Positions 1-64,000 of a stretch of DNA of 64,000 bases are shown piece by piece. The stretch's first letter is position 1, and each line of letters begins with the position of its first letter. Origin of the DNA: Schaalia canis (GTDB taxonomy: Bacteria > Actinomycetota > Actinomycetes > Actinomycetales > Actinomycetaceae); contig NZ_RQZF01000008.1 in the NCBI RefSeq assembly GCF_003858455.1, positions 1-64,000 on the forward strand, in the 5' to 3' direction. Made by a program: the position numbers and the translations under genes. Under the pieces are notes generated by a model. It made no database searches and was not told the DNA's origin. It saw only the letters and a program-made list of their open reading frames with translations.

Positions 1-69
1 AATGTGCCTGGCACACCATGTACACAATGCACTATGCCGTACCTATTGCGTTAACCCGTACATGAAAGC

Positions 70-159
70 AAGCGGCCGGGGTGCGTGCGGCACGGCTAGG
101 CACATGAGCCGCTGCGAAGCAGCAGGCTCATGGGCACACGCGCCCCACCCCGCCCGCTT
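70..159 (-). terminator. Large nested inverted repeat downstream of gabD
   Basis: The outer arms run from about 70-90 and 138-159 and pair imperfectly (AAGCGG and CGGGGTG blocks against CACCCCG and CCGCTT). The inner hairpin at 103-132 is nearly perfect: CATGAGCC then GCTGC, a GAA loop, GCAGC, one unpaired A, and GGCTCATG. It begins 15 bases beyond the gabD stop on the minus strand, so a terminator or RNA-stabilising structure is the simplest reading. No clean T-run follows. Bases 1-69 hold no gene, only short GTAC-containing motifs. Confidence 0.5.
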
Positions 160-174
160 CAGAGGGAGAAGAGA

Positions 175-1662
175 TTAGCGGCCATTGAGGAAGTCGGGGG
201 CCGGAATCCCCACATAGACCGTTTCGAGGTAGTCTTCGATGCCTTCTTTGCCGCCTTCGCGCCCCATCCCCGACTGCTTCATGCCACCAAAAGGTGCACC
301 AGCGTTGGAAATGGTGGCTGAGTTGACGCCGAGCATGCCGATTTCAAGGCGCTCTGCCAGTCGGATGATGCGGCCAATATCGGCGGTGTGGAAGTATCCC
401 GCTAGACCTACTGAGTCTGAGTTGATGATGCGGATGAGTTCTTCTTCGTCGTGGAATCGAACGACGGGGGCAACGGGGCCGAAGATTTCTTCGGTCATGA
501 TGGGCGCGTCAACGCCAACATCTGTGATGAGGGTGGGCGGGAAGAAGAAGCCTGGACGCTCAAGCCGACTGCCGCCTGTGAGGACTGTGGCACCGTTGGC
601 AACGGCATTGTCGACCATGCGGGAAATGGTGCTGATTTGTTGTTCGGACACGAGGGGGCCGACATTGGTGCCTTCTTCGATACCGTCGCCTACTCGTTGT
701 TCGCTGAGGCGTTGGGCGAAACGCTGGGTGAAGGTGTCGTAGATCGAGTCGTGCACGAAGAAGTGGTCGGCAGCGTTGCAGGCTTCTCCCATATTGCGCA
801 GCTTGGTCATGAGCGCACATTCGACAGCGTGGTCGACATCGGCATCCTCAAAGACGATGAAGGGGGCGTTACCGCCAAGTTCCATGGAGGTGCGGAGCAC
901 CTGATCGGCGGCTTCCTTGAGCAGGGCACGCCCCACTGCGGTCGAGCCTGTGAAGGAGAGTTTACGTAGGCGACGATCTTGGATGAGAGGGCCGGTGATG
1001 GCGCGGGTTTGTTCAGAGGGAATAACTGACAACACGCCTGCTGGTAGGCCCGCTTCAGCCATGATCTTGGCAAAGAGGAGCGCTGTTAGTGGTGTTTCTT
1101 TGGAGGGTTTGAGGATGGCGACATTTCCTGCCGCGAAAGCGGGGCCTGCTTTTCGCGTGGCCATTGCCAGGGGGAAGTTCCAGGGGGTGATGAAGAGGCA
1201 GGGCCCAACGGGGCGACGCACGACAATGGCTTGCAGGTGCCCTTCGGGGACGCGGAAGTAATCGCCGCGGATGCGCACCGCCTCTTCAGCGAACCAGCGC
1301 AGGAATTCTGCTCCGTAGGTCACTTCGCCGTCTGCTTGATCGAGGGGTTTGCCCATTTCCAGGGTCATGACCAGGGCGAGGTCTTCGCGGTAGGTGGTGG
1401 TCATCAGTTCGAATGCGTGGCGAAGGATCTCGCTACGTTGACGAGGTGGCGTGAATTGCCAGGCGTCTTGTGCGGCAAAGGCTGCGTTGAGGGCGTCGGC
1501 AGCGTCTTGAGGTGTTGCCGAGGCGACGGTGGTGAGGACTTCTCCGGTGGCGGGGTTGAGGACGTCGAAGCGTTCCCCGGATGAGGCGGGGCGGAACTGT
1601 CCATTAATGAAAAGGTCCGTGGGGATGCGGGAAAGAAGGTCGCGTATACGAGGGTCTGTCAT
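175..1662 (-). CDS. gabD: NAD(P)-dependent succinate-semialdehyde dehydrogenase
   Basis: This 495-residue aldehyde dehydrogenase most likely oxidises succinic semialdehyde to succinate in the cytoplasm. It has the cofactor-fold motif FTGSTAVGR, the catalytic-Glu segment MELGGN and the nucleophile Cys in GEACNAADHF. The C-terminal EEIFGPV and PFGGMKQSG blocks are typical of the GabD branch. The start at 1662 has a good ribosome site (AAAGGAG). It faces away from the homoprotocatechuate genes across a 300-base divergent promoter region. Succinic semialdehyde is the product of the HpaI aldolase at 11372, so the gene probably finishes that pathway. The family call is firm; the exact substrate is inferred from motif and context. 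Confidence 0.88.
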   Translation of the reverse strand: MTDPRIRDLLSRIPTDLFINGQFRPASSGERFDVLNPATGEVLTTVASATPQDAADALNAAFAAQDAWQFTPPRQRSEILRHAFELMTTTYREDLALVMTLEMGKPLDQADGEVTYGAEFLRWFAEEAVRIRGDYFRVPEGHLQAIVVRRPVGPCLFITPWNFPLAMATRKAGPAFAAGNVAILKPSKETPLTALLFAKIMAEAGLPAGVLSVIPSEQTRAITGPLIQDRRLRKLSFTGSTAVGRALLKEAADQVLRTSMELGGNAPFIVFEDADVDHAVECALMTKLRNMGEACNAADHFFVHDSIYDTFTQRFAQRLSEQRVGDGIEEGTNVGPLVSEQQISTISRMVDNAVANGATVLTGGSRLERPGFFFPPTLITDVGVDAPIMTEEIFGPVAPVVRFHDEEELIRIINSDSVGLAGYFHTADIGRIIRLAERLEIGMLGVNSATISNAGAPFGGMKQSGMGREGGKEGIEDYLETVYVGIPAPDFLNGR

Positions 1663-1737
1663 GTGAGTTCTCCTTTGAAGCTCAGCATTGTGGAGAGGTG
1701 TGTATGAAGAGGGTGCCGAGTAATTTCAGCCTACCTG

Positions 1738-1790
1738 TTGACAATACTCCATCAATGCAGCATGATCGTATCACAGATCAGATATGATCT
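1738..1790 (+). promoter_or_regulatory. Candidate promoter and operator of the homoprotocatechuate operon
   Basis: A perfect -35 TTGACA at 1738-1743 is followed after 17 bases by CATGAT (1761-1766), a four-of-six match to TATAAT. Just downstream, 1775-1790 is a near-perfect 16-base palindrome (AGATCAGATATGATCT, one mismatched pair). The rest of the 1663-1962 gap holds no gene. The palindrome sits where a repressor would block elongation or initiation; the GntR-family regulator at 7714 is the obvious candidate to bind it, but that link is inference. Confidence 0.5.
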
Positions 1791-1890
1791 CAGATATGTT
1801 TATCGCGAGCGGCATAACCCCCGTTCCCCCCAAACGAATCAGGGCTTCGCAACGGAGCAGGGCCCTGATAAACCCGCAGCTCAACTAGAA

Positions 1891-1945
1891 AGCCCAGCCA
1901 AACCAGGCAGCTCACCTAAACAGACAGCCCAGCTAAACCAGGTAG
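1891..1945 (+). repeat. Imperfect direct repeat in the leader of the FAH-RraA gene
   Basis: The 20-base unit at 1891-1910 (AGCCCAGCCAAACCAGGCAG) recurs at 1926-1945 with 18 of 20 bases identical, a period of 35 bases. The spacer also repeats CAGCTCA-type sequence. The copies lie just ahead of the start codon at 1963, where no strong Shine-Dalgarno sequence is visible. Confidence 0.55.
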
Positions 1946-1962
1946 GCCCCAGATAGGCCCAG

Positions 1963-3432
1963 ATGAAGGAGCAGGCATTGCGCACCAACATCATCACCGA
2001 CACCCTCGGACTCCCGGTCGGTAAGATCATTGCCGTCCACCTGTCCTACCCCTCCCGCGCCGCGCAACGCGGACGCACCCCCGCAGAAGCCTCGTACTTC
2101 TTCAAGGCCCCCTCCTCCCTCAGTACCGGAGGCAACGTTGAGCGCCCCTCCAACGCCGAGCTCCTTGTCTTTGAAGCTGAAATCGCCCTTGTCATTGGCA
2201 GCGCCGCCCGCAATGTCACCCCCGACACAGCATGGAACCACGTCGGCTGGGTGACTGCCGCTAATGACATGGGCATCCTTGACCTGCGCGCCGCCGACAA
2301 AGGCTCCAACGTCCGCTCCAAGTCAGGCGACGGCATGACTCCCCTGGGCCCGACCCTCATTGACGCTCGCAGTATCCGCCCCGAGGCCCTGCACGTTCGC
2401 GCCACCGTGGACGGCCAGATCGTTCAAGACGACTCATCCTCCACACTGCTCTTCTCCTTCGCCCACTTCATCGCTGATCTCTCCCGCGTGATGACCCTCG
2501 AAGCAGGAGACGTCATTCTCACCGGCACACCCGCAGGTTCCTCCGTCCTCCAGCCCGGCCAGAGCGTCACCGTTGAGGTCTACTCCGAAGACGACCCGAG
2601 CCTCACCTCTGGCCCCCTCACCACCCAGGTTGTCGAGGCACCCGCCCTGGCCCCGATTGGTTCAGCCCCCGTAGCCAGCGAACAGCAGCGCATTGACGCC
2701 TGGGGTTCACGCGAAGCAGCCGGACTTGAACCCGAGTTCGTCCTCACCGATGAACTCCGCGAGCGCCTCAGCAAGGTCGCCGTTGCTACCCTGTCCTCCC
2801 AACTGCGCTCCCGCGGCTACGCCAACGCCTCCATTGACGGTGTGCGTCCCATGGTTCCAGGCATGAAGGTCATCGGCCCGGCTCGTACCCTGCGCTACGT
2901 TGCTCACCGCCCTGACCTGTTCAAAGCCAAGGGAGGCGGATTCAACGCTCAAAAGCGCGCCATTGACACCGTGAACGAGGGCGAAGTCCTCGTGATGGAA
3001 GCCCGTTCCTTTGAGTTTGCTGGCACCCTGGGGGATATTCTCGCCCTGCGTGCTCGTGTACGCGGAGCCGCAGGCATTATTACCGATGGTGCCGTGCGCG
3101 ACTGGGCTGCTGTGGCCGAGGTTGGCCTACCCGTCATGGCTCAAGGCCCTCACCCTTCGGTGCTTGGCCGCGTTCACGTCCCCTGGGATACCGACATCAC
3201 CATCACCTGTGGCGGAGCGACCGTGCAGGTAGGTGACATTATCGTCGGTGATGATGACGGTGCGGTTGTTATTCCCCCTCACCTGGTCGTTGAGGTCCTG
3301 GAGGCCTCGGAGATCCAGGAAAAGGAAGAAACCTTTATCGCTCAGATGGTCGAAGAAGGCCACAGCGTTGATGGTCTCTACCCCATGAACGCTACCTGGC
3401 GTGAGCGTTACAACGAGTGGTGCCACAACTGA
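1963..3432 (+). CDS. FAH-family isomerase/decarboxylase fused to an RraA-family domain
   Basis: This 489-residue protein joins two families. Residues of about 1-215 are a fumarylacetoacetate hydrolase domain like HpaG (metal-site segment VFEAEIALVIG, later VILTGTPAGSS). Residues of about 245-485 are an RraA/HMG-aldolase domain (GIITDGAVRDW, VHVPWDTDI, VGDIIVGDDDGAVVIP). HpaG normally decarboxylates 5-oxopent-3-ene-1,2,5-tricarboxylate and isomerises the product in homoprotocatechuate breakdown. RraA relatives are often 4-hydroxy-4-methyl-2-oxoglutarate or oxaloacetate aldolases/decarboxylases. In E. coli HpaG is two FAH halves; here one half seems replaced by RraA. It heads the operon; hpaE starts 61 bases later. 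The start is uncertain because the ribosome site is weak. Confidence 0.82.
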   Translation: MKEQALRTNIITDTLGLPVGKIIAVHLSYPSRAAQRGRTPAEASYFFKAPSSLSTGGNVERPSNAELLVFEAEIALVIGSAARNVTPDTAWNHVGWVTAANDMGILDLRAADKGSNVRSKSGDGMTPLGPTLIDARSIRPEALHVRATVDGQIVQDDSSSTLLFSFAHFIADLSRVMTLEAGDVILTGTPAGSSVLQPGQSVTVEVYSEDDPSLTSGPLTTQVVEAPALAPIGSAPVASEQQRIDAWGSREAAGLEPEFVLTDELRERLSKVAVATLSSQLRSRGYANASIDGVRPMVPGMKVIGPARTLRYVAHRPDLFKAKGGGFNAQKRAIDTVNEGEVLVMEARSFEFAGTLGDILALRARVRGAAGIITDGAVRDWAAVAEVGLPVMAQGPHPSVLGRVHVPWDTDITITCGGATVQVGDIIVGDDDGAVVIPPHLVVEVLEASEIQEKEETFIAQMVEEGHSVDGLYPMNATWRERYNEWCHN

Positions 3433-3493
3433 CTCCACTGCGCGTTTTCCTCTAACCCCTGCCCCCAATCCCCTACCCTTCAGGAGAAACACG

Positions 3494-5026
3494 ATGGCAA
3501 CGAAGCCTTCGGGCCTACCCGACCGGATCCAGCACTACATTGGTGGTTCCTTCGCCGACTCCATCGGCAAAGAAACCTTCGAGGTGCTCGAGCCCACCAC
3601 CAATACCCCTTACATCACCTGTGCCTCTGGCCAGCAGGCTGACGTTGATGCTGCCGTTGCAGCCGCGAAGAAAGCCTTCGACGAGGGCCCCTGGCCCCGA
3701 ATGCTCCCGCGCGAGCGCGCACGGGTCCTCTACCGTATCGCCGACGAGGTTGCCGCCATTAACGACGAGCTGGCCGCCATTGAGTCCTTCGACTCGGGTC
3801 TGCCAATCCGTCAGGCCAAAGGCCAGGCCAACCGTGCAGCCGAAAACTTCCGTTTCTTCGCTGACCTCATCGTCGCCCAGGTCGATGACGCATTCAAGAT
3901 GCCCGGACGCCAAATCAACTATGTCAACCGTAAGCCCAAGGGCGTTGCCGGCCTCATCACCCCCTGGAACACCCCCTTCATGCAGGAATCCTGGAAGCTC
4001 GCCCCCGCGCTAGCCTCGGGCTGCACCGTCGTCCTCAAACCTGCCGAATTCACCCCCGTTTCCGCCCAGCTCTGGGCAGGCATTATGGAGCGCGCTGGTG
4101 TACCTGAAGGCGTATTCAACGTCGTCCACGGTTTCGGGGAAAGCGCCGGTGATGCCCTCGTCAAGCACCCCGACGTCCAACTGGTTTCCTTCACCGGCGA
4201 ACTCGGCACCGGAAAAATCATCTACGCCAATTGCGCGCAGAATATGAAGCACATGTCAATGGAGCTTGGCGGTAAGTCCCCCGCTGTCATCTTCGCTGAT
4301 GCTGACTTCGAAGCCGCCCTAGACTCCACCCTCTTTGGCGTATTCTCCCTCAACGGCGAACGCTGCACGGCCTCGTCGCGTATCCTCGTCGAGCGCCCCA
4401 TCTACGACCGTTTCGTCGAGGCCTACGCCGAGCGCGCCAAGCGCATCGTCGTCGGTGATCCGTCCAACCCTGACACCGAAATCGGCGCCCTCGTCCACCC
4501 TGAGCACTACGCCAAGGTGTGCGAGTACATCGAAATCGGCAAGGGCGAGGCTCGCCTCGTAGCTGGCGGAGGACGCCCCGCAGATCTGCCCGAAGGCAAC
4601 TATGTCGAAGCTACCGTCTTTGCTGACGTTGCTCCCGACGCGCGCATCTTCCAAGAAGAGATCTTCGGCCCGGTCGTGGCCATTACCCCATTCGACACTG
4701 ACGAAGAAGCCATTGAACTGGCCAATAACGTTGAGTACGGCCTGGCCGCCTACGTGTGGACAAGCAATGTTGCCCGCGCCCACAACGTCGCCCACGCCAT
4801 CGAATCGGGCATGGTGTGGATCAACTCCCACAATGTCCGCGACCTGCGCACGCCTTTTGGCGGCGTGAAGGGCTCGGGCCTGGGTCACGAGGGCGGCTAC
4901 CGTTCCCTGGACTTCTACTCCGTCCAGCAATCCATCCACGTCACCCTCGGTGACGTTCACACCACTCGTTTTGGAGCCACCGGATACGCCGAGAATGACC
5001 TCGGCTTGGGCGGCCCCTCTGCCTGA
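3494..5026 (+). CDS. hpaE: 5-carboxymethyl-2-hydroxymuconate semialdehyde dehydrogenase
   Basis: The protein (510 residues) oxidises the ring-opened semialdehyde made by HpaD to 5-carboxymethyl-2-hydroxymuconate. It is a complete aldehyde dehydrogenase: PWNTPFMQESWK near residue 155, FTGELGTGK, the catalytic Glu in MELGGKSP, the nucleophile Cys in NGERCTASSR, and the C-terminal EEIFGPVV and PFGGVKGSGLG. The reading frame is open upstream to 3401, but ATG 3494 is chosen because AGGAGA lies 7 bases before it. Position between the FAH-RraA fusion and hpaD supports the substrate; on sequence alone other semialdehyde dehydrogenases would be possible. Confidence 0.88.
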   Translation: MATKPSGLPDRIQHYIGGSFADSIGKETFEVLEPTTNTPYITCASGQQADVDAAVAAAKKAFDEGPWPRMLPRERARVLYRIADEVAAINDELAAIESFDSGLPIRQAKGQANRAAENFRFFADLIVAQVDDAFKMPGRQINYVNRKPKGVAGLITPWNTPFMQESWKLAPALASGCTVVLKPAEFTPVSAQLWAGIMERAGVPEGVFNVVHGFGESAGDALVKHPDVQLVSFTGELGTGKIIYANCAQNMKHMSMELGGKSPAVIFADADFEAALDSTLFGVFSLNGERCTASSRILVERPIYDRFVEAYAERAKRIVVGDPSNPDTEIGALVHPEHYAKVCEYIEIGKGEARLVAGGGRPADLPEGNYVEATVFADVAPDARIFQEEIFGPVVAITPFDTDEEAIELANNVEYGLAAYVWTSNVARAHNVAHAIESGMVWINSHNVRDLRTPFGGVKGSGLGHEGGYRSLDFYSVQQSIHVTLGDVHTTRFGATGYAENDLGLGGPSA

Positions 5027-5104
5027 TCCCTGCGTTCAGGCAGCCCAACATGCCGCACCGGCGGCACTCCACCACCCCCGTATTTTCAGCCAAAGGAGAC
5101 TGAC

Positions 5105-6172
5105 ATGTCGGATTTTGTTCCCACCCCCACCGCACCCGCACCCGATATCCTGCGCTGCGCCTACATGGAGCTCATCGTCACTGACCTGGCCAAGTCGCGT
5201 GAATTCTACGTTGACATTCTTGGCCTGGTTGTCACCGAAGAGGACGAAAACACCATCTACCTTCGTTCCTTCGAAGAGTTCATCCACCACAACCTTGTCC
5301 TGCGTAAGGGCGATGTTGCGGCTGTCGCCGCCTTTTCCTTCCGTGTCCGCTCCCCTGAGGACGTGGACAAGGCCGAGGCCTACTACACAGAACTCGGCTG
5401 CGAGACTCGCCGTGGCTCCTTCACAAAGGGAATCCCGGACGCTGTGCGTGTCGTTGACCCCTTAGGCTTCCCCTACGAGTTCTTCTACGAGGTTGAACAC
5501 GTCGAACGCCTCGCTTGGGCCTACCAGCTCCAGGGAGCGGGCGCCCTGGTGCGCCTCGACCACTTTAACCAGGTGTTCCCCGACGTCGTCAAGGGCACTG
5601 CCTACCTCAACGACCTGGGCTTTAAGACCACCGAATCCATTAAGGATGATGCTGGCGTCACCTACGCCGCGTGGATGACCCGTAAGCACACCGTCCATGA
5701 CACCGCTATGACCGGCGGTGACGGCCCCCGCATGCACCACGTTGCCTTCGCCACCCACGAAAAGCACAATATTCTCTACATTTGCGACAAGCTCGGGGGT
5801 CTGCGCCGCTCAGACATGATCGAGCGCGGCCCCGGACGCCACGGCGTCTCCAACGCCTTCTACCTCTACCTGCGTGACCCTGACGGTCACCGCGTCGAAA
5901 TCTACACCCAGGACTACTACACCGGCGACCCCGACAACCCCGAGGTTGTCTGGGATGTCCACGATAACCAGCGCCGCGACTTCTGGGGCCACCAGGTCGT
6001 CCCCTCCTGGTACCGCGAGGCCTCCCTCGTCCTCGACCTGGACGGCAATGTTCAGCCCGTCATCGAGCGCACCGAGGCCAAGGAAATCGACGTCACCATC
6101 GGTGCCGACGGCTTCTCTTACACCCGCAAGGGCGACACCGAGGCGGGCTTCAAGCTGGGAGGCCAGGTATGA
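5105..6172 (+). CDS. hpaD: 3,4-dihydroxyphenylacetate 2,3-dioxygenase (homoprotocatechuate dioxygenase)
   Basis: This 355-residue two-domain extradiol (VOC-fold) dioxygenase closely resembles the Brevibacterium fuscum homoprotocatechuate enzyme. With a constant offset of two residues, the metal ligands are His153 (LDHFN), His212 (MHHVAF) and Glu265 (HRVEIY), and the acid-base His is 198 (KHTVH). It cleaves 3,4-dihydroxyphenylacetate next to the hydroxyls to give 5-carboxymethyl-2-hydroxymuconate semialdehyde, the HpaE substrate. The ribosome site AAGGAGA precedes ATG 5105. The stop overlaps the transporter start (ATGA), showing translational coupling. This is the diagnostic gene of the cluster. 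Confidence 0.93.
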   Translation: MSDFVPTPTAPAPDILRCAYMELIVTDLAKSREFYVDILGLVVTEEDENTIYLRSFEEFIHHNLVLRKGDVAAVAAFSFRVRSPEDVDKAEAYYTELGCETRRGSFTKGIPDAVRVVDPLGFPYEFFYEVEHVERLAWAYQLQGAGALVRLDHFNQVFPDVVKGTAYLNDLGFKTTESIKDDAGVTYAAWMTRKHTVHDTAMTGGDGPRMHHVAFATHEKHNILYICDKLGGLRRSDMIERGPGRHGVSNAFYLYLRDPDGHRVEIYTQDYYTGDPDNPEVVWDVHDNQRRDFWGHQVVPSWYREASLVLDLDGNVQPVIERTEAKEIDVTIGADGFSYTRKGDTEAGFKLGGQV

Positions 6173-7575
6173 GCGCAGCAAATATTGTCCTCGATGCCAA
6201 GAAACCTGAGGATCGTAGGGTCGCCCTCGGCACCCTGATCGGCACAGCCGTCGAATGGTATGACTTCTTCATCTACGCCAACGCGGCAGCTATCGTCCTC
6301 GCTCCCCTCTACTTTGACCCCTTCGTTCAAAGCGGCGGTGAACTGGCCGGCCGGCTGATTTCCTTCGCCACCGTCGGTATCTCCTTCTTCTTCCGCCCCC
6401 TCGGCGCGGCCGTGGCAGGACACTACGGAGACAAGATCGGCCGTAAAGGCATGCTGGTCCTCACCCTGGTGCTCATGGGCGTGGCCACCTTCCTCATCGG
6501 CTTGCTGCCCACCTTTGAAACCATCGGCGTATGGGCACCGATCCTGCTCATCGTCCTGCGCGTCACGCAAGGTTTTGCCGCAGGTGGCGAATGGGGCGGT
6601 GCAGCCCTCATGGCAGTCGAACACGCTCCGGCAAATAAGCGCGGCCTCTTTGGTGGTTTCCCCCAGATCGGCGTGCCCCTGGGCATGCTCATGGCCACCT
6701 TGGCCCTAGCTGTCACCGACGCCCTGACAACGGAAGAACAATTCCTCAGCTGGGGCTGGCGCGTCCCCTTCCTCTTGTCCTTCCTGCTCATCATCATCGG
6801 TATGGCCATCCGCATGGGCGTGTCCGAATCACCGGTGATGAAGGAAATCTCAGCCAGCGAGGAGCAGGTCCGCCTGCCTTTGCTCGACATGTTCCGCACC
6901 TCCTGGAAGCCTCTGCTCCAAGGCACCCTGATCTTCGCGGGTAACGGTGTGGCCGGCTACATGATTACCGGCGGCTACATCCTGTCCTACACCACGAAGG
7001 ACCTGGGGATGGAACGCGAACCGATCCTGCACCTCATCACCCTGGCGGCGGCCTCGTGGATTATCACGACGCTGACGGCAGCGTGGCTGTCGGACAAGAT
7101 TGGACGCAAGGCGGTCTACCTCATTGGTTTTGTGATCCAACTGGTGTGGATCTTCATCCTCTTCCGACTTATCGACACGCAAAGCCTGGGCATGATCGCT
7201 CTGGGTATGCTCGTGCTGACCATTCCCCTGGGCTTCACATACGGCCCCCAGGCTGCGCTCTTCTCCGAAATGTTCCCCGCACGCATCCGCTACTCGGGTG
7301 CTGGCCTGGCCAATGCCTTTGGTGCGATTGTTGGTGGCGCCTTTGCCCCGCTGATCGCCACCTACCTTCAGGCAGAGTTCAAGACCTCACTGGCAGTTGC
7401 TGGCTACATCTTCGCAGTCACCCTCGTCGGCACTATCGCCATGCTTTCCACGAAGGACCGCACCGGTGCGCCGCTGACGGCCTCGGCCGACGCCGATGCC
7501 AACAAGCGCATTGACGAGGTTGCCGCTGAAGTCCGCGCAACGCCCGTGAACTTCGAACGGGGCGCTGGCTACTGA
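6169..7575 (+). CDS. MFS transporter, metabolite:H+ symporter (MHS) family
   Basis: This 468-residue membrane protein has about twelve hydrophobic segments. It carries the MHS signature near the N-terminus (GTAVEWYDFFIY), the loop-2 motif GDKIGRKGML and a repeat-related SDKIGRKAVY after segment 8. MHS proteins import carboxylates and aromatic acids with protons (citrate, alpha-ketoglutarate, shikimate, 4-hydroxyphenylacetate-like acids). Its start overlaps the hpaD stop by four bases, so it is made with the ring-cleaving enzyme and probably imports the aromatic acid the cluster degrades. The substrate is inference. Confidence 0.85.
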   Translation: MSAANIVLDAKKPEDRRVALGTLIGTAVEWYDFFIYANAAAIVLAPLYFDPFVQSGGELAGRLISFATVGISFFFRPLGAAVAGHYGDKIGRKGMLVLTLVLMGVATFLIGLLPTFETIGVWAPILLIVLRVTQGFAAGGEWGGAALMAVEHAPANKRGLFGGFPQIGVPLGMLMATLALAVTDALTTEEQFLSWGWRVPFLLSFLLIIIGMAIRMGVSESPVMKEISASEEQVRLPLLDMFRTSWKPLLQGTLIFAGNGVAGYMITGGYILSYTTKDLGMEREPILHLITLAAASWIITTLTAAWLSDKIGRKAVYLIGFVIQLVWIFILFRLIDTQSLGMIALGMLVLTIPLGFTYGPQAALFSEMFPARIRYSGAGLANAFGAIVGGAFAPLIATYLQAEFKTSLAVAGYIFAVTLVGTIAMLSTKDRTGAPLTASADADANKRIDEVAAEVRATPVNFERGAGY

Positions 7576-7620
7576 GCGTCCAATAACGGTCAGCAGCCCG
7601 CCGAAAATGTCTCGTCCCCT

Positions 7621-7663
7621 ATGCTTGGGGGTGTGAGTGGCTCCCACAAGCACCCTCAAGCAT
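7621..7663 (+). terminator. Hairpin after the transporter gene
   Basis: Arms at 7621-7640 and 7644-7663 pair as ATGCTTG, then GGGTG, then TGG, with a few mismatches. It lies 45 bases past the transporter stop and 50 bases before the GntR regulator. There is no T-run, so it may be a weak terminator or attenuator that separates regulator expression from the catabolic genes. Confidence 0.45.
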
Positions 7664-7713
7664 GACCACAGCGAATGCCTCGCCGTCGCACGGATTAAAG
7701 GAACACCCTGACC

Positions 7714-8376
7714 ATGCCAGCCCCCACCTCGAAATCGGACACTGTCTATCAGCAACTGCGTTCACGCATTGTTGACGGCCAGTACACCCCCGGTTTCCGG
7801 CTGACTTTTTCTGCCCTGGCAGAAGAGTTCGGGGTCTCCACCGTTCCTGTACGTGAAGCAATTCGCTCCCTCGAAGCAGAAGGTTTAGTGGAATACACCC
7901 TCAACATTGGCGCTCGAGTGTCTGAGGTCAATCTTGAGGACTACTACGAGTCAATGGTCTCCCTAGCGCTCTTAGAAGGCATGGCAACAGCCCTGGCTGC
8001 CCCTCATATCACGGAAGAGGATCTGCAGATCGCTTATTCCCTCAACCGCGACATGGAAGCCCTCACCCGCTCCTCCTACTTCGACTCTGACGCCTACCGT
8101 AGGCTCAATGGACGTTTCCACTCGGTGCTCTGCGCCCCCTGTCCAAACTCCCGCATCGTGTCACTGGTGACGAATGAGGCAGAACGAGTCACTATTATTC
8201 GCCGTTCCTCACTTAAATTTGAGAGTGCGCAATCAGTGGACTCCATCGCCCAACACGATCACCTTCTTGACCTGATCCGTACAGGAGCCGACCCTGCTGA
8301 GATAGAGAGCTTCGCCCGTCAGCACAAGATGGCATCGCTCCACTCAAAGGTATCGACTCCGCTGCGCTCACTCTGA
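7714..8376 (+). CDS. GntR-family transcriptional regulator, FCD subfamily
   Basis: This 220-residue regulator has an N-terminal winged helix-turn-helix (residues about 5-70: SALAEEFGVSTVPVREAIRS and LEAEGLVEY) and an all-helical FCD ligand domain (about 80-210). FCD regulators usually repress catabolic genes until a carboxylate ligand binds. It sits inside the homoprotocatechuate cluster between transporter and monooxygenase, so it likely controls this cluster. The palindrome at 1775-1790 and the hairpin at 8398-8417 are candidate targets. The ribosome site AAAGGAA lies before ATG 7714. Confidence 0.86.
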   Translation: MPAPTSKSDTVYQQLRSRIVDGQYTPGFRLTFSALAEEFGVSTVPVREAIRSLEAEGLVEYTLNIGARVSEVNLEDYYESMVSLALLEGMATALAAPHITEEDLQIAYSLNRDMEALTRSSYFDSDAYRRLNGRFHSVLCAPCPNSRIVSLVTNEAERVTIIRRSSLKFESAQSVDSIAQHDHLLDLIRTGADPAEIESFARQHKMASLHSKVSTPLRSL

Positions 8377-8397
8377 CTTTTCGTCACTATTGCTCAC

Positions 8398-8417
8398 GTT
8401 GCACCACCGGGTGCAAC
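8398..8417. promoter_or_regulatory. Perfect 8-base inverted repeat between GntR and monooxygenase genes
   Basis: GTTGCACC, a four-base ACCG loop, and GGTGCAAC form a perfect hairpin 22 bases after the GntR stop. No T-run follows, so it may be a terminator core or a regulator-binding palindrome. The rest of the 8377-8516 gap shows nothing clear. Confidence 0.4.
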
Positions 8418-8516
8418 CGCTTCGTATACCCACATTCGCCTTACTCCCCTGCGGCTCACCTGTGAGCATGCTGGGCTGGTGAAGGCCACCCCACAATGAT
8501 GTGAAGGGACTCAATC

Positions 8517-10391
8517 ATGCAATTCCACCATCATGGATACGTCTCCACAAACCCCCGCGTGAAAGAGGCTGCAGGCGTTGGCATTGACCGCAGCCCCGCG
8601 ATGCCCGACACGGTTGACGTGATGATCGTCGGTTCTGGCCCTGCCGGCGTTGTTGCCGCCGCTCAACTTGCCGCCTTCCCAGACATTAACGCTGTCCTCG
8701 TCGAGCAGCGTCCGCACCGCCTCGAATTAGGCCATGCCGACGGCATTCAGGCGCGCTCCGTTGAGACTTTCCAAGCCTTTGGTTTCGCCAATGAAATCAT
8801 CGACGAGGCCTACCAGATCACCGAGACTGCGTTCTGGAAGGCTGACCCGCACACGCCCGAAAATATTGTCCGCACGAAGATCACCCCCGATGACCCGCAC
8901 GGGATCTCTGAGTTTCCTCACCTGATCGTGAATCAGGCGCGTGTCATCGACTACTTCTGTGACTTTATGGCGAACTCCCCTTCGCGTATGCGCCCCCACT
9001 ACGGCTACGAGTTCGTGGGCCTGGAGGTGCTGGACGAGGGCGACTACCCCGTGAAGGTCACGCTGCGGTGTATCGAGGGCGAGCGCGCCGGTGAAGAGAT
9101 TACCGTGCACGCGAAGTATGTCATTGGTGGTGACGGGGCGCGTTCAAAGGTGCGTGATTGTATCGGCGCCACCTATTCGAAGGTGATCTCCATGCACGCC
9201 TGGGGCGTTGCTGACGTCATTGTCGACACGAACTTCCCCGACATTCGCACCAAGTGCATTATTAACTCCTCCAAGGGGTCTATCCTGCATATTCCCCGCG
9301 AGGGCGGCTACCTTTTCCGCACCTATGTTGACCTGGGCGACCTTGCAGAGGACGACAACCACAAGGTACGCCAGACCCCGCTGGAAGAAATCATCCGTCG
9401 TGCCAACGAGATTATGGCCCCCTACTCCTTCGACGTGAAGAACGTCGCCTGGTGGTCGGTCTACGAGGTCGGACACCGCGTCACCCAGCGTTTTGACGAT
9501 GTGCCCTCCGATGCCCCGCCCGAGCGGATGCCTCACGTATTCATTGCTGGCGATGCCTGCCACACTCACTCGGCTAAGGCGGGCCAGGGGATGAATGTGT
9601 CCATGCAGGACACCTTCAACCTGGGGTGGAAACTCGCCCAGGTGTTGCGCGGCCTGTCCTCTGAAAAGCTCTTGCGCACCTACAACGCTGAGCGTCAACA
9701 GATCGCCCAGGATCTCATTGACTTTGACCTTGAATGGTCAGGCCGTATGGCAGGCAGTGGCGATGGTGAGAGCATTGAGGACTTCTATGTGCGCACCGCA
9801 GAGTTCCCCGCTGGCTTCATGACTCAGTACCCGCCCTCGCAGATCATTTCCGGTGAGGCACGGCAAGAACTCGCTACCGGCTACCCGCTGGGCAAGCGCT
9901 TCAAGTCCGCGCGCGCAATGCGTCGCTGCGATGCGAATGTCAAGCATATCGGCCACGAACATCAAGCTGACGGCCGCTGGCGTATCTACGTCTTTGCTGA
10001 CCAGGCTCACCCCACCACTCATTCGGCGGTGGATGACTTCGCCCAGTGGTGGACGGGTGACCATAAATCTCCCATGCTGCGCCACACCCCTGCCGGTGCC
10101 GACCCCAACACCCTTTTTGAGATGAAGGTGATCTACCAGCAGCACATCCACGACTTTGACATTACGGATGCTCCGTCGGCTTTCCGCCCGAAGAACGGCC
10201 CCTTCCAGGTAGAGGACTGGAATCAGGTCTACGCCGCGCTTGAGGGCGAGGATATCTTCGAGGAGCGCGGGATTGCTCGAACAGGTGCGGTGGTGGTGGT
10301 TCGCCCCGACATGTATGTCGCTCATATTGCGCCCCTGGACGATCACGATTCTCTGGCTCGTTTCTTCACTGGGGTCTTTGACCTGAGCTAA
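8517..10391 (+). CDS. FAD-dependent aromatic-ring monooxygenase (phenol hydroxylase/MobA type)
   Basis: The 624-residue protein belongs to the class A flavoprotein hydroxylases. It shows the dinucleotide motif VGSGPAGVVAA near residue 40, the middle DG motif (VIGGDGARSKV), the GD motif (AGDACHTHSAKAGQGMN) that binds the FAD ribityl chain, and a C-terminal thioredoxin-like domain (about 450-624) typical of phenol 2-monooxygenase and 3-hydroxybenzoate 4-monooxygenase. It most likely adds a hydroxyl ortho to an existing one on a phenolic acid using NAD(P)H. Within this cluster the expected product is 3,4-dihydroxyphenylacetate, so 3- or 4-hydroxyphenylacetate are candidate substrates. No HpaB/HpaC pair is present. 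Ribosome site GAAGGGA precedes ATG 8517. Confidence 0.82.
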   Translation: MQFHHHGYVSTNPRVKEAAGVGIDRSPAMPDTVDVMIVGSGPAGVVAAAQLAAFPDINAVLVEQRPHRLELGHADGIQARSVETFQAFGFANEIIDEAYQITETAFWKADPHTPENIVRTKITPDDPHGISEFPHLIVNQARVIDYFCDFMANSPSRMRPHYGYEFVGLEVLDEGDYPVKVTLRCIEGERAGEEITVHAKYVIGGDGARSKVRDCIGATYSKVISMHAWGVADVIVDTNFPDIRTKCIINSSKGSILHIPREGGYLFRTYVDLGDLAEDDNHKVRQTPLEEIIRRANEIMAPYSFDVKNVAWWSVYEVGHRVTQRFDDVPSDAPPERMPHVFIAGDACHTHSAKAGQGMNVSMQDTFNLGWKLAQVLRGLSSEKLLRTYNAERQQIAQDLIDFDLEWSGRMAGSGDGESIEDFYVRTAEFPAGFMTQYPPSQIISGEARQELATGYPLGKRFKSARAMRRCDANVKHIGHEHQADGRWRIYVFADQAHPTTHSAVDDFAQWWTGDHKSPMLRHTPAGADPNTLFEMKVIYQQHIHDFDITDAPSAFRPKNGPFQVEDWNQVYAALEGEDIFEERGIARTGAVVVVRPDMYVAHIAPLDDHDSLARFFTGVFDLS

Positions 10392-10601
10392 ACGGTGCAT
10401 GTGACGGGCCGCCATTGAGCTCGCGAGGCGGTGCGGGGATGTTCCGGCTGGGATCTCAGCGTGACGTCAGCCCACCCCGCACTGCCTTGCGACGATCACT
10501 CGTTTGTTGCTGCTTCGTGTCACCGCAAGACAGATATGGTTGTGCGGACAACACGCGGCACACACCATACTTTTACGCCTCTGACACAGGAGAATTGGAT
10601 C

Positions 10602-11387
10602 ATGCTGGAACCCTCACAGATTGACGCTATCGCGGCTGAACTGGCTCAGGCCGACCAGACTCGCGTCCCCATCCCTCGTATTACCGCGCGCTACCCCGAG
10701 GCCACCGTTGAGGACTCCTACGCGATCCAAGGCGTCTGGCGTGACCAACAAATCGCTGCCGGACGGCGCCTTGTGGGCCGTAAGATCGGCTTGACGTCGA
10801 AAGCCATGCAGGCCGCCACCGGTATCACCGAACCTGACTATGGCGTGATGTTCGACGATACGGTGTACGAGAATGGGTCGGTTATTGACTTTGACCGTTT
10901 CCTCAATGTCCGTATTGAGGTTGAACTCGCCTTTGTCCTCAAGGACGCGCTTGAAGGCCCTCATTGCACGATCTTCGACGTTCTGCGTGCCACCGAGTAC
11001 GTCACTCCTGCCTTGGAAATCCTCAACTCCCACATTGAACTTGAGGGGCGCACCATTGTTGATACGATCTCTGACAATGCTGCCTACGGTGCGATGGTGA
11101 TCGGTGGGCGCCCTATGCGTCCCCACGACCTTGACCTGCGCTGGGTGTCGGCCATGCTCTACCGCAATGAAAGCATCGAGGAAACCGGGGTTTCCGCCGG
11201 CGTCCTCAACCATCCGGCCACTGGCGTCGCCTGGCTGGCCAATAAGTTCGCCCAGCATGGTGCCCGACTGGAAGCCGGAGAGATTATTCTTGCGGGCTCC
11301 TTTACGCGCCCAATGTGGGTCAGCCGCGGCGACTCTGTGCTGTGTGACTACGGACAGATGGGAACAATCTCATGCCGATTCGTCTGA
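10602..11387 (+). CDS. hpaH: 2-oxohept-4-ene-1,7-dioate hydratase
   Basis: This 261-residue hydratase (MhpD/HpaH family) adds water to 2-oxohept-4-enedioate to give 4-hydroxy-2-oxoheptanedioate. The metal site is seen in RIEVELAFVL, with later ITEPDYGVMFDD and a C-terminal GEIILAGSFTRP typical of the family. The frame is open upstream to 10431, but ATG 10602 is preferred because CAGGAGAA precedes it by 7 bases. The 210 bases before it hold no gene. The gene overlaps hpaI by 16 bases, so both are co-translated. Confidence 0.9.
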   Translation: MLEPSQIDAIAAELAQADQTRVPIPRITARYPEATVEDSYAIQGVWRDQQIAAGRRLVGRKIGLTSKAMQAATGITEPDYGVMFDDTVYENGSVIDFDRFLNVRIEVELAFVLKDALEGPHCTIFDVLRATEYVTPALEILNSHIELEGRTIVDTISDNAAYGAMVIGGRPMRPHDLDLRWVSAMLYRNESIEETGVSAGVLNHPATGVAWLANKFAQHGARLEAGEIILAGSFTRPMWVSRGDSVLCDYGQMGTISCRFV

Positions 11388-12205
11388 ATCTTCCCCCCAC
11401 TTTCGGTGAGCAACTGCGTGGCAGCGAGCGTGGCCGCGTCGGCATGTGGGTATGTTCAGGCAGCCCTACCGTTGCTGAAATCTGCGCGGGTGCCGGCTTG
11501 GATTGGCTCCTCATTGACGGTGAGCACGCGCCTTTGACGCTGGAGAACATCCAGCGTCAGCTTCAGGCGGTTGCGGCCTACCCGGTGACGCCGGTGGTGC
11601 GGGTGCCAATCAACGATTGGGTGCTCATTAAGCAATACCTTGACCTGGGCGCGCAGAATCTTCTGATCCCCATGGTTAATACTGCTGAGGATGCCGTCCA
11701 AGCCGTGCGCGCTACCCGCTATCCGCCCGAGGGAGTGCGCGGGGTGGGTTCTGCACTGGCGCGCGGGGCGCGTTGGAATCGTGTGGAGAACTATCTTCAG
11801 CGTGCCAATGATGAGCATGTCTGTGTCATTGTGCAGATCGAGACGGTTCAGGCCGTTCAGAACGCTGCCGCTATTGCCGCGGTCGACGGGGTTGATGCAC
11901 TCTTTATTGGCCCCTCTGACCTGGCAGCATCAATGGGACTGATTGGACAGCAGGATCACCCTGAGGTGATTGCCGCTGTTCACCGCGCCATTGCCGCTGG
12001 CCGCGAGGCCGGAAAGCCCGTGGGTATTAACGCCTTTGATCCACGTTTGGCGCAGCGTTACCTTGATGAGGGGATTGACTTCATTCTTGTGGGTGCTGAC
12101 GTTTCGCTGCTGGCACGAGGCAGTGAGGCGCTGGCTGATCGCTACTGTGCGACACCTGCGTCAGAGTTCACGCATCATGCCCCCGAGGAGCGTCCAAGCT
12201 ATTAG
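11372..12205 (+). CDS. hpaI: 4-hydroxy-2-oxoheptane-1,7-dioate aldolase
   Basis: The 277-residue class II pyruvate aldolase (HpcH/HpaI family) splits 4-hydroxy-2-oxoheptanedioate to pyruvate and succinic semialdehyde. Seen are the catalytic-His segment LLIDGEHAPL, the Arg segment PVVRVP, the metal ligand Glu in CVIVQIET and the Asp in LFIGPSDLAASMG. The start lies inside the hpaH end (16-base overlap). Its second product feeds the dehydrogenase at 175-1662. Confidence 0.9.
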   Translation: MPIRLNLPPTFGEQLRGSERGRVGMWVCSGSPTVAEICAGAGLDWLLIDGEHAPLTLENIQRQLQAVAAYPVTPVVRVPINDWVLIKQYLDLGAQNLLIPMVNTAEDAVQAVRATRYPPEGVRGVGSALARGARWNRVENYLQRANDEHVCVIVQIETVQAVQNAAAIAAVDGVDALFIGPSDLAASMGLIGQQDHPEVIAAVHRAIAAGREAGKPVGINAFDPRLAQRYLDEGIDFILVGADVSLLARGSEALADRYCATPASEFTHHAPEERPSY

Positions 12206-12214
12206 GCTGGAGTC

Positions 12215-13135
12215 ATGGCACGCGTCACTTCGGAATACCCCACCAGTCCTGGCCTTCACGCCTTTGAGTGTGCTGCTGGCCCCTACCGCGCTTCTTTTGT
12301 CAATGCTGGGGCGGGCCTTGCCTCGTTGAGTTTCACAGGGCACGACCTTGTGTTAGCCCACAGCGCTGACCAGTGTCCGCCGGGCTACATGGGGAAGACC
12401 CTTGTCCCCTGGCCGAATCGCATTCGCGATGGCCGCTACTCGTGGATGGGGCAAGACTACGAGCTACCCTGCACAGATATTGCCACCCACACCGCGCTAC
12501 ACGGCTTGTTGTCCTGGACGCACTGGCAGCTCCACGAATATACCGATGACCACTGCATTTTCGATGTCATCAGCCCTGCCTCCTACGGCTACCCCTGGAC
12601 GTTGCAGTCCCGCGTAGAATACTCCCTCAATGCTGACGAGGGCATGAAAGTTGCAATCACAACGCGCAATCTCAGCGATAGTGCTGCCCCTTACGGCACC
12701 TCTCACCACCCCTATCTGACGGCCGGTGAAGGCAGCGTGGATGACTGGGAACTGACTCTTCCAGCGGCTTCGGTCATGGATGCCGACGAGCAGCTCATCC
12801 CCATCGAGAAGCTGCCCGTTACTGCCCTCGATCGAGATTTCCGCGAGGCGCGCTCCCTGCGCGGGGTGACAATCGATCATTGCTTCACAGACATGCCAAC
12901 GCATCGTGCCTGGCGTGTTGACCTGCGCAATCCTGCCACGGGACTCACCACGCACTTGCATAGTGGAGCCCCCTGGGTACAGGCATATACGGGGGATGCT
13001 TTTGGCCGCCTGGGTATTGCTGTTGAGCCAATGACCTGCCCGCCCGATGCCTTTAATACCGGTCAAGATGTCATTGCTTTGGCTCCCGGTGCCACGCATC
13101 GTTTCAGCTACCGGATCAGCGCCAGCGGCATCTGA
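12215..13135 (+). CDS. Aldose 1-epimerase family protein
   Basis: This 306-residue galactose mutarotase-like protein has the sugar-binding segments TLVPWPNRIRDG, the His in ALHGLLSW and the catalytic-type His in GTSHHPYLT, plus GIAVEPMTCPP near the C-terminus. It would interconvert alpha and beta anomers of an aldose. It starts 9 bases after hpaI, with a ribosome site GGCTGGAG, so it can be transcribed with the aromatic cluster though its chemistry is unrelated. It could equally serve the galactose-related regulon further right. The exact sugar is not determined. Confidence 0.82.
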   Translation: MARVTSEYPTSPGLHAFECAAGPYRASFVNAGAGLASLSFTGHDLVLAHSADQCPPGYMGKTLVPWPNRIRDGRYSWMGQDYELPCTDIATHTALHGLLSWTHWQLHEYTDDHCIFDVISPASYGYPWTLQSRVEYSLNADEGMKVAITTRNLSDSAAPYGTSHHPYLTAGEGSVDDWELTLPAASVMDADEQLIPIEKLPVTALDRDFREARSLRGVTIDHCFTDMPTHRAWRVDLRNPATGLTTHLHSGAPWVQAYTGDAFGRLGIAVEPMTCPPDAFNTGQDVIALAPGATHRFSYRISASGI

Positions 13136-13146
13136 GCGATTCATCG

Positions 13147-15981
13147 GTGAACCCTCTCATTGCGGAGCCTTTTGCGGCCCTCTGCGCGCCTTTTCTCAGT
13201 GCTCAGCTTCTCGGCGCTCACCAGAGCGCTACACAGGCCAATCTTCCCACACAGGCCGGTCTTCCTCAGCAGGCCAGCCTTGCGGCACTACCTGTCGCTG
13301 CGGCCCTCCCGCAGATCGCACCCCTGTGCGTCCCTGGGGGCGCTCTCGTGGTCACGGCTGAACCTGGCTCAGGTAAGACAACGCTATTACCTCCACTGCT
13401 CGCTACCTGCCTGGCCCCGACCGCACTGAATACGCACAATTCTGCAGGCCCACCCTTGTCCTCACCCCCGCCCTCGCGGATTCTGGTCACCCAACCGCGC
13501 AGGATTGCCGCCCGCGCGGCTGCCCGGCGTCTTGCACGCCTCATTGGCGAAGACATTGGCCGCAGCGTCGGCTACTCCGTGCGCGGCGACAGCACAGTGA
13601 GCGACGCTACCCGCATTGAGTTCCTCACGCCTGGTTTACTGCTGCGCCGCCTCCACGCTGATCCTGAACTCCCTGGGGTGGCAGGAATCCTCTTTGATGA
13701 GTTCCACGAGCGCCACCTCGATTCTGACTTGGCCTGCGCTTTCAGCATGGATGTGCGCGCTACGCTACGTGAGGATCTTTTCCTTGCCGTTACCTCGGCC
13801 ACCTTGGATGTTGAACGCACTTGTGCACTTTTTCGCCAGTGGCTTGGGGACGTCGAACATGTCGATGTGCCCGTCCCGCTTTACCCGTTGGATGAACAGT
13901 GGGCGCCACCTCCACGCGGCGTCCAGGCAATGACGACCTCGGCCAGAGGGGAACTCGTTGTTGCGCGCGATTTCCTTCGTCACGTCGCTGACACGACTAT
14001 TCGCACTCTGGAAAAGACCAGCGGGTTGGATGGGGCTGCCGACGTTCTGGTCTTTGTTCCTGGTGTGCGCGAGATTCACGAGGTCAGCGACTCCCTCGCC
14101 TCTGCTGTCTCCTCGTCCCATGGGGCGGGTAGCGTCGATATCCTTCCTCTGCATGGCGGCCTCTCCCCCGCTGAGCAAGACCGCGCCCTCACCCCGCACG
14201 CAGACGGTCGGCGCCGCATTATTGTGGCAACTGCAGTGGCCGAATCCTCGCTGACGGTCCCCGGTGTGCGCGTCGTCGTGGATGCGGGACTTTCACGTGA
14301 GCCGCGCGTCGAGGCAATGACGGGTGCGGATGCGCTGGTGACAGTCCCGGTTTCACGAGGCCGAGGCGCTCAGCGTGCTGGCCGCGCTGCACGCCTGGGG
14401 CCGGGCGTGGTCGTGCGTTGTGCCGATCACGTGGAGTGGGCGAAGCGGCCCGCTCATTCTCAGCCAGAGATTCTGTCTGCCGACATCACTGACGCCCTGC
14501 TTCAGGCGCGAGCGTGGGGTGCCCCGGCGTGGGAGGACCTCGCCCTGCTGGATCGCCCCTCTGAGGGGACGACTACTGCCGCTCTGGAAAGGCTCGTTGC
14601 TTTGGGGGCCTGCGACTCTCAGGGGCGTATTACCGAGCACGGGCGGCGCCTCGTGGCGTATCCTCTCGAACCCGCGTGGGCAAATGCCTGCGAACATGGC
14701 GCACGGATGATCGGGGTGGACCGCACGGCTCGGGCGGTTGCTCTATTGTCAGAGGAACTCCGCCCTGAGGGGGCTGATCTCAGTTCAGCGGCCCGCGCTC
14801 TTCGCAGGACTCGTGGCCGCGACAGTTCAGGATCCCTCACGCAGGCCCGTAGTGCGGCGGCCGTTGCAGAGAGCGAAAAACGCCTGAAGGCGATTATGCA
14901 ACGCCATGCCGCCATTTCCCCTTCAGCGACGTCCTCCGCAACTTCCTCAGCGACGCCAGCCCAGGATTTCGATGCTGACCTTGCTCTGCTTGGGGCCTAC
15001 GCTTGGCCGGGCTGGATAGCGCGCAAGCGCCCCGATAGTCACCACTATCTGCTTGCCTGTGGCCTGGGGGCCCGCCTTCCTGCCCCTGGTGGTGCAGGCA
15101 CGTCTTCCCCTCAAGGCTCCCTGTCGGCTGGCCCTCTGGAGGGAACTGAGTGGTTGGTCGTCACCGCCCTTGGGCGTGCCCCCGGTTCACGCGATGCCCT
15201 CATCCGGGCAGCGATTCCTGCTGACGAGGCTTTGGCCCGCCAGACAGCTTCTGCATTGCTGCGCCGTGACGTTGTGACAGAGTGGCACAATGGCCGTCTG
15301 CGCGCCCGTGAACGCGAGATGCTGGGCGCGATAGAGCTTCGCCACCGTCAGCTTGACCGGTGCCCTCCCGAGGCAGCGCGCGAGGCTCTTGCCCAGGCTC
15401 TTGCGCGTGAGGGCGTTGATTTTTTCGACTGGTCGCCCGCTGCTCGACAGTTGCGCGCCCGCCTATCTGCCCTGCATGAGGTTATCGGCTCCCCCTGGCC
15501 AGATGTCAGTGACGAGGCCCTTGCCGCTACCTACGAGGGGTGGTTAGGGCCTGACTGTGATCGCCTAGCGGCGGGTGCGGCAGTGAGCAGCGTTGACTGT
15601 GAGGCTGCCCTGCATCGGCTTCTGCCCTGGCCGGAGGCGGCACGTTTCGATGATCTTGCTCCAATGCGCCTGCCAATTCCTGCTGGGGGAACGCGAGAGG
15701 TGGACTGGAGTTCGGGGCGTCCTGTGCTCTCTTTACGGGTCCAACAAGCTTTCGGGTGGACAGCCACCCCCACCTGGGCTGATGGGCGTGGAGAGATTCT
15801 TATTCACCTGCTTGATCCTGCGGGTCGCCCTGTCGCTGTCACTGCGGATCTTGCGTCTTTTTGGGCGGGCCCCTACCAGCAGGTGCGCGCCCAGCTACGC
15901 GGCCGATACCCCAAGCATCCCTGGCCGGAGGATCCTTTCAGCGAGGCGCCGACCTCGCGGGCAAAGCCTCGCCAGACATAG
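13147..15981 (+). CDS. hrpB: ATP-dependent helicase HrpB
   Basis: This 944-residue DEAH-type helicase matches HrpB. Walker A is AEPGSGKTTLLPP (about residue 75), the Walker B box is DEFHERHLDSDLA, motif III is TSATLD and motif VI is QRAGRAARLG. A C-terminal HrpB domain follows (DWSPAARQLRARL and WSSGRPVLSLRVQQAFGW). It is longer than the E. coli protein (about 810-825), partly from a low-complexity N-terminal extension and a Ser/Thr-rich stretch near 600. The cellular role of HrpB in bacteria is poorly defined. The start is a GTG with a weak ribosome site, so the N-terminus is uncertain. Confidence 0.88.
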   Translation: MNPLIAEPFAALCAPFLSAQLLGAHQSATQANLPTQAGLPQQASLAALPVAAALPQIAPLCVPGGALVVTAEPGSGKTTLLPPLLATCLAPTALNTHNSAGPPLSSPPPSRILVTQPRRIAARAAARRLARLIGEDIGRSVGYSVRGDSTVSDATRIEFLTPGLLLRRLHADPELPGVAGILFDEFHERHLDSDLACAFSMDVRATLREDLFLAVTSATLDVERTCALFRQWLGDVEHVDVPVPLYPLDEQWAPPPRGVQAMTTSARGELVVARDFLRHVADTTIRTLEKTSGLDGAADVLVFVPGVREIHEVSDSLASAVSSSHGAGSVDILPLHGGLSPAEQDRALTPHADGRRRIIVATAVAESSLTVPGVRVVVDAGLSREPRVEAMTGADALVTVPVSRGRGAQRAGRAARLGPGVVVRCADHVEWAKRPAHSQPEILSADITDALLQARAWGAPAWEDLALLDRPSEGTTTAALERLVALGACDSQGRITEHGRRLVAYPLEPAWANACEHGARMIGVDRTARAVALLSEELRPEGADLSSAARALRRTRGRDSSGSLTQARSAAAVAESEKRLKAIMQRHAAISPSATSSATSSATPAQDFDADLALLGAYAWPGWIARKRPDSHHYLLACGLGARLPAPGGAGTSSPQGSLSAGPLEGTEWLVVTALGRAPGSRDALIRAAIPADEALARQTASALLRRDVVTEWHNGRLRAREREMLGAIELRHRQLDRCPPEAAREALAQALAREGVDFFDWSPAARQLRARLSALHEVIGSPWPDVSDEALAATYEGWLGPDCDRLAAGAAVSSVDCEAALHRLLPWPEAARFDDLAPMRLPIPAGGTREVDWSSGRPVLSLRVQQAFGWTATPTWADGRGEILIHLLDPAGRPVAVTADLASFWAGPYQQVRAQLRGRYPKHPWPEDPFSEAPTSRAKPRQT

Positions 15982-15995
15982 GACTGCCCGATGCC

Positions 15996-16044
15996 GATGG
16001 GGCGTGTGAGTTCAGCAGATACTGCCGGACTCACACGCCCCATC
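15996..16044. terminator. Bidirectional hairpin between hrpB and the ABC permease
   Basis: A perfect 15-base stem, GATGGGGCGTGTGAG at 15996-16010 and its complement at 16030-16044, encloses a 19-base loop. It lies between convergent genes ending at 15981 and 16070, so it can serve both. Confidence 0.8.
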
Positions 16045-16069
16045 AGAGCGATGTGTCGACCTACGCGGC

Positions 16070-16981
16070 CTAGCCCTTCACCGAGCCAGCAGCCAGGCCG
16101 GACTGCCAGTACTTTTGCAGGCCCAGGAAGAGGACAATCAGCGGGATAACACCCAATAGTGCACCCAGCATGACGGCACCCTTTTCGGGGGCGAAGTAGG
16201 TCATCATGCCGTACAAGCCCAAGGTGACGGGCTTGAGCGTGTCCGAAGAGACCATCATCAAGGGCAGAAGGAAGTTATTCCAGGTTGCTACGAAGATGAA
16301 CAGGAAGATCGTCACCATGGCGGGCGCGAGAAGGCGCAGCACCATGGTGAAGAAGATCCGCGCTTCGCTGGCCCCGTCAATGCGGGCTGCCTCGATCAGT
16401 TCCGTGGGGACGGAGGACTGGGCGTAGACCCTTCCGAGGAACACGCCAAAGGGGCTCACGCAGGAGGGGATGATGATTGCCAGCATCGTGTTGGTCAGGC
16501 CGAGATTGTGAAAGACCAGGTACATGGGGATGGTCAGCAGGGCGATGGGCATGAGCAGCCCAGCCATAATGACGCCCATGGCCAGGTTTTTTCCGGGAAA
16601 GTTAAACTTTGCCATCGCGTAGCCTGCCATGACGGAGATCAGTGTGCCAACGACGCCTGCCACCGTTGAGTACAGCAAGGAGTTAAGCACCCAGCGCCAG
16701 AAGTTTCCCTTCGTCCATGCCATCAAAGCAGCATAGTTTTCGAGGTATTTGATCTGGTCGGCAAACCAGTAGCCGTTTGTCGAGGCAAGCTGGCCGGTGT
16801 CTTTGGATGAGGCGACAATGACCCAGTAGACGGGGAAGAGGAAGTACACCAGGGCCATGAGCAAGATGGCGGCGGTCAGCCAGCGAGCTGCTGAGGAGGG
16901 CGCAACCGATCGGATGGGCATTCCCTCAATGGAGGGGGTGTATGTGCGCCCGTCTGGAAGTGTTGAGTGTGCCGATGCCAT
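16070..16981 (-). CDS. ABC sugar transporter permease, MalG type
   Basis: This 303-residue inner-membrane permease has about six hydrophobic segments and the EAA loop that docks the ATPase (EAARIDGASEARIFF). It pairs with the permease just upstream, overlapping by one base, and with the binding protein at 18113. No ATPase gene is nearby; carbohydrate importers of this class often use a shared MsiK-like ATPase encoded elsewhere. Context with the GH112 phosphorylase points to a galacto-N-biose/lacto-N-biose importer. Confidence 0.88.
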   Translation of the reverse strand: MASAHSTLPDGRTYTPSIEGMPIRSVAPSSAARWLTAAILLMALVYFLFPVYWVIVASSKDTGQLASTNGYWFADQIKYLENYAALMAWTKGNFWRWVLNSLLYSTVAGVVGTLISVMAGYAMAKFNFPGKNLAMGVIMAGLLMPIALLTIPMYLVFHNLGLTNTMLAIIIPSCVSPFGVFLGRVYAQSSVPTELIEAARIDGASEARIFFTMVLRLLAPAMVTIFLFIFVATWNNFLLPLMMVSSDTLKPVTLGLYGMMTYFAPEKGAVMLGALLGVIPLIVLFLGLQKYWQSGLAAGSVKG

Positions 16982-17967
16982 TAGTTGTCCAACTTCCTGT
17001 CGATGAGGGCGTAAGCCATAGCCAAGACGCCTGCAATCAGTGCCATCACGATGGATACTGCTGAAGCGGGTCCATCCCCTGAGGGTGTCAGAGTGCCCAT
17101 CATGGTGTTGTAGGCCATCATCATGGGCGTGTAGGCCGGTCCCATCCAGGTGGCCACCTGAGACATGACGGCGGGCTCATTGAAGAGCTGGATGGTGCCC
17201 ACAATGGAGAGCAAGACAGCCAGGAGGGCGGCTCCTCGCACCATGGGGATCTTCACCTTGGTGACGATTTGGAATCCGCTTGCTCCGTCAATGCGAGCGG
17301 CCTCGGACAGCTCGGTGGGAATGGCTTGGAGTGCAGCCAGGAAGATCAGCATGTTGTAGCCGGTGTAGGTCCATGTCGTCATATTCGCCATGGAGGCAAG
17401 CACGGTGTACTGGCCAAAGAAGTCAATGTCGATGCCCACTGCGCGCAGGGTGGATACCAGGGGTGAAATCTCAGGGGTGTAGAGGTAGAGCCAGATCATG
17501 GCCGCAACGATGCCGGGGATAGCAAAGGGAAGGAAGTATCCCAGGCGGTAGATGGTGACTCGGCGGGTGAGGTAGGAGTCCAGGACGAGGGCGAGCGCCA
17601 GTGCTGACAGGATCATAATGGGCACTTGGACGATGGTGTAGCCGATGACGCGCGCGATGCCCTGCCAGAACACGGGGTTGGTGACGACGTCGTGGTAGTT
17701 TTCGAGGCCAACGAATTGATTGGTGAGTTCTCCGCCGCCATAGAGGCCGCCGCCTGTGCTGAGGGGCTTGAAGAAGGATGAGTATATCGAGACGAGGATA
17801 GGGACGAGGAAAACCAGGATGAAGGCCAGGGAAAAGGGTGCCATAAAGACCCATCCCGTTAGTGCTTCGCGCCGTTCCCTATTCCGTCGCGAGTGAGTGC
17901 TTGGGGCTCCGGTAGTGGAGGATGCGCCGTGCGCCTCGCCCTTGCCGTGTTGTGTGTGTGCATTCAC
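16981..17967 (-). CDS. ABC sugar transporter permease, MalF type
   Basis: The 328-residue protein has a charged cytoplasmic N-terminus of about 35 residues, six hydrophobic segments and an EAA loop (EAARIDGASGFQIVTKVKIP). It is the partner of the MalG-type permease that begins at its stop. It lies 145 bases downstream of the binding-protein gene, and a strong hairpin occupies that gap, which should keep permease levels below binding-protein levels. Confidence 0.88.
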   Translation of the reverse strand: MNAHTQHGKGEAHGASSTTGAPSTHSRRNRERREALTGWVFMAPFSLAFILVFLVPILVSIYSSFFKPLSTGGGLYGGGELTNQFVGLENYHDVVTNPVFWQGIARVIGYTIVQVPIMILSALALALVLDSYLTRRVTIYRLGYFLPFAIPGIVAAMIWLYLYTPEISPLVSTLRAVGIDIDFFGQYTVLASMANMTTWTYTGYNMLIFLAALQAIPTELSEAARIDGASGFQIVTKVKIPMVRGAALLAVLLSIVGTIQLFNEPAVMSQVATWMGPAYTPMMMAYNTMMGTLTPSGDGPASAVSIVMALIAGVLAMAYALIDRKLDN

Positions 17968-18053
17968 GATGTCACCTGAGTGTTCACGCTGTAGTGGTCG
18001 TTTCCTCGGGGTGCGCTATTTGGCACCTCGTGAGGAGACGAAGGAAAGGGGAT

Positions 18054-18098
18054 GATGAAGGGGGCATCCGCTTCAGTGAGGCGGATGCCCCCTTCATC
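18054..18098 (-). terminator. Intercistronic hairpin between binding protein and permeases
   Basis: A perfect 18-base stem (18054-18071 with 18081-18098) encloses a 9-base loop. It lies 14 bases past the binding-protein stop and before both permease genes on the minus strand. No long T-run follows, so partial termination or protection of the upstream message from 3' decay is likely, giving more binding protein than permease. Confidence 0.75.
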
Positions 18099-18112
18099 AG
18101 GAGATGGTCATC

Positions 18113-19456
18113 TCACTCTGCAACGGGAAGGTTGAGATCCTTGAGGGTCTTCACCGATGCTTCCTGAGCGGTTGTGAAGATGTCTGCAACCTTGCCTTCG
18201 CCCTTGACTACCTTGCCTGCGGTTTCCACCATGGCGTCAGCCACTGCGGGGAAGCCGGGGATGAAGGCGAAGTCTGCGAGGGTTTCGTTGGCCTTTGCGA
18301 GCTCTGCGAATACGTCCTGGCCGCCGAACTGCTTCTTGATCTTGTCGGAGGTGACAACCTCACCCTTTGCTGCAACGACGAGGCCTTGGGTGGCCAGGTC
18401 CTTGGTCTGGGTGTTGAACCAGTTGTTGAACTCCATTGCTTCTGCGGGGTGTGCGCAGCCCTTGAGGACGGCTACGCCGGAGCCACCGTCGTGGCCGGTC
18501 TTGCCGGTGCCGAAGTCGGGCAGGAGTGCGACCTGCCAGGTGCCGTCTTCGCCTTCGGGCACGACGCCATCAAGCATGAAGCCTGCTTCCCATGCGGCAC
18601 CGATGTTGCCGATGAGGGTCTTGTCTACCAGGGCCTTGGAGTAGGCGTCGTCCCAACGGTTGTAGGTCAGGACTGCCTTGGCGTCGATGAGTTCTTGCCA
18701 GAATGCGGCAACCTTCTTTGCGCCTTCACCTTCGATGGTGACATTCCACTTGTCGTCCTTGGCGCTGTACCAGGTGTCACCGGCGGCGACAGCCTGGCCA
18801 CCAAGCCAGTAGCCGGGTTCGTCTGCCTCGAAGTCAAGAATGTACTTGCCCTTTTCGGCTGCCTTCTTTGCTTCTTCCTTCAGTTCGTCGAGGGTGGTCG
18901 GAACCTTCAGGCCGAGGGCGTCGAATTCGGCCTTGTCGTAGAAGTACACGAGGGGGCCGGTGTCCTGGGGAAGGCCGACAACCTTACCGCCCACGGACAT
19001 GAGGGAGTAGGCGCCGGAGAAGTTGTCCTTGTACTTTTCAGCTTCGGCGGTGACGTCTTCGACGAGGCCCTTGGTGAAGAAGGCGGGAACCTCGGCGTAG
19101 CCAAGCTGGGCGAGGCAGGGGGCTGCCCCGGCGTTGATGTCGGTTTCGAGCTTCTTGATCATTTCGAGGGCCTTGCCATCGAACTTGGTGGCCTTGACCT
19201 GAACGTCGGGATGCTCTTCGTTCCAGCGTGCAACGATTTCGTCTACCTTGACCATGCCGTCGCCGTCAGGCAGGCGGTGGAGGTATTCGATTTCGATGGC
19301 ATCGCCTGCAGCTTCAGGAGCTGCAGTGGCTGATTGGGTGTCACCGCTGCTGGCTGCAGGGGTTTCCGAGGATGAGCAGGCTGCCAGGCCCATTGTTGCG
19401 ATGGAGGCGGTAGCGAACAGTGCTACGGCCTTCGTCATTGAGGTCGATTTCGACAT
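18113..19456 (-). CDS. Extracellular sugar-binding lipoprotein of ABC importer
   Basis: This 447-residue solute-binding protein has an N-terminal lipoprotein signal: positively charged start, hydrophobic core and lipobox LAAC at about residue 26, followed by a Ser/Ala-rich linker to about 50. The rest is a family 1 carbohydrate-binding fold (EYLHRLPDGDG, a central VGLPQDTGPLVYFYDKAEF, GHDGGSGVAVLKGCAH). It would sit on the outer face of the membrane and deliver an oligosaccharide to the permeases at 16070-17967. The neighbouring phosphorylase suggests galacto-N-biose or lacto-N-biose as ligand. Ribosome site GAAGGAGAG lies before ATG 19456. Confidence 0.9.
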   Translation of the reverse strand: MSKSTSMTKAVALFATASIATMGLAACSSSETPAASSGDTQSATAAPEAAGDAIEIEYLHRLPDGDGMVKVDEIVARWNEEHPDVQVKATKFDGKALEMIKKLETDINAGAAPCLAQLGYAEVPAFFTKGLVEDVTAEAEKYKDNFSGAYSLMSVGGKVVGLPQDTGPLVYFYDKAEFDALGLKVPTTLDELKEEAKKAAEKGKYILDFEADEPGYWLGGQAVAAGDTWYSAKDDKWNVTIEGEGAKKVAAFWQELIDAKAVLTYNRWDDAYSKALVDKTLIGNIGAAWEAGFMLDGVVPEGEDGTWQVALLPDFGTGKTGHDGGSGVAVLKGCAHPAEAMEFNNWFNTQTKDLATQGLVVAAKGEVVTSDKIKKQFGGQDVFAELAKANETLADFAFIPGFPAVADAMVETAGKVVKGEGKVADIFTTAQEASVKTLKDLNLPVAE

Positions 19457-19485
19457 GAAGTCACTCTCCTTCGAGGATCAGAAAT

Positions 19486-19500
19486 GATTAATTCTGATTG
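19486..19500 (-). promoter_or_regulatory. Operator-like motif upstream of the binding-protein gene
   Basis: GATTAATTCTGATTG at 19486-19500 matches 13 of 15 bases of the motif at 22816-22830 (GATCAATACTGATTG) in the divergent promoter region. It lies 29-44 bases before the binding-protein start. A shared site for the DeoR regulator at 21888 is the likely explanation. Confidence 0.5.
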
Positions 19501-19570
19501 CAGACCCATACTAGCGCGCATAATCGATAAATCTCATCCTCGGCTGACAATTTGCCCATAACAATCACAT

Positions 19571-19614
19571 AACGGTGGTGGGGAAGCGCGAAAACACGCT
19601 TCCCCACCACCGTT
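19571..19614 (-). terminator. Terminator of the phosphorylase gene
   Basis: A perfect 18-base stem (19571-19588 with 19597-19614) encloses the 8-base loop CGAAAACA. It begins 28 bases past the GH112 stop on the minus strand. It separates the deoR-phosphorylase unit from the importer genes, which therefore need their own promoter. Confidence 0.8.
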
Positions 19615-19642
19615 ACTCACACGCCATCAGGCGCGCATCACA

Positions 19643-21814
19643 CTAGGGACGCAACCACAGCGAACCCAAAGGCTCCAAAGTGACCGCAGCTTTCTCCTGC
19701 GGCACACCATGCAGCACGGTGGAGACCGTCTCCATGGAGGAGTTGTAGACAAAGACTGCTCCATCGGCGTAGCTGGCTACATCAACACGCTGATCTTCAG
19801 CGTGGATGGAGGCCTCGTAGGAGTCCTCAGCTCGCGCCGCCCAGTAAATCGCCCTGGCCAAAATGCGGGCGTTCTCCTGGCTGAAGGGCAGACCAGCCAG
19901 GTAGACCGAGCGCCCTTGGCCGTACGCATTTACTGCTGCATGCACGCTCGTTCCTTCAGAGGCCACCACCTCCACGCTGGAAGTCACCGGCACCCAGAAA
20001 CGCGAGCCCCCCGCAGCATTGAGCCTCAGCGCTGCTCCACCTTCACCTTGCATAATGAAATGCTCTTCGGCGCGCGTCGGGTAACGGTCTGTCGACAAAG
20101 AGAAGGACTGTTCTTGGTCAACGCCAAAGACATCTGACAGTTGGTTCACTGCACCGTTCGCGATATAGGCACAGGGCTCTCCCACACCAATAATGCCGCC
20201 GCCGTCAGCGACGAAGCGACGCACCACTGATTGCAGCTCCACATCGGCCCAGTGGGCTCCGCCCGAGAAGGCTGTTCCCGCTTCACCGACGTTCACGAGC
20301 ACGTCAATCCCTTCGGGCACCCCTGCTCGGATGTCATCAAAAGACATGAACTCGACGTCGAAAGGCAGGCCCGCGAGCGCTTCGAGTACACCCACATAGG
20401 CCTCGGTCTGTTCAAACGGTAGGGCGTGGGCGACCATGTGGGTCTGCCAGGAACGCACCTTGCCCCAGGCGTTGAGTACGCCTACGCGCACCGGCGCTGC
20501 CAGGGGGCGCTCTCCGGCAGCAGCCTCGTAGATGTCGCGGAATTCTTGGCAGATCTGGGTAATGCGTTCAACGAATTCGGGGAATTGGATGGCCAGAGAG
20601 AGGTAGCCGCCGTATCCGATTCGGTCGAGCGGGGAGCGTACGATAGCGCGGCGGGCTGCCATCCACGAGGTATTGGCCTCCCCCACCGGATCGCCTTCCG
20701 GGTTGAACACGTCGGGGAAGAAGTAGGGCAGGAAACGGCCTTCGGTGTATCGCACATGCGGGATGTCAGAGATCATGCGGCAGGTTGCGGCGTTGCCCAC
20801 GGAGCCAACGACGGCGTCCAAGCCTGTTTCAGCAAAACGCTCCCCGTAGGGTTCGGTGCCGATCCAGTTATCCCCGAGGAACATCATTGCTTCTTTGCCT
20901 GCGGCATGGACGGCATCGGTGAGTTCGCGCACGCGGGAGGTAACAAAGCGGTTTTGGAAGTCCATCCAGTCGCGGAATGCCTTAGTGGGCACGCGGAAGG
21001 AGCAGTTGTAGTAGCCCTCGTCCACGAAGTCCTCAGGGGTCAGACGGTAGCCGTATTCGGCGTAGAAAGCCTCCATAGCTTCGACGGAGACGGATGCGGA
21101 GTACCCGAACCAGTCAACGTACTTTTCTTTGCGTTGGTTATTGAATACCAGGGTGAAGTGGTAGAAGAAGGTGGTGAAACGGACGACGTCAATTTCGTCG
21201 TGCTCAGCCAGCCAGCGGTCGAGTTCGCTGCGGACGCGTTCCCACACCTTGGGGAGGCGTACATCGTAGGGGCGTTCTTGGTGGCGGGTGGGGTCATCGT
21301 CCCAGTTATTGGTGATGTAGTTGTACATCTGGGTGGAGTCCCAGATTTGGCGGGCGAGGAAGTTGACGGTGTAGAGGTGGCCTAGTTCGGGTGCGAGGAT
21401 GCGCACATGGCTGTCGTCAATGAGTTCCCATTCCTCGCGCGCCAGGGTGCGTCCGGTGGTGCGGTCAATGACCTGCCAGTATCGGGCGAGGTCAACCTGG
21501 GTGTTGGGGGCGAATTGTTCGGTGAGGTAGCCCTCCATAATGTCGATGACGAGGTCGCCTCCCAGTGCTGGGGTGCGGGGGGACTGGAGGTATTGGTGGA
21601 TGGTGGTGTCGGGGTTGTCGAGGGCCCATTCCTGGTCACCGCGTGCGGGGAAGTAGGTGGAGTAGACCTTTGCGGCGAGTTCGTGAACGAGGTCGGGCAG
21701 GTGGGTGCCATCTGAGTTGCGCACCGCATCGGCGCCGAGTTGCTGCATCAGTTTTTTCACGTCCTCATCGATACCAACTTCGATGGGGAGTGTGACGCGG
21801 CCGTGGGTTGTCAT
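19643..21814 (-). CDS. lnpA: 1,3-beta-galactosyl-N-acetylhexosamine phosphorylase (GH112)
   Basis: This 723-residue cytoplasmic enzyme splits galacto-N-biose or lacto-N-biose I with phosphate to galactose 1-phosphate plus GalNAc or GlcNAc. GH112 identity is seen in the N-terminal region (GHLYTVNFLARQIWDST, RFTTFFYHFTLVF), the conserved WFGYSASVSVEAMEAFY, MFLGDNWIGTEPYG and GSVGNAATCRMISD, and the C-terminal glutaminase-like domain. Length is near the usual 720-750. The frame is open to 21949, but ATG 21814 has AGAGGAGA before it, while the upstream extension looks non-coding. It follows deoR by 73 bases. Preference for GNB over LNB cannot be told from sequence here. Confidence 0.92.
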   Translation of the reverse strand: MTTHGRVTLPIEVGIDEDVKKLMQQLGADAVRNSDGTHLPDLVHELAAKVYSTYFPARGDQEWALDNPDTTIHQYLQSPRTPALGGDLVIDIMEGYLTEQFAPNTQVDLARYWQVIDRTTGRTLAREEWELIDDSHVRILAPELGHLYTVNFLARQIWDSTQMYNYITNNWDDDPTRHQERPYDVRLPKVWERVRSELDRWLAEHDEIDVVRFTTFFYHFTLVFNNQRKEKYVDWFGYSASVSVEAMEAFYAEYGYRLTPEDFVDEGYYNCSFRVPTKAFRDWMDFQNRFVTSRVRELTDAVHAAGKEAMMFLGDNWIGTEPYGERFAETGLDAVVGSVGNAATCRMISDIPHVRYTEGRFLPYFFPDVFNPEGDPVGEANTSWMAARRAIVRSPLDRIGYGGYLSLAIQFPEFVERITQICQEFRDIYEAAAGERPLAAPVRVGVLNAWGKVRSWQTHMVAHALPFEQTEAYVGVLEALAGLPFDVEFMSFDDIRAGVPEGIDVLVNVGEAGTAFSGGAHWADVELQSVVRRFVADGGGIIGVGEPCAYIANGAVNQLSDVFGVDQEQSFSLSTDRYPTRAEEHFIMQGEGGAALRLNAAGGSRFWVPVTSSVEVVASEGTSVHAAVNAYGQGRSVYLAGLPFSQENARILARAIYWAARAEDSYEASIHAEDQRVDVASYADGAVFVYNSSMETVSTVLHGVPQEKAAVTLEPLGSLWLRP

Positions 21815-21887
21815 GGGTTCTCCTCTGAACTCGCGGGAAATGAAAGGCGGGGAATGAAGGAAGGAAAGAAGGGGATGGGGGTTGGTT

Positions 21888-22682
21888 TTAGGGAGCGGGG
21901 GCGATGACGACCTCAATCCCGTGTTCTCGTAGGGCGTGGGCGTGTTCATCGCAGATGCCGGTGTCGGTGACGACGGCCGATACTGCTGTCAGTGGGGCAA
22001 TCTTGGCAAAGGCGCTCTGTCCGATTTTTCCTGAGTCGGCAACGACGACGACGCGCCGGGCTGCACTGGCGAGCGCGGCGTTCACTTGGGCTTCGCCCTC
22101 GTGGTCGGTGTAGAGGCCGTGCGTCAGGTCAAGAGCGTTGATTCCCAGGAAGAGCGTGTCAACGGAGATGTGCGGCAGGATGAGGGAGGAGAGAGGTCCA
22201 GTCAGTTCATAGCTGCGTGCCCGCACGACCCCGCCTGTGACGACGACGCGCACTCCGGGGCGAATAGCAAGGTCGTTGGCGATGTTGATGGCGTTGGTGA
22301 CCAGGGTGATGCCGTCATTTTCGAAGTCTTCTTCTGCGCTGACTCGTAGGCCAACTTCGTGGGCGGTCAAGGTGGTGGTTGTACCGCCGTTGAATCCAAT
22401 GACGTCGCCTGGGGCAACCATTGCGGCAGCACTGCGGGCAATGGCGAGTTTGGCATCTGATTGTGCGCCTGAGCGGTAGCGCAGGGGCAGTTCTCCACTG
22501 GAGGGGTTGGCGCTAGCACCGCCACGGGTGCGCATGATGAGCTGTTGGTTGGCCAGTGTGTCGAGGTCACGGCGTACAGTTGCTGGAGATACGCCGAGTT
22601 CTTCGACAGCATCTTCGACGCGCAGGGTGCCACGTTCCATCACCAGATGGGCCAGTGCCGAGAGTCGGTCTTGGCGGTTCAC
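21888..22682 (-). CDS. DeoR-family transcriptional regulator
   Basis: The 264-residue protein has an N-terminal DeoR helix-turn-helix (RVEDAVEELGVSPATVRRD, residues about 20-40) and a C-terminal sugar-phosphate-binding domain (GFNGGTTTTLTAHEVG, FLGINALDLTHGLYT, VVVADSGKIGQSAFAKI). Such proteins repress sugar genes until a phosphorylated intermediate binds; AgaR is the functional parallel for galactosamine genes. It is transcribed with the phosphorylase and divergently from the catabolic arm. The paired motifs at 22816 and 19486 are its likely operators. Confidence 0.87.
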   Translation of the reverse strand: MNRQDRLSALAHLVMERGTLRVEDAVEELGVSPATVRRDLDTLANQQLIMRTRGGASANPSSGELPLRYRSGAQSDAKLAIARSAAAMVAPGDVIGFNGGTTTTLTAHEVGLRVSAEEDFENDGITLVTNAINIANDLAIRPGVRVVVTGGVVRARSYELTGPLSSLILPHISVDTLFLGINALDLTHGLYTDHEGEAQVNAALASAARRVVVVADSGKIGQSAFAKIAPLTAVSAVVTDTGICDEHAHALREHGIEVVIAPAP

Positions 22683-22815
22683 GGCAGCTCTCCTTTCCCA
22701 TGTTTTCTGCCCGTTTTCTTCCCTATTGTGCGTCAGGAGTGGACGTGAAGGGGAGAATGTGAAAACAGTGGTGCGTAGTTGGTGGTGAAAGTGTCACTGC
22801 ACAGAGTACACTAAC

Positions 22816-22832
22816 GATCAATACTGATTGAT
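22816..22832 (+). promoter_or_regulatory. Operator-like palindrome in the divergent regulon promoter region
   Basis: GATCAATACTGATTGAT contains the inverted repeat ATCAAT/ATTGAT around a 4-base centre and shares 13 of 15 bases with the motif before the binding-protein gene. It lies between deoR (start 22682) and the SIS gene (start 22910). A TTGATA overlapping its right half could be a -35 element, so a bound regulator would block transcription. Confidence 0.55.
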
Positions 22833-22909
22833 ACAGTCTATCTGTAATCATGTTTAGTCAATAGATGCTCTCGTTATTGACCACATCGCCCACAAGGAAG
22901 GTGCCCCTC

Positions 22910-23791
22910 ATGAGCATTACCAGCGCCGAAATTGCTTCCCAGCCCGAGGTCTGGACCCGCGTTGTCGAATGTGCCGCCGACGCAGCCCCCCTCGTTGCCG
23001 ACGGAGACTCTGTCGCCGTCGTCGGCTGCGGAACCTCATGGTTCATCGCCCAGGCCTACACGCGCATGCGCGAAAGCATGGGCAAGGGCGTTTCCGATGC
23101 CTTCACCGCCACCGAGTTCCCCGTTGAACGCGCCTACGATCACGTCATTTGCCTCTCTCGCTCTGGCACCACCACCGAGATCATCGACGTCATGCGCCAA
23201 CTCCACGAGGCCGGCCGCCCCGCTACCCTCATCACCGCAGTCTCCCCTGGCCCCGCCTCACCCTACGCTCACACCGAGATTGTCCTTGACTTCGCGGACG
23301 AAGAATCCGTCGTCCAGACGCGCTTTGCCACCTCCGCCCTCGCATACTTCCGCCTTAACCTTGGCCAGGATCTGACCCAGACCATTGCGGATGCTCGCAC
23401 TGCTCTTGAAGTCGAGATCCCCCAGCGCTGGGTAGAAGCCACTCAGATCACCTTCCTTGGCTACAACTGGACCATCGGCCTGTCCAACGAAGCTGGCCTG
23501 AAACTGCGTGAAGCCAGCCAATCCTGGACCGAGGCCTACTCCGCCATGGAGTACCGTCATGGCCCGATCTCCATTGCTGAACCTGGCCGACTCGTGTGGG
23601 CATTCGGTGAAGTTCCCGAAGGCCTCGAAGAACAAGTTGGCGCCACCGGCGCAGAGTTCGTTCACTCTGACCTTGATCCCATGGCTGACCTCATCATCGC
23701 CCAACGCCTTGCTGTGGCCCGGGCAGAGGCGCGCGGCCTCAACCCCGACACCCCCCGCCACCTCACCCGTTCGGTAATTCTCGACGCCTGA
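22910..23791 (+). CDS. SIS-domain sugar-phosphate isomerase/deaminase (AgaS-like)
   Basis: This 293-residue protein has two SIS modules: VVGCGTSWFIAQAY and LSRSGTTTEIIDVM in the first half, FLGYNWTIGLSNEAGLKLRE and AMEYRHGP in the second, the layout of GlmS C-terminal domains and AgaS. With a kinase, a PfkB kinase and a class II aldolase following, conversion of galactosamine 6-phosphate to tagatose 6-phosphate with loss of ammonia is the best guess. ATG 22910 is preferred over 22865 because AAGGAAGG lies just before it. A glucosamine-6-phosphate role remains possible. Confidence 0.8.
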   Translation: MSITSAEIASQPEVWTRVVECAADAAPLVADGDSVAVVGCGTSWFIAQAYTRMRESMGKGVSDAFTATEFPVERAYDHVICLSRSGTTTEIIDVMRQLHEAGRPATLITAVSPGPASPYAHTEIVLDFADEESVVQTRFATSALAYFRLNLGQDLTQTIADARTALEVEIPQRWVEATQITFLGYNWTIGLSNEAGLKLREASQSWTEAYSAMEYRHGPISIAEPGRLVWAFGEVPEGLEEQVGATGAEFVHSDLDPMADLIIAQRLAVARAEARGLNPDTPRHLTRSVILDA

Positions 23792-23799
23792 TTTACAGA

Positions 23800-23841
23800 G
23801 CCTTCGCGGCGTGCCACACTCAGCGTGTACGCCGCGAAGGC
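23800..23841 (+). terminator. Intercistronic hairpin between SIS and ROK genes
   Basis: A perfect 12-base stem, GCCTTCGCGGCG at 23800-23811 and its complement at 23830-23841, with a further ACAC/GTGT pairing inside the loop. It lies 8 bases after the SIS stop and 50 before the ROK start. No T-run follows, so partial termination or message processing is likely rather than a full stop. Confidence 0.7.
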
Positions 23842-23891
23842 GTTCATCTTCCTCATACCCCTATCCCATCCATACATTTGAGGAGTACACC

Positions 23892-24827
23892 ATGCGATAC
23901 GCGATCGGCATTGACGTAGGCGGCACCACCATCAAAGCGGCCCTCATCGGCGAGAATGCGCGAATATACGACTCGATCAGCATGGACACTCCCCACTCCA
24001 CCGGAGCCATCACCTCCGCATGCTCCACCCTGGTCACCACCCTGCGTGACCGCGTCAACGCCGGTGACCTTGAAGGCGTTAATGGCCCTATCCACCCTGA
24101 TGAACTCATCAGCACCATCGGCGTTGACGTACCCGGCATCGTTGACGAACAACGCGGCATCGCCGAGTTTTCCGCAAATCTCGGCTGGGAAAACTGGAGA
24201 GCCCACGCCGACTTTGAAGCCGCACTGGGCACATCCGTTGCCTTTGGCCACGACGTTCGCAACGGCGCCAAAGCTGAATCCCACTGGGGCATCGCCCTAC
24301 CCAACTTCTTCTACATTGCTATCGGCACAGGTATCGCCTCGGTTCTGGTTATCAATGGCGCGCCTGTAGCCCCACACGGCTGGGCAGGTGAAATCGGTCA
24401 GGTGCCCGTCCCCGATCCTCAACGCCAAGGCTCCCTTTTACCCCTTGAACAGGTCAGCAGTGCCTCCGCTATTGCCAAGCGGGCCATCGAAGCAGACCTC
24501 GTAGGAGAGGACGCCGGCGCCGCAGAGGTCTACCTTCTTGCCGGCGCAGGTAATGAGGACGCGCAAGACATCATCAACGACGCAATCTGCGCCCTTGCCC
24601 ACGGTATCGCCCCCGCCCTGGCAGCATTTGGCCCCATTCCCGTTGTTCTGGGTGGCGGCCTAGCAAATGAGGGCGACCCCCTTTGCGATCACCTTGAAAT
24701 GGAACTAAGCCTTGCCCTAGGCATCATCCCCCCACCTCCGGTCATGACCGCCACCCTCGGCTCACGCTCCCAAGTTCTTGGGGCAGCGCTGAGCGCCTTC
24801 CAATGTCACGACCTTCTCGGACAATAA
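23892..24827 (+). CDS. ROK-family sugar kinase, probable N-acetylhexosamine kinase
   Basis: The 311-residue kinase has the ATP phosphate loop at its start (AIGIDVGGTTIKAALIG) and the catalytic Asp in FGHDVRNGAKAE. The second phosphate motif is seen as YIAIGTGIASVLVINGAP. The usual zinc motif of ROK proteins (GH then CxCGxxGC) is absent: here GEIGQVPVPDPQRQGSLLPLEQVSSASAI has neither the His nor the cysteines. In this regulon the expected substrate is GalNAc (or GlcNAc) released by the phosphorylase. ATG 23892 follows GAGGAG; the longer frame to 23811 crosses the hairpin and is unlikely. Confidence 0.82.
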   Translation: MRYAIGIDVGGTTIKAALIGENARIYDSISMDTPHSTGAITSACSTLVTTLRDRVNAGDLEGVNGPIHPDELISTIGVDVPGIVDEQRGIAEFSANLGWENWRAHADFEAALGTSVAFGHDVRNGAKAESHWGIALPNFFYIAIGTGIASVLVINGAPVAPHGWAGEIGQVPVPDPQRQGSLLPLEQVSSASAIAKRAIEADLVGEDAGAAEVYLLAGAGNEDAQDIINDAICALAHGIAPALAAFGPIPVVLGGGLANEGDPLCDHLEMELSLALGIIPPPPVMTATLGSRSQVLGAALSAFQCHDLLGQ

Positions 24828-24879
24828 CGGAAAAACGCAGCCGCGATAGCCTCACCAGAGCAGCACAGGAGACGTCTGC

Positions 24880-25821
24880 ATGACGACGATCTGGACCATC
24901 ACCCCCAACCCCGCCCTTGATTTCACCTACAGGGTGCCTGCCTTGAACTACGGGCATAGCCATCGCGTCGACCACGTTGATATACGCCCCGGCGGTAAAG
25001 GTATTAACGTGGCGCGCGTCCTTGCTCAACTCGGGTATGCGTCCTGCGTGACAGGATTCCTTGGAGGCAGCAACGGCAGCACTTTTCGAGATCTGCTCAC
25101 CCAATGCGCCCCTTCTGACCTGCTCCGCCCCTGTTTTATCGACACCGATATGCAAACGCGCATGAGTATCGCGGTTGTCGATTCGGACGCGACCGTGTTC
25201 AATGAAGCGGGAATCGCCCCACAGGATTCAGACTGGGAACGCCTGTGCGACTTCCTTGCCAAAAAGGTTCGCCCCGGTGACATCGTTGCCTGCTGCGGGT
25301 CCTTCCCAGGGGACTCCTCCCCTACCTGGATTGAAGCGATTATCCGTACCGTCCACGAGGCCGGCGCACGCATCCTCGTTGATGCCAGTGGTGACCTCTT
25401 AACTGCGGCGTGCCACGCTGGTGCTGACCTGGTTAAGCCCAATGACATTGAACTCCGTCAGACAACGGGGAAGGACAGTGTCGAAGAAGGCGCACGCACT
25501 CTCCTGAACGACGGGGTGAGTGTGGTGATCGTGTCAGAAGGCGCTCGCGGCATGAGCGTTCATGGCAACGATGGAGCCTTCCGCGCGCTTCCCGCTCGCT
25601 CAGTTGCAGGAAATCCTACGGGTGCTGGGGATGCCTCGGTGGCGGCATGGTGTGCTTTCCTTTCCTCCTACGACGGTCCAATGACTGCGGCTGCTCTTGC
25701 CGATGCCCTGCCCCAAGCTGTTGCTCTTTCGGGGGCGGCTGTCGCCTGCCCCGTTGCGGGCGAAGTTGACCGCGATCTTTATGAAGAAATGCTCCCTCTA
25801 GTGAAAGTTGAGTCCTACTGA
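24880..25821 (+). CDS. PfkB-family kinase, probable tagatose-6-phosphate kinase
   Basis: This 313-residue kinase is of the LacC/FruK group: N-terminal ITPNPALDFTY, RPGGKGINVARVLAQLG near residue 40, and the catalytic NPTGAGDASVAAW near the C-terminus. It would phosphorylate tagatose 6-phosphate to the 1,6-bisphosphate; 1-phosphofructokinase activity cannot be excluded on sequence. Its TGA overlaps the next ATG by one base, tying it to the aldolase and favouring the tagatose assignment. Ribosome site AGGAGA lies before ATG 24880. Confidence 0.85.
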   Translation: MTTIWTITPNPALDFTYRVPALNYGHSHRVDHVDIRPGGKGINVARVLAQLGYASCVTGFLGGSNGSTFRDLLTQCAPSDLLRPCFIDTDMQTRMSIAVVDSDATVFNEAGIAPQDSDWERLCDFLAKKVRPGDIVACCGSFPGDSSPTWIEAIIRTVHEAGARILVDASGDLLTAACHAGADLVKPNDIELRQTTGKDSVEEGARTLLNDGVSVVIVSEGARGMSVHGNDGAFRALPARSVAGNPTGAGDASVAAWCAFLSSYDGPMTAAALADALPQAVALSGAAVACPVAGEVDRDLYEEMLPLVKVESY

Positions 25822-26660
25822 TGCCTCTTGTCGATATTCGCCAGATGGCTGCCGAAGCCGCAGCCGCCAAGGTTGGTCTTGGTGCCTTCAACGTGGTGCT
25901 CCTTGAGTTCGCTCACGCTGAGGTTGAGGCTGCTGAACGCGTCGGTGTGCCTATCGTCCTCCAGCTTTCAGAGAATGCCATTAAGTATCACGGTGGGAAG
26001 ATCGCGCCACTGGGTGCTGCACTGCTGGCCCTAGCTCATGAGGCGAGCGTACCCGTTGCTGTCCATCTCGATCACGCCGAAAGCGTTGACCTGTGCAAGG
26101 CTGCAGTCGACTTGGGCTTTAACTCGGTCATGTATGACGGCTCCCATTTGGATGATGCGACGAACCGTGACACCACGGCTGCTGTGGTGGAGTTTTGCCA
26201 TGCTGCGGGTGTTGCTGTTGAAGCTGAACTTGGTGAGGTTGGGGGAAAGAACGGCGTGCACGACCCCTCGGCGCGCACGAACCCTGAAGATGCTGCCGCC
26301 TTCGTTGCTGACACAGGTGTGGATCTACTCGCTGTGGCCGTCGGTTCCTCTCACGCCATGACAACCCGCGGCGCTGTGCTCGATACTGAGCTTATTAGCG
26401 CTATTCGTGATGCTGTTCCTGTCCCCCTGGTGTTGCATGGCTCCTCGGGCGTCTCTGATGAGGGCATGGTGGCTGCTATTAAGGCGGGCATGACCAAGAT
26501 CAACGTCTCTACCCACCTCAATGTGGGGTTCACCGGCGTTGTGCGTGAGATCCTCAATGCGGACGAGAAGATCGTTGACCCACGCAAATACGTTGGACCA
26601 GGCCGAGCTCATGTCACTGACGAGGTTGCCCGCCTGCTCTCCTTGTACACCACCGCCTAA
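25821..26660 (+). CDS. Class II aldolase, probable tagatose-1,6-bisphosphate aldolase
   Basis: The 279-residue enzyme is a zinc-dependent fructose/tagatose-bisphosphate aldolase (KbaY/GatY/FbaA family). Metal-site segments are VHLDHAES (about residue 80), EAELGEVGGKNG and the second-His LVLHGSSG near 210, followed by TKINVSTHLN. It would split tagatose 1,6-bisphosphate to dihydroxyacetone phosphate and glyceraldehyde 3-phosphate, linking the regulon to glycolysis. It is translationally coupled to the PfkB kinase. Fructose specificity is not excluded. Confidence 0.87.
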   Translation: MPLVDIRQMAAEAAAAKVGLGAFNVVLLEFAHAEVEAAERVGVPIVLQLSENAIKYHGGKIAPLGAALLALAHEASVPVAVHLDHAESVDLCKAAVDLGFNSVMYDGSHLDDATNRDTTAAVVEFCHAAGVAVEAELGEVGGKNGVHDPSARTNPEDAAAFVADTGVDLLAVAVGSSHAMTTRGAVLDTELISAIRDAVPVPLVLHGSSGVSDEGMVAAIKAGMTKINVSTHLNVGFTGVVREILNADEKIVDPRKYVGPGRAHVTDEVARLLSLYTTA

Positions 26661-26715
26661 TGCCCTCTTACGCTTGAGTCCTTCCGCGGGGCATTAAGGC
26701 GCTGTTTCCTGTCAC

Positions 26716-26768
26716 AGTGGTGGCCCTTGGTGAAGCGAATTCGCTTCCCCAAGGGCCACCACTTTTTA
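26716..26768. terminator. Bidirectional terminator after the aldolase gene
   Basis: A 24-base arm at 26716-26739 pairs with 26740-26763 (AGTGGTGGCCCTTGG outer stem, GAAGCGAA inner stem, one mismatch), followed by TTTTT. It lies between the convergent aldolase and subtilase genes. Confidence 0.85.
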
Positions 26769-26778
26769 GCTGAGTGCT

Positions 26779-29391
26779 TCAGCTCCGCTTGCGAGCTGCA
26801 ATACCCGCTGCGCCAGCCAGGGCAACGACTGCTGCGATGGTGACAAGAGCCGTCACCTGAGCGCCGGTTGCGGCAAGGGAACCAGAGCCCTTTGCCTTTC
26901 CTGCGTTCTTCTGGGTAGCGGCGTCAGCAGATTTGCCTGTATGAGTGCCAGCCGAGGTGTCGGAGTCCTTCTCGCTTCCCTTCGGCGCGCCCGAATCCTT
27001 CTGCGGAGGTGTGGTGTCAGTGCCACCCTGGTTGCTCGTGGGTGGAACGATAGTGGACACGTCCTTGACAGTGAAGGTCATTTCAGCGGCACGTCCCGAC
27101 GTTCCAACGGCCTTGACCGTATGCGTGCCTGCGGGGAAATCAACCGGAACATTCCAGGTGATGGACGCGCGCCCCTCTTGATCGGCTGCCACCGTGCCAA
27201 CGACAACGGGGTCAGAGTAGACCGTGAAGGTCACTTCCTCACCGATAGCGAAGCCTGAGGCAGTGAAGGTCATTGCGTTCCCGACGACGATCGACGCATC
27301 TGATACTTCGACCTTCAAATCCTCGGGGTGGGGGACAACTTCCTTCTTCACTAGAGCCAGTTTGCCCTCGTCAACAATGTCGTCATCGGCGCGCGGGTCC
27401 TTATTGCGCCCCTCAGCGCTGATGGTCACGGGGATGGAGAGGAACTCGCCATCGTAGGCGGCAAGCGCGTCAGCTAAAGCGAGTTCTTCAGTGGCGAGCA
27501 CGAGGTCTTCACCAAAAGGCTCAGCGCTTTGTGCAGACACAGCAGGGAAGTCAAAGACCTGCAGTGACGCCTTTGTGACAGGGCCGGTCACAGCCACGCG
27601 CAGGCGTGCCTTCTGTGCCCGATTGACGTTGTATTCAGCTCCAACTGGCTGCCAGGTGTTGCCACCGTCAATGGAGTATTCGAGTTCTCCAATAACGGGG
27701 GTGGGCTGGTCCTTTGTGACAGCGTCAAGTGCGTTGGCAAGTCCGCGTCCTTGGTAGGCCTTGGCGCTTGCGTCCGGTGCGAGGCGATCCATTGTGTTCC
27801 CTGCTTGCTTGAGCAAGAGTTCACGCAAACGTGGTGCTTTCGCATCAGGGTGGATGCTCTTGAGCAGTGCGGCAACACCGGCAACGTGAGGCGAGGCCAT
27901 TGAGGTACCGCTGATGCTTCGCCATCCACCTCCGTGTAGAGCAGAGAAGGTTGACAGGATTGCACTGCCAGGGGCTGCCACCTCAATGTGCTTTTCACCG
28001 TAGTTCGAGAAACCCGAACGTTGGAAGACGGCCGTGGCAGGGTCTGCCCCGCGTGCGGGAAGACGAACAGAGGAGACCGTAACGACAGAGTCAAGCATTG
28101 CGGGAATATCAACGCCACTGCTCACGTCGCGATCCTTGATCGCAGCGCCCTCAACGTCGTTAGGGCTAGAGCTTTCAGTAGTGGGGTTGTCCAGGTCGTA
28201 ATTTGAGTTGCCCGCTGCCACGACGTGCAGCAGTCCCTGCTGGTTCGTGTAGTCGAAGGCGCGGCGGACGACCTCGTAGCCGGCAGCCTGTGAGGGTTCG
28301 GTGGGCACCCAGAAAGACCAGGGGTCAACGTAGTAGGAATTATTCGTGATGTCAGCGCCCTTAGCCAGAGCCCACATCACACCGCAGGTGACATACTCGG
28401 GGTAGAACAAGCCCTCGGCGTTCGAGGCTTTTACCGCCATAATGCGTGCACCGGGAGCGACGCCGTCAACGCCTTGGCCATTGTGTTCAGCGGCAATGGT
28501 GCCAGCAACGTGAGTACCGTGGTAGTGGTCATCCTGCCAGGCTTCACGGGAGTTATTGGGAATGCCATTGACGTGACAGCCGACAGAGTTTTCCACGTCG
28601 ATTTGGTCGTCAAGGTCAACATGGGTGCCATCAACACCGGTGTCGAGGACAGCGACGGTGGCTTTGGCGCGGGGGACGTCAACTTTTTGTGCTTCAACAG
28701 CACCGATTGCGGTCAGACCCCACGCCTGCGCGGTCTGCGGGTCAGGCACATAGTCATCCACCTGAGAGTCAGCGTCAGCTCCGCCACCGCCAGCGCCGTT
28801 GCCGCCTGCTGCCGCAGCGTCAGAAACGACGCGTTCGGCACCGCTCACCTGGGCGAAACGGGTTGGGCCAACAGAGTGCAGGGGGATTCCTGCCTGCTGC
28901 GCTGCCGCGTTCAGGTCCGAAGCAAAGGCTGCCTTCGCGGATTGGGCGAAGAAAGCGTCAAGATCGGGGTATTCAGCCAGGGTTGCAGCGCCCAGAGCTT
29001 TCGCGGCTGCTACGAGCTGAGCGAGCTGTTCAGCGCTTGCCTCAGGAGCAAGGTTCACGGCGTAGTTCATTACCTCACCGTCGGCTGCGCGCGGCGCGGA
29101 AATGATGGCTGAGGTTGCCTGCGTAGAGGCAGTGGGGGCGTCACCTGAGTCCCCACTTTGTGCGAGATTATTCGCTTGGGCATCGGCCGGGGATGCGGCA
29201 GGTGAGGCGGCACTTTCGGCGGAGGCGGGACTATCCACAGTGGAGGATGGAGCGTCCGCAACGGAGGCAGGACTATCCCCGTGTGAGGTTGCAAGGGCGA
29301 CGTTGGGCAGTGCCAGCACGCTCAGTGCCGATGCGCCCACAATCACCGAACGCATCCATCTCTTGGACTGGCTTTGACGGGTTTGCTTCAT
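26779..29391 (-). CDS. Cell-wall-anchored subtilisin-like serine protease (S8)
   Basis: The 870-residue secreted protease starts with a Sec signal (basic start, hydrophobic core, cleavage near residue 33), then an Ala/Ser-rich region and a propeptide-like part to about 220. The S8 domain carries Asp in AVLDTGVDGTHVDLD, His in HGTHVAGTIAAEHNG, the oxyanion Asn in AAGNSNYD and Ser in GTSMASPHVAGVAALL. An Ig-like region (about 700-790) and a Thr/Pro/Lys linker precede a sorting signal LAATG, a hydrophobic helix and RKRS. ATG 29391 is chosen; the upstream GTG at 29442 would bury the signal. Expected to be linked to peptidoglycan by an LAxTG-type sortase. Target proteins unknown. Confidence 0.88.
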   Translation of the reverse strand: MKQTRQSQSKRWMRSVIVGASALSVLALPNVALATSHGDSPASVADAPSSTVDSPASAESAASPAASPADAQANNLAQSGDSGDAPTASTQATSAIISAPRAADGEVMNYAVNLAPEASAEQLAQLVAAAKALGAATLAEYPDLDAFFAQSAKAAFASDLNAAAQQAGIPLHSVGPTRFAQVSGAERVVSDAAAAGGNGAGGGGADADSQVDDYVPDPQTAQAWGLTAIGAVEAQKVDVPRAKATVAVLDTGVDGTHVDLDDQIDVENSVGCHVNGIPNNSREAWQDDHYHGTHVAGTIAAEHNGQGVDGVAPGARIMAVKASNAEGLFYPEYVTCGVMWALAKGADITNNSYYVDPWSFWVPTEPSQAAGYEVVRRAFDYTNQQGLLHVVAAGNSNYDLDNPTTESSSPNDVEGAAIKDRDVSSGVDIPAMLDSVVTVSSVRLPARGADPATAVFQRSGFSNYGEKHIEVAAPGSAILSTFSALHGGGWRSISGTSMASPHVAGVAALLKSIHPDAKAPRLRELLLKQAGNTMDRLAPDASAKAYQGRGLANALDAVTKDQPTPVIGELEYSIDGGNTWQPVGAEYNVNRAQKARLRVAVTGPVTKASLQVFDFPAVSAQSAEPFGEDLVLATEELALADALAAYDGEFLSIPVTISAEGRNKDPRADDDIVDEGKLALVKKEVVPHPEDLKVEVSDASIVVGNAMTFTASGFAIGEEVTFTVYSDPVVVGTVAADQEGRASITWNVPVDFPAGTHTVKAVGTSGRAAEMTFTVKDVSTIVPPTSNQGGTDTTPPQKDSGAPKGSEKDSDTSAGTHTGKSADAATQKNAGKAKGSGSLAATGAQVTALVTIAAVVALAGAAGIAARKRS

Positions 29392-29567
29392 CACGCCATT
29401 CTTTCGCTCGTCGTGTGATCTTCGGCAATATGCCGTTACCACACGGTAAATAAAATGCTTCGACCAGCGGTGACGCTATCCACATCGTGGGCAAAGTTAC
29501 ATTTCTCCGAGGACTTCTGAACGTTGCTACTCCCCGCAGCGACATGAGCCGCCCTCAAGCGTAACCG

Positions 29568-31025
29568 TCAACGCAGGCAAGGATCCGTAGCGAAGATGTC
29601 CTCAAGTGTCTCAGGACGCAGTGCCCATTGTGCCTGCCCTTCCTCCACGACCAAAACCCCGGGGCGGGTTAGCAGATTGTAGTTTGAGGCCATTGAACGC
29701 CCATAAGCACCCGTTGCTGGAACGGCCAGCAGATCACCGGCACGTAGATCGGCGGGTAAATCAACATCGTGAACAACAATGTCACCGCTTTCGCAGTGCT
29801 TGCCCACCACTCGGCAGCGCATGAGCGGGCCTTCAACATGGCGGTTGGCAACGGTCGCCGTGTAGTGAGCGCCGTAGAGAGCGGGTCGGATGTTATCTGA
29901 CATTCCCCCGTCAATGCTGACGTAGCGACGCTGCGTGCCGCCCTCGTCAATGATGACGTCCTTAATGGCCCCCACACGGTAGAGGGTCACCATAGTCGGG
30001 CCGATAATGGAACGGCCGGGCTCAACAGAGACATGGGGAACAGGCAGGCCAGCCGCCCCTGATTCTTCGCGAACGATGGTGGCCAATGCGCGGGCGACCA
30101 CAACCGGCGAGGTCGGCTCAGGGTCCGCCCCTGTGTAGGCGATGCCCACTCCCCCGCCAAGATCAATCTCGGGCACGCACACACCGGTACGTTCCGCGAG
30201 CTCGGCACGCAAGTCCATGACAATACGTGCGGCAGCCTCAAAAGCCTCGGTGCCATTGATCTGTGAGCCAATGTGATTGTGGAACCCTCGAAGTTCCAGG
30301 TGCTCGCTGGCCAACACCGCCTCAGCCACGGCAATAGCCTCGCCGCCAGCAACGGAAACCCCAAACTTTTGGTCCTCGTGGGAGGTCGCAATGTACTCGT
30401 TGCCCCCTGCATGGATGCCGGTTTTAACGCGGACCATCACAGGAGCAACAACGCCTAGCCGCGCGGCGATGGACTCAACCTGGGTGACTTCCCAGGGCGA
30501 ATCAAGGAAGATGCGGGCAATACCCGTGCGCTCACCAGCAGCGTTGAGCGCGTTCAGGGCTGTTTCTACTTCGACGTCGGTCTTGTTATTCCCGTGCAAG
30601 CCCACCATGCGGGGTTCAGCCCCAGCCCGCAGAGCAAGGGTGAGTTCCCCCAAGGAGGCGGTGTCAATGCCCATACCGCACTCGCTGACAGTGCGGATGA
30701 CGTCAGCGCAGAGGAAGGCCTTGCCCGCGTAGAAGGCGTCGCCTCCGGCCATGCCGTAGCCGTCCCAGAACTCTTCAGCCATGGCGGTGGCCCAGACATT
30801 AGCCCGTCCGCGCAGGTCCGCACGATCCATGACAAAGATGGGTGTGCCGTATTCTTCGGCAAATTCAGGTAGGGCGCACCCTCCAAGTTCCAAAGCACCG
30901 TTTTCGCGTCGCATGACTGTCCACGGCCACAGGTCTGGCCGTTGGTCGGGTTCGGGGCACACGAGGGCACCCACAGGCAGCGCGTCAGCAGGAGAAGTGG
31001 ATTCAGAGGCGGAGGGTGCGCTCAC
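29568..31025 (-). CDS. lysA: Diaminopimelate decarboxylase
   Basis: The 485-residue PLP enzyme converts meso-diaminopimelate to lysine and carbon dioxide. The PLP lysine lies in FYAGKAFLCADV, the phosphate-binding glycines in LGGGVGIAYTG, and the C-terminal substrate segment is RCRVVGKHCESGD with Cys as the subunit-shared residue. It starts three bases after the argS stop. The argS-lysA order is common in Actinobacteria, where hom usually follows; here the next gene is the subtilase, so hom is elsewhere. Confidence 0.93.
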   Translation of the reverse strand: MSAPSASESTSPADALPVGALVCPEPDQRPDLWPWTVMRRENGALELGGCALPEFAEEYGTPIFVMDRADLRGRANVWATAMAEEFWDGYGMAGGDAFYAGKAFLCADVIRTVSECGMGIDTASLGELTLALRAGAEPRMVGLHGNNKTDVEVETALNALNAAGERTGIARIFLDSPWEVTQVESIAARLGVVAPVMVRVKTGIHAGGNEYIATSHEDQKFGVSVAGGEAIAVAEAVLASEHLELRGFHNHIGSQINGTEAFEAAARIVMDLRAELAERTGVCVPEIDLGGGVGIAYTGADPEPTSPVVVARALATIVREESGAAGLPVPHVSVEPGRSIIGPTMVTLYRVGAIKDVIIDEGGTQRRYVSIDGGMSDNIRPALYGAHYTATVANRHVEGPLMRCRVVGKHCESGDIVVHDVDLPADLRAGDLLAVPATGAYGRSMASNYNLLTRPGVLVVEEGQAQWALRPETLEDIFATDPCLR

Positions 31026-31028
31026 CTG

Positions 31029-32714
31029 TCACATCCTTTCGGGAGCTGCGACGCCAAGCAGATCAAGGCCCGTACGCAGCACCTGCGTTGTGGCATCGTT
31101 CAGCCACAGGCGAGCAACATGGGATTCCTCGACGGCCTCGTCCGCACGCGGGGTCACTCGGCACTGGCCGTACCATGCGTGGTAGGCGCCTGCCAAGGAT
31201 TCAAGATAGCGGGCGACGCGATGTGGTTCGCGCAGTTCAGCGGCTTGGGCGACCTGCGCGGGGAACTGAGCGAGCTTGCCAAGCAGGTCGGCGTCAGCCG
31301 GGCTATCCAAAGCTGCAGGGTTAAAGCCAGCCTCGCGGTTTACCCCGTGCTCGGCAGCATTGCGCGCCACGTTGCAGGTACGGGCGTGAGCGTATTGCAC
31401 GTAGTACACGGGGTTGTCATTCGTGCGAGAACTCAGCAGGTCAAGGTCAATATCCAGGTTAGAGTCCATCGAGACTCGCACCAGGGCGTAGCGCGCGGCG
31501 TCCACGCCGACAGCATCAACCAGGTCATCAAGGGTGACGATGGTGCCGGCACGCTTAGACATGCGCACGGGTTCGCCATTCCTCACGAGGTTAACCATCT
31601 GGCCAATAAGGATCTGCATGTTGACCTGGGGAGTGTCACCGAAGGCTTCACACATGGCCATCATGCGGCCGATGTAGCCGTGATGGTCAGCGCCCAGCAA
31701 GTAGATGGCACTATCTGCACCACGTTCGCGCTTATCCAGGTAGTAGGCGACGTCGCCAGCGAAATAGGCTGCCTGACCATCAGACTTAATGAGGACGCGG
31801 TCCTTATCGTCACCGTAAGTGGTGGTACGAAGCCAAACGGCACCGCCCTCGTCAAAGACCTCACCACGCTCACGCAGGGTAGCAATAGCGCGATCCACAG
31901 CGCCCGACTCGTGCAGGGAGTCCTCGTGGAAGAACACGTCAAACTCTGAGCGGAAGGAACTCAAGCGTTCCTTGATCTCACCGAACATTAGCTCCACGCC
32001 GCGAGCGCGGAAGGCTTCAATGGCTTCCTCTTCGGGCAAGGTGATGGGGTCAGGTTCTCCGGCCGCTGCAGCGTCAGTGCGGACGCGTTCGGCAATGTCA
32101 GCAATGTATTGGCCGCCGTAGCCGTCTTCGGGTGCTTCCTGGCCCAGGGCGCGGGCGTAGAGGGAACGGGCGAAACGGTCAATCTGCGAGCCGTGGTCGT
32201 TGAAGTAGTACTCGCGGGTAACTTCGGCGCCGCAGGCGCGCATGAGACGAGCCAGAGAATCACCGACAGCCGCCCAGCGTGCACCGCCGAGGTGGACGGG
32301 GCCGGTGGGGTTAGCTGACACGTACTCGAGGTTGATGTGGGTGCCAGCCATGGAAGAGTTCGTGCCGTAATCGGAGCCGCTTTCGACAATGGTGCGGGCG
32401 AGTTCGCCAGCGGATGCGGCGGCTAGGCGAATGTTAATGAAGCCCGGGCCAGCGATCTCAACGGCGTCGATACCCTCGTGTGCGCCAAGCAGGTCAGCCA
32501 GAACGGTAGCGAAGTCGCGTGGGTTCATGCCGGATTTCTTCGCCAACTGCATGGCGATATTGGTGGCCCAGTCACCGTGGTCACGGTTGCGGGGGCGTTC
32601 GACCTTGACGGGGTCGGGGATGTCGGCGGGGTCAAGGGCAAGAGTGCCGACGTTGACCGCGCTTTCCAGGGCGGAGCGGATGAGTACAGCAAGTTCTTCA
32701 GGAGTCACACCCAA
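31029..32714 (-). CDS. argS: Arginyl-tRNA synthetase
   Basis: The 561-residue class I synthetase charges tRNA-Arg. It has the N-terminal Add-1 domain (about 1-110), the HIGH-like motif [14 protein letters not shown], the KMSKS-like [15 protein letters not shown] and the C-terminal DALR anticodon-binding domain ([16 protein letters not shown]). Length is normal. It shares an operon with lysA and lies about 800 bases from the tRNA-Arg(CCG) gene, one of its substrates. Confidence 0.95.
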
Positions 32715-32755
32715 AGGTTAGTCTCCTCAGGCGGTGAGTTTCCATTCCTTGACGT

Positions 32756-32818
32756 AAAAACAGCCCCGTGTCATCGAAATCATAGGGGGTTGCATGAGAT
32801 TTCGAGAGCACGGGGCTG
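32756..32818 (-). terminator. Terminator of rpiB
   Basis: Stem CAGCCCCGTG plus TCGAAATC (left, from 32761) pairs with 32798-32818 across a three-base internal mismatch; on the minus strand it is followed by TTTTT (32756-32760). Confidence 0.8.
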
Positions 32819-32840
32819 CTTGACCGCTGAAGGGATGGGG

Positions 32841-33290
32841 TCAGCGGTCGGCCTCGTAGTCAGAGAGCAGGTCGATGCGACGCTGATGGCGCTCATCGCC
32901 AGAGAAGGGGGTTTCAAGGAAAGCATCGACGAGGGCGGCGCACTCTTCAGGGCTGTGCTGGCGGGCACCCACGGAGATGACATTGGCGTCATTGTGCTCG
33001 CGAGCCAGGCGGGCGGTGGCGTCATTCCAGGCCAGTGCTGCGCGCACGCCCTTGACCTTGTTGGCGGCGATCTGTTCGCCATTGCCTGAACCGCCAATGA
33101 CGATACCCAGCGAACCGGGATCAGCGACGACTGCCTCGCCACATTCGATGCACATGGGGGGGTAATCATCAAGGGCGTCGTATTCGTGGGCACCGTGGTC
33201 AATGACTTCGTGGCCTGCGGCGTTGAGGTGTTCAACCAGGTAGGTCTTGAGTTCGAAGCCTGCGTGGTCGGTGGCGATATGGACGCGCAT
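32841..33290 (-). CDS. rpiB: Ribose-5-phosphate isomerase B
   Basis: The 149-residue RpiB/LacAB-family enzyme interconverts ribose 5-phosphate and ribulose 5-phosphate. It begins MRVHIATDHAGFELK, with GIVIGGSGNGEQIAANKVKG and the ARQHSPEECAALVDAFL segment typical of the family. ATG 33290 is preferred over the longer frame to 33434 because GAAGGAGGG precedes it and the protein then starts at the family position. RpiB relatives also act on allose or galactose 6-phosphate; the tagatose genes are 6 kb away, so the housekeeping role is favoured. Confidence 0.9.
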   Translation of the reverse strand: MRVHIATDHAGFELKTYLVEHLNAAGHEVIDHGAHEYDALDDYPPMCIECGEAVVADPGSLGIVIGGSGNGEQIAANKVKGVRAALAWNDATARLAREHNDANVISVGARQHSPEECAALVDAFLETPFSGDERHQRRIDLLSDYEADR

Positions 33291-33534
33291 AGGGACCCTC
33301 CTTCGGGTCGATATAGTGTCAGTAACGCTGATAAGTATGCCAAAAGGGAAGGCTGGCGACCCCTGGACTATAGCCCCGCGTGTGGTGCACCTTTGCTCGG
33401 GAATATCCGACATCTGTGCGCTCAGAGTCGCCACAAGTAGCCCGGCTACGGCAATATGCGCATCGACGTGTCCGATACTGCAGTGCGGCGTGATACCTTG
33501 CGCGGCTAAATCCTGCTAAAGTGTTGCTCCGTTG

Positions 33535-33607
33535 GCCCCGATAGCTCAGTGGATAGAGCGTTCGCCTCCGGAGCGAAAGGTCGCAGGTTCGAATCCTGTT
33601 CGGGGCA
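33535..33607 (+). tRNA. tRNA-Arg (anticodon CCG)
   Basis: A full cloverleaf of 73 bases is seen. The acceptor GCCCCGA pairs with TCGGGGC, the D stem GCTC with GAGC, the anticodon stem TTCGC with GCGAA around loop CTCCGGA (anticodon CCG at 33568-33570), and the T stem GCAGG with CCTGT around TTCGAAT. The discriminator is A and the CCA end is not encoded. It decodes CGG. The following 33608-33889 holds no supported gene. Confidence 0.96.
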
Positions 33608-33889
33608 CATTATCTTCCTCCCCTTCTCCGCCTTCACCTGGGCTTTTATCCCCTCGTTCCTGTGGCTAATGGCGAGCGTCACTTTTAGAATGAGGACGAC
33701 CCATTCTTTCGACTCAGTGCCCGTTTCCGCGGGGTGTTTTTCCGCCCGGCGGTCTACGCCTTGGCCTTTCCCGCCCGGCGCCTCCCGCCCAGTGACCTTC
33801 CCACCAACTGTCTTGTTGCCCAGTGTCTTGTCACGTTCACAGTGTGGCGTGGTCCGATTGCGGGTTGTCGTTACAGCAAGGAGGCTGTT

Positions 33890-34516
33890 ATGGGACTGTT
33901 TTTCTCTGAGGTTGTTGGCGCCCTCATTCAACTGCTGATTTTTTCGCTGCTTCCTTTTCTACTGTGGGCCATTTTGGCGCGCACGCACACCAGCTTTAGA
34001 TCATGGATTGGCCTTCACGCACCTGCTCGGATCAGCGCTCCGCTTGTTGCCTGGAGCTTCCTCATTGTGGTGGCCACCTTTGCGCTGGGCGTGGGCATCC
34101 AATGGCTGTTGGCAGGGGCTCCTGTTGCAGCATCCAAGTTCGCGGGCCTTGGATACGCGGCTCTTCCGGCAATCCTTGTGTTCGCTGTCTTTGGCACTGC
34201 TTTTGGTGAGGAGATTTTCTTCCGTGGTTTCCTGCTGAAACGTTTCCAGACGCTCATGACTTTCCAGCGGGCCAATGTCCTTCAAGGGGTGCTGTTTGGC
34301 CTTATCCACGGCATCATGTTTTTCACGATGCTGCCTTTCTTCTCGACGCTCCTGATTGTGGTGTTTACGGGCGCAATCGGGTGGAGCCTGGGGATGGTGA
34401 ACGAACGCCTGGCTGGCGGGTCCATCCTGCCGAGCTGGTTCATTCACGCAAGCGCCAATCTTCTTGCCGGACTCGCTATGGCCTTTGAGTTGTTTACCGT
34501 CACTCCGGCGGCTTAG
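33890..34516 (+). CDS. CPBP-family intramembrane glutamic endopeptidase
   Basis: The 208-residue membrane protein has about six hydrophobic segments and the CPBP (Abi/Rce1-like) motifs: EEIFFRGFLLKRF (motif 1, Glu-Glu and Arg), FGLIHGIMFF (motif 2 His) and WFIHASANLLAG (motif 3 His/Asn). These residues form an intramembrane protease site. Bacterial members include bacteriocin self-immunity factors, but no bacteriocin gene is seen nearby, so the role is open. ATG 33890 follows AAGGAGG; the longer frame to 33734 has low coding quality. Confidence 0.87.
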   Translation: MGLFFSEVVGALIQLLIFSLLPFLLWAILARTHTSFRSWIGLHAPARISAPLVAWSFLIVVATFALGVGIQWLLAGAPVAASKFAGLGYAALPAILVFAVFGTAFGEEIFFRGFLLKRFQTLMTFQRANVLQGVLFGLIHGIMFFTMLPFFSTLLIVVFTGAIGWSLGMVNERLAGGSILPSWFIHASANLLAGLAMAFELFTVTPAA

Positions 34517-34525
34517 TCTGCTCGT

Positions 34526-35221
34526 ATGACGTCGACATTTTCCGGTGTGCCGCATCGTTCGGGCCTGGATGTGCCTCCTTCTGCCGACGCTTCCTGCATG
34601 GATCTTCCTTCTTTTCGTTCAATTTACGAGGCTCTTGCCGCCATCTTCCCGCGCATACAGTGGTGGCCAGCGGAATCGGATTTTGAGATCGTCGTCGGGG
34701 CGGTGCTCACGCAAAACGTCGCGTGGAGGAATGTTGAATACGCCATTGCGGCGCTGAAGGAGGGCGGGCACCTGCATCCCGAGGGGGTCCTTGCTCTTGA
34801 GCACGCGCTTCTCGCGGAGCTGATTCGTCCGGCGGGCTACATGAACGCTAAAGCCCGCTATCTGCACAATGTCACTGTGTGGTTTCGGGCCAACCACGCG
34901 TTAGCCTCGTCAATGGAGGACGAGGCCGTACGTCAGAGCCTGTTGGCGGTCAAGGGCGTGGGCCCTGAGACCGCTGATGACATTCTTCTCTACGTCTACA
35001 AGCGTCCCGTGTTCATCTGGGATGCGTACGCGCGCCGTCTGCTCACTCATCTGGGCTATCCGGTTCCCTCCACCTACGAGGGCGCCCGCCGCGCGCTGAG
35101 CAAGCATGTTGAGGCGGCAGCTTTTAGCGTCGAAGAACTCGCAGTCTTCCACGGCCTGATTGTTGAGGCCGGTAAAGTAGCTCACAAGCGAGGCTCGTAC
35201 AAAGCCGTGCTGGAGGCATGA
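34526..35221 (+). CDS. EndoIII-superfamily DNA glycosylase, MagIII-like
   Basis: The 231-residue helix-hairpin-helix glycosylase resembles Helicobacter MagIII, a 3-methyladenine glycosylase. Seen are WWPAESDFEIVVGAVLTQN, RPAGYMNAKARYL, the hairpin VKGVGPETADDILLY and the catalytic Asp in FIWDAYARR. At the place of the EndoIII catalytic Lys stands Glu (GPETAD), as in MagIII, so only base removal without strand cutting is expected. The four-Cys iron-sulfur loop is absent. The first 25 residues are not conserved and the true start may be the Met at about 25. It starts 9 bases after the CPBP gene. Confidence 0.85.
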   Translation: MTSTFSGVPHRSGLDVPPSADASCMDLPSFRSIYEALAAIFPRIQWWPAESDFEIVVGAVLTQNVAWRNVEYAIAALKEGGHLHPEGVLALEHALLAELIRPAGYMNAKARYLHNVTVWFRANHALASSMEDEAVRQSLLAVKGVGPETADDILLYVYKRPVFIWDAYARRLLTHLGYPVPSTYEGARRALSKHVEAAAFSVEELAVFHGLIVEAGKVAHKRGSYKAVLEA

Positions 35222-35237
35222 GCGGAAGGGACTCTCG

Positions 35238-36077
35238 ATGGACGGTGAAGCTGACTTTTCTGGGAGTCCAGCGGATACGCCACTCTCTTCCAATGACGGG
35301 GATGCCTCGAAGGAAAACTCTCAGGCCCCTTCCCCGCCCTCGTGGCGTGAACGTACCCGAATGTGGCGCTGGGGAATTGTCACGCTGATCCTCAGCGCAC
35401 CTTTCCTGGACATGTTTTTAGGTGACTACGTACCTGGCTTGTCCACGCTTGTTCGTGAGATCTCCTTGTGGTTTGCTTCCTTCGAGGTGGAGATCCCTCC
35501 CCTCATGTTGGGGCTTTTTGTTGCCGACGGTTCCAGTCTGGTTCTTGCCTGGTTTGGGGCGCTTGCGGTGTGCATCTGGTTCACTACCTATCTCCTTATC
35601 ACTGCGCGAACCTCGATCCCGCCGAGCAGAGTACAGGCGTGGTGGTCATTCATCTGGCGGGCTGGGGTCTTCATCGCAGCGGGCACGGCGACGGTGTTCA
35701 TCGGATTTGCCGGTCTTCTTGTTGTTGCGTTTTCTTCCTCCTACGCACGGCTCACCCCCGTTTCTGAGCACGGCTGCGAATTGTGGACGAGTTCTGATCC
35801 CTACTTTGATGACTGGTACACCGGCGATATTTATGTTCGTCAGCCGTGGAGTTTGACCCTTCACCACATTGACGATTGGCAAATCGTTGACACCAGCGAG
35901 GGCCTTGAAGATGAGATGCACCTGCATTGGGAGGCAGAGACAGCAACGCTTTATGTGGGACTCAGTGAGCATCGCACACCCACCAATAGCGCGACAACCT
36001 TTAAACGGATAACCGTTCGCTGCGACACCCTTGAGCATCGCAGTGAGTTTTTGAACGAGGAGCGTGCGCGCGGCTAG
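35238..36077 (+). CDS. Hypothetical membrane protein
   Basis: No family was recognised. The 279-residue protein has an acidic, Ser/Pro-rich N-terminus of about 35 residues, hydrophobic segments at about 45-65, 90-125 (probably two) and 135-165, and a C-terminal soluble part of about 115 residues. That part has a Trp/Tyr/Asp-rich stretch (YFDDWYTGDIYV) and probably faces outward. It follows the glycosylase gene by 16 bases and a bidirectional terminator closes the run, so the three genes from 33890 may form one operon. Confidence 0.7.
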   Translation: MDGEADFSGSPADTPLSSNDGDASKENSQAPSPPSWRERTRMWRWGIVTLILSAPFLDMFLGDYVPGLSTLVREISLWFASFEVEIPPLMLGLFVADGSSLVLAWFGALAVCIWFTTYLLITARTSIPPSRVQAWWSFIWRAGVFIAAGTATVFIGFAGLLVVAFSSSYARLTPVSEHGCELWTSSDPYFDDWYTGDIYVRQPWSLTLHHIDDWQIVDTSEGLEDEMHLHWEAETATLYVGLSEHRTPTNSATTFKRITVRCDTLEHRSEFLNEERARG

Positions 36078-36132
36078 GAACGCTGCTTCGAGCACACTCG
36101 CGCGGACACGCAAAGAGAGGACTCGCACATAC

Positions 36133-36174
36133 GAAAGGGCGTGGCCTGCCCTTGCGGTTAGGCCACGCCCTTTC
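36133..36174. terminator. Bidirectional terminator before fucO
   Basis: A perfect 15-base stem, GAAAGGGCGTGGCCT at 36133-36147 and its complement at 36160-36174, ends in TTTCT on one side and carries GAAA on the other. It sits between convergent genes. Confidence 0.85.
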
Positions 36175-36209
36175 TAGCGCCTTACTTTCCTCACGAACGA
36201 GGCGAGGTC

Positions 36210-37361
36210 TCACATGAGTGAGCGGTAGATCGCCTCAATGTCCTCGCGGGTGACGGGTCGAGGGTTGCCCGGAGTGCACACGTCGGCGAACGCGTCCTCT
36301 GTCAGACCAGCAATGCCATCTTCTGTGACACCAATTTCTGAGATCGTCGTGGGGTTGCCCAGGTCAACGGTCAACTGCGCGACAGCGTCAACGGCGGCTT
36401 GGCGCGCTTCATCCAGGGGCATGGTGTGGGCGCCCTCAACACCGAAAGCGGCGGCGATATCGCGGTATTTTTCGCCGGTGTAGTCGGCATTGAAGGCCAT
36501 GACTTTGGCCAGCAGGATACCGTTGGCCAGTCCGTGCGGGGCGTCATAGCGGCCACCAAGAGGGTGTGCCATGCCGTGGACGAGGCCGAGTCCGACATTG
36601 GAGTAGGCCATGCCGTTGATGTAGGCAGCCAGGCCCATTTGTTCCACTGCGTCACGGTCGCCGTCGGCTGCTGCTCGCAAGTTGGCGGCGATCATCTGGA
36701 TGGATTTCAAGCACAAGGCGTCAGATAGCTCCCATGCGCCGGGCGTGATGTAGCCTTCGATGGCGTGGGTAAGGGCGTCAAGACCGGTAGCGACCTTGAG
36801 GCTGCGCGGCATGCCATCCATAAGGTCTGGGTCGACAACGGCAACGACGGGGATGTCGTGGGGGTCAACACAGACGAACTTGCGTTGGTTGGTGGTGTCG
36901 GTGATGACGTAGTTAATGGTGGTTTCCGAGGCAGTACCTGCGGTGGTGGGAACGCCGATAATGGGCACGCCGGGCTTGCTTGTGGGCGAGAGGCCTTCGA
37001 GGGAGAGGACATCTCCAAATTCAGGGTTGGTGGCGATCACGGAGATGGCCTTGCAGGTGTCTTGTGGGCTGCCACCGCCAAGACCGATAAGGATCTCGGC
37101 GCCTGATTCGCGGAAGGCAGACAGGCCTGCTTGAACCTTTTCAACCGGTGGGTTGGGGACGACGTCAGAGAAGACATCCCAGGCAATGTTGGCCTCGTTA
37201 AGCAGGTCGGTAATGCGGGTGACAGTGCCATTGTTGACAAGGGCGGGATCGGTGACGATAAACGCTTTGGTGATGCCTCGCTTATTGATCTCATGGGGGA
37301 TGTTGGCAATGGAACCACGGCCGAAGTAGCCGGTCTGGTTGAAAATCATCCGATACGTCAT
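36210..37361 (-). CDS. fucO: Iron-containing alcohol dehydrogenase, lactaldehyde reductase type
   Basis: The 383-residue group III alcohol dehydrogenase matches FucO in length and order. Seen are the NAD-binding GLGGGSPQDTCKAI, the metal ligands Asp and His in TGLDALTHAIEGYIT and the two His in LVHGMAHPLGGRYDAPHG. It would reduce lactaldehyde to 1,2-propanediol while regenerating NAD+, a step in fucose or rhamnose fermentation. No other fucose gene is in the window. General alcohol or aldehyde activity is also possible. It has its own upstream gap of 215 bases. Confidence 0.87.
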   Translation of the reverse strand: MTYRMIFNQTGYFGRGSIANIPHEINKRGITKAFIVTDPALVNNGTVTRITDLLNEANIAWDVFSDVVPNPPVEKVQAGLSAFRESGAEILIGLGGGSPQDTCKAISVIATNPEFGDVLSLEGLSPTSKPGVPIIGVPTTAGTASETTINYVITDTTNQRKFVCVDPHDIPVVAVVDPDLMDGMPRSLKVATGLDALTHAIEGYITPGAWELSDALCLKSIQMIAANLRAAADGDRDAVEQMGLAAYINGMAYSNVGLGLVHGMAHPLGGRYDAPHGLANGILLAKVMAFNADYTGEKYRDIAAAFGVEGAHTMPLDEARQAAVDAVAQLTVDLGNPTTISEIGVTEDGIAGLTEDAFADVCTPGNPRPVTREDIEAIYRSLM

Positions 37362-37547
37362 TGTTCGAACACCTCAGTTCTTCTGGCGGGATAGTGGGCA
37401 CGGTGTGTGCATGGACATCGCCAGCCTATGGTGCTGGTCACTCACTCCCCAAGGCCCAAGAGTCCCAATTTCTTAGGTACACCTAAGCCCCTTTTGCACA
37501 TTTTCCCAGCTCACGGAAAGACTCTGGACAGTATCAAACAGGGCATA

Positions 37548-37573
37548 TAAAATTCGCACCCGCCACAGGGTGC
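37548..37573 (-). terminator. Terminator of the two-component operon
   Basis: A six-base GC-rich stem (GCACCC at 37556-37561, GGGTGC at 37568-37573) is followed on the minus strand by AATTTTAT. It lies four bases past the response-regulator stop. Confidence 0.65.
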
Positions 37574-37576
37574 CGC

Positions 37577-38182
37577 CTAGATCCACCCCCGCGAGCGCGC
37601 CACCTCCACCGCCACATGGCGATTAGGCGCCCCCAGCTTATGAGCAGCACTGGAAAGGTAGTTGCGTACCGTCCCCATGCTCAGGTGCGCCCGTTCGGCA
37701 ATCTCTTCCACAGGCGCGCCTCCGGCAGCAAGTTCGAGGACGTCAGCCTCGCGTGGGGTCAGGGGTGAATCCCCCGCGGCGATTGCTTCGGCAGAGATCT
37801 CAGGATCAACGTAGCGGCCGCCCTCGTGAACCTTACGGATCACGTCGGTCAGCACTTTTGCCGAGGTTGTCTTGGGGACAAAGCCACGCGCTCCGGCTTC
37901 CAGGGCGCGTTTGAGGTGGCCCGGGCGGGCGTGAGAGGTGAGGATAATGCTGCGCGTCGTGGGGCTGGATGCACGAACACTCTCAATCACTTCAATGCCG
38001 TCAGCTCCTGGCATTTGCAGGTCAAGGAGTGCCACATCAGGCTGGTGGTGGTTGATATGGGCGATCGCTTCGGTGCCAGAAGCGGCCACAGTGACCACCT
38101 CAATATCAGTTTGAAGCGCCAGTATTGATTCGAGAGCTTCCCGAAGAAGGGTCTCATCGTCAGCAATAATGACTCGAATCAT
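37577..38182 (-). CDS. NarL/LuxR-family response regulator
   Basis: The 201-residue regulator has a receiver domain (residues 1-120; acidic pocket DDE near 9, phospho-Asp in VALLDLQMPG, Lys in FVPKTTSAKV) and a LuxR-type helix-turn-helix (LTPREADVLELA, AHLSMGTVRNYLSSA). It resembles DesR-like regulators. It overlaps the kinase gene by four bases and is the last gene of an ABC ATPase-permease-kinase-regulator operon, so it most likely controls expression of that transporter. Confidence 0.9.
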   Translation of the reverse strand: MIRVIIADDETLLREALESILALQTDIEVVTVAASGTEAIAHINHHQPDVALLDLQMPGADGIEVIESVRASSPTTRSIILTSHARPGHLKRALEAGARGFVPKTTSAKVLTDVIRKVHEGGRYVDPEISAEAIAAGDSPLTPREADVLELAAGGAPVEEIAERAHLSMGTVRNYLSSAAHKLGAPNRHVAVEVARSRGWI

Positions 38183-39477
38183 GACTGTGTCCTTCTTTCA
38201 GGCGTCCCACTGCGCATCCCACTGCGCGTCCCAGAAGGCATGTCCTGCGCGCCCTCCATATGCGCCACCACAGTGAAGGTATCATCCTTGCGCTCCCAGG
38301 TGAGGGCTCCCCCCATTGAGGAAAGCCGTGCGGCCAGGCTTTCCAGTCCTGATCCGGGCGTTTCTTCGTGTTGGCTTGTCATCGGGCGCGCTCCATTGTT
38401 TGTCACTGTGAGTGTCACGCCGGGGTCCTCAATGGACAGGCGGAAGGTGGCGCGCGTCGCCTCAGAATGGCGAACAATATTTGTTGCCGTCTCGCGCACC
38501 ACAAGCGCCAAGCCCTCAGCGACTGGGGGAGGCAAGGCTTCATCCTCGCCAATGATGCGTACCTGCACGCCCGCTGCTGTCAGAAGCGAGTGGGCGCCGC
38601 TCAGTTCCGTAGAAAGTTCAGGGCGGCGATACTCGGCCAATACCGAACGCACTTCACGCAGGGCATCGTCAGCCAGGGCGCGCACACGCCGGGATTCTTC
38701 GGCTGCACGCTCAGCACCCTCGGCCTCTGCCAGGGCTGCCGCTAACTCAGACTTTACGGCTACCGCCGTTAGGGTTCGCCCAAAGACGTCATGCAGATCG
38801 CGGGCAATACGCAGGCGTTCCTCCGCCGCAGCAAGATCTGCTTTCACCGCGTCAACTTTGGCGTGAGCATCCACCGCTCGGGTGACGGAGAGTGTCCACT
38901 GGCAGCTCCACACGCTCAGGGCCACGGCGAAAGTCGTAGCAATAGCGGTTGAGACCATCCGTGCACCCCAATACTGGGGTTCTGTGACAACAAGGGAGTA
39001 GGTACTCACGCCCTGGTGGAGAAGGACGATGCCCACCACTGCTCCAGCAATGATGTAGTTCAAGCGCGCCGAGGTGAGCAAAGCCAATGTCCACAGCAGC
39101 AGCAAGAGAGGCAGGAGCACCGGCAGGGTTGATAGAAAAACGTTCTCACGGTCGGAAACGATCTGCTTGACGAGGCCGCCTGCCAGGGCCGAGGCCCCAC
39201 CGAGTGTGACAATCGTGGGGAGAACCCAGCGTGGTAGCGGCGTACCGTCAAGCGCGTAACTGAGCAGGCGCCGCCCGTACATGATGGCGAGGAGGGCCTC
39301 AGCACTGATGAGGATCATGTGGGCCCGCCCCCACCACGAGATCGCTATATCAGCGTCAACAATGACCAGAACTATCGCAGAGAAGAGGGGCGATGCCGCA
39401 AAGAGAAGGAAGAAGGACCATAGCACATAAGAACGTAGGCGTCCACTGCCAGCGGGAACTGCACGTTGTAAGGTCAT
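38179..39477 (-). CDS. Sensor histidine kinase (HisKA_3, DesK-like)
   Basis: The 432-residue kinase has an N-terminal membrane part of about six segments (residues about 15-190), a short coiled coil, the phospho-His in IARDLHDVFGRTL (near 245) and a HATPase domain (N-box ETATNIVRHSEA, G-box GSGLESLAARLSSMGG). The sensing part is almost wholly in the membrane, as in kinases that sense lipid state or membrane-active drugs. It pairs with the regulator at 37577 by a four-base overlap. Confidence 0.9.
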   Translation of the reverse strand: MTLQRAVPAGSGRLRSYVLWSFFLLFAASPLFSAIVLVIVDADIAISWWGRAHMILISAEALLAIMYGRRLLSYALDGTPLPRWVLPTIVTLGGASALAGGLVKQIVSDRENVFLSTLPVLLPLLLLLWTLALLTSARLNYIIAGAVVGIVLLHQGVSTYSLVVTEPQYWGARMVSTAIATTFAVALSVWSCQWTLSVTRAVDAHAKVDAVKADLAAAEERLRIARDLHDVFGRTLTAVAVKSELAAALAEAEGAERAAEESRRVRALADDALREVRSVLAEYRRPELSTELSGAHSLLTAAGVQVRIIGEDEALPPPVAEGLALVVRETATNIVRHSEATRATFRLSIEDPGVTLTVTNNGARPMTSQHEETPGSGLESLAARLSSMGGALTWERKDDTFTVVAHMEGAQDMPSGTRSGMRSGTPERRTQS

Positions 39478-39524
39478 GGTCGTATTCTTTCAGATCGTCG
39501 GGCTCATCCTGCGTGAGGACATAT

Positions 39525-40376
39525 TCAGGCGCGGCGGCTAAAACGCGTGTACTGGGCGAGGAAGATTCCTACGGCTGACCAGGCAATGACCGTCACGGTG
39601 GGCATCATCATGGCCAAGAAGGATTCACCCACACTCAGTGCAGCGCCCCCGTCAATAACAGGAGCAAACCCCATTGAGATCCCCACCAGCGCGTTCACCG
39701 CGTAAAGGGGCGAGTAGGAGCAGATGGTTTGCAAAGTCTCGGGCATGAACTGGACGGGGAAGAACAAACCAGAAAAGAAAATCGCTGCAAGCATCAGAGG
39801 CATTGAGGAGTACTGCGCGGCCTCAACGCTTGAACTCCACGCTGAGGTCCACGCTCCCAATCCAGCGAAAATCACGACAGCACCCACGATGGCAACAATC
39901 AGGGCCACCGGGTTGACCAGTGGCATTACTTTACCCAGAACAGCAACGGCAATCATGCCGGTCAGCACCTGCACAGCCAGGGCCGCAGCCGATGGGACAA
40001 CAGCAGCAACAAGTGCCTCCCACACGCTAGCCTGACCGGTATTCATCCGTTGGAAGATGCCTGCCTCGCGTCGGGCAACCACGATGGTGGTGATGTTGTA
40101 GTAGATGATGAACATTGCGCCAAAACCGACCAGCATCTGCATGATGAGAACAGCGAAGCTCTCAGCACCGACTGTTTCAAGCAGAAGCGGAGCCAAAGCG
40201 AGGGCCATCAGAGGTGAGAGCAGGAGCGCGTTGAGCAGCACCGTGCGGTTACGGAAAAAGAGTCTGCTTTCTGCTGCGACCAGTGCGCTCATGCGTTGAA
40301 GAATACCGGCGGCGCGAGGGGTGGACGAGGACGACGCGGGGGTGGAGGTTGGGCCGTGAAGGGTCAGGGAGCTCAT
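39525..40376 (-). CDS. ABC-2 type transporter permease
   Basis: The 283-residue membrane protein has about six hydrophobic segments and the ABC-2 family features (SRLFFRNRTVLLNALLL at the start, ISGLFFP-like segment FFSGLFFPVQFMPETLQ). It forms an exporter with the ATPase encoded upstream. ATG 40376 is chosen over a TTG at 40409 because AAAGGA lies 8 bases before it. The exported substrate is unknown; drugs, peptides or lipids are typical. Confidence 0.86.
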   Translation of the reverse strand: MSSLTLHGPTSTPASSSSTPRAAGILQRMSALVAAESRLFFRNRTVLLNALLLSPLMALALAPLLLETVGAESFAVLIMQMLVGFGAMFIIYYNITTIVVARREAGIFQRMNTGQASVWEALVAAVVPSAAALAVQVLTGMIAVAVLGKVMPLVNPVALIVAIVGAVVIFAGLGAWTSAWSSSVEAAQYSSMPLMLAAIFFSGLFFPVQFMPETLQTICSYSPLYAVNALVGISMGFAPVIDGGAALSVGESFLAMMMPTVTVIAWSAVGIFLAQYTRFSRRA

Positions 40377-40454
40377 GGTGGATTCCTTTCCAAGGAGGGA
40401 GAACGACAAGGGTCAAAGGCATAGGGAGTGCAACGACACTTTGAGGAGTGCCGC

Positions 40455-41450
40455 CTAACGGGATGCGGTGGCCAGGAAGGCAGGATTGTCCAAAGAAGAG
40501 ACACCAGCCTCAGTTCCTGTGCTCTGTGTGGTCAGTGCTAAGAAGGCCTGCTCAAGAGACGCGCTGCGCGCATCGAGAGCTTCCAAACGCACACCGTGAC
40601 TATCTGCGAGTGCCAGCAAGGCCCCCAGGGTTGTTTGCAGGTCCGAGCTATGCAGAACGAAGCGCTGGCGCTCGCGGGCCACTGCGCCGCTGAGCGCAGG
40701 GAGGGTGGCAAGAACAGCCTCGTCAATCCTCAAAGCACCTGCCTGGGCTTCTGGGACAACGAAACTAATCGTTGAAGGTTGAGAGGCGACGATCTGTGCG
40801 ACGCTGCCTTCAGTGAGGATGCGTCCAGCGGCCATCACCATGACGCGGTCCGCCAGGGCTTCAGCTTCTTCAAGGTAGTGAGTGGTGAGGAAGACGGTGG
40901 TGCCCTCGTTGAGCATGGAGCTAATGAGCTCCCAGGTGGCGCGTCGGGATGCGGGATCGAGGCCGGTGGTGGGCTCGTCAAGGAAGAGGAGTTCGGGCCG
41001 TCCCAGGGTGGCCATGGCCAGGTCAAGGCGGCGACGTTCTCCGCCCGAGAGAGCCTTGACGCGCACTGTTGCGCGGTGACTGAGGTTGACGAGGTCCATT
41101 GCGTCGGCAACGCTGCGTCCCTGAGCCATGGTGCCGCGCCACATGGTGAGGGTTTCTGCGACGCTCAGGTCGTCAGCGAAACCGGCCTCTTGAAGCATAA
41201 TGCCGGTGCGAGGGCGTACCGCAGCCCGTTCTTTTTGGGGGTCGTGCCCAAAGAGGCGTACCTCGCCAGACGTTGCCGAGGCGGTGCCCTGGAGGATTTC
41301 AGTGAGCGAGGTCTTACCCGCGCCATTAGTTCCTAGGAGGGCGACGAGTTCGCCTCGCTCAACTTGGAAGGAGACGCCGTCAACGGCGGTGAAACGCGCG
41401 CTCCCCTTGCCGTAGCTGCGAACAATAGTGTGGGCTTCGATGATGCTCAT
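40455..41450 (-). CDS. ABC transporter ATP-binding protein (drug/ABC-2 export type)
   Basis: The 331-residue ATPase has Walker A LLGTNGAGKTSLTEIL, Q-loop LQEAG, signature LSGGERRRLDLA, Walker B LLFLDEPTTGLD and the switch His in FLTTHYLEE. The C-terminal 100 residues resemble the extra domain of drug-export ATPases. It leads the four-gene operon with permease, kinase and regulator, the usual layout of self-controlled export systems. Confidence 0.9.
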   Translation of the reverse strand: MSIIEAHTIVRSYGKGSARFTAVDGVSFQVERGELVALLGTNGAGKTSLTEILQGTASATSGEVRLFGHDPQKERAAVRPRTGIMLQEAGFADDLSVAETLTMWRGTMAQGRSVADAMDLVNLSHRATVRVKALSGGERRRLDLAMATLGRPELLFLDEPTTGLDPASRRATWELISSMLNEGTTVFLTTHYLEEAEALADRVMVMAAGRILTEGSVAQIVASQPSTISFVVPEAQAGALRIDEAVLATLPALSGAVARERQRFVLHSSDLQTTLGALLALADSHGVRLEALDARSASLEQAFLALTTQSTGTEAGVSSLDNPAFLATASR

Positions 41451-41514
41451 GGGAGGCTCCTTGGGGTGGTGAACAACTGATATCTCTAGTGTTCCCCCGA
41501 AAATGGCGCTCCCC

Positions 41515-41576
41515 TACTGAGCGCTGTCATGAGTTCTGGTGGGTTTTTCAGGCCCATCCCATGACATTTGTCAGTA
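41515..41576 (-). terminator. Imperfect inverted repeat after the 41578 gene
   Basis: TACTGA and GTCATG at 41515-41531 pair with CATGAC and TCAGTA at 41560-41576, with unpaired bases between. It directly follows the stop of the membrane protein on the minus strand and may end its transcript. Confidence 0.45.
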
Positions 41577-41577
41577 G

Positions 41578-42282
41578 TTATTCTGGCTGCTCTACTGACG
41601 CTGACTTTTCTCCGCTGCCCTGAATGGGTGCTCTGTCAAAACTCGCGTTGGCCGACTGTTCGTGCTTCTCATGGTGTCGGGCCCGTAGTTTCTCCATGAC
41701 AATCACGATCCAGGTGGAGATCAGCAGCGGCTGGATAACCAGGTTAACGTTGGCGGGATTCAAAATGATGTCAAAGGTTTCTTCAGCAGTGAGTTCCCCA
41801 TCGATCAGGACAACAATGCTGCGCATACCGTCAAAGAAGAACTGGTAGACAGCCAAGTAAATCGTCATCCATTGGATGAAATACTCTGAGATTTCGTAGT
41901 CGTCACCGCTGAGTCGCAGCAGAGGAAGAACCTGCATGACCATCTGGCGCCAGCAATAATGCACGATTGCTGTCAGCAGAATCATGATGAGGAGTCCCAG
42001 AAGGAAAGAGCCGCCTTCAAACTTGCCAAAAGTCTGCCCAAAAGGCGAGGTCTCGATATCGACGAAAATGGAGGGATCTCGAATGAGTTCAATAATGGTC
42101 GCAAGCGACATCATTCCCATTGCCACCACGGGCAGAACAATAGCTGTGGTCGCAAGCATGATGAGGAAGTGCAGCATGACTGCGACGAAGGAATATTCAG
42201 CGTCGCTGCGGCCTCTGTAGACAATCCGCCCGATGACGTACAGAAGAATGAGGACGATAACGGCCTGGATCAGCACTGCCAT
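41578..42282 (-). CDS. Hypothetical membrane protein
   Basis: No family was recognised. The 234-residue protein has hydrophobic segments at about 3-18, 30-65 (probably two), 92-112, 135-155 and 180-200, and a charged, His/Glu/Ser-rich cytoplasmic tail of about 35 residues. It lies alone between the export operon and the glycerophosphodiesterase gene, separated from both by 55-127 bases. Confidence 0.68.
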   Translation of the reverse strand: MAVLIQAVIVLILLYVIGRIVYRGRSDAEYSFVAVMLHFLIMLATTAIVLPVVAMGMMSLATIIELIRDPSIFVDIETSPFGQTFGKFEGGSFLLGLLIMILLTAIVHYCWRQMVMQVLPLLRLSGDDYEISEYFIQWMTIYLAVYQFFFDGMRSIVVLIDGELTAEETFDIILNPANVNLVIQPLLISTWIVIVMEKLRARHHEKHEQSANASFDRAPIQGSGEKSASVEQPE

Positions 42283-42337
42283 AATCTTCTTCTACTTCCC
42301 AAGATCGTCACGCACTCATTGCATGCGAGACAGAGAC

Positions 42338-43141
42338 TCAGCGCGCGTTAGGGGCGGGCAGCTCACGCCATTGGCCGCGAGCAATCAGCAATTCACGCAT
42401 CATCGTGGGGCGATCAGTGACGATACCATCAACACCCATCTCAATGAGTTCAATCATTTCTGCAGGCTCATTAATGGTCCATACATGTACTGCCAGCCCC
42501 AGAGCGTGAGCGGTCGCAATAAAACGGCGATCCACCACGCGGATGGGCCCCTGGTAGTGGGGGACCTGCACGGCTCGCACTCCCTGACGAGGCCCTGGCA
42601 CATGCCAGGATCCAGCATTCGTGGCCGTTTGCGCAGCTAACACCAGCCGCGCCACAGCGCTCATGCCCAGGGACGTTGACACCTTCCCTGCTGCCATACG
42701 GCGGATACGCTGCAGGCGACGTTCTGAGAAAGACGCAAGCATGACACGATCGAAAGCTTGGCAGCGCTCTAAGGTCGCCAGCAGAGGCTCAACGACAGCG
42801 TCACTCTTGGCATCAATGTTGAACCACAGATCGGGGTAGGCTTCGAAAACTTCCTCAAGCAGAGGCATCCGCTCGCCTGCGGCATTGCGCATCGTGACGA
42901 GTTCATCCCAGGTGAGGTCCTCAACGCGGCCGTACCCGTCATAGGTGCGGTCAATGGAATCATCGTGATGGACGACCACGCGGCCATCGGCGGTAACGTG
43001 AACGTCTGTTTCAATATGGCGTACACCGATGCTACGCATCCGATCAAAGGCAGCCATCGAGTTTTCGGCTACTTCAGCACCGCCACCACGGTGGGCGAAA
43101 ACCAGCGGGCATCCATCAGCGACGACGGGAATCATTGACAC
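42338..43141 (-). CDS. Glycerophosphodiester phosphodiesterase
   Basis: The 267-residue TIM-barrel enzyme (GDPD family) has the metal and catalytic segments VFAHRGGGAEVAENSMAAF, HIETDVHVTADGRVVVHHDD and LWFNIDAKSD, then the C-terminal VHVWTINEPAEM. It hydrolyses glycerophosphodiesters to glycerol 3-phosphate and an alcohol. No signal peptide, so it should act in the cytoplasm. Its start overlaps the end of the M23 peptidase gene by about 10 bases, so the two are made together. Confidence 0.92.
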   Translation of the reverse strand: MSMIPVVADGCPLVFAHRGGGAEVAENSMAAFDRMRSIGVRHIETDVHVTADGRVVVHHDDSIDRTYDGYGRVEDLTWDELVTMRNAAGERMPLLEEVFEAYPDLWFNIDAKSDAVVEPLLATLERCQAFDRVMLASFSERRLQRIRRMAAGKVSTSLGMSAVARLVLAAQTATNAGSWHVPGPRQGVRAVQVPHYQGPIRVVDRRFIATAHALGLAVHVWTINEPAEMIELIEMGVDGIVTDRPTMMRELLIARGQWRELPAPNAR

Positions 43142-44046
43142 TCCTGTCCCAGGAAGGTTGCCCCGGCTTCTTCCATGAAAGGCACGGGATCGATTGGCTT
43201 ATCGGCAGCGTCACGGATCTCGAAATGTAGGTGAGCGCCAGTTGACCAACCGTTATTGCCAACTGCGCCGATTAGCTGCCCAGCTTCGACCTTTTGGCCT
43301 TGGGTGACGACGATGTCATTCATGTATTGGTGCAGGTAGGCAGAAAAGTAGGGCGTACCGTCCTGGGCTTCGTGTCGGATGACAATGTAGGCACCCGATC
43401 GAGAGTTTTCCGCGACTTCAGTGACAACACCGGCGGCAGCCGAATACATGGGGGTGCCCAAGGGAGCAGCCATATCCACGCCTTCGTGCATGAGCATCTG
43501 CCCAGAGACAGGTGAAATACGCATTGAGAAGCCGGAGGTAATCTCGTAGGTTCCGGGCTTAAGTGGCCAGTAGACCTGCTCCTTTTTCACAACAGCGCGG
43601 TCGCCGTTAGCTGCAGTTTCTGCTGGTACGCAGGCGGTAGCGAGCAGAGGGGATCGCACGCGGGTTCGCGAGGCGGCGGCAACTGCACCTTCAAGGGAGG
43701 CATATTCAATGGATGAGCTGATGTCACCGACCCATGTGTGTCCACCGGTGCCAGCGGACAGAATCTTCACCGGCAGTTGAACGGAGGAATCGGGTCCGAT
43801 AAAACCAGCGACAGGCACAACGACTGTGGTGACAGTCAGCAGGGCAAGGGCGGATGCCTTGATCGCTCGGCGCATCGGGTGGGACAGTGCAGCGTTCTCA
43901 GGGGCAGCGTTGGACACGCTTAAAGGAGGAGCAGGCGTGGGCTCAGTAGCCATCACAGATGCGTAGGGATTTTCAGCGGTACGGGAACGTCCATGCAACT
44001 GAGTGCGTGAGGGGAACGGATATTCTCCCTGCATGCCCTGGGTCAC
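43132..44046 (-). CDS. M23-family metallopeptidase (LytM domain), membrane anchored
   Basis: The 304-residue protein has a cytoplasmic N-terminus of about 58 residues, one membrane segment (about 60-85) and an outer LytM domain (about 190-300) with the zinc ligands in HEGVDMAAP and HLHFEIRD. It also has the connecting AGVVTEVAEN and the VGNNGWSTGAHLH stretch. It would cut peptidoglycan cross-bridges or help divisome control. The GTG at 44046 has AAGGAG five bases before it. The 178-base gap upstream shows no gene. Confidence 0.87.
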   Translation of the reverse strand: MTQGMQGEYPFPSRTQLHGRSRTAENPYASVMATEPTPAPPLSVSNAAPENAALSHPMRRAIKASALALLTVTTVVVPVAGFIGPDSSVQLPVKILSAGTGGHTWVGDISSSIEYASLEGAVAAASRTRVRSPLLATACVPAETAANGDRAVVKKEQVYWPLKPGTYEITSGFSMRISPVSGQMLMHEGVDMAAPLGTPMYSAAAGVVTEVAENSRSGAYIVIRHEAQDGTPYFSAYLHQYMNDIVVTQGQKVEAGQLIGAVGNNGWSTGAHLHFEIRDAADKPIDPVPFMEEAGATFLGQECQ

Positions 44047-44224
44047 TCCGACTCCTTACCTCTTTGTTCCATGGGATCCGGGTTTTCACCCTTTGACGTC
44101 ACCAGATGGCAACTGTTCTAAACCTACCTCGTTAGCGCTGTCAGTGCGAGCAGTTGAGCATCAGATCACGCATGTGCGCTTAACCATGCCCTCCCCTTCG
44201 CACTTGTGCGTTTTCTGTCCACAC

Positions 44225-45271
44225 CTACGGATTGCTTTCCCGTTGCAGGCTGTCACGTACCTCACCGACGAGTTCTTCAAGAATGTCCTCAAGGAACAAA
44301 ACTCCCACGACGGTATCAACCTCGTCGCGCACCTCAACACAATGCGATCCCGTGCGCTGCATGAGGCGCAGGGCATCTTCCACCTCGTCGGTGGCATTGA
44401 CCGAGGCCATCCGACGTATGCGCCACGAGGTGATCGGTTCGTCGCGGGCCTCTGCTTCGGCATACAGCACGTCCTTCAGGTGAACGTATCCGACGAGCGC
44501 TCCATCTTCGCCAACAAGGGGGAAACGCGAATACCCGGTCTGCGCGACCTCACGCTCAACAGCAGCAGGGGTGACATCGTGTGGCAACACGATGAGCTCG
44601 GTGAGGGGCACCATGGAGTCTCCGGCAGTTTCCTCTGAAAACTCAAGAGTGCCGCTGAGCAGCCCCAGGTCGTCTTCGAGCATGCCCTCCTGCTGGGAAA
44701 GTTCAACGATGGAGGCGACTTCCTCAACGGTAAAAGTTGAGGAGACCTCTGATTGAGGCTCAATCCCAAACCGACGCAGGAACCAGTTAGCCAGGCGGTC
44801 CATCGCTTCAATAAGTGGACGCACAACGTGACCGATCGCCACCAGAGGTGGAGCAAGCACGAGAAGTGCACGGTGGGCGGTCGAGATGGAAATATTCTTC
44901 GGCACCATTTCGCCTACGACAACATGCAAAATCAGCACGATTGCGAGGGCGATAGCGAAGCCGAAAACGTGAGCGCTTGCTGCGGGCAAGCCCCATTTCA
45001 CCAGTGGTTCTTCAATGAGGTGGGCAATGGCGGGTTCGGCCACAACACCTAGGGAAGTGGAAGCGACGGTAATACCTAACTGGCAGATTGCCAGCATGAG
45101 GGAAACGTGTTCCAGGGCGTACATTGCCTGGCGGGAACCTCGAACCCCCTGTTCAACAAGGGGTTCGACCTGGGATCGGCGTGAGGAGGTGGTGGCAAAC
45201 TCACCGGCAACGAAGAAAGCGTTGATGGCCAATAGGAGGACGGTCAGCACAATGGCAAGTACGGGGTTCAC
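44225..45271 (-). CDS. CNNM/CorC-type membrane protein with CBS domains
   Basis: The 348-residue protein has a DUF21 (CNNM) membrane domain with four hydrophobic segments (residues about 1-190; includes VVGEMVPKNISIS) and a CBS pair (about 205-340). Relatives were once called hemolysins (TlyC) but are now linked to magnesium transport. It lacks the C-terminal CorC_HlyC domain that its neighbour has. Its start overlaps the stop of the paralogue at 45268 by four bases, so the two may form one complex. Confidence 0.86.
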   Translation of the reverse strand: MNPVLAIVLTVLLLAINAFFVAGEFATTSSRRSQVEPLVEQGVRGSRQAMYALEHVSLMLAICQLGITVASTSLGVVAEPAIAHLIEEPLVKWGLPAASAHVFGFAIALAIVLILHVVVGEMVPKNISISTAHRALLVLAPPLVAIGHVVRPLIEAMDRLANWFLRRFGIEPQSEVSSTFTVEEVASIVELSQQEGMLEDDLGLLSGTLEFSEETAGDSMVPLTELIVLPHDVTPAAVEREVAQTGYSRFPLVGEDGALVGYVHLKDVLYAEAEARDEPITSWRIRRMASVNATDEVEDALRLMQRTGSHCVEVRDEVDTVVGVLFLEDILEELVGEVRDSLQRESNP

Positions 45272-46599
45272 AGGTGGACCTCCTCGTCCTCGGCCGGGGC
45301 GGGGGGAAGAAGGGCAAGCTGGGTGACTCGTCGGCCTTGCATCTGGGTAACGGCAATGACGGCGCCAGCAATCTTGAGGCGATCCCCCACCACGGGTACG
45401 CGTCCCAGGTGGGTCATCACCAGTCCGGCAAGGGTTTCATAGGGGCCATCATCGGGCAGGATGATGCCGACTCGCTGGGCTAATTCGTCTGGGCGTAGCG
45501 TGCCCGGAACAAGGTATGTCCCATCAGGACGTTGGCGGATTCCTAGGCGTCGCATATCGTGTTCATCGGCAACCTCACCAACAATTTCTTCAACAACGTC
45601 TTCGAGGGTGACAATGCCAGAGACGCCGCCGTATTCATCGACGACGACGGCCATTTGGACGCCCTCGTCACGGAGTTGAAGCATGAGCGGGCCAAGGGGC
45701 ACGGTTTCGGGCACCTTGGGTGCCTCAGTCATCAGGGATGACGAGACGACAGGAACTTCACTGCGACGCTCGTAAGGGACGGCGATGGCGCGGCGCAGGC
45801 TAACAATGCCGACGATATCGTCACTGTCATCACCGATCACGGGGAAACGAGAATGTCCGGTTTCACGGGCTCGGTCAACAACGTCGGCTGCGCTGGCAGA
45901 TTCAGGCAGGGTGTGGAGGAGTCCACGGTCGGTCATGACGTCCACAGCAGTGAGTTCACCAATGCGGATGGAGTTGGTCAGCAGCGCCGCAGTTGAGGTA
46001 TCGAGGGTGCCCTCCTGAGCGGAGTGACGCACCAGGGCGGCAAGTTCCGACGATGAGCGCGCGGCTGAGATTTCCTCTTGGGGCTCGATGCCTACGGCAC
46101 GCAGCATGGCGTTAGCGACACGGGTAAGGACCCGAATCAGAGGGCTGAAGATGGCGGTGAATGCCATTTGGAAGGGGACAACCACGCCAGCGGTTTCTAA
46201 AGGCTTTGCCAAAGCAAGGTTTTTGGGGATGAGTTCTCCAACCAGCATGGAAAAAGCGTTGACAACTACCGCTGACACAGCCAGGGCGATAGCGGTGGCA
46301 AGTGCGGAGGCCACTCCTATATGTCCCATGAAGTGGGCCAGGATATTCGTCAAAGATGTTTGGGTCGTGTACCCCAACAAGATGGTCGTGAGAGTAATAC
46401 CGATCTGAGCGCCAGATAACTGGGTCGATAGCGTGCGTGTCGCTCGCAAAACCTGCGCAGCACGCTTGTCTCCTTCAACAGAACGGCGTTCGACAACAGC
46501 TTGATCGAGAGCAACGAGAGAGAACTCTGCCGCAACAAAGAGGAAGGTTCCTGCTGTCAGGACCACGCCCAGAATGAGCATGAGAATGTCAACGATCAC
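45268..46599 (-). CDS. CNNM/CorC-type membrane protein with CBS and CorC_HlyC domains
   Basis: The 443-residue protein has a DUF21 domain with four hydrophobic segments (LVGELIPKNLALAKP), a CBS pair (about 215-335, ending in VVVDEYGGVSGIVTLEDVVE) and the C-terminal CorC_HlyC domain (about 350-430, with LAGLVMTHLGRVP). It is a probable divalent-cation transport or homeostasis protein, full length for the family. It is first in a two-gene operon with its shorter paralogue. Confidence 0.88.
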   Translation of the reverse strand: MIVDILMLILGVVLTAGTFLFVAAEFSLVALDQAVVERRSVEGDKRAAQVLRATRTLSTQLSGAQIGITLTTILLGYTTQTSLTNILAHFMGHIGVASALATAIALAVSAVVVNAFSMLVGELIPKNLALAKPLETAGVVVPFQMAFTAIFSPLIRVLTRVANAMLRAVGIEPQEEISAARSSSELAALVRHSAQEGTLDTSTAALLTNSIRIGELTAVDVMTDRGLLHTLPESASAADVVDRARETGHSRFPVIGDDSDDIVGIVSLRRAIAVPYERRSEVPVVSSSLMTEAPKVPETVPLGPLMLQLRDEGVQMAVVVDEYGGVSGIVTLEDVVEEIVGEVADEHDMRRLGIRQRPDGTYLVPGTLRPDELAQRVGIILPDDGPYETLAGLVMTHLGRVPVVGDRLKIAGAVIAVTQMQGRRVTQLALLPPAPAEDEEVHL

Positions 46600-46929
46600 G
46601 CGACATCACACCTCAATGACGCCGGGATGCCACGTTCGCGCGCATGAGGGGAGGTTGCGGATGCCTGTTGGCGATAACTGTCACTGTCCATGATGCATTG
46701 ATCCTACAGGCAGGCGAGGGCGATAGAGATGTGAATGTGACGTATGTGGACGATCCTGAGCCTCCACACGCGCCGACGCTCACCCTGGTCGACATCGGTG
46801 GGCACGACACACCGCACCCTCTTTCAAAGAAATGGTCAAGAGTGGTTACAGCACAGCTCTGAAACCCTCCCAAATGTTGTCAAAAGCACACACACCTGGG
46901 ACTTTCGTCATATTATGAGAGCCAACAGT

Positions 46930-46943
46930 TATCAACGTTGATA
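46930..46943. promoter_or_regulatory. Perfect palindrome upstream of kgd
   Basis: TATCAACGTTGATA is a perfect 14-base palindrome ending 16 bases before the kgd frame. It overlaps the expected 5' leader and looks like a dimeric regulator site. The rest of 46600-46929 holds no supported gene, only AT-richer promoter-like sequence (CATATTATGAG near 46910). Confidence 0.5.
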
Positions 46944-46959
46944 TCAACCTGTATGGAAA

Positions 46960-49900
46960 ATGGAGACGACGGTGAAGGACACTTCCTCCCCTAACGATTG
47001 GATCGTCGAACGTATGCACCGCCAATACCAGGAAGACCCCTCATCGGTCGATCAATCCTGGCGCGATCACTTCGCCGGTGCCCCCCAACAAATCCGTCCC
47101 ATCGCTCCCCCGCCGCCTCCCGCGCCGCCCTCGTCAGACAGCCACGGCCAGCCCTTGCCCCACCAAGCTCCCGCCCCAACACCCGTGGCAGAAGCGGAAA
47201 CCCCCTCAAAGCCCTTCCCACCACGCGGCGAACACCACCACGAGGCCCTCCCCCCGGCCGAGGCCACCCCGGAAGTCAGCGTCACCGCCGAGGAATCCTT
47301 CTCTCCTACCGCCCATATTGACGAAGAACGCCCCAACACCGTCTCCGTCACACGATCCGACCTTCCCCCCGCACCACCCTCCGTCCTCGCTGACGCCACC
47401 AGCCCCTATACACGCCGTGGCATCATCGACGAACGTGCCGCTGCCCGAGGCGCAGCCCCCGTGGCAGAGGACTATTCCGAGGTACTTCGCGGTATTGCCC
47501 GAGCTACCGCGAAAAACATGGATGAATCCATCCAGGTTCCCACCGCCACCTCCACCCGCCAGGTTCCCGCTAAGCTCCTCATCGAAAACCGCGCCCTACT
47601 CAACACTCACCTGGCCCGTACCGTTGGCGGCAAGGTTTCCTTCACCCACCTCATCGGCTACGCCATCGTTGAGGCCCTCTGTGAAATGCCGCAGATGAAC
47701 GTGCGCTACAGCGTCGTTGACGGCAAACCCACCATGGAACACCTCGCCCACGTCGGCTTTGGCCTTGCCATTGACGTGCCCAAAGCTGACGGCAGTCGTT
47801 CCCTCATTGTCCCCGTCCTCAAGCAAGCTGACCTGCTCACCTTCCCAGAGTTCGTCGCCGCCTACCAAGACATCGTGGCTCGCGCACGCAAGGGAGAACT
47901 TACCGCCGACGATTTCAAGGGCGGCACCGTTTCCGTCACCAACCCCGGCACCCTGGGCACCACCACTTCCGTACCTCGCCTGATGAACGGCCAAGGCCTC
48001 ATTATTGGCGTGGGTGCCACCGAATACCCGGCCGAGTTTGCCGGTGTCTCTCCCAAACGCCTGGCCCGCATGGGCATCGGCAAGACCATGTTCATGTCCT
48101 CCACCTATGACCACCGCGTGATCCAAGGTGCAGCATCAGGTGAGTTCCTCCGCCTCATCTCCCAAAAACTCTCTGGTCAAGACGGCTTCTACGACCGTGT
48201 CTTTGACGCCCTCCAAGTCCCCCACCTGCCCTACCGGTGGGAGCCCGACCACGAGTACGACCCTGAGCGCGACAAAGGCAAGCCCTCACGCATTACTGAA
48301 ATCATCCACGCCTACCGTTCCCGCGGGCACCTCGCGGCTGACACTGACCCCCTGGCCTACCGGGTGCGCCGCCACCCCGACCTGGACATCACCCGCTATG
48401 GCCTGAGCGTGTGGGACCTTGATCGGGCCTTCCCCACCGGAGGTTTTGGCGGGGAAAACCAAATGCTCCTGCGTGACATCCTCTTCCGCCTGCGCGACAC
48501 CTACACCCGCTCAGTGGGCATCGAATACATGCACATCCAAGACCCCGAGCAGCGCGTCTGGGTTCAACAGCGCATTGAACAGCCCTACGAGCCGCCCACT
48601 CACTCTGAGCAGCTCCACATCCTCGATACCCTCATCCACGCTGAGGCCTTCGAAGAGTTCCTTCAGACCAAGTACGTCGGCCAGAAGCGGTTCTCCCTTG
48701 AAGGCGGCGAGTCCCTCATCCCCCTGCTTGATGCGATCTTGGCTCACTCCGCCACTCACGGCATCCATGAAGTCGCCATCGCCATGGCCCACCGCGGGCG
48801 TTTGAACGTGCTTGCCAATCTTGCTGGTAAGTCCTATGCCCAAATCTTCTCCGAGTTTGAGGGCAATCAGGATCCTCGAACCGTCCAGGGATCCGGTGAC
48901 GTGAAATACCACCTGGGCACCGAAGGTATCTACACCATTGGGGATGGAATGGCCACCAAGGTGTATATGGCTGCCAATCCCTCTCACCTTGAGGCCGCAA
49001 ACGGCGTCCTTGAAGGTATCGTTCGCGCCAAGCAGGATCGCCTCGATGATCCCTCACTGCCCATCGTGCCCGTACTCATCCACGGCGATGCCGCCTTCAT
49101 TGGCCAGGGCGTCGTCCAGGAAACCCTCAATATAAGCCAGCTACGCGGCTACCGCACCGGCGGCACCATCCACATTATTGTCAATAACCAGATCGGCTTC
49201 ACCACCGGCCCGACCTCGGGCCGCTCGACACGCTACCCCACTGACCTGGCCAAGGGCTTGCAAATCCCGATCCTGCACGTCAATGCTGACGACCCTGAAT
49301 CCGTCGTACGAGTGGCTCAACTGGCAGCCGAGTACCGCGAGGAGTTCCACAAGGACGTCATCATCGACATGGTCTGCTACCGCCGCCGCGGTCACAATGA
49401 GGGCGACGACCCCTCAATGACCCAACCCGTCATGTACGGCATGATCCACCGCTTGCCCTCCACCCGCGAGGTGTACACGCGTAACCTCGTGGGCCGCGGC
49501 CAGCTCACTGCTGAGGAAGCCCAATCCTCCATCGATGCCTACGAGGCAGAACTCGGGCACATCCTTGTTGAAACTCGCGCGAAGGGATGGTCTCCCGACG
49601 AGGTCGAGGGCGATACTCCCAAGGATTGGGAACTGCCCGAATCCCAGCGTCCCGGCGAGGGCATGATGATTGGTTGGACGTCAGCCGCAGACCCCAACAC
49701 CATCGCCCGCATCGGTGAGGCCCACGTGGCCTTCCCCGCTGACTTCACACCCCACCCCAAGATCGCACAACTGTGTGAACGTCGTGCTCAGATGGCGCGT
49801 GGTGAAGTGCCTATCGATTGGGGCTTTGGTGAACTCCTTGCCCTGGGGTCACTGCTCATGGAGGGAACGCCCGTTCGCGTATCCGGCCAGGATGCTCGCC

Positions 49901-50835
49901 GTGCGACCTTCGTCCAACGCCACGCTGTCCTGCACGACAACACCAATGGCCGCGAGTTCACGCCACTGCGTTTCCTCACAGGCGACCAGGCAGAGTTTGA
50001 TATCTATGATTCTCCCCTGTCTGAGTATGCGGTGATGGCCTTTGAATACGGCTACTCCGTTGAGCGGCCCGACGCTCTTGTCATTTGGGAAGCCCAGTTC
50101 GGTGATTTCGCCAATGGCGCCCAGACAGTTGTTGATGAGTTCGTTTCCTCGGCTGAACAGAAATGGCAGCAGCGCTCATCTGTAGTGCTCTTGCTCCCCC
50201 ACGGCTTTGAAGGCCAAGGCCCTGACCACTCATCAGCCCGCATTGAGCGTTACCTGCAGCTTGCCGCCGAAGACAATATGTGGATCGTGCAGCCGTCAAC
50301 CCCGGCCAACCACTTCCACATGCTGCGCGAGCAGGCCTACCGCCGTCCGCGTAAGCCTCTTGTGGTCTTTTCTCCCAAGCAGCTCCTGCGCCTCCCGGCC
50401 GCTACCTCAAGCCTGGAGGACTTCACCGGTGGAGGCTTCCAGCCCGTCATTGACGAGGTCAACGCCGACGTCCTCGCCCAGAGTGTCGATCGTATTGTCC
50501 TGTGCTCGGGTCGTCTCTACTACGACCTGGTCCGCGAGCGCGACGCCCGAGGCGAAAACCGCACGGCCATTATTCGCCTTGAGCAGCTCTACCCCTTACC
50601 GACCGATGAGGTGAAGGACCTTATTGGACGCTGGCCTGATGCTGAACTTGTGTGGGCTCAAGACGAGCCTCAAAACCAGGGCGCGTGGCCTTTCGTGGCG
50701 CTCAATCTGGTGCCTGAACTGGGCCGTCCCGTGCGCCTCGTGTCCCGCCCGGCTTCAGCAACGACGGCGGCGGGCCGTGCAGCTCTGCATAAGGAGCAGC
50801 ACGCCACCCTCTTGGAAGAGACTTTCCGCCGCTAA
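46960..50835 (+). CDS. kgd: Multifunctional 2-oxoglutarate dehydrogenase E2-E1 / 2-oxoglutarate decarboxylase
   Basis: This 1291-residue protein has the actinobacterial Kgd layout. A short E1-type N-terminus (NDWIVERMHRQYQEDP), a Pro/Ala-rich linker (about 50-165), an E2-like acyltransferase domain (about 175-420, with STYDHRVIQGAASGEFL) and thiamine-dependent E1 (about 450-1290: MAHRGRLNVLANL, HGDAAFIGQGVVQETLN, NNQIGFTT). It converts 2-oxoglutarate to succinyl-CoA with E2/E3 partners, or can yield succinic semialdehyde, which GabD can oxidise. No lipoyl domain is present, as usual. GTG 46972, with GGAG six bases before it, may be the true start. A terminator follows. Confidence 0.95.
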   Translation: METTVKDTSSPNDWIVERMHRQYQEDPSSVDQSWRDHFAGAPQQIRPIAPPPPPAPPSSDSHGQPLPHQAPAPTPVAEAETPSKPFPPRGEHHHEALPPAEATPEVSVTAEESFSPTAHIDEERPNTVSVTRSDLPPAPPSVLADATSPYTRRGIIDERAAARGAAPVAEDYSEVLRGIARATAKNMDESIQVPTATSTRQVPAKLLIENRALLNTHLARTVGGKVSFTHLIGYAIVEALCEMPQMNVRYSVVDGKPTMEHLAHVGFGLAIDVPKADGSRSLIVPVLKQADLLTFPEFVAAYQDIVARARKGELTADDFKGGTVSVTNPGTLGTTTSVPRLMNGQGLIIGVGATEYPAEFAGVSPKRLARMGIGKTMFMSSTYDHRVIQGAASGEFLRLISQKLSGQDGFYDRVFDALQVPHLPYRWEPDHEYDPERDKGKPSRITEIIHAYRSRGHLAADTDPLAYRVRRHPDLDITRYGLSVWDLDRAFPTGGFGGENQMLLRDILFRLRDTYTRSVGIEYMHIQDPEQRVWVQQRIEQPYEPPTHSEQLHILDTLIHAEAFEEFLQTKYVGQKRFSLEGGESLIPLLDAILAHSATHGIHEVAIAMAHRGRLNVLANLAGKSYAQIFSEFEGNQDPRTVQGSGDVKYHLGTEGIYTIGDGMATKVYMAANPSHLEAANGVLEGIVRAKQDRLDDPSLPIVPVLIHGDAAFIGQGVVQETLNISQLRGYRTGGTIHIIVNNQIGFTTGPTSGRSTRYPTDLAKGLQIPILHVNADDPESVVRVAQLAAEYREEFHKDVIIDMVCYRRRGHNEGDDPSMTQPVMYGMIHRLPSTREVYTRNLVGRGQLTAEEAQSSIDAYEAELGHILVETRAKGWSPDEVEGDTPKDWELPESQRPGEGMMIGWTSAADPNTIARIGEAHVAFPADFTPHPKIAQLCERRAQMARGEVPIDWGFGELLALGSLLMEGTPVRVSGQDARRATFVQRHAVLHDNTNGREFTPLRFLTGDQAEFDIYDSPLSEYAVMAFEYGYSVERPDALVIWEAQFGDFANGAQTVVDEFVSSAEQKWQQRSSVVLLLPHGFEGQGPDHSSARIERYLQLAAEDNMWIVQPSTPANHFHMLREQAYRRPRKPLVVFSPKQLLRLPAATSSLEDFTGGGFQPVIDEVNADVLAQSVDRIVLCSGRLYYDLVRERDARGENRTAIIRLEQLYPLPTDEVKDLIGRWPDAELVWAQDEPQNQGAWPFVALNLVPELGRPVRLVSRPASATTAAGRAALHKEQHATLLEETFRR

Positions 50836-50859
50836 GGTGAGTTCTCTTCCAACCCCTCA

Positions 50860-50907
50860 GGCTCCCACGGTCACACCCCCAGATTCGACCGTGGGAGCCC
50901 ACTTTTT
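50860..50907 (+). terminator. Rho-independent terminator of kgd
   Basis: A perfect 13-base stem (50860-50872 with 50887-50899) is followed by CACTTTTT. It lies 25 bases after the kgd stop. Confidence 0.9.
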
Positions 50908-51008
50908 GTGAGGCTTTTATTGCGGCTCAGCGACTATCGGGGTGTGCCCATGCTGGAAGTGCTAAGCGATGGGTATCGTTGTTATAGACGTCCGAGGGAA
51001 GGTGACCC

Positions 51009-51608
51009 ATGCGTATCTGCGTAATCGGTGACGAGCTTGTTGCTGGAACTGGAGACCCTCGTGCCCTCGGCTGGGTTGGTCGCGTCATCGCTCGCACAGT
51101 TTTTCCCACCTCTCCTACTGTGATGTCCTTAGCTGTTCCAGGAGAGAGCACCGCTGCTTTAATGGCTCGCTGGGAGTATGAGGTTGTCTCACGCTGGGCA
51201 CAAGACGATCCTTTTTTCCTTGTGGTGGCTGTTGGAACCGTCGATATTACTTCGGGGATTTCCACGCCTCGCTCTCGCCTGAATCTGGCGAATATCCTTG
51301 ACCAGGCTGCCGCGCGGGGGATTCCCTGCATGGTTGTTGGCCCCCCGCCCCTTGCCGGTGTTGATCGCGTCGAAATTCAAAAGCTCTCGCGCGCGTGCTC
51401 TGAGGTTGCCCAACGGCGCGGTATTCCCTTTATTGACACCTTTACCCCGCTTCTCGGGCACGACCAGTGGTTTGAAGAGATGGCGATTTCCGAGGTTCGT
51501 TCTGCTACCGGGGCGACTTTGCCTGGGCAAGCTGGGTATGCCTTAATGGCGTGGCTGGTGTTGCATCAGGGCTGGTACGAGTGGACGGGCACCGAGCCGA
51601 GAACCTGA
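51009..51608 (+). CDS. Degenerate SGNH/GDSL-hydrolase-like protein
   Basis: The 199-residue protein has the SGNH fold order: block I at the start (VIGDELVAGTGDP), block II near 45 (LAVPGESTAALM), block III (VVAVGTVDI) and a block V position near 178 (LPGQAGYALMAW). The nucleophile Ser of GDS is Glu here, the GxND Asn is not at its place, and the C-terminal Asp-x-x-His is missing. It is therefore unlikely to be an esterase and may bind a ligand instead. No signal peptide. Ribosome site AGGGAAGG lies before ATG 51009. Function unknown. Confidence 0.72.
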   Translation: MRICVIGDELVAGTGDPRALGWVGRVIARTVFPTSPTVMSLAVPGESTAALMARWEYEVVSRWAQDDPFFLVVAVGTVDITSGISTPRSRLNLANILDQAAARGIPCMVVGPPPLAGVDRVEIQKLSRACSEVAQRRGIPFIDTFTPLLGHDQWFEEMAISEVRSATGATLPGQAGYALMAWLVLHQGWYEWTGTEPRT

Positions 51609-51730
51609 GGTTTCACTATTGGAGTGTAGGTCCCTGACCAATCGGCACCGTGAAAACCCAGCCTCGACGGCATCCTTGTGCTGAGCTCAGCATTCACTTC
51701 ACGAGGTTCAGCCTCTCTGGAGGCTGGTTG

Positions 51731-51830
51731 TGTACCAGTTATCGCGTGCTGTACCACTTAGCGCTTTATGTACACGGTGTACCGCGTACATAAAGCGCTA
51801 CCGTGTACATGAAGTGCTGAGGCGTACAGC
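51731..51830. repeat. GTAC-rich palindromic intergenic element
   Basis: A perfect 15-base inverted repeat (TAGCGCTTTATGTAC at 51759-51773 and its complement at 51786-51800) encloses a 12-base loop that itself contains CGGT/ACCG. Around it GTAC recurs seven times (near 51732, 51751, 51770, 51778, 51786, 51805 and 51823). The window start (about 19-64) has a related set, sharing ATGTACAC and GTACATGAA. It lies within the 51609-51980 gap, which has no other gene. Confidence 0.6.
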
Positions 51831-51920
51831 AAGGACCGCATCTGCTTGCAGGGCGAGAACAGCCCAAAGAAGAAATGCGAAGAAGAAACGCAAAGAAGCG
51901 GCGCAGAGAGAAGCGCTATG

Positions 51921-51954
51921 AAAAAGTGCCCGGGGCTTTCGCCTCCGGGCACTT
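51921..51954 (-). terminator. Terminator of the bL37 gene
   Basis: AAGTGCCCGG (51924-51933) pairs with CCGGGCACTT (51945-51954); on the minus strand TTT follows directly, giving TTTTT with the stem end. Confidence 0.85.
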
Positions 51955-51980
51955 CTTAACGACGAGGTCGTTCCAACAAC

Positions 51981-52055
51981 TCAGGCGTTGGGACGCTTGC
52001 CGTGGTTTGCACCGCGCTTGGCGCGTGCACGACGCTTACGGCCACGCTTCGACAT
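51981..52055 (-). CDS. 50S ribosomal protein bL37-like (24 residues)
   Basis: A 24-codon frame on the minus strand reads MSKRGRKRRARAKRGANHGK then RPNA and stop. It is very basic (more than 40% Lys/Arg) and has the ANHGKRPN ending that I recognise from the tiny actinobacterial large-subunit protein bL37. GGAGACGGAA lies just before ATG 52055, and a strong terminator follows 26 bases after the stop, so it is a complete single-gene unit. It would bind rRNA. The assignment rests on memory of the family, not on a search. Confidence 0.82.
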   Translation of the reverse strand: MSKRGRKRRARAKRGANHGKRPNA

Positions 52056-52207
52056 TTCCGTCTCCATTCAACGATCGGACTCAACTGGGTTATTCTCCCA
52101 CATTCTGCGCAGCACTCACAACGCGGCAGCCCATAATGTGTCCCATTTTGCGCCGCACCTGACACTGCGGCTCGCATGATCGAAGGAAAACACAGACAAT
52201 AGACATT

Positions 52208-52708
52208 ATGAATCTTCTGCGTTTCCTTTCACGCCCTCTGCTGGCTGCTCCCTTCATCGTCGATGGGGCCAGTGCTCTGTTCGCTCCTGAATCTCACGTT
52301 GCCCGTGCTCGCGCCATCACCGAGCCTTGCCAGCCCGTCCTTGAAAAGTTTGGTATTGAGTGCACTGACGAGGATCTCACCCTCGCCTCACGCGCAATGG
52401 GCGCCACCAGTCTTGTCGCTGGCCTGATGCTGGCCACCGGTCGCGCACCTCGTACCAGCGCAGCAGTCCTCACGGCTTTGTCTGTCCCCGTGGCCCTCGT
52501 CAATAACCCTTTGTGGACCGCACGCACATCGAATGCTCGTAGTGAGATGGCTTCGGGGCTCTTCCGTGGGCTGGCCCTCACGGGTGGTCTTGCTATTGCG
52601 ATGACAGATCGCGAGGGATCGCCCTCGGCAGCGTGGCGTGTCCGCAAGTGGAAGGCCGAACGCGCCCTTGCCGCCCAGCAGATCCGGGCTGACCACGGGC
52701 TGTCCTGA
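52208..52708 (+). CDS. DoxX-family membrane protein
   Basis: The 166-residue protein starts with RFLSRPLLAAPFIVDGASAL and has about four hydrophobic segments, the DoxX layout common in Actinobacteria. The family is linked to redox and detoxification roles, often poorly defined. It begins nine bases before the end of a spacing that leads straight into aroA (8-base gap between the two genes), so it may be transcribed with aroA and rsgA. Confidence 0.78.
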   Translation: MNLLRFLSRPLLAAPFIVDGASALFAPESHVARARAITEPCQPVLEKFGIECTDEDLTLASRAMGATSLVAGLMLATGRAPRTSAAVLTALSVPVALVNNPLWTARTSNARSEMASGLFRGLALTGGLAIAMTDREGSPSAAWRVRKWKAERALAAQQIRADHGLS

Positions 52709-52716
52709 GGGCGTGC

Positions 52717-54300
52717 ATGTCGCATCATCGCGCCGCTGAAGGCCCGTTCTGGCCCGCGCCGGTGGCCAGCGCTCCCCTGTCGGCTGTCCTTAGCGTGCCT
52801 GGGTCAAAGTCTGTGACCGCGCGGGCGCTTCTCTTGGCAGCACTAGCGGATAGACCCTCCCTACTTGAGGGTGCTTTGGCCTCACGCGACACGGAGCTCA
52901 TGGCCGAGGCTCTTCGGACCTTCGGGGCAACCATCACCCCCGCCGATGCCGAGCATAGCGGTGAGGCACATGCTGGGATGCTGCATATTGAGCCCATGCC
53001 CGCCCCCGCACATTCTGCTATCGCTGACCGCGTCATCCACTGCGGCCTGGCGGGAACCGTCATGCGTTTTCTGCCTCTTATTGCGGCCCTCTACCCTGGC
53101 GCTACTCGTTTCGAGGGCGATCTGGAAGCCTTGGCGCGCCCTATGGCTCCGCTGTTGGATGTTGCTCGCCAGCTCGGCGCTGAGGTGATCTGTCACGGCG
53201 AACCGGGCCACCTGCCTTTTACCGTGATGGGAGTGCCACCTCAAAGGAATGGTCACTTTTCCTTCCCGCAGGTGATTGAGGTTGATGCGTCATCGTCCTC
53301 GCAATTTCTTAGTGCTGCGTTGCTGGCCGCTCCTCTTGTGGGGGCGCTTGACGGGCAACCACATGTGATCCGCCCCCGTGGTGAGGTTGTTTCTCTTCCG
53401 CATGTCCACATGACTGCTGAGTCTCTGCTTGCTCGGGGAATCCGCGTGAGCTCTCATCCGGTCTCTGATGCCGATGTTGAGAGCCTCCATGGTGCAGCCA
53501 CTCGAAATGATGAGCATTGGCATGATGTGGCTCACGATGATGATGTACAAAGACCTTCATGGACGGTTCATCCGGGCTTACCTGCGGGGGGCCGCTTTTC
53601 TGTTGAGCCTGATCTTTCCAACGCCGGTGTTTTCTTAGTCGCAGCCATGCTGACGGCGGGTAGCGTGAGGATTCGTCACTGGCCGAAGCACACCACGCAG
53701 GCGGGAGATGCCTGGCGCTCTCTGTTGGCTTCCTTAGGTGCCAAGGTTGTCCGCGATCATGATGATCTTGTCCTGACCGGGCCACGCGATCAGTCTGGAC
53801 GTCCTTCTTACCCGGGTTTTTCGTGGGATCTTTCTGCTATTGGGGAGCTCACTCCCACTATTGCTGCCCTTGCACTTTTTGCCTCGTCACCGTGTGAACT
53901 GCGCGGCGTTGCCCATATTCGCGGGCATGAGACGGATCGCCTCGCTGCCCTCGCGGCAGAGATTCGACGCCTTGGTGGCGAGGTGGTTGAGCACGATGAT
54001 GGCCTCACCATTACTCCGCAGGCTCGTTTACTTCACCCTCTGCGGAGTGCGGATTTGGAATCCTACGCCGATCACCGGATGGCGACTTTTGGCGCTCTGG
54101 TGGGTCTGCGCGTGCCGGGTGTGCGCGTCGCTCATATTGAGACAACTGCGAAGACTTTTCCGGGTTTTGCGCAGATGTGGCAGGCTTGTGTGCCTACAGA
54201 AATGCCGATTGCGCCGGGGTTTTCTTCACCTGCGCGGGTGGAGTCCTATTCTGGTGATCCTGTCATTTTGCCCCCATCGTCGTCTCAGGAGGCCCAGTAA
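52717..54300 (+). CDS. aroA: 3-phosphoshikimate 1-carboxyvinyltransferase (EPSP synthase)
   Basis: The enzyme joins phosphoenolpyruvate to shikimate 3-phosphate on the way to chorismate. Seen are LSVPGSKSVTARALLLAALA near the N-terminus, GLAGTVMRFLP with the substrate-binding Arg, EVDASSSSQFLSAALLAAP, the catalytic EPDLSNAGVFL and the C-terminal YADHRMATFGALVGLR. At 527 residues it is longer than usual (about 430-450): there is an insert near residues 248-283 rich in His and Asp (NDEHWHDVAHDDDVQ) and a C-terminal tail. It overlaps rsgA by one base (TAATG). Confidence 0.94.
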   Translation: MSHHRAAEGPFWPAPVASAPLSAVLSVPGSKSVTARALLLAALADRPSLLEGALASRDTELMAEALRTFGATITPADAEHSGEAHAGMLHIEPMPAPAHSAIADRVIHCGLAGTVMRFLPLIAALYPGATRFEGDLEALARPMAPLLDVARQLGAEVICHGEPGHLPFTVMGVPPQRNGHFSFPQVIEVDASSSSQFLSAALLAAPLVGALDGQPHVIRPRGEVVSLPHVHMTAESLLARGIRVSSHPVSDADVESLHGAATRNDEHWHDVAHDDDVQRPSWTVHPGLPAGGRFSVEPDLSNAGVFLVAAMLTAGSVRIRHWPKHTTQAGDAWRSLLASLGAKVVRDHDDLVLTGPRDQSGRPSYPGFSWDLSAIGELTPTIAALALFASSPCELRGVAHIRGHETDRLAALAAEIRRLGGEVVEHDDGLTITPQARLLHPLRSADLESYADHRMATFGALVGLRVPGVRVAHIETTAKTFPGFAQMWQACVPTEMPIAPGFSSPARVESYSGDPVILPPSSSQEAQ

Positions 54301-55418
54301 TGACCCGTGACACCGGCACTGATGATCCTCGTGTACGGATTCGCCCCGGCAAGAGGTCACGGCCCCGCACCAAAGTCCGCCCGGATTGGTCGACCAAGCC
54401 TTTAGGCCGCGTGGTGGCTATTGATCGGGGCCGGTACACGGTCGTGCTGGACGAGGACGGCACCCGCGTCCAGACTGTGCGCGCTAAGGAGTTGGGCCGC
54501 GGCACGGTCATTATGGGAGACAGGGTGCGCCTCACCGGTGACCTCTCAGGGAAGGTTGACACCCTGGGGCGCATTGTTGCGGTGGAGGAACGTGAGAATG
54601 TCTTGCGTCGTTCCCTGGAGGATGCTCCTGATCAACGCGGCGAGAAGGCCATTATCGCCAATGCCTCGGTGATGGTCATCGTTGTGGCGTTGGCGGATCC
54701 TCCGCCGCGCACTGGCATGATCGATCGTTGCCTCGTGGCTGCTTACGAGGCGGGAATGGAGCCTGTCTTGTGCCTGACGAAGGCGGATCTGGCTGATCCG
54801 GCTACGCTGCTTGATGCGTATGCGGATTTTGGTGTGCGTTCGGTGGTGACGACTCTGAGTGATACGCCTTCGGATAAGGATCTTCATCAGCCCGGCATTG
54901 AACAGTTGCGTGAGATTATGCGCGAGAAGTGGTGCGTATTCGTTGGGCATTCGGGTGTTGGTAAGTCGACGCTGATCAATGCGGTTGTGCCGCAGGCTCG
55001 ACGGGCCACGGGCCATGTGAACGAGGTGACGGGTCGCGGTCGGCACACCTCGACCTCGTCGGAGGCATTTGAACTGCCTGGCGGGGGCTGGGTGGTAGAC
55101 ACTCCGGGTGTGCGCTCTTTCGGTTTGGGGCATGTGAGCGTTGGGGATGTGCTGGCGGTTTTTCCTGATGTGGAAGAGGCAGCCGAATGGTGTTTGCCGC
55201 TGTGTAGTCATGCGGAGTCGGAGACATCGTGCGCGATTGACCGGTGGGTAGTGGGGGCCAAACCTTTCCTTCCTTTGGAGGCTGCTGTTCAGTTGGAGAC
55301 TCCAGTGGAGACCAGTGTCGAGGCTGAGTCGGCTCGCAGGCTCTCACGGGCGTCATCTGTTCGGCGTTTATTGGAGGCTGTGGCGACTGCTGAGGCTGCA
55401 TCGAAGGCTGCTCGTTAA
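54300..55418 (+). CDS. rsgA: Ribosome small-subunit-dependent GTPase
   Basis: The 372-residue GTPase helps mature the 30S subunit. After a basic N-terminus and an OB-fold (about 35-95) comes the circularly permuted G domain: G4 CLTKADLAD, G1 VGHSGVGKSTLINA, G2 region GRGRHTSTSSEA and G3 VDTPGVRSFGL. The C-terminal zinc knuckle is partly seen (EWCLPLCSHAESETSCAI). Start is coupled to the aroA stop, as in many Actinobacteria. Confidence 0.93.
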   Translation: MTRDTGTDDPRVRIRPGKRSRPRTKVRPDWSTKPLGRVVAIDRGRYTVVLDEDGTRVQTVRAKELGRGTVIMGDRVRLTGDLSGKVDTLGRIVAVEERENVLRRSLEDAPDQRGEKAIIANASVMVIVVALADPPPRTGMIDRCLVAAYEAGMEPVLCLTKADLADPATLLDAYADFGVRSVVTTLSDTPSDKDLHQPGIEQLREIMREKWCVFVGHSGVGKSTLINAVVPQARRATGHVNEVTGRGRHTSTSSEAFELPGGGWVVDTPGVRSFGLGHVSVGDVLAVFPDVEEAAEWCLPLCSHAESETSCAIDRWVVGAKPFLPLEAAVQLETPVETSVEAESARRLSRASSVRRLLEAVATAEAASKAAR

Positions 55419-55557
55419 TGTGTGATTGGGATGCGCCTGGAGTTATGCGCTGACTTTTGGTGCGTGTCGCGCTATGCTGAAGCATGCGCAACATTGTGCA
55501 TCACATCACAAGATAATCATCAGTTAGTCACAAGAGCGTCACAAGGGAGTGATGATC

Positions 55558-55671
55558 GTGAGTGCTGCAAGTATCTACTCTGCCCTTTCATTGACCTTGG
55601 CCATGACCGGCATGTTCGTCATGCTGGGATTAATCGCATGGGCTTTTAGTCAGACGACGAACAAGAAATAG
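55558..55671 (+). CDS. Small single-pass membrane protein
   Basis: A 37-codon frame (from GTG 55558; an in-frame ATG is at 55552) encodes one hydrophobic helix rich in Leu, Met and Ala, then AFSQTTNKK. GGGAG lies eight bases before the GTG, a good distance, while it is only two bases before the ATG. It stands alone in the 408-base gap between rsgA and sbcD, with a promoter-like TATGCT near 55474. No family was recognised; it has the look of a small accessory subunit of a membrane complex. Confidence 0.5.
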   Translation: MSAASIYSALSLTLAMTGMFVMLGLIAWAFSQTTNKK

Positions 55672-55826
55672 CAGCCCTGTCGTGTAACGGTGCTGCTAGG
55701 CGGGTGCTCCACGCCCAGGCCAACTGCTGTGTGAGGGGCGTGCCTGAATGACCTCTCACACTGATGTGACTGTGCTGCGCGTGCGTCGTGTCCTCAAATA
55801 CGGGGTCAGGCAGGCACACTTAGGTC

Positions 55827-57272
55827 ATGAGGATTCTGCACACGTCGGATTGGCACTTTGGTCGTTCCCTGCACGGGGCAGATCTTTCTGATGCCGTTGA
55901 TGCTTTCATTGACTGGCTGGAGGGCCAGCTTCATGAGCACGACGTTGATGTTCTCTTGATCTCTGGCGACATCTTTGACCGAGCTGTTCCACCTGTGCGT
56001 GAGGTGCGGCGCTTGTCGGATGCACTATCGCGTTTGTGTCAGCACGCAACCGTCATCGCCATGCCGGGCAATCACGATTCTGCACTGCGCTTGGGCTTTG
56101 CCGCTGACCTCATGCAGCCTCAATTACGCATTGTCAGTCCAGTTTCAGCTATTGGCACTCCTATTGAGTGTGTCGGAAATGATGGCCAAAGGTGCCTTGT
56201 CTACCCCATCCCCTACCTTGAGCCTGACCTCGTCCGCCAAGAACTTGGCGAAGGTCTTGCGGTTCTCACGTCTCGAAGTATTCCTCCAGCGTCTTCTTCT
56301 CCCACTGCTGTTTCTCGCTCCGCTCTCCTTTCCCCAGGCATTGCCTCCCAAGGTGAACTGCCTTTGAATTTTCCTTCCACAGGCCAAGAGGGCCTGCCTT
56401 CAGGAGAGGAAGAAGGGCCCCTCGCGGAGGGTGACGGCAGTGCTGTTCCACTCGTTGGCCGCTCCCACCAAGCCGTGATGGATGCCGCCATGACCCTCAT
56501 TCGTGCTGATCGCCAGAAGCGCCTTGATAGTGGCGACGCTGCTCCGGCAATCGTCATGGTGCATGCGTTTATTACCGGCGCCACGCCTTCTGACTCTGAA
56601 CGTGACATTCGCGTCGGAGGCGTTGAAAATGTTGGCGCAGCAACCTTTGATGGTTTTGACTACATTGCGGCCGGCCACCTGCATCGTCCTCAAGATATTC
56701 AGGGCTCAACCTCACCAATTCGCTACGCGGGGTCCCCTATCGCCTACTCATTTTCTGAGGCCGCCACCCCCAAGCTGGTGACGCTTGTGGAACTTGGCTC
56801 CGACGGTGTGCGCTCCATGAAACATCTAGCGACGCCGTGTCTACGCCCGCTCAGTGTTATTCGAGATTCTTTCGAAGCGGTCCTCGGTGAGGATTACGCT
56901 GCTCTGCGTTCGCATTTTGTGTCAATTACTGTCACCGACGATGCGCGTCCGCCGCAGATGACCACCCGAGTTCGCGAGGTTTTTCCTCACGCGCTGGTGG
57001 TCATGCATGAAGGAACGTATTCTCCTCGCGCTTCAAGTGCCGCCGCAGTGCGTGAAGGGCGCTCTGCCCATGATGTCGCTGTCGATTTCTTTGAAGAGAT
57101 AAGCGGAGCGGCACTTAATGATGCGGAACGTCAGCTCATTGATGACCTGTGGACGGATCTGCGCATTATCGAACGAGGCGACAGAGCCAGTGGCCCTGCA
57201 GGGGCACCGGCCACTGAAGCATCTATGGATAGCGTGTCGGCTCACAACACATCCATCGGCGGGGAGGTCTAA
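55827..57272 (+). CDS. sbcD: Exonuclease SbcCD, nuclease subunit D
   Basis: The 481-residue Mre11-like nuclease has the calcineurin-type motifs: TSDWHFGRSLHG (motif I), LLISGDIFDRAVPP (II), IAMPGNHDS (III), MVHAFITG (IV) and AAGHLHRPQ (V). With SbcC it opens DNA hairpins and trims ends during repair. A Ser/Pro/Glu-rich insert at about 150-215 lengthens it over the usual 380-420. It starts the two-gene sbcDC operon, with two bases between genes. Confidence 0.93.
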   Translation: MRILHTSDWHFGRSLHGADLSDAVDAFIDWLEGQLHEHDVDVLLISGDIFDRAVPPVREVRRLSDALSRLCQHATVIAMPGNHDSALRLGFAADLMQPQLRIVSPVSAIGTPIECVGNDGQRCLVYPIPYLEPDLVRQELGEGLAVLTSRSIPPASSSPTAVSRSALLSPGIASQGELPLNFPSTGQEGLPSGEEEGPLAEGDGSAVPLVGRSHQAVMDAAMTLIRADRQKRLDSGDAAPAIVMVHAFITGATPSDSERDIRVGGVENVGAATFDGFDYIAAGHLHRPQDIQGSTSPIRYAGSPIAYSFSEAATPKLVTLVELGSDGVRSMKHLATPCLRPLSVIRDSFEAVLGEDYAALRSHFVSITVTDDARPPQMTTRVREVFPHALVVMHEGTYSPRASSAAAVREGRSAHDVAVDFFEEISGAALNDAERQLIDDLWTDLRIIERGDRASGPAGAPATEASMDSVSAHNTSIGGEV

Positions 57273-57274
57273 AT

Positions 57275-60200
57275 ATGAAGCTCCACTATCTGCGGATTGA
57301 GGGCATGGGCCCCTTTGCACGCGCGGCGACTATTGATTTTTCTCGCTTCGACGCGTCTGGCATTTTCCTTTTGGAAGGCCCGACAGGTTCAGGAAAATCA
57401 TCGATCATTGATGCCATTACCTTTGCTCTCTACGGTGATGTTGCCCGCCTTTCGGATGCGTCGAAGGATCGTCTGCGTTCCTCATACTGTGCCCCCAATG
57501 ATCCCTCCCGCGTGGAGTGCGTCTTTGAAGTCATGTCGGGTTTCTATCGAGTCACTCGAACCCCGAGCTACGTCAAGCCCGGGCGTAAAACCAAGGTCAA
57601 TGCGACCGTCCAGCTTGAACGAGTAACCGAGGATAAGGAAGGCGCATTTCATAGCGTTGAAACGCTATCGAGATCCCATGCTGAAGCCGACGCAGAGATT
57701 ACCGCACTTGTTGGCCTCAAGAAGGAACAGTTCCTGCAGACGGTCGTTCTTCCGCAGGGAAAGTTCGCGACCTTCCTCAGTGCCCGTTCAGAGGCACGTC
57801 GTGAGATTCTCCAAGATGTTTTCGGCACACACATTTACCAAGCTCTGCAAGAACGCTTCCGTGAGGCTGCAAACGAGCAGGCTGCAGCCGTTGATGCGGC
57901 CCGGGCTGGAGTCAGCGAGGCCCGCGCCCAGCTTCACGAACTCACTGAGCTGTATCAACTCAACGCCTCCGATGAGCTCAACTCTTCCGCTGACTCCACC
58001 GCGCCTCATGCTCCCTCTGTCGAAGGTGACCTCTTTTCGATAGACGCCCCAGAAGATGATGAGACGCTGATTATGCGTCTCACGCAGCTTCTCGAACACC
58101 GCGGCGAACGCCTCAAAGAGGAGCATGAGCGACGGAAGGAAGCCCTCGCTGATGCCCGCCGCCACGAGCAACGTGCCCAGCAGGCGGCATCCGACCTCGC
58201 CACCCGCGACAGCCTCGTTCAGCGCCTTACGGAGCTTGAGGGCCAAGCTGAAGAAATCACTGCTCTACGCCAGGAGCTCACCCAGGCGCGCGAGGCCGAG
58301 ATCGCCCGCCCTTTCATTGAGGATTTTGATGCCTCGTATCAGGCTCTCCGCGCCGCTCATGCGCAGGCGCGTCTTGATCTTGACCAGCTCGAAGGTCAAT
58401 CCTCGCAAGATCTCCCCCTACCAGAGTCTCTTCACACGCTCTGCCTGACCTGGAGCAACACGGCACGCGGCGACGAGGAAGAAAAAACTGCTCTGCCTGT
58501 TCCTCTGAGCAACTTGCGTGCACACGCCACAGCCTGCGAAAAACTCCGCGCGCGTCTGAGCGATCTGCTCCCTGTTGAAGAAGGCCTTGCTGAACGCGAG
58601 GCCAATCTGGCAGACCTTGCGCAGCGCATCGCTGATATTGATTCCTCCCGCGAGCAAGCTGAGGTTCTTATCAGCGAATTACCCACGCGCCTCGAGCAGG
58701 CACAAAAGGATTATGCGCAGGCCCAAGGTAGCGCCCACGACCTGCCTTTGTACGAGGAAAAATTACAGTCACTGCGGCAACGCTACGAGCACGCGCGCAC
58801 TGCTGAAGAGGACGAGGCCCGCATCCCTGAGGCTCAGCGAAAGGTCGATGAGGCGGCCCAGGCTGCCCAGCAGGCGGATGCTCACGCCCGCGCACTTCGC
58901 ACAGCATGGATGGCGGACGCTGCCTCGGCTCTGGCCCGTGAACTCAACGATGACACCCCCTGCCCTGTTTGTGGTTCAGCCACCCACCCATCCCCCGCAA
59001 CACCTCAGGTGGAAGGCGAGGCCGTCAGCCACGCTCACGTAGAGGAAGCGGACGCTGCCCGTCAGGCTGCGGATCGGGCTTTCCTGAGCCACCGTGATGC
59101 TCTCGCCCATTTGACCATGCGCCTCCAGCAGGAGCGTCTCAACGCTAATGGTTCCTGCGAAGAACTCCGTGCGGCCATTGACGCCGCAGAGGCGGATCTG
59201 CAGGTGGCCCAGCAAGCTGCTTCCGACCTTGCCTCTCTCAGCGCAAGAATCGAAGAACTCCGGGAGCAACACCAGCGAGCCCTCACGCAAAGCGTGGAGC
59301 TACGGGAGCAAGCTGCTGCGCTCACGCAGCAACGTGACCTGCTGGCTACGGGCATTGCTGCCGATCGGCAACGCTGCCATGAGGCCGCTGCTCCTTTCGC
59401 TTCATTGAGCGCTCATGATGAGGCCCTGGCGGCTCGCATTAGCGTCGTTGAGCAGGTGATATCGTCTCTGACAGAGTGGGCACACCAGAGCGAGGCATTT
59501 TCTGCATCAGCGGCACGGCTCAGCCAGGCGCTCTCCATCAAGATTCCTGCCGCTGCCTATATTGACTGTCTCGATGCGGGTATTGACCCAACTGGAGACA
59601 CGGAATTGGAAGATCTCCAAAAGGTTGGACGGGCGGTGACCGAGTGCCGTGAACGCTTGCGCAGCGCAGAAGAGTTAAACGGCGTGGAAAGTCGGCTCGA
59701 CGCCTACCACGCTGCCGTGGCGAGCGCTCGTGATGGCCTCAAGAATCCCGCTTTTGAGGATCTTCGAGGTGATGAAGATGTCCGCTTGGTGCATTTTTGC
59801 GAACAACTATCGGCCGCAGAGGATGCCTATACCCAGGCGCTTGCCCGTCACGAGCGCGCGGCTGCCCACGACGAGTCTGCACAGCGCGCAATCGACAGGT
59901 TCCGCCAAGCCAATGCGGCCTTTGAGGCGGCAGTACAGGCTGCTGAACCAGCTCGGCGGCTTCATGCTTTGGCTTCAGCGACAACGCCGGAGAATCTGAC
60001 GCGCACTCCCCTGGCGGCCTGGGTGCTCATGGCGCGTTTTGAGGAAGTGCTTGCTGCGGCCAACCCACGCCTGTTGGCGATCTCCCAAGGCCGCTACGAG
60101 CTCATTCGTGTTGACGATGATGGCTCACAGTCTCGCAAGTCGGGCCTGGGGGTGGCAGTCGTTGATCACGACACTGAGACAACGCGTCTGCCCAGCACGC

Positions 60201-60493
60201 TTTCAGGTGGGGAGTCTTTCTATGTCTCGCTTTCCCTTGCTCTTGGTCTTGCTGATGTTGTCACTGGAGAAAACGGGGGCGTGGAGCTGCATACGATGTT
60301 TATCGATGAGGGCTTTGGCTCCCTTGATGCTGCGACCCTTGAGACGGTTATGGCTCAGCTTCACCGTTTACGTGATTCGGGTCGAACAGTGGGCGTGATT
60401 AGCCACGTTCACGAGATGGCAACGCTCATCCCCGATCAAATTCAGGTGCGGTGGAGCTCCAAGGAGGGATCGACGGTCAAGATCCGCGCTTAG
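57275..60493 (+). CDS. sbcC: Exonuclease SbcCD, ATPase subunit C
   Basis: The 1072-residue SMC-like ATPase has Walker A GPTGSGKSSIIDAITFALYG at the N-terminus, long Ala/Glu/Arg-rich coiled coils (about 190-560 and 600-900), a zinc hook DTPCPVCGSATHPSP in the middle, and C-terminal signature TLSGGESFYVSLSLALGL and Walker B MFIDEGFGSLD. It drives the SbcD nuclease and tethers DNA ends through the hook. Its stop overlaps the stop of the convergent gene at 60490 by four bases. Confidence 0.95.
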   Translation: MKLHYLRIEGMGPFARAATIDFSRFDASGIFLLEGPTGSGKSSIIDAITFALYGDVARLSDASKDRLRSSYCAPNDPSRVECVFEVMSGFYRVTRTPSYVKPGRKTKVNATVQLERVTEDKEGAFHSVETLSRSHAEADAEITALVGLKKEQFLQTVVLPQGKFATFLSARSEARREILQDVFGTHIYQALQERFREAANEQAAAVDAARAGVSEARAQLHELTELYQLNASDELNSSADSTAPHAPSVEGDLFSIDAPEDDETLIMRLTQLLEHRGERLKEEHERRKEALADARRHEQRAQQAASDLATRDSLVQRLTELEGQAEEITALRQELTQAREAEIARPFIEDFDASYQALRAAHAQARLDLDQLEGQSSQDLPLPESLHTLCLTWSNTARGDEEEKTALPVPLSNLRAHATACEKLRARLSDLLPVEEGLAEREANLADLAQRIADIDSSREQAEVLISELPTRLEQAQKDYAQAQGSAHDLPLYEEKLQSLRQRYEHARTAEEDEARIPEAQRKVDEAAQAAQQADAHARALRTAWMADAASALARELNDDTPCPVCGSATHPSPATPQVEGEAVSHAHVEEADAARQAADRAFLSHRDALAHLTMRLQQERLNANGSCEELRAAIDAAEADLQVAQQAASDLASLSARIEELREQHQRALTQSVELREQAAALTQQRDLLATGIAADRQRCHEAAAPFASLSAHDEALAARISVVEQVISSLTEWAHQSEAFSASAARLSQALSIKIPAAAYIDCLDAGIDPTGDTELEDLQKVGRAVTECRERLRSAEELNGVESRLDAYHAAVASARDGLKNPAFEDLRGDEDVRLVHFCEQLSAAEDAYTQALARHERAAAHDESAQRAIDRFRQANAAFEAAVQAAEPARRLHALASATTPENLTRTPLAAWVLMARFEEVLAAANPRLLAISQGRYELIRVDDDGSQSRKSGLGVAVVDHDTETTRLPSTLSGGESFYVSLSLALGLADVVTGENGGVELHTMFIDEGFGSLDAATLETVMAQLHRLRDSGRTVGVISHVHEMATLIPDQIQVRWSSKEGSTVKIRA

Positions 60494-60948
60494 GCAAGGG
60501 AGGCAGCTAAACCTAGTCGCTCGGAAGAGTCGAACCATTCGAGAGCGTGATCCCACAGTTCAGAAACAGCGTTGTCGGCAGCGTCCTGCTCGTCAGCGTC
60601 GATCACTGCCCTGACCGCGTCTTGGGCGTCAGCTCCGTCTGCGAGAATAGCGGCCACGTCTGCCCACGCGTATGTTGGGGGTTCAATGGTATCGGTGCCC
60701 GCCTCCTGCGTTTGCGGGGCCCGGCCGGGAATATCAACGGCGAGGACAATACGGCGTAAGGCGCCCTGCGGGGATGTATCGCGCAGGAGTGTCAGGCCAT
60801 CCAAGCAGGCTTCTGTTTGGGCATCATCCTCAATCACTTCGGCTTCTTCAGGATGAGTCCCCTGCGGGATGAGGGCCATCCATGCCGTGCGAACAGGGGG
60901 GTGTTCCCCGGTGAGCTCGTGGCTGAGTACTGGAACATAGACACGCAT
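60490..60948 (-). CDS. DUF6912-like actinobacterial protein
   Basis: The 152-residue acidic cytoplasmic protein starts MRVYVPVLSHEL and ends with a WDHALEWFDSSERLGLA segment, which I associate with the actinobacterial family DUF6912. Function is unknown. It is transcribed against sbcC with a four-base stop-to-stop overlap, so the two messages share 3' ends. The family name is from memory and should be treated as tentative. Confidence 0.7.
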   Translation of the reverse strand: MRVYVPVLSHELTGEHPPVRTAWMALIPQGTHPEEAEVIEDDAQTEACLDGLTLLRDTSPQGALRRIVLAVDIPGRAPQTQEAGTDTIEPPTYAWADVAAILADGADAQDAVRAVIDADEQDAADNAVSELWDHALEWFDSSERLGLAASLA

Positions 60949-60984
60949 AGGGCCAGTGTGTCATAGCTGCGCTTTTTCGCCTAC

Positions 60985-62646
60985 TTATGACCTGTCGCGC
61001 GTCTGAGCTTTGCGTCGTTTTCTCAGGTTTTGGGCCAGTGAAAGCATCCGTGGAGCCTGGATTTTTCTGTGTCGTGCCCGGGGGCGCGTGGGAATTTGAT
61101 CGCTGGAAATGGGGCGTTCTGTGTGAGCGAGTATCCGTAAAAGCCGCTGGGAAAGTTCAGCAAAGTCACGCTCTGCTGAGCCCTTGTGAGGTGCTGATAT
61201 GACCGAGCGACCTTGGAGTTGTGCCTTGAGCACGAGGGGATCTTCGTAGATGAGGGAGATGTCTTCTCCGGGAAGGTAGGGCGCAAGAGCTTGGGCAATA
61301 GCTTGCGCTGGACGTGAGCCTGCTCGGTGCTCAGAGACCATATTGGCAACAATGTGCACCTGGGCTCCGGTGATGTGTGTGCGCAACCATTCCAAGGAGT
61401 ATATGAGGCGGTGCAATCCTTCCGCGTCGGAGCGAGCGACGACGACAACGAGGTCGGCTGCTTGAAGAACTGCGGCGGTGGCCTCATCTCGTCCTGCGTT
61501 GAAGCGTCCAAACTCATCCAGGGGATCGAGGGTGCCCGAGGCGCAGTCAACAATGACATATTCGTTCTGTTCGCGCGCTGCCTGTAGGCATTGCGTCAGT
61601 GCTGCGGGTGATGCTTCGCGCCATCGGTGGGGCGAGCTTAGCCCTGTGAGGGTCACAATTCCCTCATCACTGACTTGTTGGGCGCTGTCGATGTGTTCTG
61701 CGTGTACTTCTCCTCGCGCGGCGTATCTAGCAATGGCAGATAGGGATGAGACGTCCGTGCTCATTCCCAGTGCGTGGGCGACTGAAGGCGAGTAGGTATC
61801 GGCGTCAATGAGGAGCACCTCCATGCGAGGCAGCGCATTTGTGTGCTGGAGGGAGGCCGCAAGGTTGATGGCAACGGTTGTACGCCCCGGAGCGCCGCTG
61901 GTTCCCCAGATGGCGATGATTTTTCCTGGGCGCTGGCGAGTGGCGGCATTGTGCAGCCAAGCGCTATCAGCGGGGGTGAGGGGGTGCTCATCCTCAACCT
62001 CGTTGCGATGGGCGGCTTGGTTGTGTTCGTGTGGATCTTGCCCATTGACCTGTGGGTCTGTGAGAGCCTCATCGCTGCTCTGGTTGCGATCAGCATCCTG
62101 GGCTGAGATGTCGGCGGACGAGGATGCCCCATCAGTGCCTGCTGGCGGGTGTTCGCTCTTGGCGTGGGAAAGGTCTAAGTTAGGGCTGCTCTGCACACTC
62201 GCATGCGCTTGTACTGTATTCGCGGCAGGTGAGCCCGGGTCATGCTGATCCGCGCTCTGTCCGCGTGCGAGGCTGAGAAGAGCGTGCGCAATTCTTTCTG
62301 GATCGAGTGCGGGAGCGAGCAGGTCGGGTTTGAGGTCCATCAGGCTTTGAGTTCCGATGGCTTCGCCTGAGGGGGTGTAGTCCTGGAGGAGGATGACTTT
62401 CATCCCCGCATCGTGGAGGCTTTGAATAAAAGGCTTGTCGCAGTCGGGGTCGTTACCGCTGAGAACACCGATCTGTGCGATACCTGCCCGCGCAGCCGCT
62501 TCCAATTCAACGAGGTCGGCGCAGCGACGGACGACCTTCAGCGTGCGCGCGTGTTCTTCTAGCTGGGCAAGTATGTGGGTGTCGGCATCGTCTGGGATAC
62601 ACAGGGCAATTGATACGGGGGCGTGTGGGTGTGCGGGGGTCATCAT
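60985..62646 (-). CDS. CpaE/TadZ-like P-loop ATPase
   Basis: The 553-residue protein has an N-terminal receiver-like domain (about 1-125), a His/Asp/Ser-rich linker (about 130-235) and a ParA/MinD-type ATPase domain (about 240-500). The P-loop is a variant, WGTSGAPGRTTVAINLAA, where the usual signature is KGGxGKT; LIDADTYSPS and VIVDCASGTLDPLD follow. Such proteins position pilus or secretion machines (CpaE, TadZ). Its start overlaps the CpaB-like stop by four bases. No TadA ATPase or pilin gene is in the window. It is 36 bases from the DUF6912-like gene. Confidence 0.8.
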   Translation of the reverse strand: MMTPAHPHAPVSIALCIPDDADTHILAQLEEHARTLKVVRRCADLVELEAAARAGIAQIGVLSGNDPDCDKPFIQSLHDAGMKVILLQDYTPSGEAIGTQSLMDLKPDLLAPALDPERIAHALLSLARGQSADQHDPGSPAANTVQAHASVQSSPNLDLSHAKSEHPPAGTDGASSSADISAQDADRNQSSDEALTDPQVNGQDPHEHNQAAHRNEVEDEHPLTPADSAWLHNAATRQRPGKIIAIWGTSGAPGRTTVAINLAASLQHTNALPRMEVLLIDADTYSPSVAHALGMSTDVSSLSAIARYAARGEVHAEHIDSAQQVSDEGIVTLTGLSSPHRWREASPAALTQCLQAAREQNEYVIVDCASGTLDPLDEFGRFNAGRDEATAAVLQAADLVVVVARSDAEGLHRLIYSLEWLRTHITGAQVHIVANMVSEHRAGSRPAQAIAQALAPYLPGEDISLIYEDPLVLKAQLQGRSVISAPHKGSAERDFAELSQRLLRILAHTERPISSDQIPTRPRARHRKIQAPRMLSLAQNLRKRRKAQTRDRS

Positions 62647-63302
62647 AGTCCCACCGGTACAGCAGAAAGCGTGCCGTTTCCATGGGCGCTTTCCAGAATT
62701 CCTGATATATCAGAGGAGTTGAGGCGGACTTCGATACGAAGTGAGCCTTGGCCTGCGAGGATGCCTGACTCACCGAGGACTTTCACCAGTGTTGCTTCCC
62801 CTGTGACAAGGCTGGGTTTAGGACTCTCCTTAGCGCCGATCTGTGAGCTGGGGACGAACCAGAGTTCAAGTGTGGTTCCGGGGGTCACGGTATCAGGCAG
62901 TCCGTCAGAGACGGCGATCACGATATTGCGCCGGTCTTTTAGTGCGTCGGTGGTGACAGCAGAACGGGCGATGAGTTCTCCTGCGCCGATATTGATTGCT
63001 GCCTGAGCCTTATCCGGCAGTTCACCTCCGGGGAGGTAGGCGGTGGATTCTGGTCGGGCATCGATAACGACGGTGTTGTGTGCGCCGAGGGCTTCTCCTT
63101 GTGCGATCGGGCGGGTCGCACGGTACACCGGGATGCCTGCGCGCGCTGAAGCGATGAGTTGGGTGCAGGCGATGATGGAGACAAGCAGGATAATGACTCC
63201 AATAACGAGGCGTGGATCTTTCCATACGCTTGTGGAGCGCGGTATGGAAATAGAGCGTCGATGACTAACCATTCTCACATCATTGCGCATTTTTCTTCGC
63301 AA
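62643..63302 (-). CDS. SAF-domain (CpaB/RcpC-like) membrane protein
   Basis: The 219-residue protein has a basic N-terminus, one membrane segment (about 33-53) and an outer SAF domain (about 60-140, with ARPIAQGEAL and INIGAGELIARSAV), then a beta-rich C-terminus. CpaB/RcpC proteins belong to Flp-pilus assembly. The start is uncertain: TTG 63302, ATG 63290 and ATG 63272 are all in frame and none has a strong ribosome site. It is co-translated with the CpaE-like ATPase. Confidence 0.75.
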   Translation of the reverse strand: MRRKMRNDVRMVSHRRSISIPRSTSVWKDPRLVIGVIILLVSIIACTQLIASARAGIPVYRATRPIAQGEALGAHNTVVIDARPESTAYLPGGELPDKAQAAINIGAGELIARSAVTTDALKDRRNIVIAVSDGLPDTVTPGTTLELWFVPSSQIGAKESPKPSLVTGEATLVKVLGESGILAGQGSLRIEVRLNSSDISGILESAHGNGTLSAVPVGL

Positions 63303-63308
63303 GGAGGC

Positions 63309-63368
63309 TTATCCACAGGCTAATTTTTTCTCAGAAGGGACGTCTGTGGCACTTCTCAGTTATCCACA
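63309..63368. promoter_or_regulatory. Two perfect DnaA-box sequences in a divergent promoter region
   Basis: TTATCCACA occurs at 63309-63317 and again at 63360-63368, same orientation, 51 bases apart. This is the strict DnaA-box consensus. They lie between the CpaB-like gene and the BldC-like gene, so DnaA could affect both promoters. Confidence 0.55.
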
Positions 63369-63418
63369 GGGAACATCATCATTTCGCGCGAACCGATGGG
63401 AAGTGGCATGATATTTCC

Positions 63419-63631
63419 ATGAGCCCACGTTTTCTCACCCTGACCGATGTTGCTGAGATTTTGAACCTTACGCCTTCAGCGGCTCGCTCTTTGGTCAATT
63501 CTGGAGAACTTCCCGCTATCCAGGTTGGCGGAAAGAAGGCATGGCGGATCGAGGACACTGTTCTTGAGCAGTACATCCAAGATCAGTACGCAGCTACCCG
63601 GGAGCGAGTCAAGAGCGCACAGCTCGACTAA
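63419..63631 (+). CDS. BldC/excisionase-type helix-turn-helix protein
   Basis: The 70-residue protein is a single MerR-like helix-turn-helix domain (FLTLTDVAEILNLTPSAARS, then ELPAIQVGGKKAWRI), as in BldC and phage excisionases. It would bind DNA as a small regulator. It faces away from the CpaB-like gene across a 116-base gap with two DnaA boxes. No integrase is nearby, so a chromosomal regulator is favoured over a phage excisionase. Confidence 0.83.
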   Translation: MSPRFLTLTDVAEILNLTPSAARSLVNSGELPAIQVGGKKAWRIEDTVLEQYIQDQYAATRERVKSAQLD

Positions 63632-63703
63632 TAATCCACATTCCTCCTCTTTCCACGAGCGCTGTGACCGTGCGACAGCATATCCGCACGGCCAACTCCT
63701 TCC

Positions 63704-64000
63704 TTACCCTTGCCAGTGACGTGCAAGGGTAATTTTTTGCACTCCCAACAGCGAGAGCGAGACGGTGACTGATGGACTCTGATCCCGCAGATCCCATGAA
63801 TCCCTGCCGCCCATGACGATGTCAAAATGATCAGCGTAAGTGGCCTGCAAGCGCCCACTGTACTGACCTGCATCATGATCGATCACCAGAGCCGCGCGCC
63901 TTTCCCCGAGCCCTCGCAAAAGATGACCGATCGACACACGGTACGCCGGGGAGTCAGCGTTGGTAGTCGTTGCGCCAAGCCCCACAGCCGCCACGATGGC
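63704..64000 (-). CDS. Actinobacterial hypothetical protein, 5' end outside window
   Basis: The frame is open to the right edge; the stop is TAA at 63704-63706 and 98 C-terminal codons are inside. It has RVSIGHLLRGLGERRAALVI, ATYADHFDIVMGG and a closing SVTVSLSLLGVQKITLA, a pattern I know from a conserved actinobacterial family often found next to BldC-like genes and sometimes labelled Fis-family regulator. Function is unknown. The annotated name cannot be fixed from this fragment. Confidence 0.6.
   Translation of the reverse strand, partial: AIVAAVGLGATTTNADSPAYRVSIGHLLRGLGERRAALVIDHDAGQYSGRLQATYADHFDIVMGGRDSWDLRDQSPSVTVSLSLLGVQKITLARHWQG

Follow-up and report, generated by a model that had tools for sequence, protein, structure and literature searches.

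Mucins carry core-1 GalNAc as their anchor sugar. The known pathway for galacto-N-biose (GNB) was worked out in bifidobacteria, where the GNB/lacto-N-biose (LNB) route consists of GltABC, the GH112 enzyme LnpA, NahK, GalT, and GalE. The Aga pathway of enterobacteria and Shewanella comprises AgaK or a PTS, AgaA, AgaS, tagatose-6-P kinase, and KbaY/GatY, and the gnb operon of Lactobacillus also includes a deacetylase and a SIS protein. According to the available extract of a 2017 study, GnbPTS and the hydrolase GnbG serve GNB/LNB use in the gnb operon (Ravcheev and Thiele, 2017; PMC5583593). The same extract presents LnbABC-LnbP as an entry to GalNAc catabolism, with AgaS as signature gene, and does not describe the SIS clade, the divergent cluster, or the NahK exclusion reported here. 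AgaS was recognized by cd05010 in that study and is recognized here by TIGR02815 together with homology to E. coli AgaS.

A cluster at positions 16070-26660 of the window, the whole 64,000-nucleotide stretch of Schaalia canis DNA analysed here, resembles each of these systems in part. Like the bifidobacterial pathway, it has a GltA-like binding protein (SBP) with two permeases and GH112, with predicted supply by a GH101 encoded elsewhere in the genome, whereas its GalNAc is predicted to leave by a SIS/PfkB/aldolase route. It shares with the Aga pathway the predicted reaction sequence, a DeoR-family regulator, and a class II aldolase, but differs in its ROK kinase, ABC disaccharide import with phosphorolysis, unlinked general NagA, and non-AgaS SIS protein. 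As in the gnb operon, GNB/LNB use would be tied to a galactosamine-6-phosphate (GalN-6-P) deaminase route, with an ABC importer and a phosphorylase in place of the PTS and intracellular hydrolase. The system is of known kind; its predicted wiring is new.

Organization of the cluster and its importer

The first-pass annotation described a GH112 phosphorylase sharing a divergent regulon with a SIS isomerase/deaminase, a ROK kinase, a PfkB kinase, and a class II aldolase. All of its genes are present as intact open reading frames (ORFs) at the coordinates it had assigned, the gene order is divergent, and the Pfam domains SIS, ROK, PfkB, F_bP_aldolase, and DeoR exceed their own cut-offs in a profile search. 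The minus strand encodes a GltA-like GNB/LNB importer, made up of a MalG/UgpE-type permease (16070..16981; PF00528), a MalF/UgpA-type permease (16981..17967; PF00528), and the SBP (18113..19456; SBP_bac_1), followed by the GH112 1,3-beta-galactosyl-N-acetylhexosamine phosphorylase (19643..21814; TIGR02336) and the DeoR-family regulator (21888..22682; HTH_DeoR and DeoRC). The MalG/UgpE-type permease is 55-83% identical to those of relatives having a window-type SBP alongside, with the exception of L129 (35%). The GH112 start is likely at 21814, though the ORF spans 19643-21949, and a hairpin with a 22-bp stem behind the gene (19569..19616, minus strand; z -8.8 in an RNA fold of 19550-19642) is likely a terminator or processing site. 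On the plus strand lie the genes for the SIS protein, a predicted GalN-6-P deaminase/isomerase distinct from AgaS (22865..23791; PF01380; conserved start near 22910), a ROK kinase predicted to be a GalNAc 6-kinase (23892..24827; likely start at 23892 in an ORF of 23811-24827), a predicted tagatose-6-phosphate kinase of the PfkB family (24880..25821), and a class II aldolase predicted to act on tagatose 1,6-bisphosphate (25821..26660; PF01116).

The SBP matches the Bifidobacterium GNB/LNB-binding protein (PDB 2z8d, E 5e-132; 7vfr, E 9e-134; 7vfq similar), the next sequence following at 6e-26. The importer thus has the parts of the GltA type: an SBP closest to GltA, two permeases, and an ATPase encoded elsewhere. 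The latter was found in the genome search for an MsiK-like ATPase that the first-pass annotation had proposed; it scores 463 bits against a cut-off of 432 for NF008653 (PRK11650), which we take to be the UgpC type, and may drive the importer. GH112 scores 871.9 bits against TIGR02336 (cut-off 560.3) and matches BlGLNBP (3wfz, E 5.8e-202), with an Asp aligned to Asp313, presumably the catalytic acid. Outside the cluster, the genome encodes a GH101 endo-alpha-N-acetylgalactosaminidase of 1806 aa, whose signal-like start and sortase-like LAWTG tail, as we read these ends, suggest a surface enzyme.

The predicted route and its enzymes

The tagatose-type GalNAc pathway put forward in the first-pass annotation gains support from NagA, the ATPase, GH101, NagB, the SIS/NahK exclusion, and a NagA-like gene next to SIS in six relatives. 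We consider it probable that the organism imports GNB, phosphorolyses it, and degrades GalNAc through NagA, the SIS deaminase, and a tagatose-type route; every substrate, the step order, and the use of NagA are predicted as follows. Surface GH101 would release GNB, which the SBP and two permeases, driven by the MsiK/UgpC-type ATPase, would import. GH112 would split it with phosphate into galactose 1-phosphate and GalNAc, the ROK kinase would phosphorylate GalNAc at O6, and the single NagA would deacetylate the product. The SIS enzyme would then yield tagatose-6-P and ammonia, and PfkB would phosphorylate tagatose-6-P for cleavage by the aldolase into DHAP and glyceraldehyde-3-P.

The label "Aga-type" suits this route by role but not by orthology, as the SIS protein scores 30.2 bits against the AgaS model TIGR02815 (cut-off 529.2) and is 24% identical to E. 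coli AgaS (E 0.03). It also falls below the NagB-II/GlmD cut-offs (NF046059, 29.9 of 430 bits; NF041128, 71.2 of 580 bits), with a fold similar to theirs (TM 0.76 to 2cb0). The best fold matches of its AF2 model (pLDDT 86.5) are GlcN-6-P deaminases, not galactosamine ones, and GlmS is also among the closest folds. In an alignment of 71 rows, which contains some genomes twice (e.g., L003 and L070), the Glu of W-x-E and the His of RHGP, presumably counterparts of active-site residues of the GlmS isomerase type, are invariant; a C-terminal position is Arg in 71/71 rows and Lys in 2cb0, the Lys being, we assume, that of GlmS Lys603. Judged by sequence and modelled fold, the SIS protein belongs to a clade of its own, shares the fold of hexosamine-6-P deaminases, and is no AgaS orthologue; we interpret it as most plausibly a non-orthologous GalN-6-P deaminase. 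Naming the sugar by fold was set aside, because matches to both GlcN-6-P deaminases and GlmS give the reaction type and not the sugar. NagS, a SIS-domain GlcNAc-6-P dehydratase, was also considered; what sets it apart is its published description, which in the portion available portrays it as MurQ-related, limited to Streptomycetaceae, and not binding GalNAc-6-P.

Assigning substrates by family models was likewise abandoned, as no cassette protein exceeds any substrate-specific cut-off. The ROK protein (PF00480, 111.7 bits) retains the GHDVR Asp, which we take to be catalytic, in all 44 rows of an alignment that also holds some genomes twice, and carries Gln in 38/44 at a zinc-motif position presumably more often occupied by His. 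PfkB exceeds the umbrella family TIGR03168 (231.6 vs. 216.4 bits) but not LacC (103.2 of 409.55). Similarly, the aldolase exceeds the general ketose-bisphosphate aldolase cut-off (TIGR00167, 234.4 vs. 215.6 bits) but neither TIGR01858 (196.9 of 443.55) nor the GatY model (225.6 of 383); it is 36% identical to E. coli GatY and 35% to KbaY. The regulator shares 31% identity with E. coli AgaR (E 1e-37) and scores 172.4 of 260 bits against the AgaR model NF040755.

The ROK hexosamine kinases known so far phosphorylate at O6. The first-pass annotation saw no deacetylase gene at the locus, which is correct for the window's contig; the genome search for agaA/nagA that it suggested returned one NagA, the genome's only TIGR00221 match, on another contig. 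E. coli nagA can replace agaA, according to the accessible part of one report (PMC3668189), and a similarly partial source gives S. coelicolor NagA activity on GalNAc-6-P, with a kcat/Km of 1.03e4 vs. 1.01e5 for GlcNAc-6-P (PMC12680351). The single NagA is therefore predicted to be able to fill the deacetylase step of the GalNAc route. Because ROK kinases of this kind act at O6 and NagA accepts GalNAc-6-P, the most likely order is kinase, deacetylase, deaminase. In 6/38 named loci, SIS is closely followed by a NagA-like gene; all six belong to distant relatives, and none has GH112 near. NagA occurs in 199/213 family genomes at E<=1e-25, so its co-occurrence with SIS says little.

The galactose half is without an assigned enzyme among those searched for: GalT gave 0 PF01087 matches in this genome (control positive in 6 of 14), and the nucleotidyltransferase found near GH112 in relatives has no match in it. 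Since no GalT was found, the earlier proposal that galactose 1-phosphate passes to other enzymes is unproven.

Distribution and operator-like elements in the family

The comparison covered 213 genomes of one family, inferred to be Actinomycetaceae broadly defined to include Georgenia, whose loci were read with tblastn and a codon-model gene caller; as the genomes are related, Fisher values overstate significance. A window-type SIS (E<=1e-40, a threshold that admits G103 and G104 at only 45-50% identity) occurs in 54 genomes, 43 of which also carry GH112 (Fisher p 4e-10, uncorrected for kinship). The SIS and GH112 matches are no more than 15 kb apart in 40 of these 43, so that, given both co-occurrence and linkage, the arrangement is not due to chance. 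GH101 occurs in 43/213 genomes, all 43 with GH112, and in none of the 121 GH112-free genomes. Among the 92 genomes counted as having GH112 (86 above the TIGR02336 cut-off, 6 with only pieces below it), 43 have SIS, 19 have a NahK-like kinase, and none has both (Fisher p 9e-7); within genera, zero overlap would be expected with a probability of 0.0125. The SIS cassette therefore appears to replace NahK, a name that here denotes an APH-family protein identified by position and neighbours rather than by any family model; the gene adjoins GH112 in 12/20 cases. The NahK-like kinase of L118 has 0 matches in the S. canis genome at 1e-25; with GalT also unmatched, neither of these two enzymes of the bifidobacterial Lnp pathway was found there.

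An operator-like motif was learned from SIS upstream regions of relatives (44 collected, 43 used after leaving out the nearest relative, 35 kept), seeded with a relative's site picked after the S. canis site had been seen. It was scanned over 123 kb of S. canis DNA, namely the window and four stretches chosen for GH101, MsiK, NagA, and NagB. The best match lies in the divergent gap (22816..22838, plus strand; 22.4 bits, shuffle p 0.001), and another sits some 30 bp upstream of the start codon of the SBP gene (19486..19508, plus strand; 14.3 bits, p 0.020); both are backed by relatives, in keeping with the divergent regulon first proposed. With the GH101 upstream site (12.9 bits, p 0.022), these rank among the top four matches, the third-best (14.1 bits) being a chance match inside the nagA coding region that outscores the GH101 site; window position 41757 nearly equals the latter (12.7). 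In the SBP-permease gap no operator was found (best motif score -0.2). Relatives' GH101 upstream regions reach p<=0.05 in 7/25 SIS genomes and 0/12 NahK genomes, taking the first start codon of the open frame, which the positive sites of G091 and G116 overlap. The signal is missing in 18/25 SIS genomes, counting G114, which lacks upstream sequence, and present in 1 of 3 scanned among the 5 GH101 genomes that carry no SIS and no NahK-like gene. The cluster's own DeoR protein is the predicted regulator.

Alternative readings and implications

A glucose-type pathway, in which GH112 mainly splits LNB, ROK phosphorylates GlcNAc, SIS serves as a NagB-II-like GlcN-6-P deaminase, and PfkB and the aldolase act on fructose phosphates, would agree with the SIS fold matches and with the failure of family models to split tagatose from fructose enzymes. 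It would also fit the naming of 2z8d as a binding protein for GNB and LNB alike and a bifidobacterial GH112 without clear GNB/LNB preference in the available portion of its description. We nevertheless judge it unlikely. NagB is already encoded in the genome (277 bits vs. a cut-off of 236.9) and in 52/54 SIS genomes, so SIS is not needed for GlcN-6-P, and fructose-6-P would require no dedicated PfkB and aldolase. The GH101 class, which tracks GH112, releases GNB and not LNB. In addition, at a position that presumably sets sugar preference, the aldolase carries Ser, in contrast to Asp in a Thermus FBP aldolase and Ala in GatY; among 63 aligned cassette aldolases, the residue is Ser in 51, Gly in 9, and Ala in 3.

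An independent role for the cassette, as a GalNAc/galactosamine pathway fed from other sources beside a metabolically unconnected GH112, is suggested by the 11/54 SIS genomes without GH112 and by the nearest relative, L002, which retains the cassette after losing both GH112 and the importer. L002 also lacks GH101, however, so both halves of the GNB supply are gone together; this, the SIS-GH112 linkage, the exclusion of the NahK-like kinase, and the element common to the SIS, SBP, and GH101 upstream regions make such independence quite improbable. Deacetylation or O1-phosphorylation of GalNAc before entry into the cassette could account for a cluster without a deacetylase, but is very improbable given the O6 activity of known ROK hexosamine kinases, the phosphosugar deacetylase family of the only NagA-type match, and the absence at E 1e-25 of the relatives' APH-type O1-kinase candidate. 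The GNB-to-tagatose route remains the preferred reading. More broadly, we lean toward a SIS clade, unrelated by orthology to AgaS/AgaI, that is the GalN-6-P deaminase of Actinomycetes and, in this family, forms the core of one of three or more exchangeable ends (SIS/tagatose, NahK with GalT, and GHMP kinase with nucleotidyltransferase and mutase) attached to a common GltABC-GH112 front, in several lineages under an operator common to secreted GH101.

The family has mouth and mucosa members. If the GNB-to-tagatose route holds, many of its species would use a bifidobacterial-type importer and phosphorylase yet send GalNAc straight to glycolysis with release of free ammonia, requiring no UDP-sugar cycle for the GalNAc half. 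A widespread unnamed SIS clade would acquire a testable function, annotators would have reason to avoid the names GlmS and GlcN-6-P deaminase for it, and the SIS/NahK exclusion would offer a simple marker for the route a genome uses. The reading also raises the question of how galactose 1-phosphate is used in such genomes without GalT. Elsewhere in the family, NahK and GalT are wired together in L118, L121, and L122 and fused in L127, while L117 has a NahK-like kinase without GalT alongside.

The divergent cluster and its front end

The gene calls and coordinates of the first-pass annotation for this cluster were borne out by intact ORFs and profile searches. DeoR, GH112, the SBP and two permeases are encoded on the minus strand and SIS, ROK, PfkB and the aldolase on the plus strand, on contig 68 of a 2.58-Mb genome. 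Start conservation and RBS-like sequence point to translation beginning near 21814 for GH112, near 22910 for SIS and near 23892 for ROK. The nearest named relative at this locus, Schaalia sp. Marseille-Q2122, has a SIS protein that is 94% identical. Near the cluster, an aldose-1-epimerase gene (12215-13135, plus strand; PRK15172 above cut-off) has a possible connection to galactose use. Positions 1963-12205 hold a catabolic cluster of aromatic meta-cleavage type, in which Pfam recognizes an FAA hydrolase/RraA fusion, an aldehyde dehydrogenase, a glyoxalase/dioxygenase-superfamily protein, an MFS transporter, a GntR regulator, a phenol-hydroxylase-like monooxygenase and an HpaI-type aldolase.

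The GH112 assignment is unambiguous (872 bits against a family cut-off of 560), and its alignment with B. longum GLNBP extends from the start as far as residue 738 of 768 and takes in the catalytic Asp. Among solved SBPs, the binding protein matches GltA, which binds galacto-N-biose (GNB) and lacto-N-biose, at E 5e-132, as well as two entries with only a general name, 7vfr (E 9e-134) and 7vfq (E 4e-133); the next solved match stands at E 6e-26. An MsiK-like ATPase, proposed earlier as something to seek in the genome, is present on contig 57 (UgpC/MsiK-type, above cut-off), and none lies in the window cluster. The same contig carries a GH101 gene (375 bits), whose 1806-residue ORF appears to begin with a signal-like sequence and to finish with a sortase-like one. 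GH101 enzymes release the core-1 disaccharide from O-glycans. Across the 213 family genomes, GH112 is present in all 43 that have GH101, and GH101 in none of the 121 that lack GH112. In some genomes, including G085 (locus L107 at about 9883-12067), G186 and G033, GH112 is broken into two or more pieces, which suggests decay; G085 keeps the DeoR-SIS-ROK-PfkB-aldolase neighbours.

A predicted GalNAc back end without AgaS

AgaS was considered as the identity of the SIS protein and is excluded by a score of 30 bits against 529 for the AgaS model and by 24% identity (E 0.03) to E. coli AgaS. The protein also exceeds the cut-off of no NCBIfam deaminase model. Its predicted structure (pLDDT 86.5) has its closest fold matches in GlcN-6-P deaminases and in the isomerase domain of GlmS (best TM 0.76). 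W-x-E-x-Y and RHGP are invariant among 71 aligned SIS rows, and a C-terminal position, Lys in both the P. furiosus deaminase and GlmS (Lys603), is Arg in 71/71 rows. Because NagB is encoded in this genome (277 bits) and in 52 of 54 SIS genomes (E<=1e-20; missed in G114 and the 70%-complete G149), a second GlcN-6-P deaminase would be unneeded, and GalN-6-P is the likelier predicted substrate of SIS.

The aldolase is 36% identical to E. coli GatY and 35% to KbaY, and falls under the tagatose-specific cut-offs of the family models. One position may distinguish FBP from TBP aldolases: it is Asp in 1rv8 and 2fjk (KINTDTD), both Thermus FBP aldolases, Asn in 3q94, Ala in GatY and Ser in the window aldolase (Ser in 51, Gly in 9 and Ala in 3 of 63 cassette aldolase rows). 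The Ser is a hint of sugar preference.

For the deacetylase, missing from the cluster in the first-pass annotation, a genome search for nagA/agaA returned one NagA, encoded on contig 75, whose 185 bits fall short of the 225.65 cut-off and which would be the enzyme of this genome. There is published support for a general NagA taking the GalNAc-6-P step: PMC3668189 reports that nagA can replace agaA in E. coli (repeated in PMC12118421), and according to PMC12680351 the S. coelicolor NagA is one tenth as efficient on GalNAc-6-P as on GlcNAc-6-P. Among 38 named loci with a window-type SIS gene, tblastn places ROK downstream of SIS (same strand, within 5 kb) in 19, PfkB in 21 and the aldolase in 27; six have a NagA-like gene there, namely Mangrovihabitans, Microlunatus, Catenuloplanes, two Enemella and one MAG. 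GH112 lies within 8 kb of SIS in 14/38 of these loci and in none of the six with the NagA-like gene. One relative's locus, L020, has consecutive genes for SIS, ROK, NagA and the aldolase, which cover all predicted steps except PfkB.

The locus of the nearest relative (L002) lacks GH112 and the importer. Its junction at 8818-9003 joins 82 bp that are 93% identical to window 16257-16338 (permG, a permease gene) and 122 bp that are 84% identical to window 21388-21509 (GH112), remnants that are read as deletion scars. In the search of 213 genomes, GH101 was not found in G174, taken from its SIS identity as the genome of this strain. SIS, ROK, PfkB, the aldolase and an operator-like element are retained; keeping the cassette without GH112, importer and GH101 suggests that it can serve GalNAc in the absence of GNB.

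Other possible ends of the pathway among relatives

In locus L118 an APH-family kinase, named by no family model, adjoins GH112 and is followed by a class-2 GalT; from its position it is taken as NahK. Searched against the 213 genomes, it finds 20 (E<=1e-25), beside GH112 in 12, and the SIS gene occurs in none of the 20. Among 92 GH112 genomes, 43 have SIS only, 19 the NahK-like kinase only, none both and 30 neither (Fisher p 8.6e-7, a value inflated by the relatedness of the genomes). Two genera include both kinds among their GH112 species, and the within-genus probability of zero overlap is 0.0125. Most simply, this means that the SIS route and NahK do the same job, removal of GalNAc. At L127:10968-13565, next to GH112, a single 865-aa ORF joins the NahK-like kinase to class-2 GalT. 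For the 30 genomes with neither, five of which have GH112 pieces only, a third route is possible: 27 have a nucleotidyltransferase that in L110 (12893-16438), L111 and L115 of genus g3 accompanies a GlmM-like mutase and a galactokinase-like GHMP kinase, the latter a candidate GalNAc 1-kinase, behind GH112 and importer (the protein scan of these genes covered L110). In loci L116 and L120, DeoR-GH112 and the ROK and aldolase genes diverge from an interval that holds no window-type SIS gene.

As to the galactose half, GalT, present in 67/213 family genomes, was not found in the S. canis genome, nor was the nucleotidyltransferase found near GH112 in relatives. Of the 43 genomes with SIS and GH112, 18 have GalT, 9 the nucleotidyltransferase and 21 neither. 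The nearest published system found is the scheme in PMC5583593, which counts LnbABC-LnbP as an entry into GalNAc catabolism using AgaS. No paper on a cluster of the S. canis type was found in searches of an open-access library.

Operator-like elements and hairpins

A motif learned from relatives' SIS upstream regions alone was scored on 123 kb of S. canis DNA. Its seed was a relative's site picked once the S. canis site was known, and the 123 kb comprise the window and four stretches selected for carrying GH101, MsiK, NagA and NagB. The motif's top match is in the divergent gap (22816; 22.4 bits, shuffle p 0.001), followed by 19486 before the SBP gene (14.3 bits, p 0.020), a site inside nagA regarded as chance (14.1 bits), the GH101 upstream region (12.9 bits, p 0.022) and 41757 (12.7 bits). 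In relatives, GH101 upstream regions reach p<=0.05 in 7/25 SIS genomes, 0/12 NahK genomes and 1/3 others (SIS versus NahK genomes, one-sided Fisher p 0.047); at 0.01 the count is 5/25 SIS genomes, three of them from one genus. Strong hairpins occupy the GH112/SBP gap (z -8.8), the SBP/permF gap (z -10.3) and the SIS/ROK gap (z -6.5). Given these hairpins, the importer is likely a unit with its own putative operator. The very stable hairpin between SIS and ROK (23800-23841; z -6.5) lies within the plus-strand operon and may be a terminator, an attenuator or a processing site.
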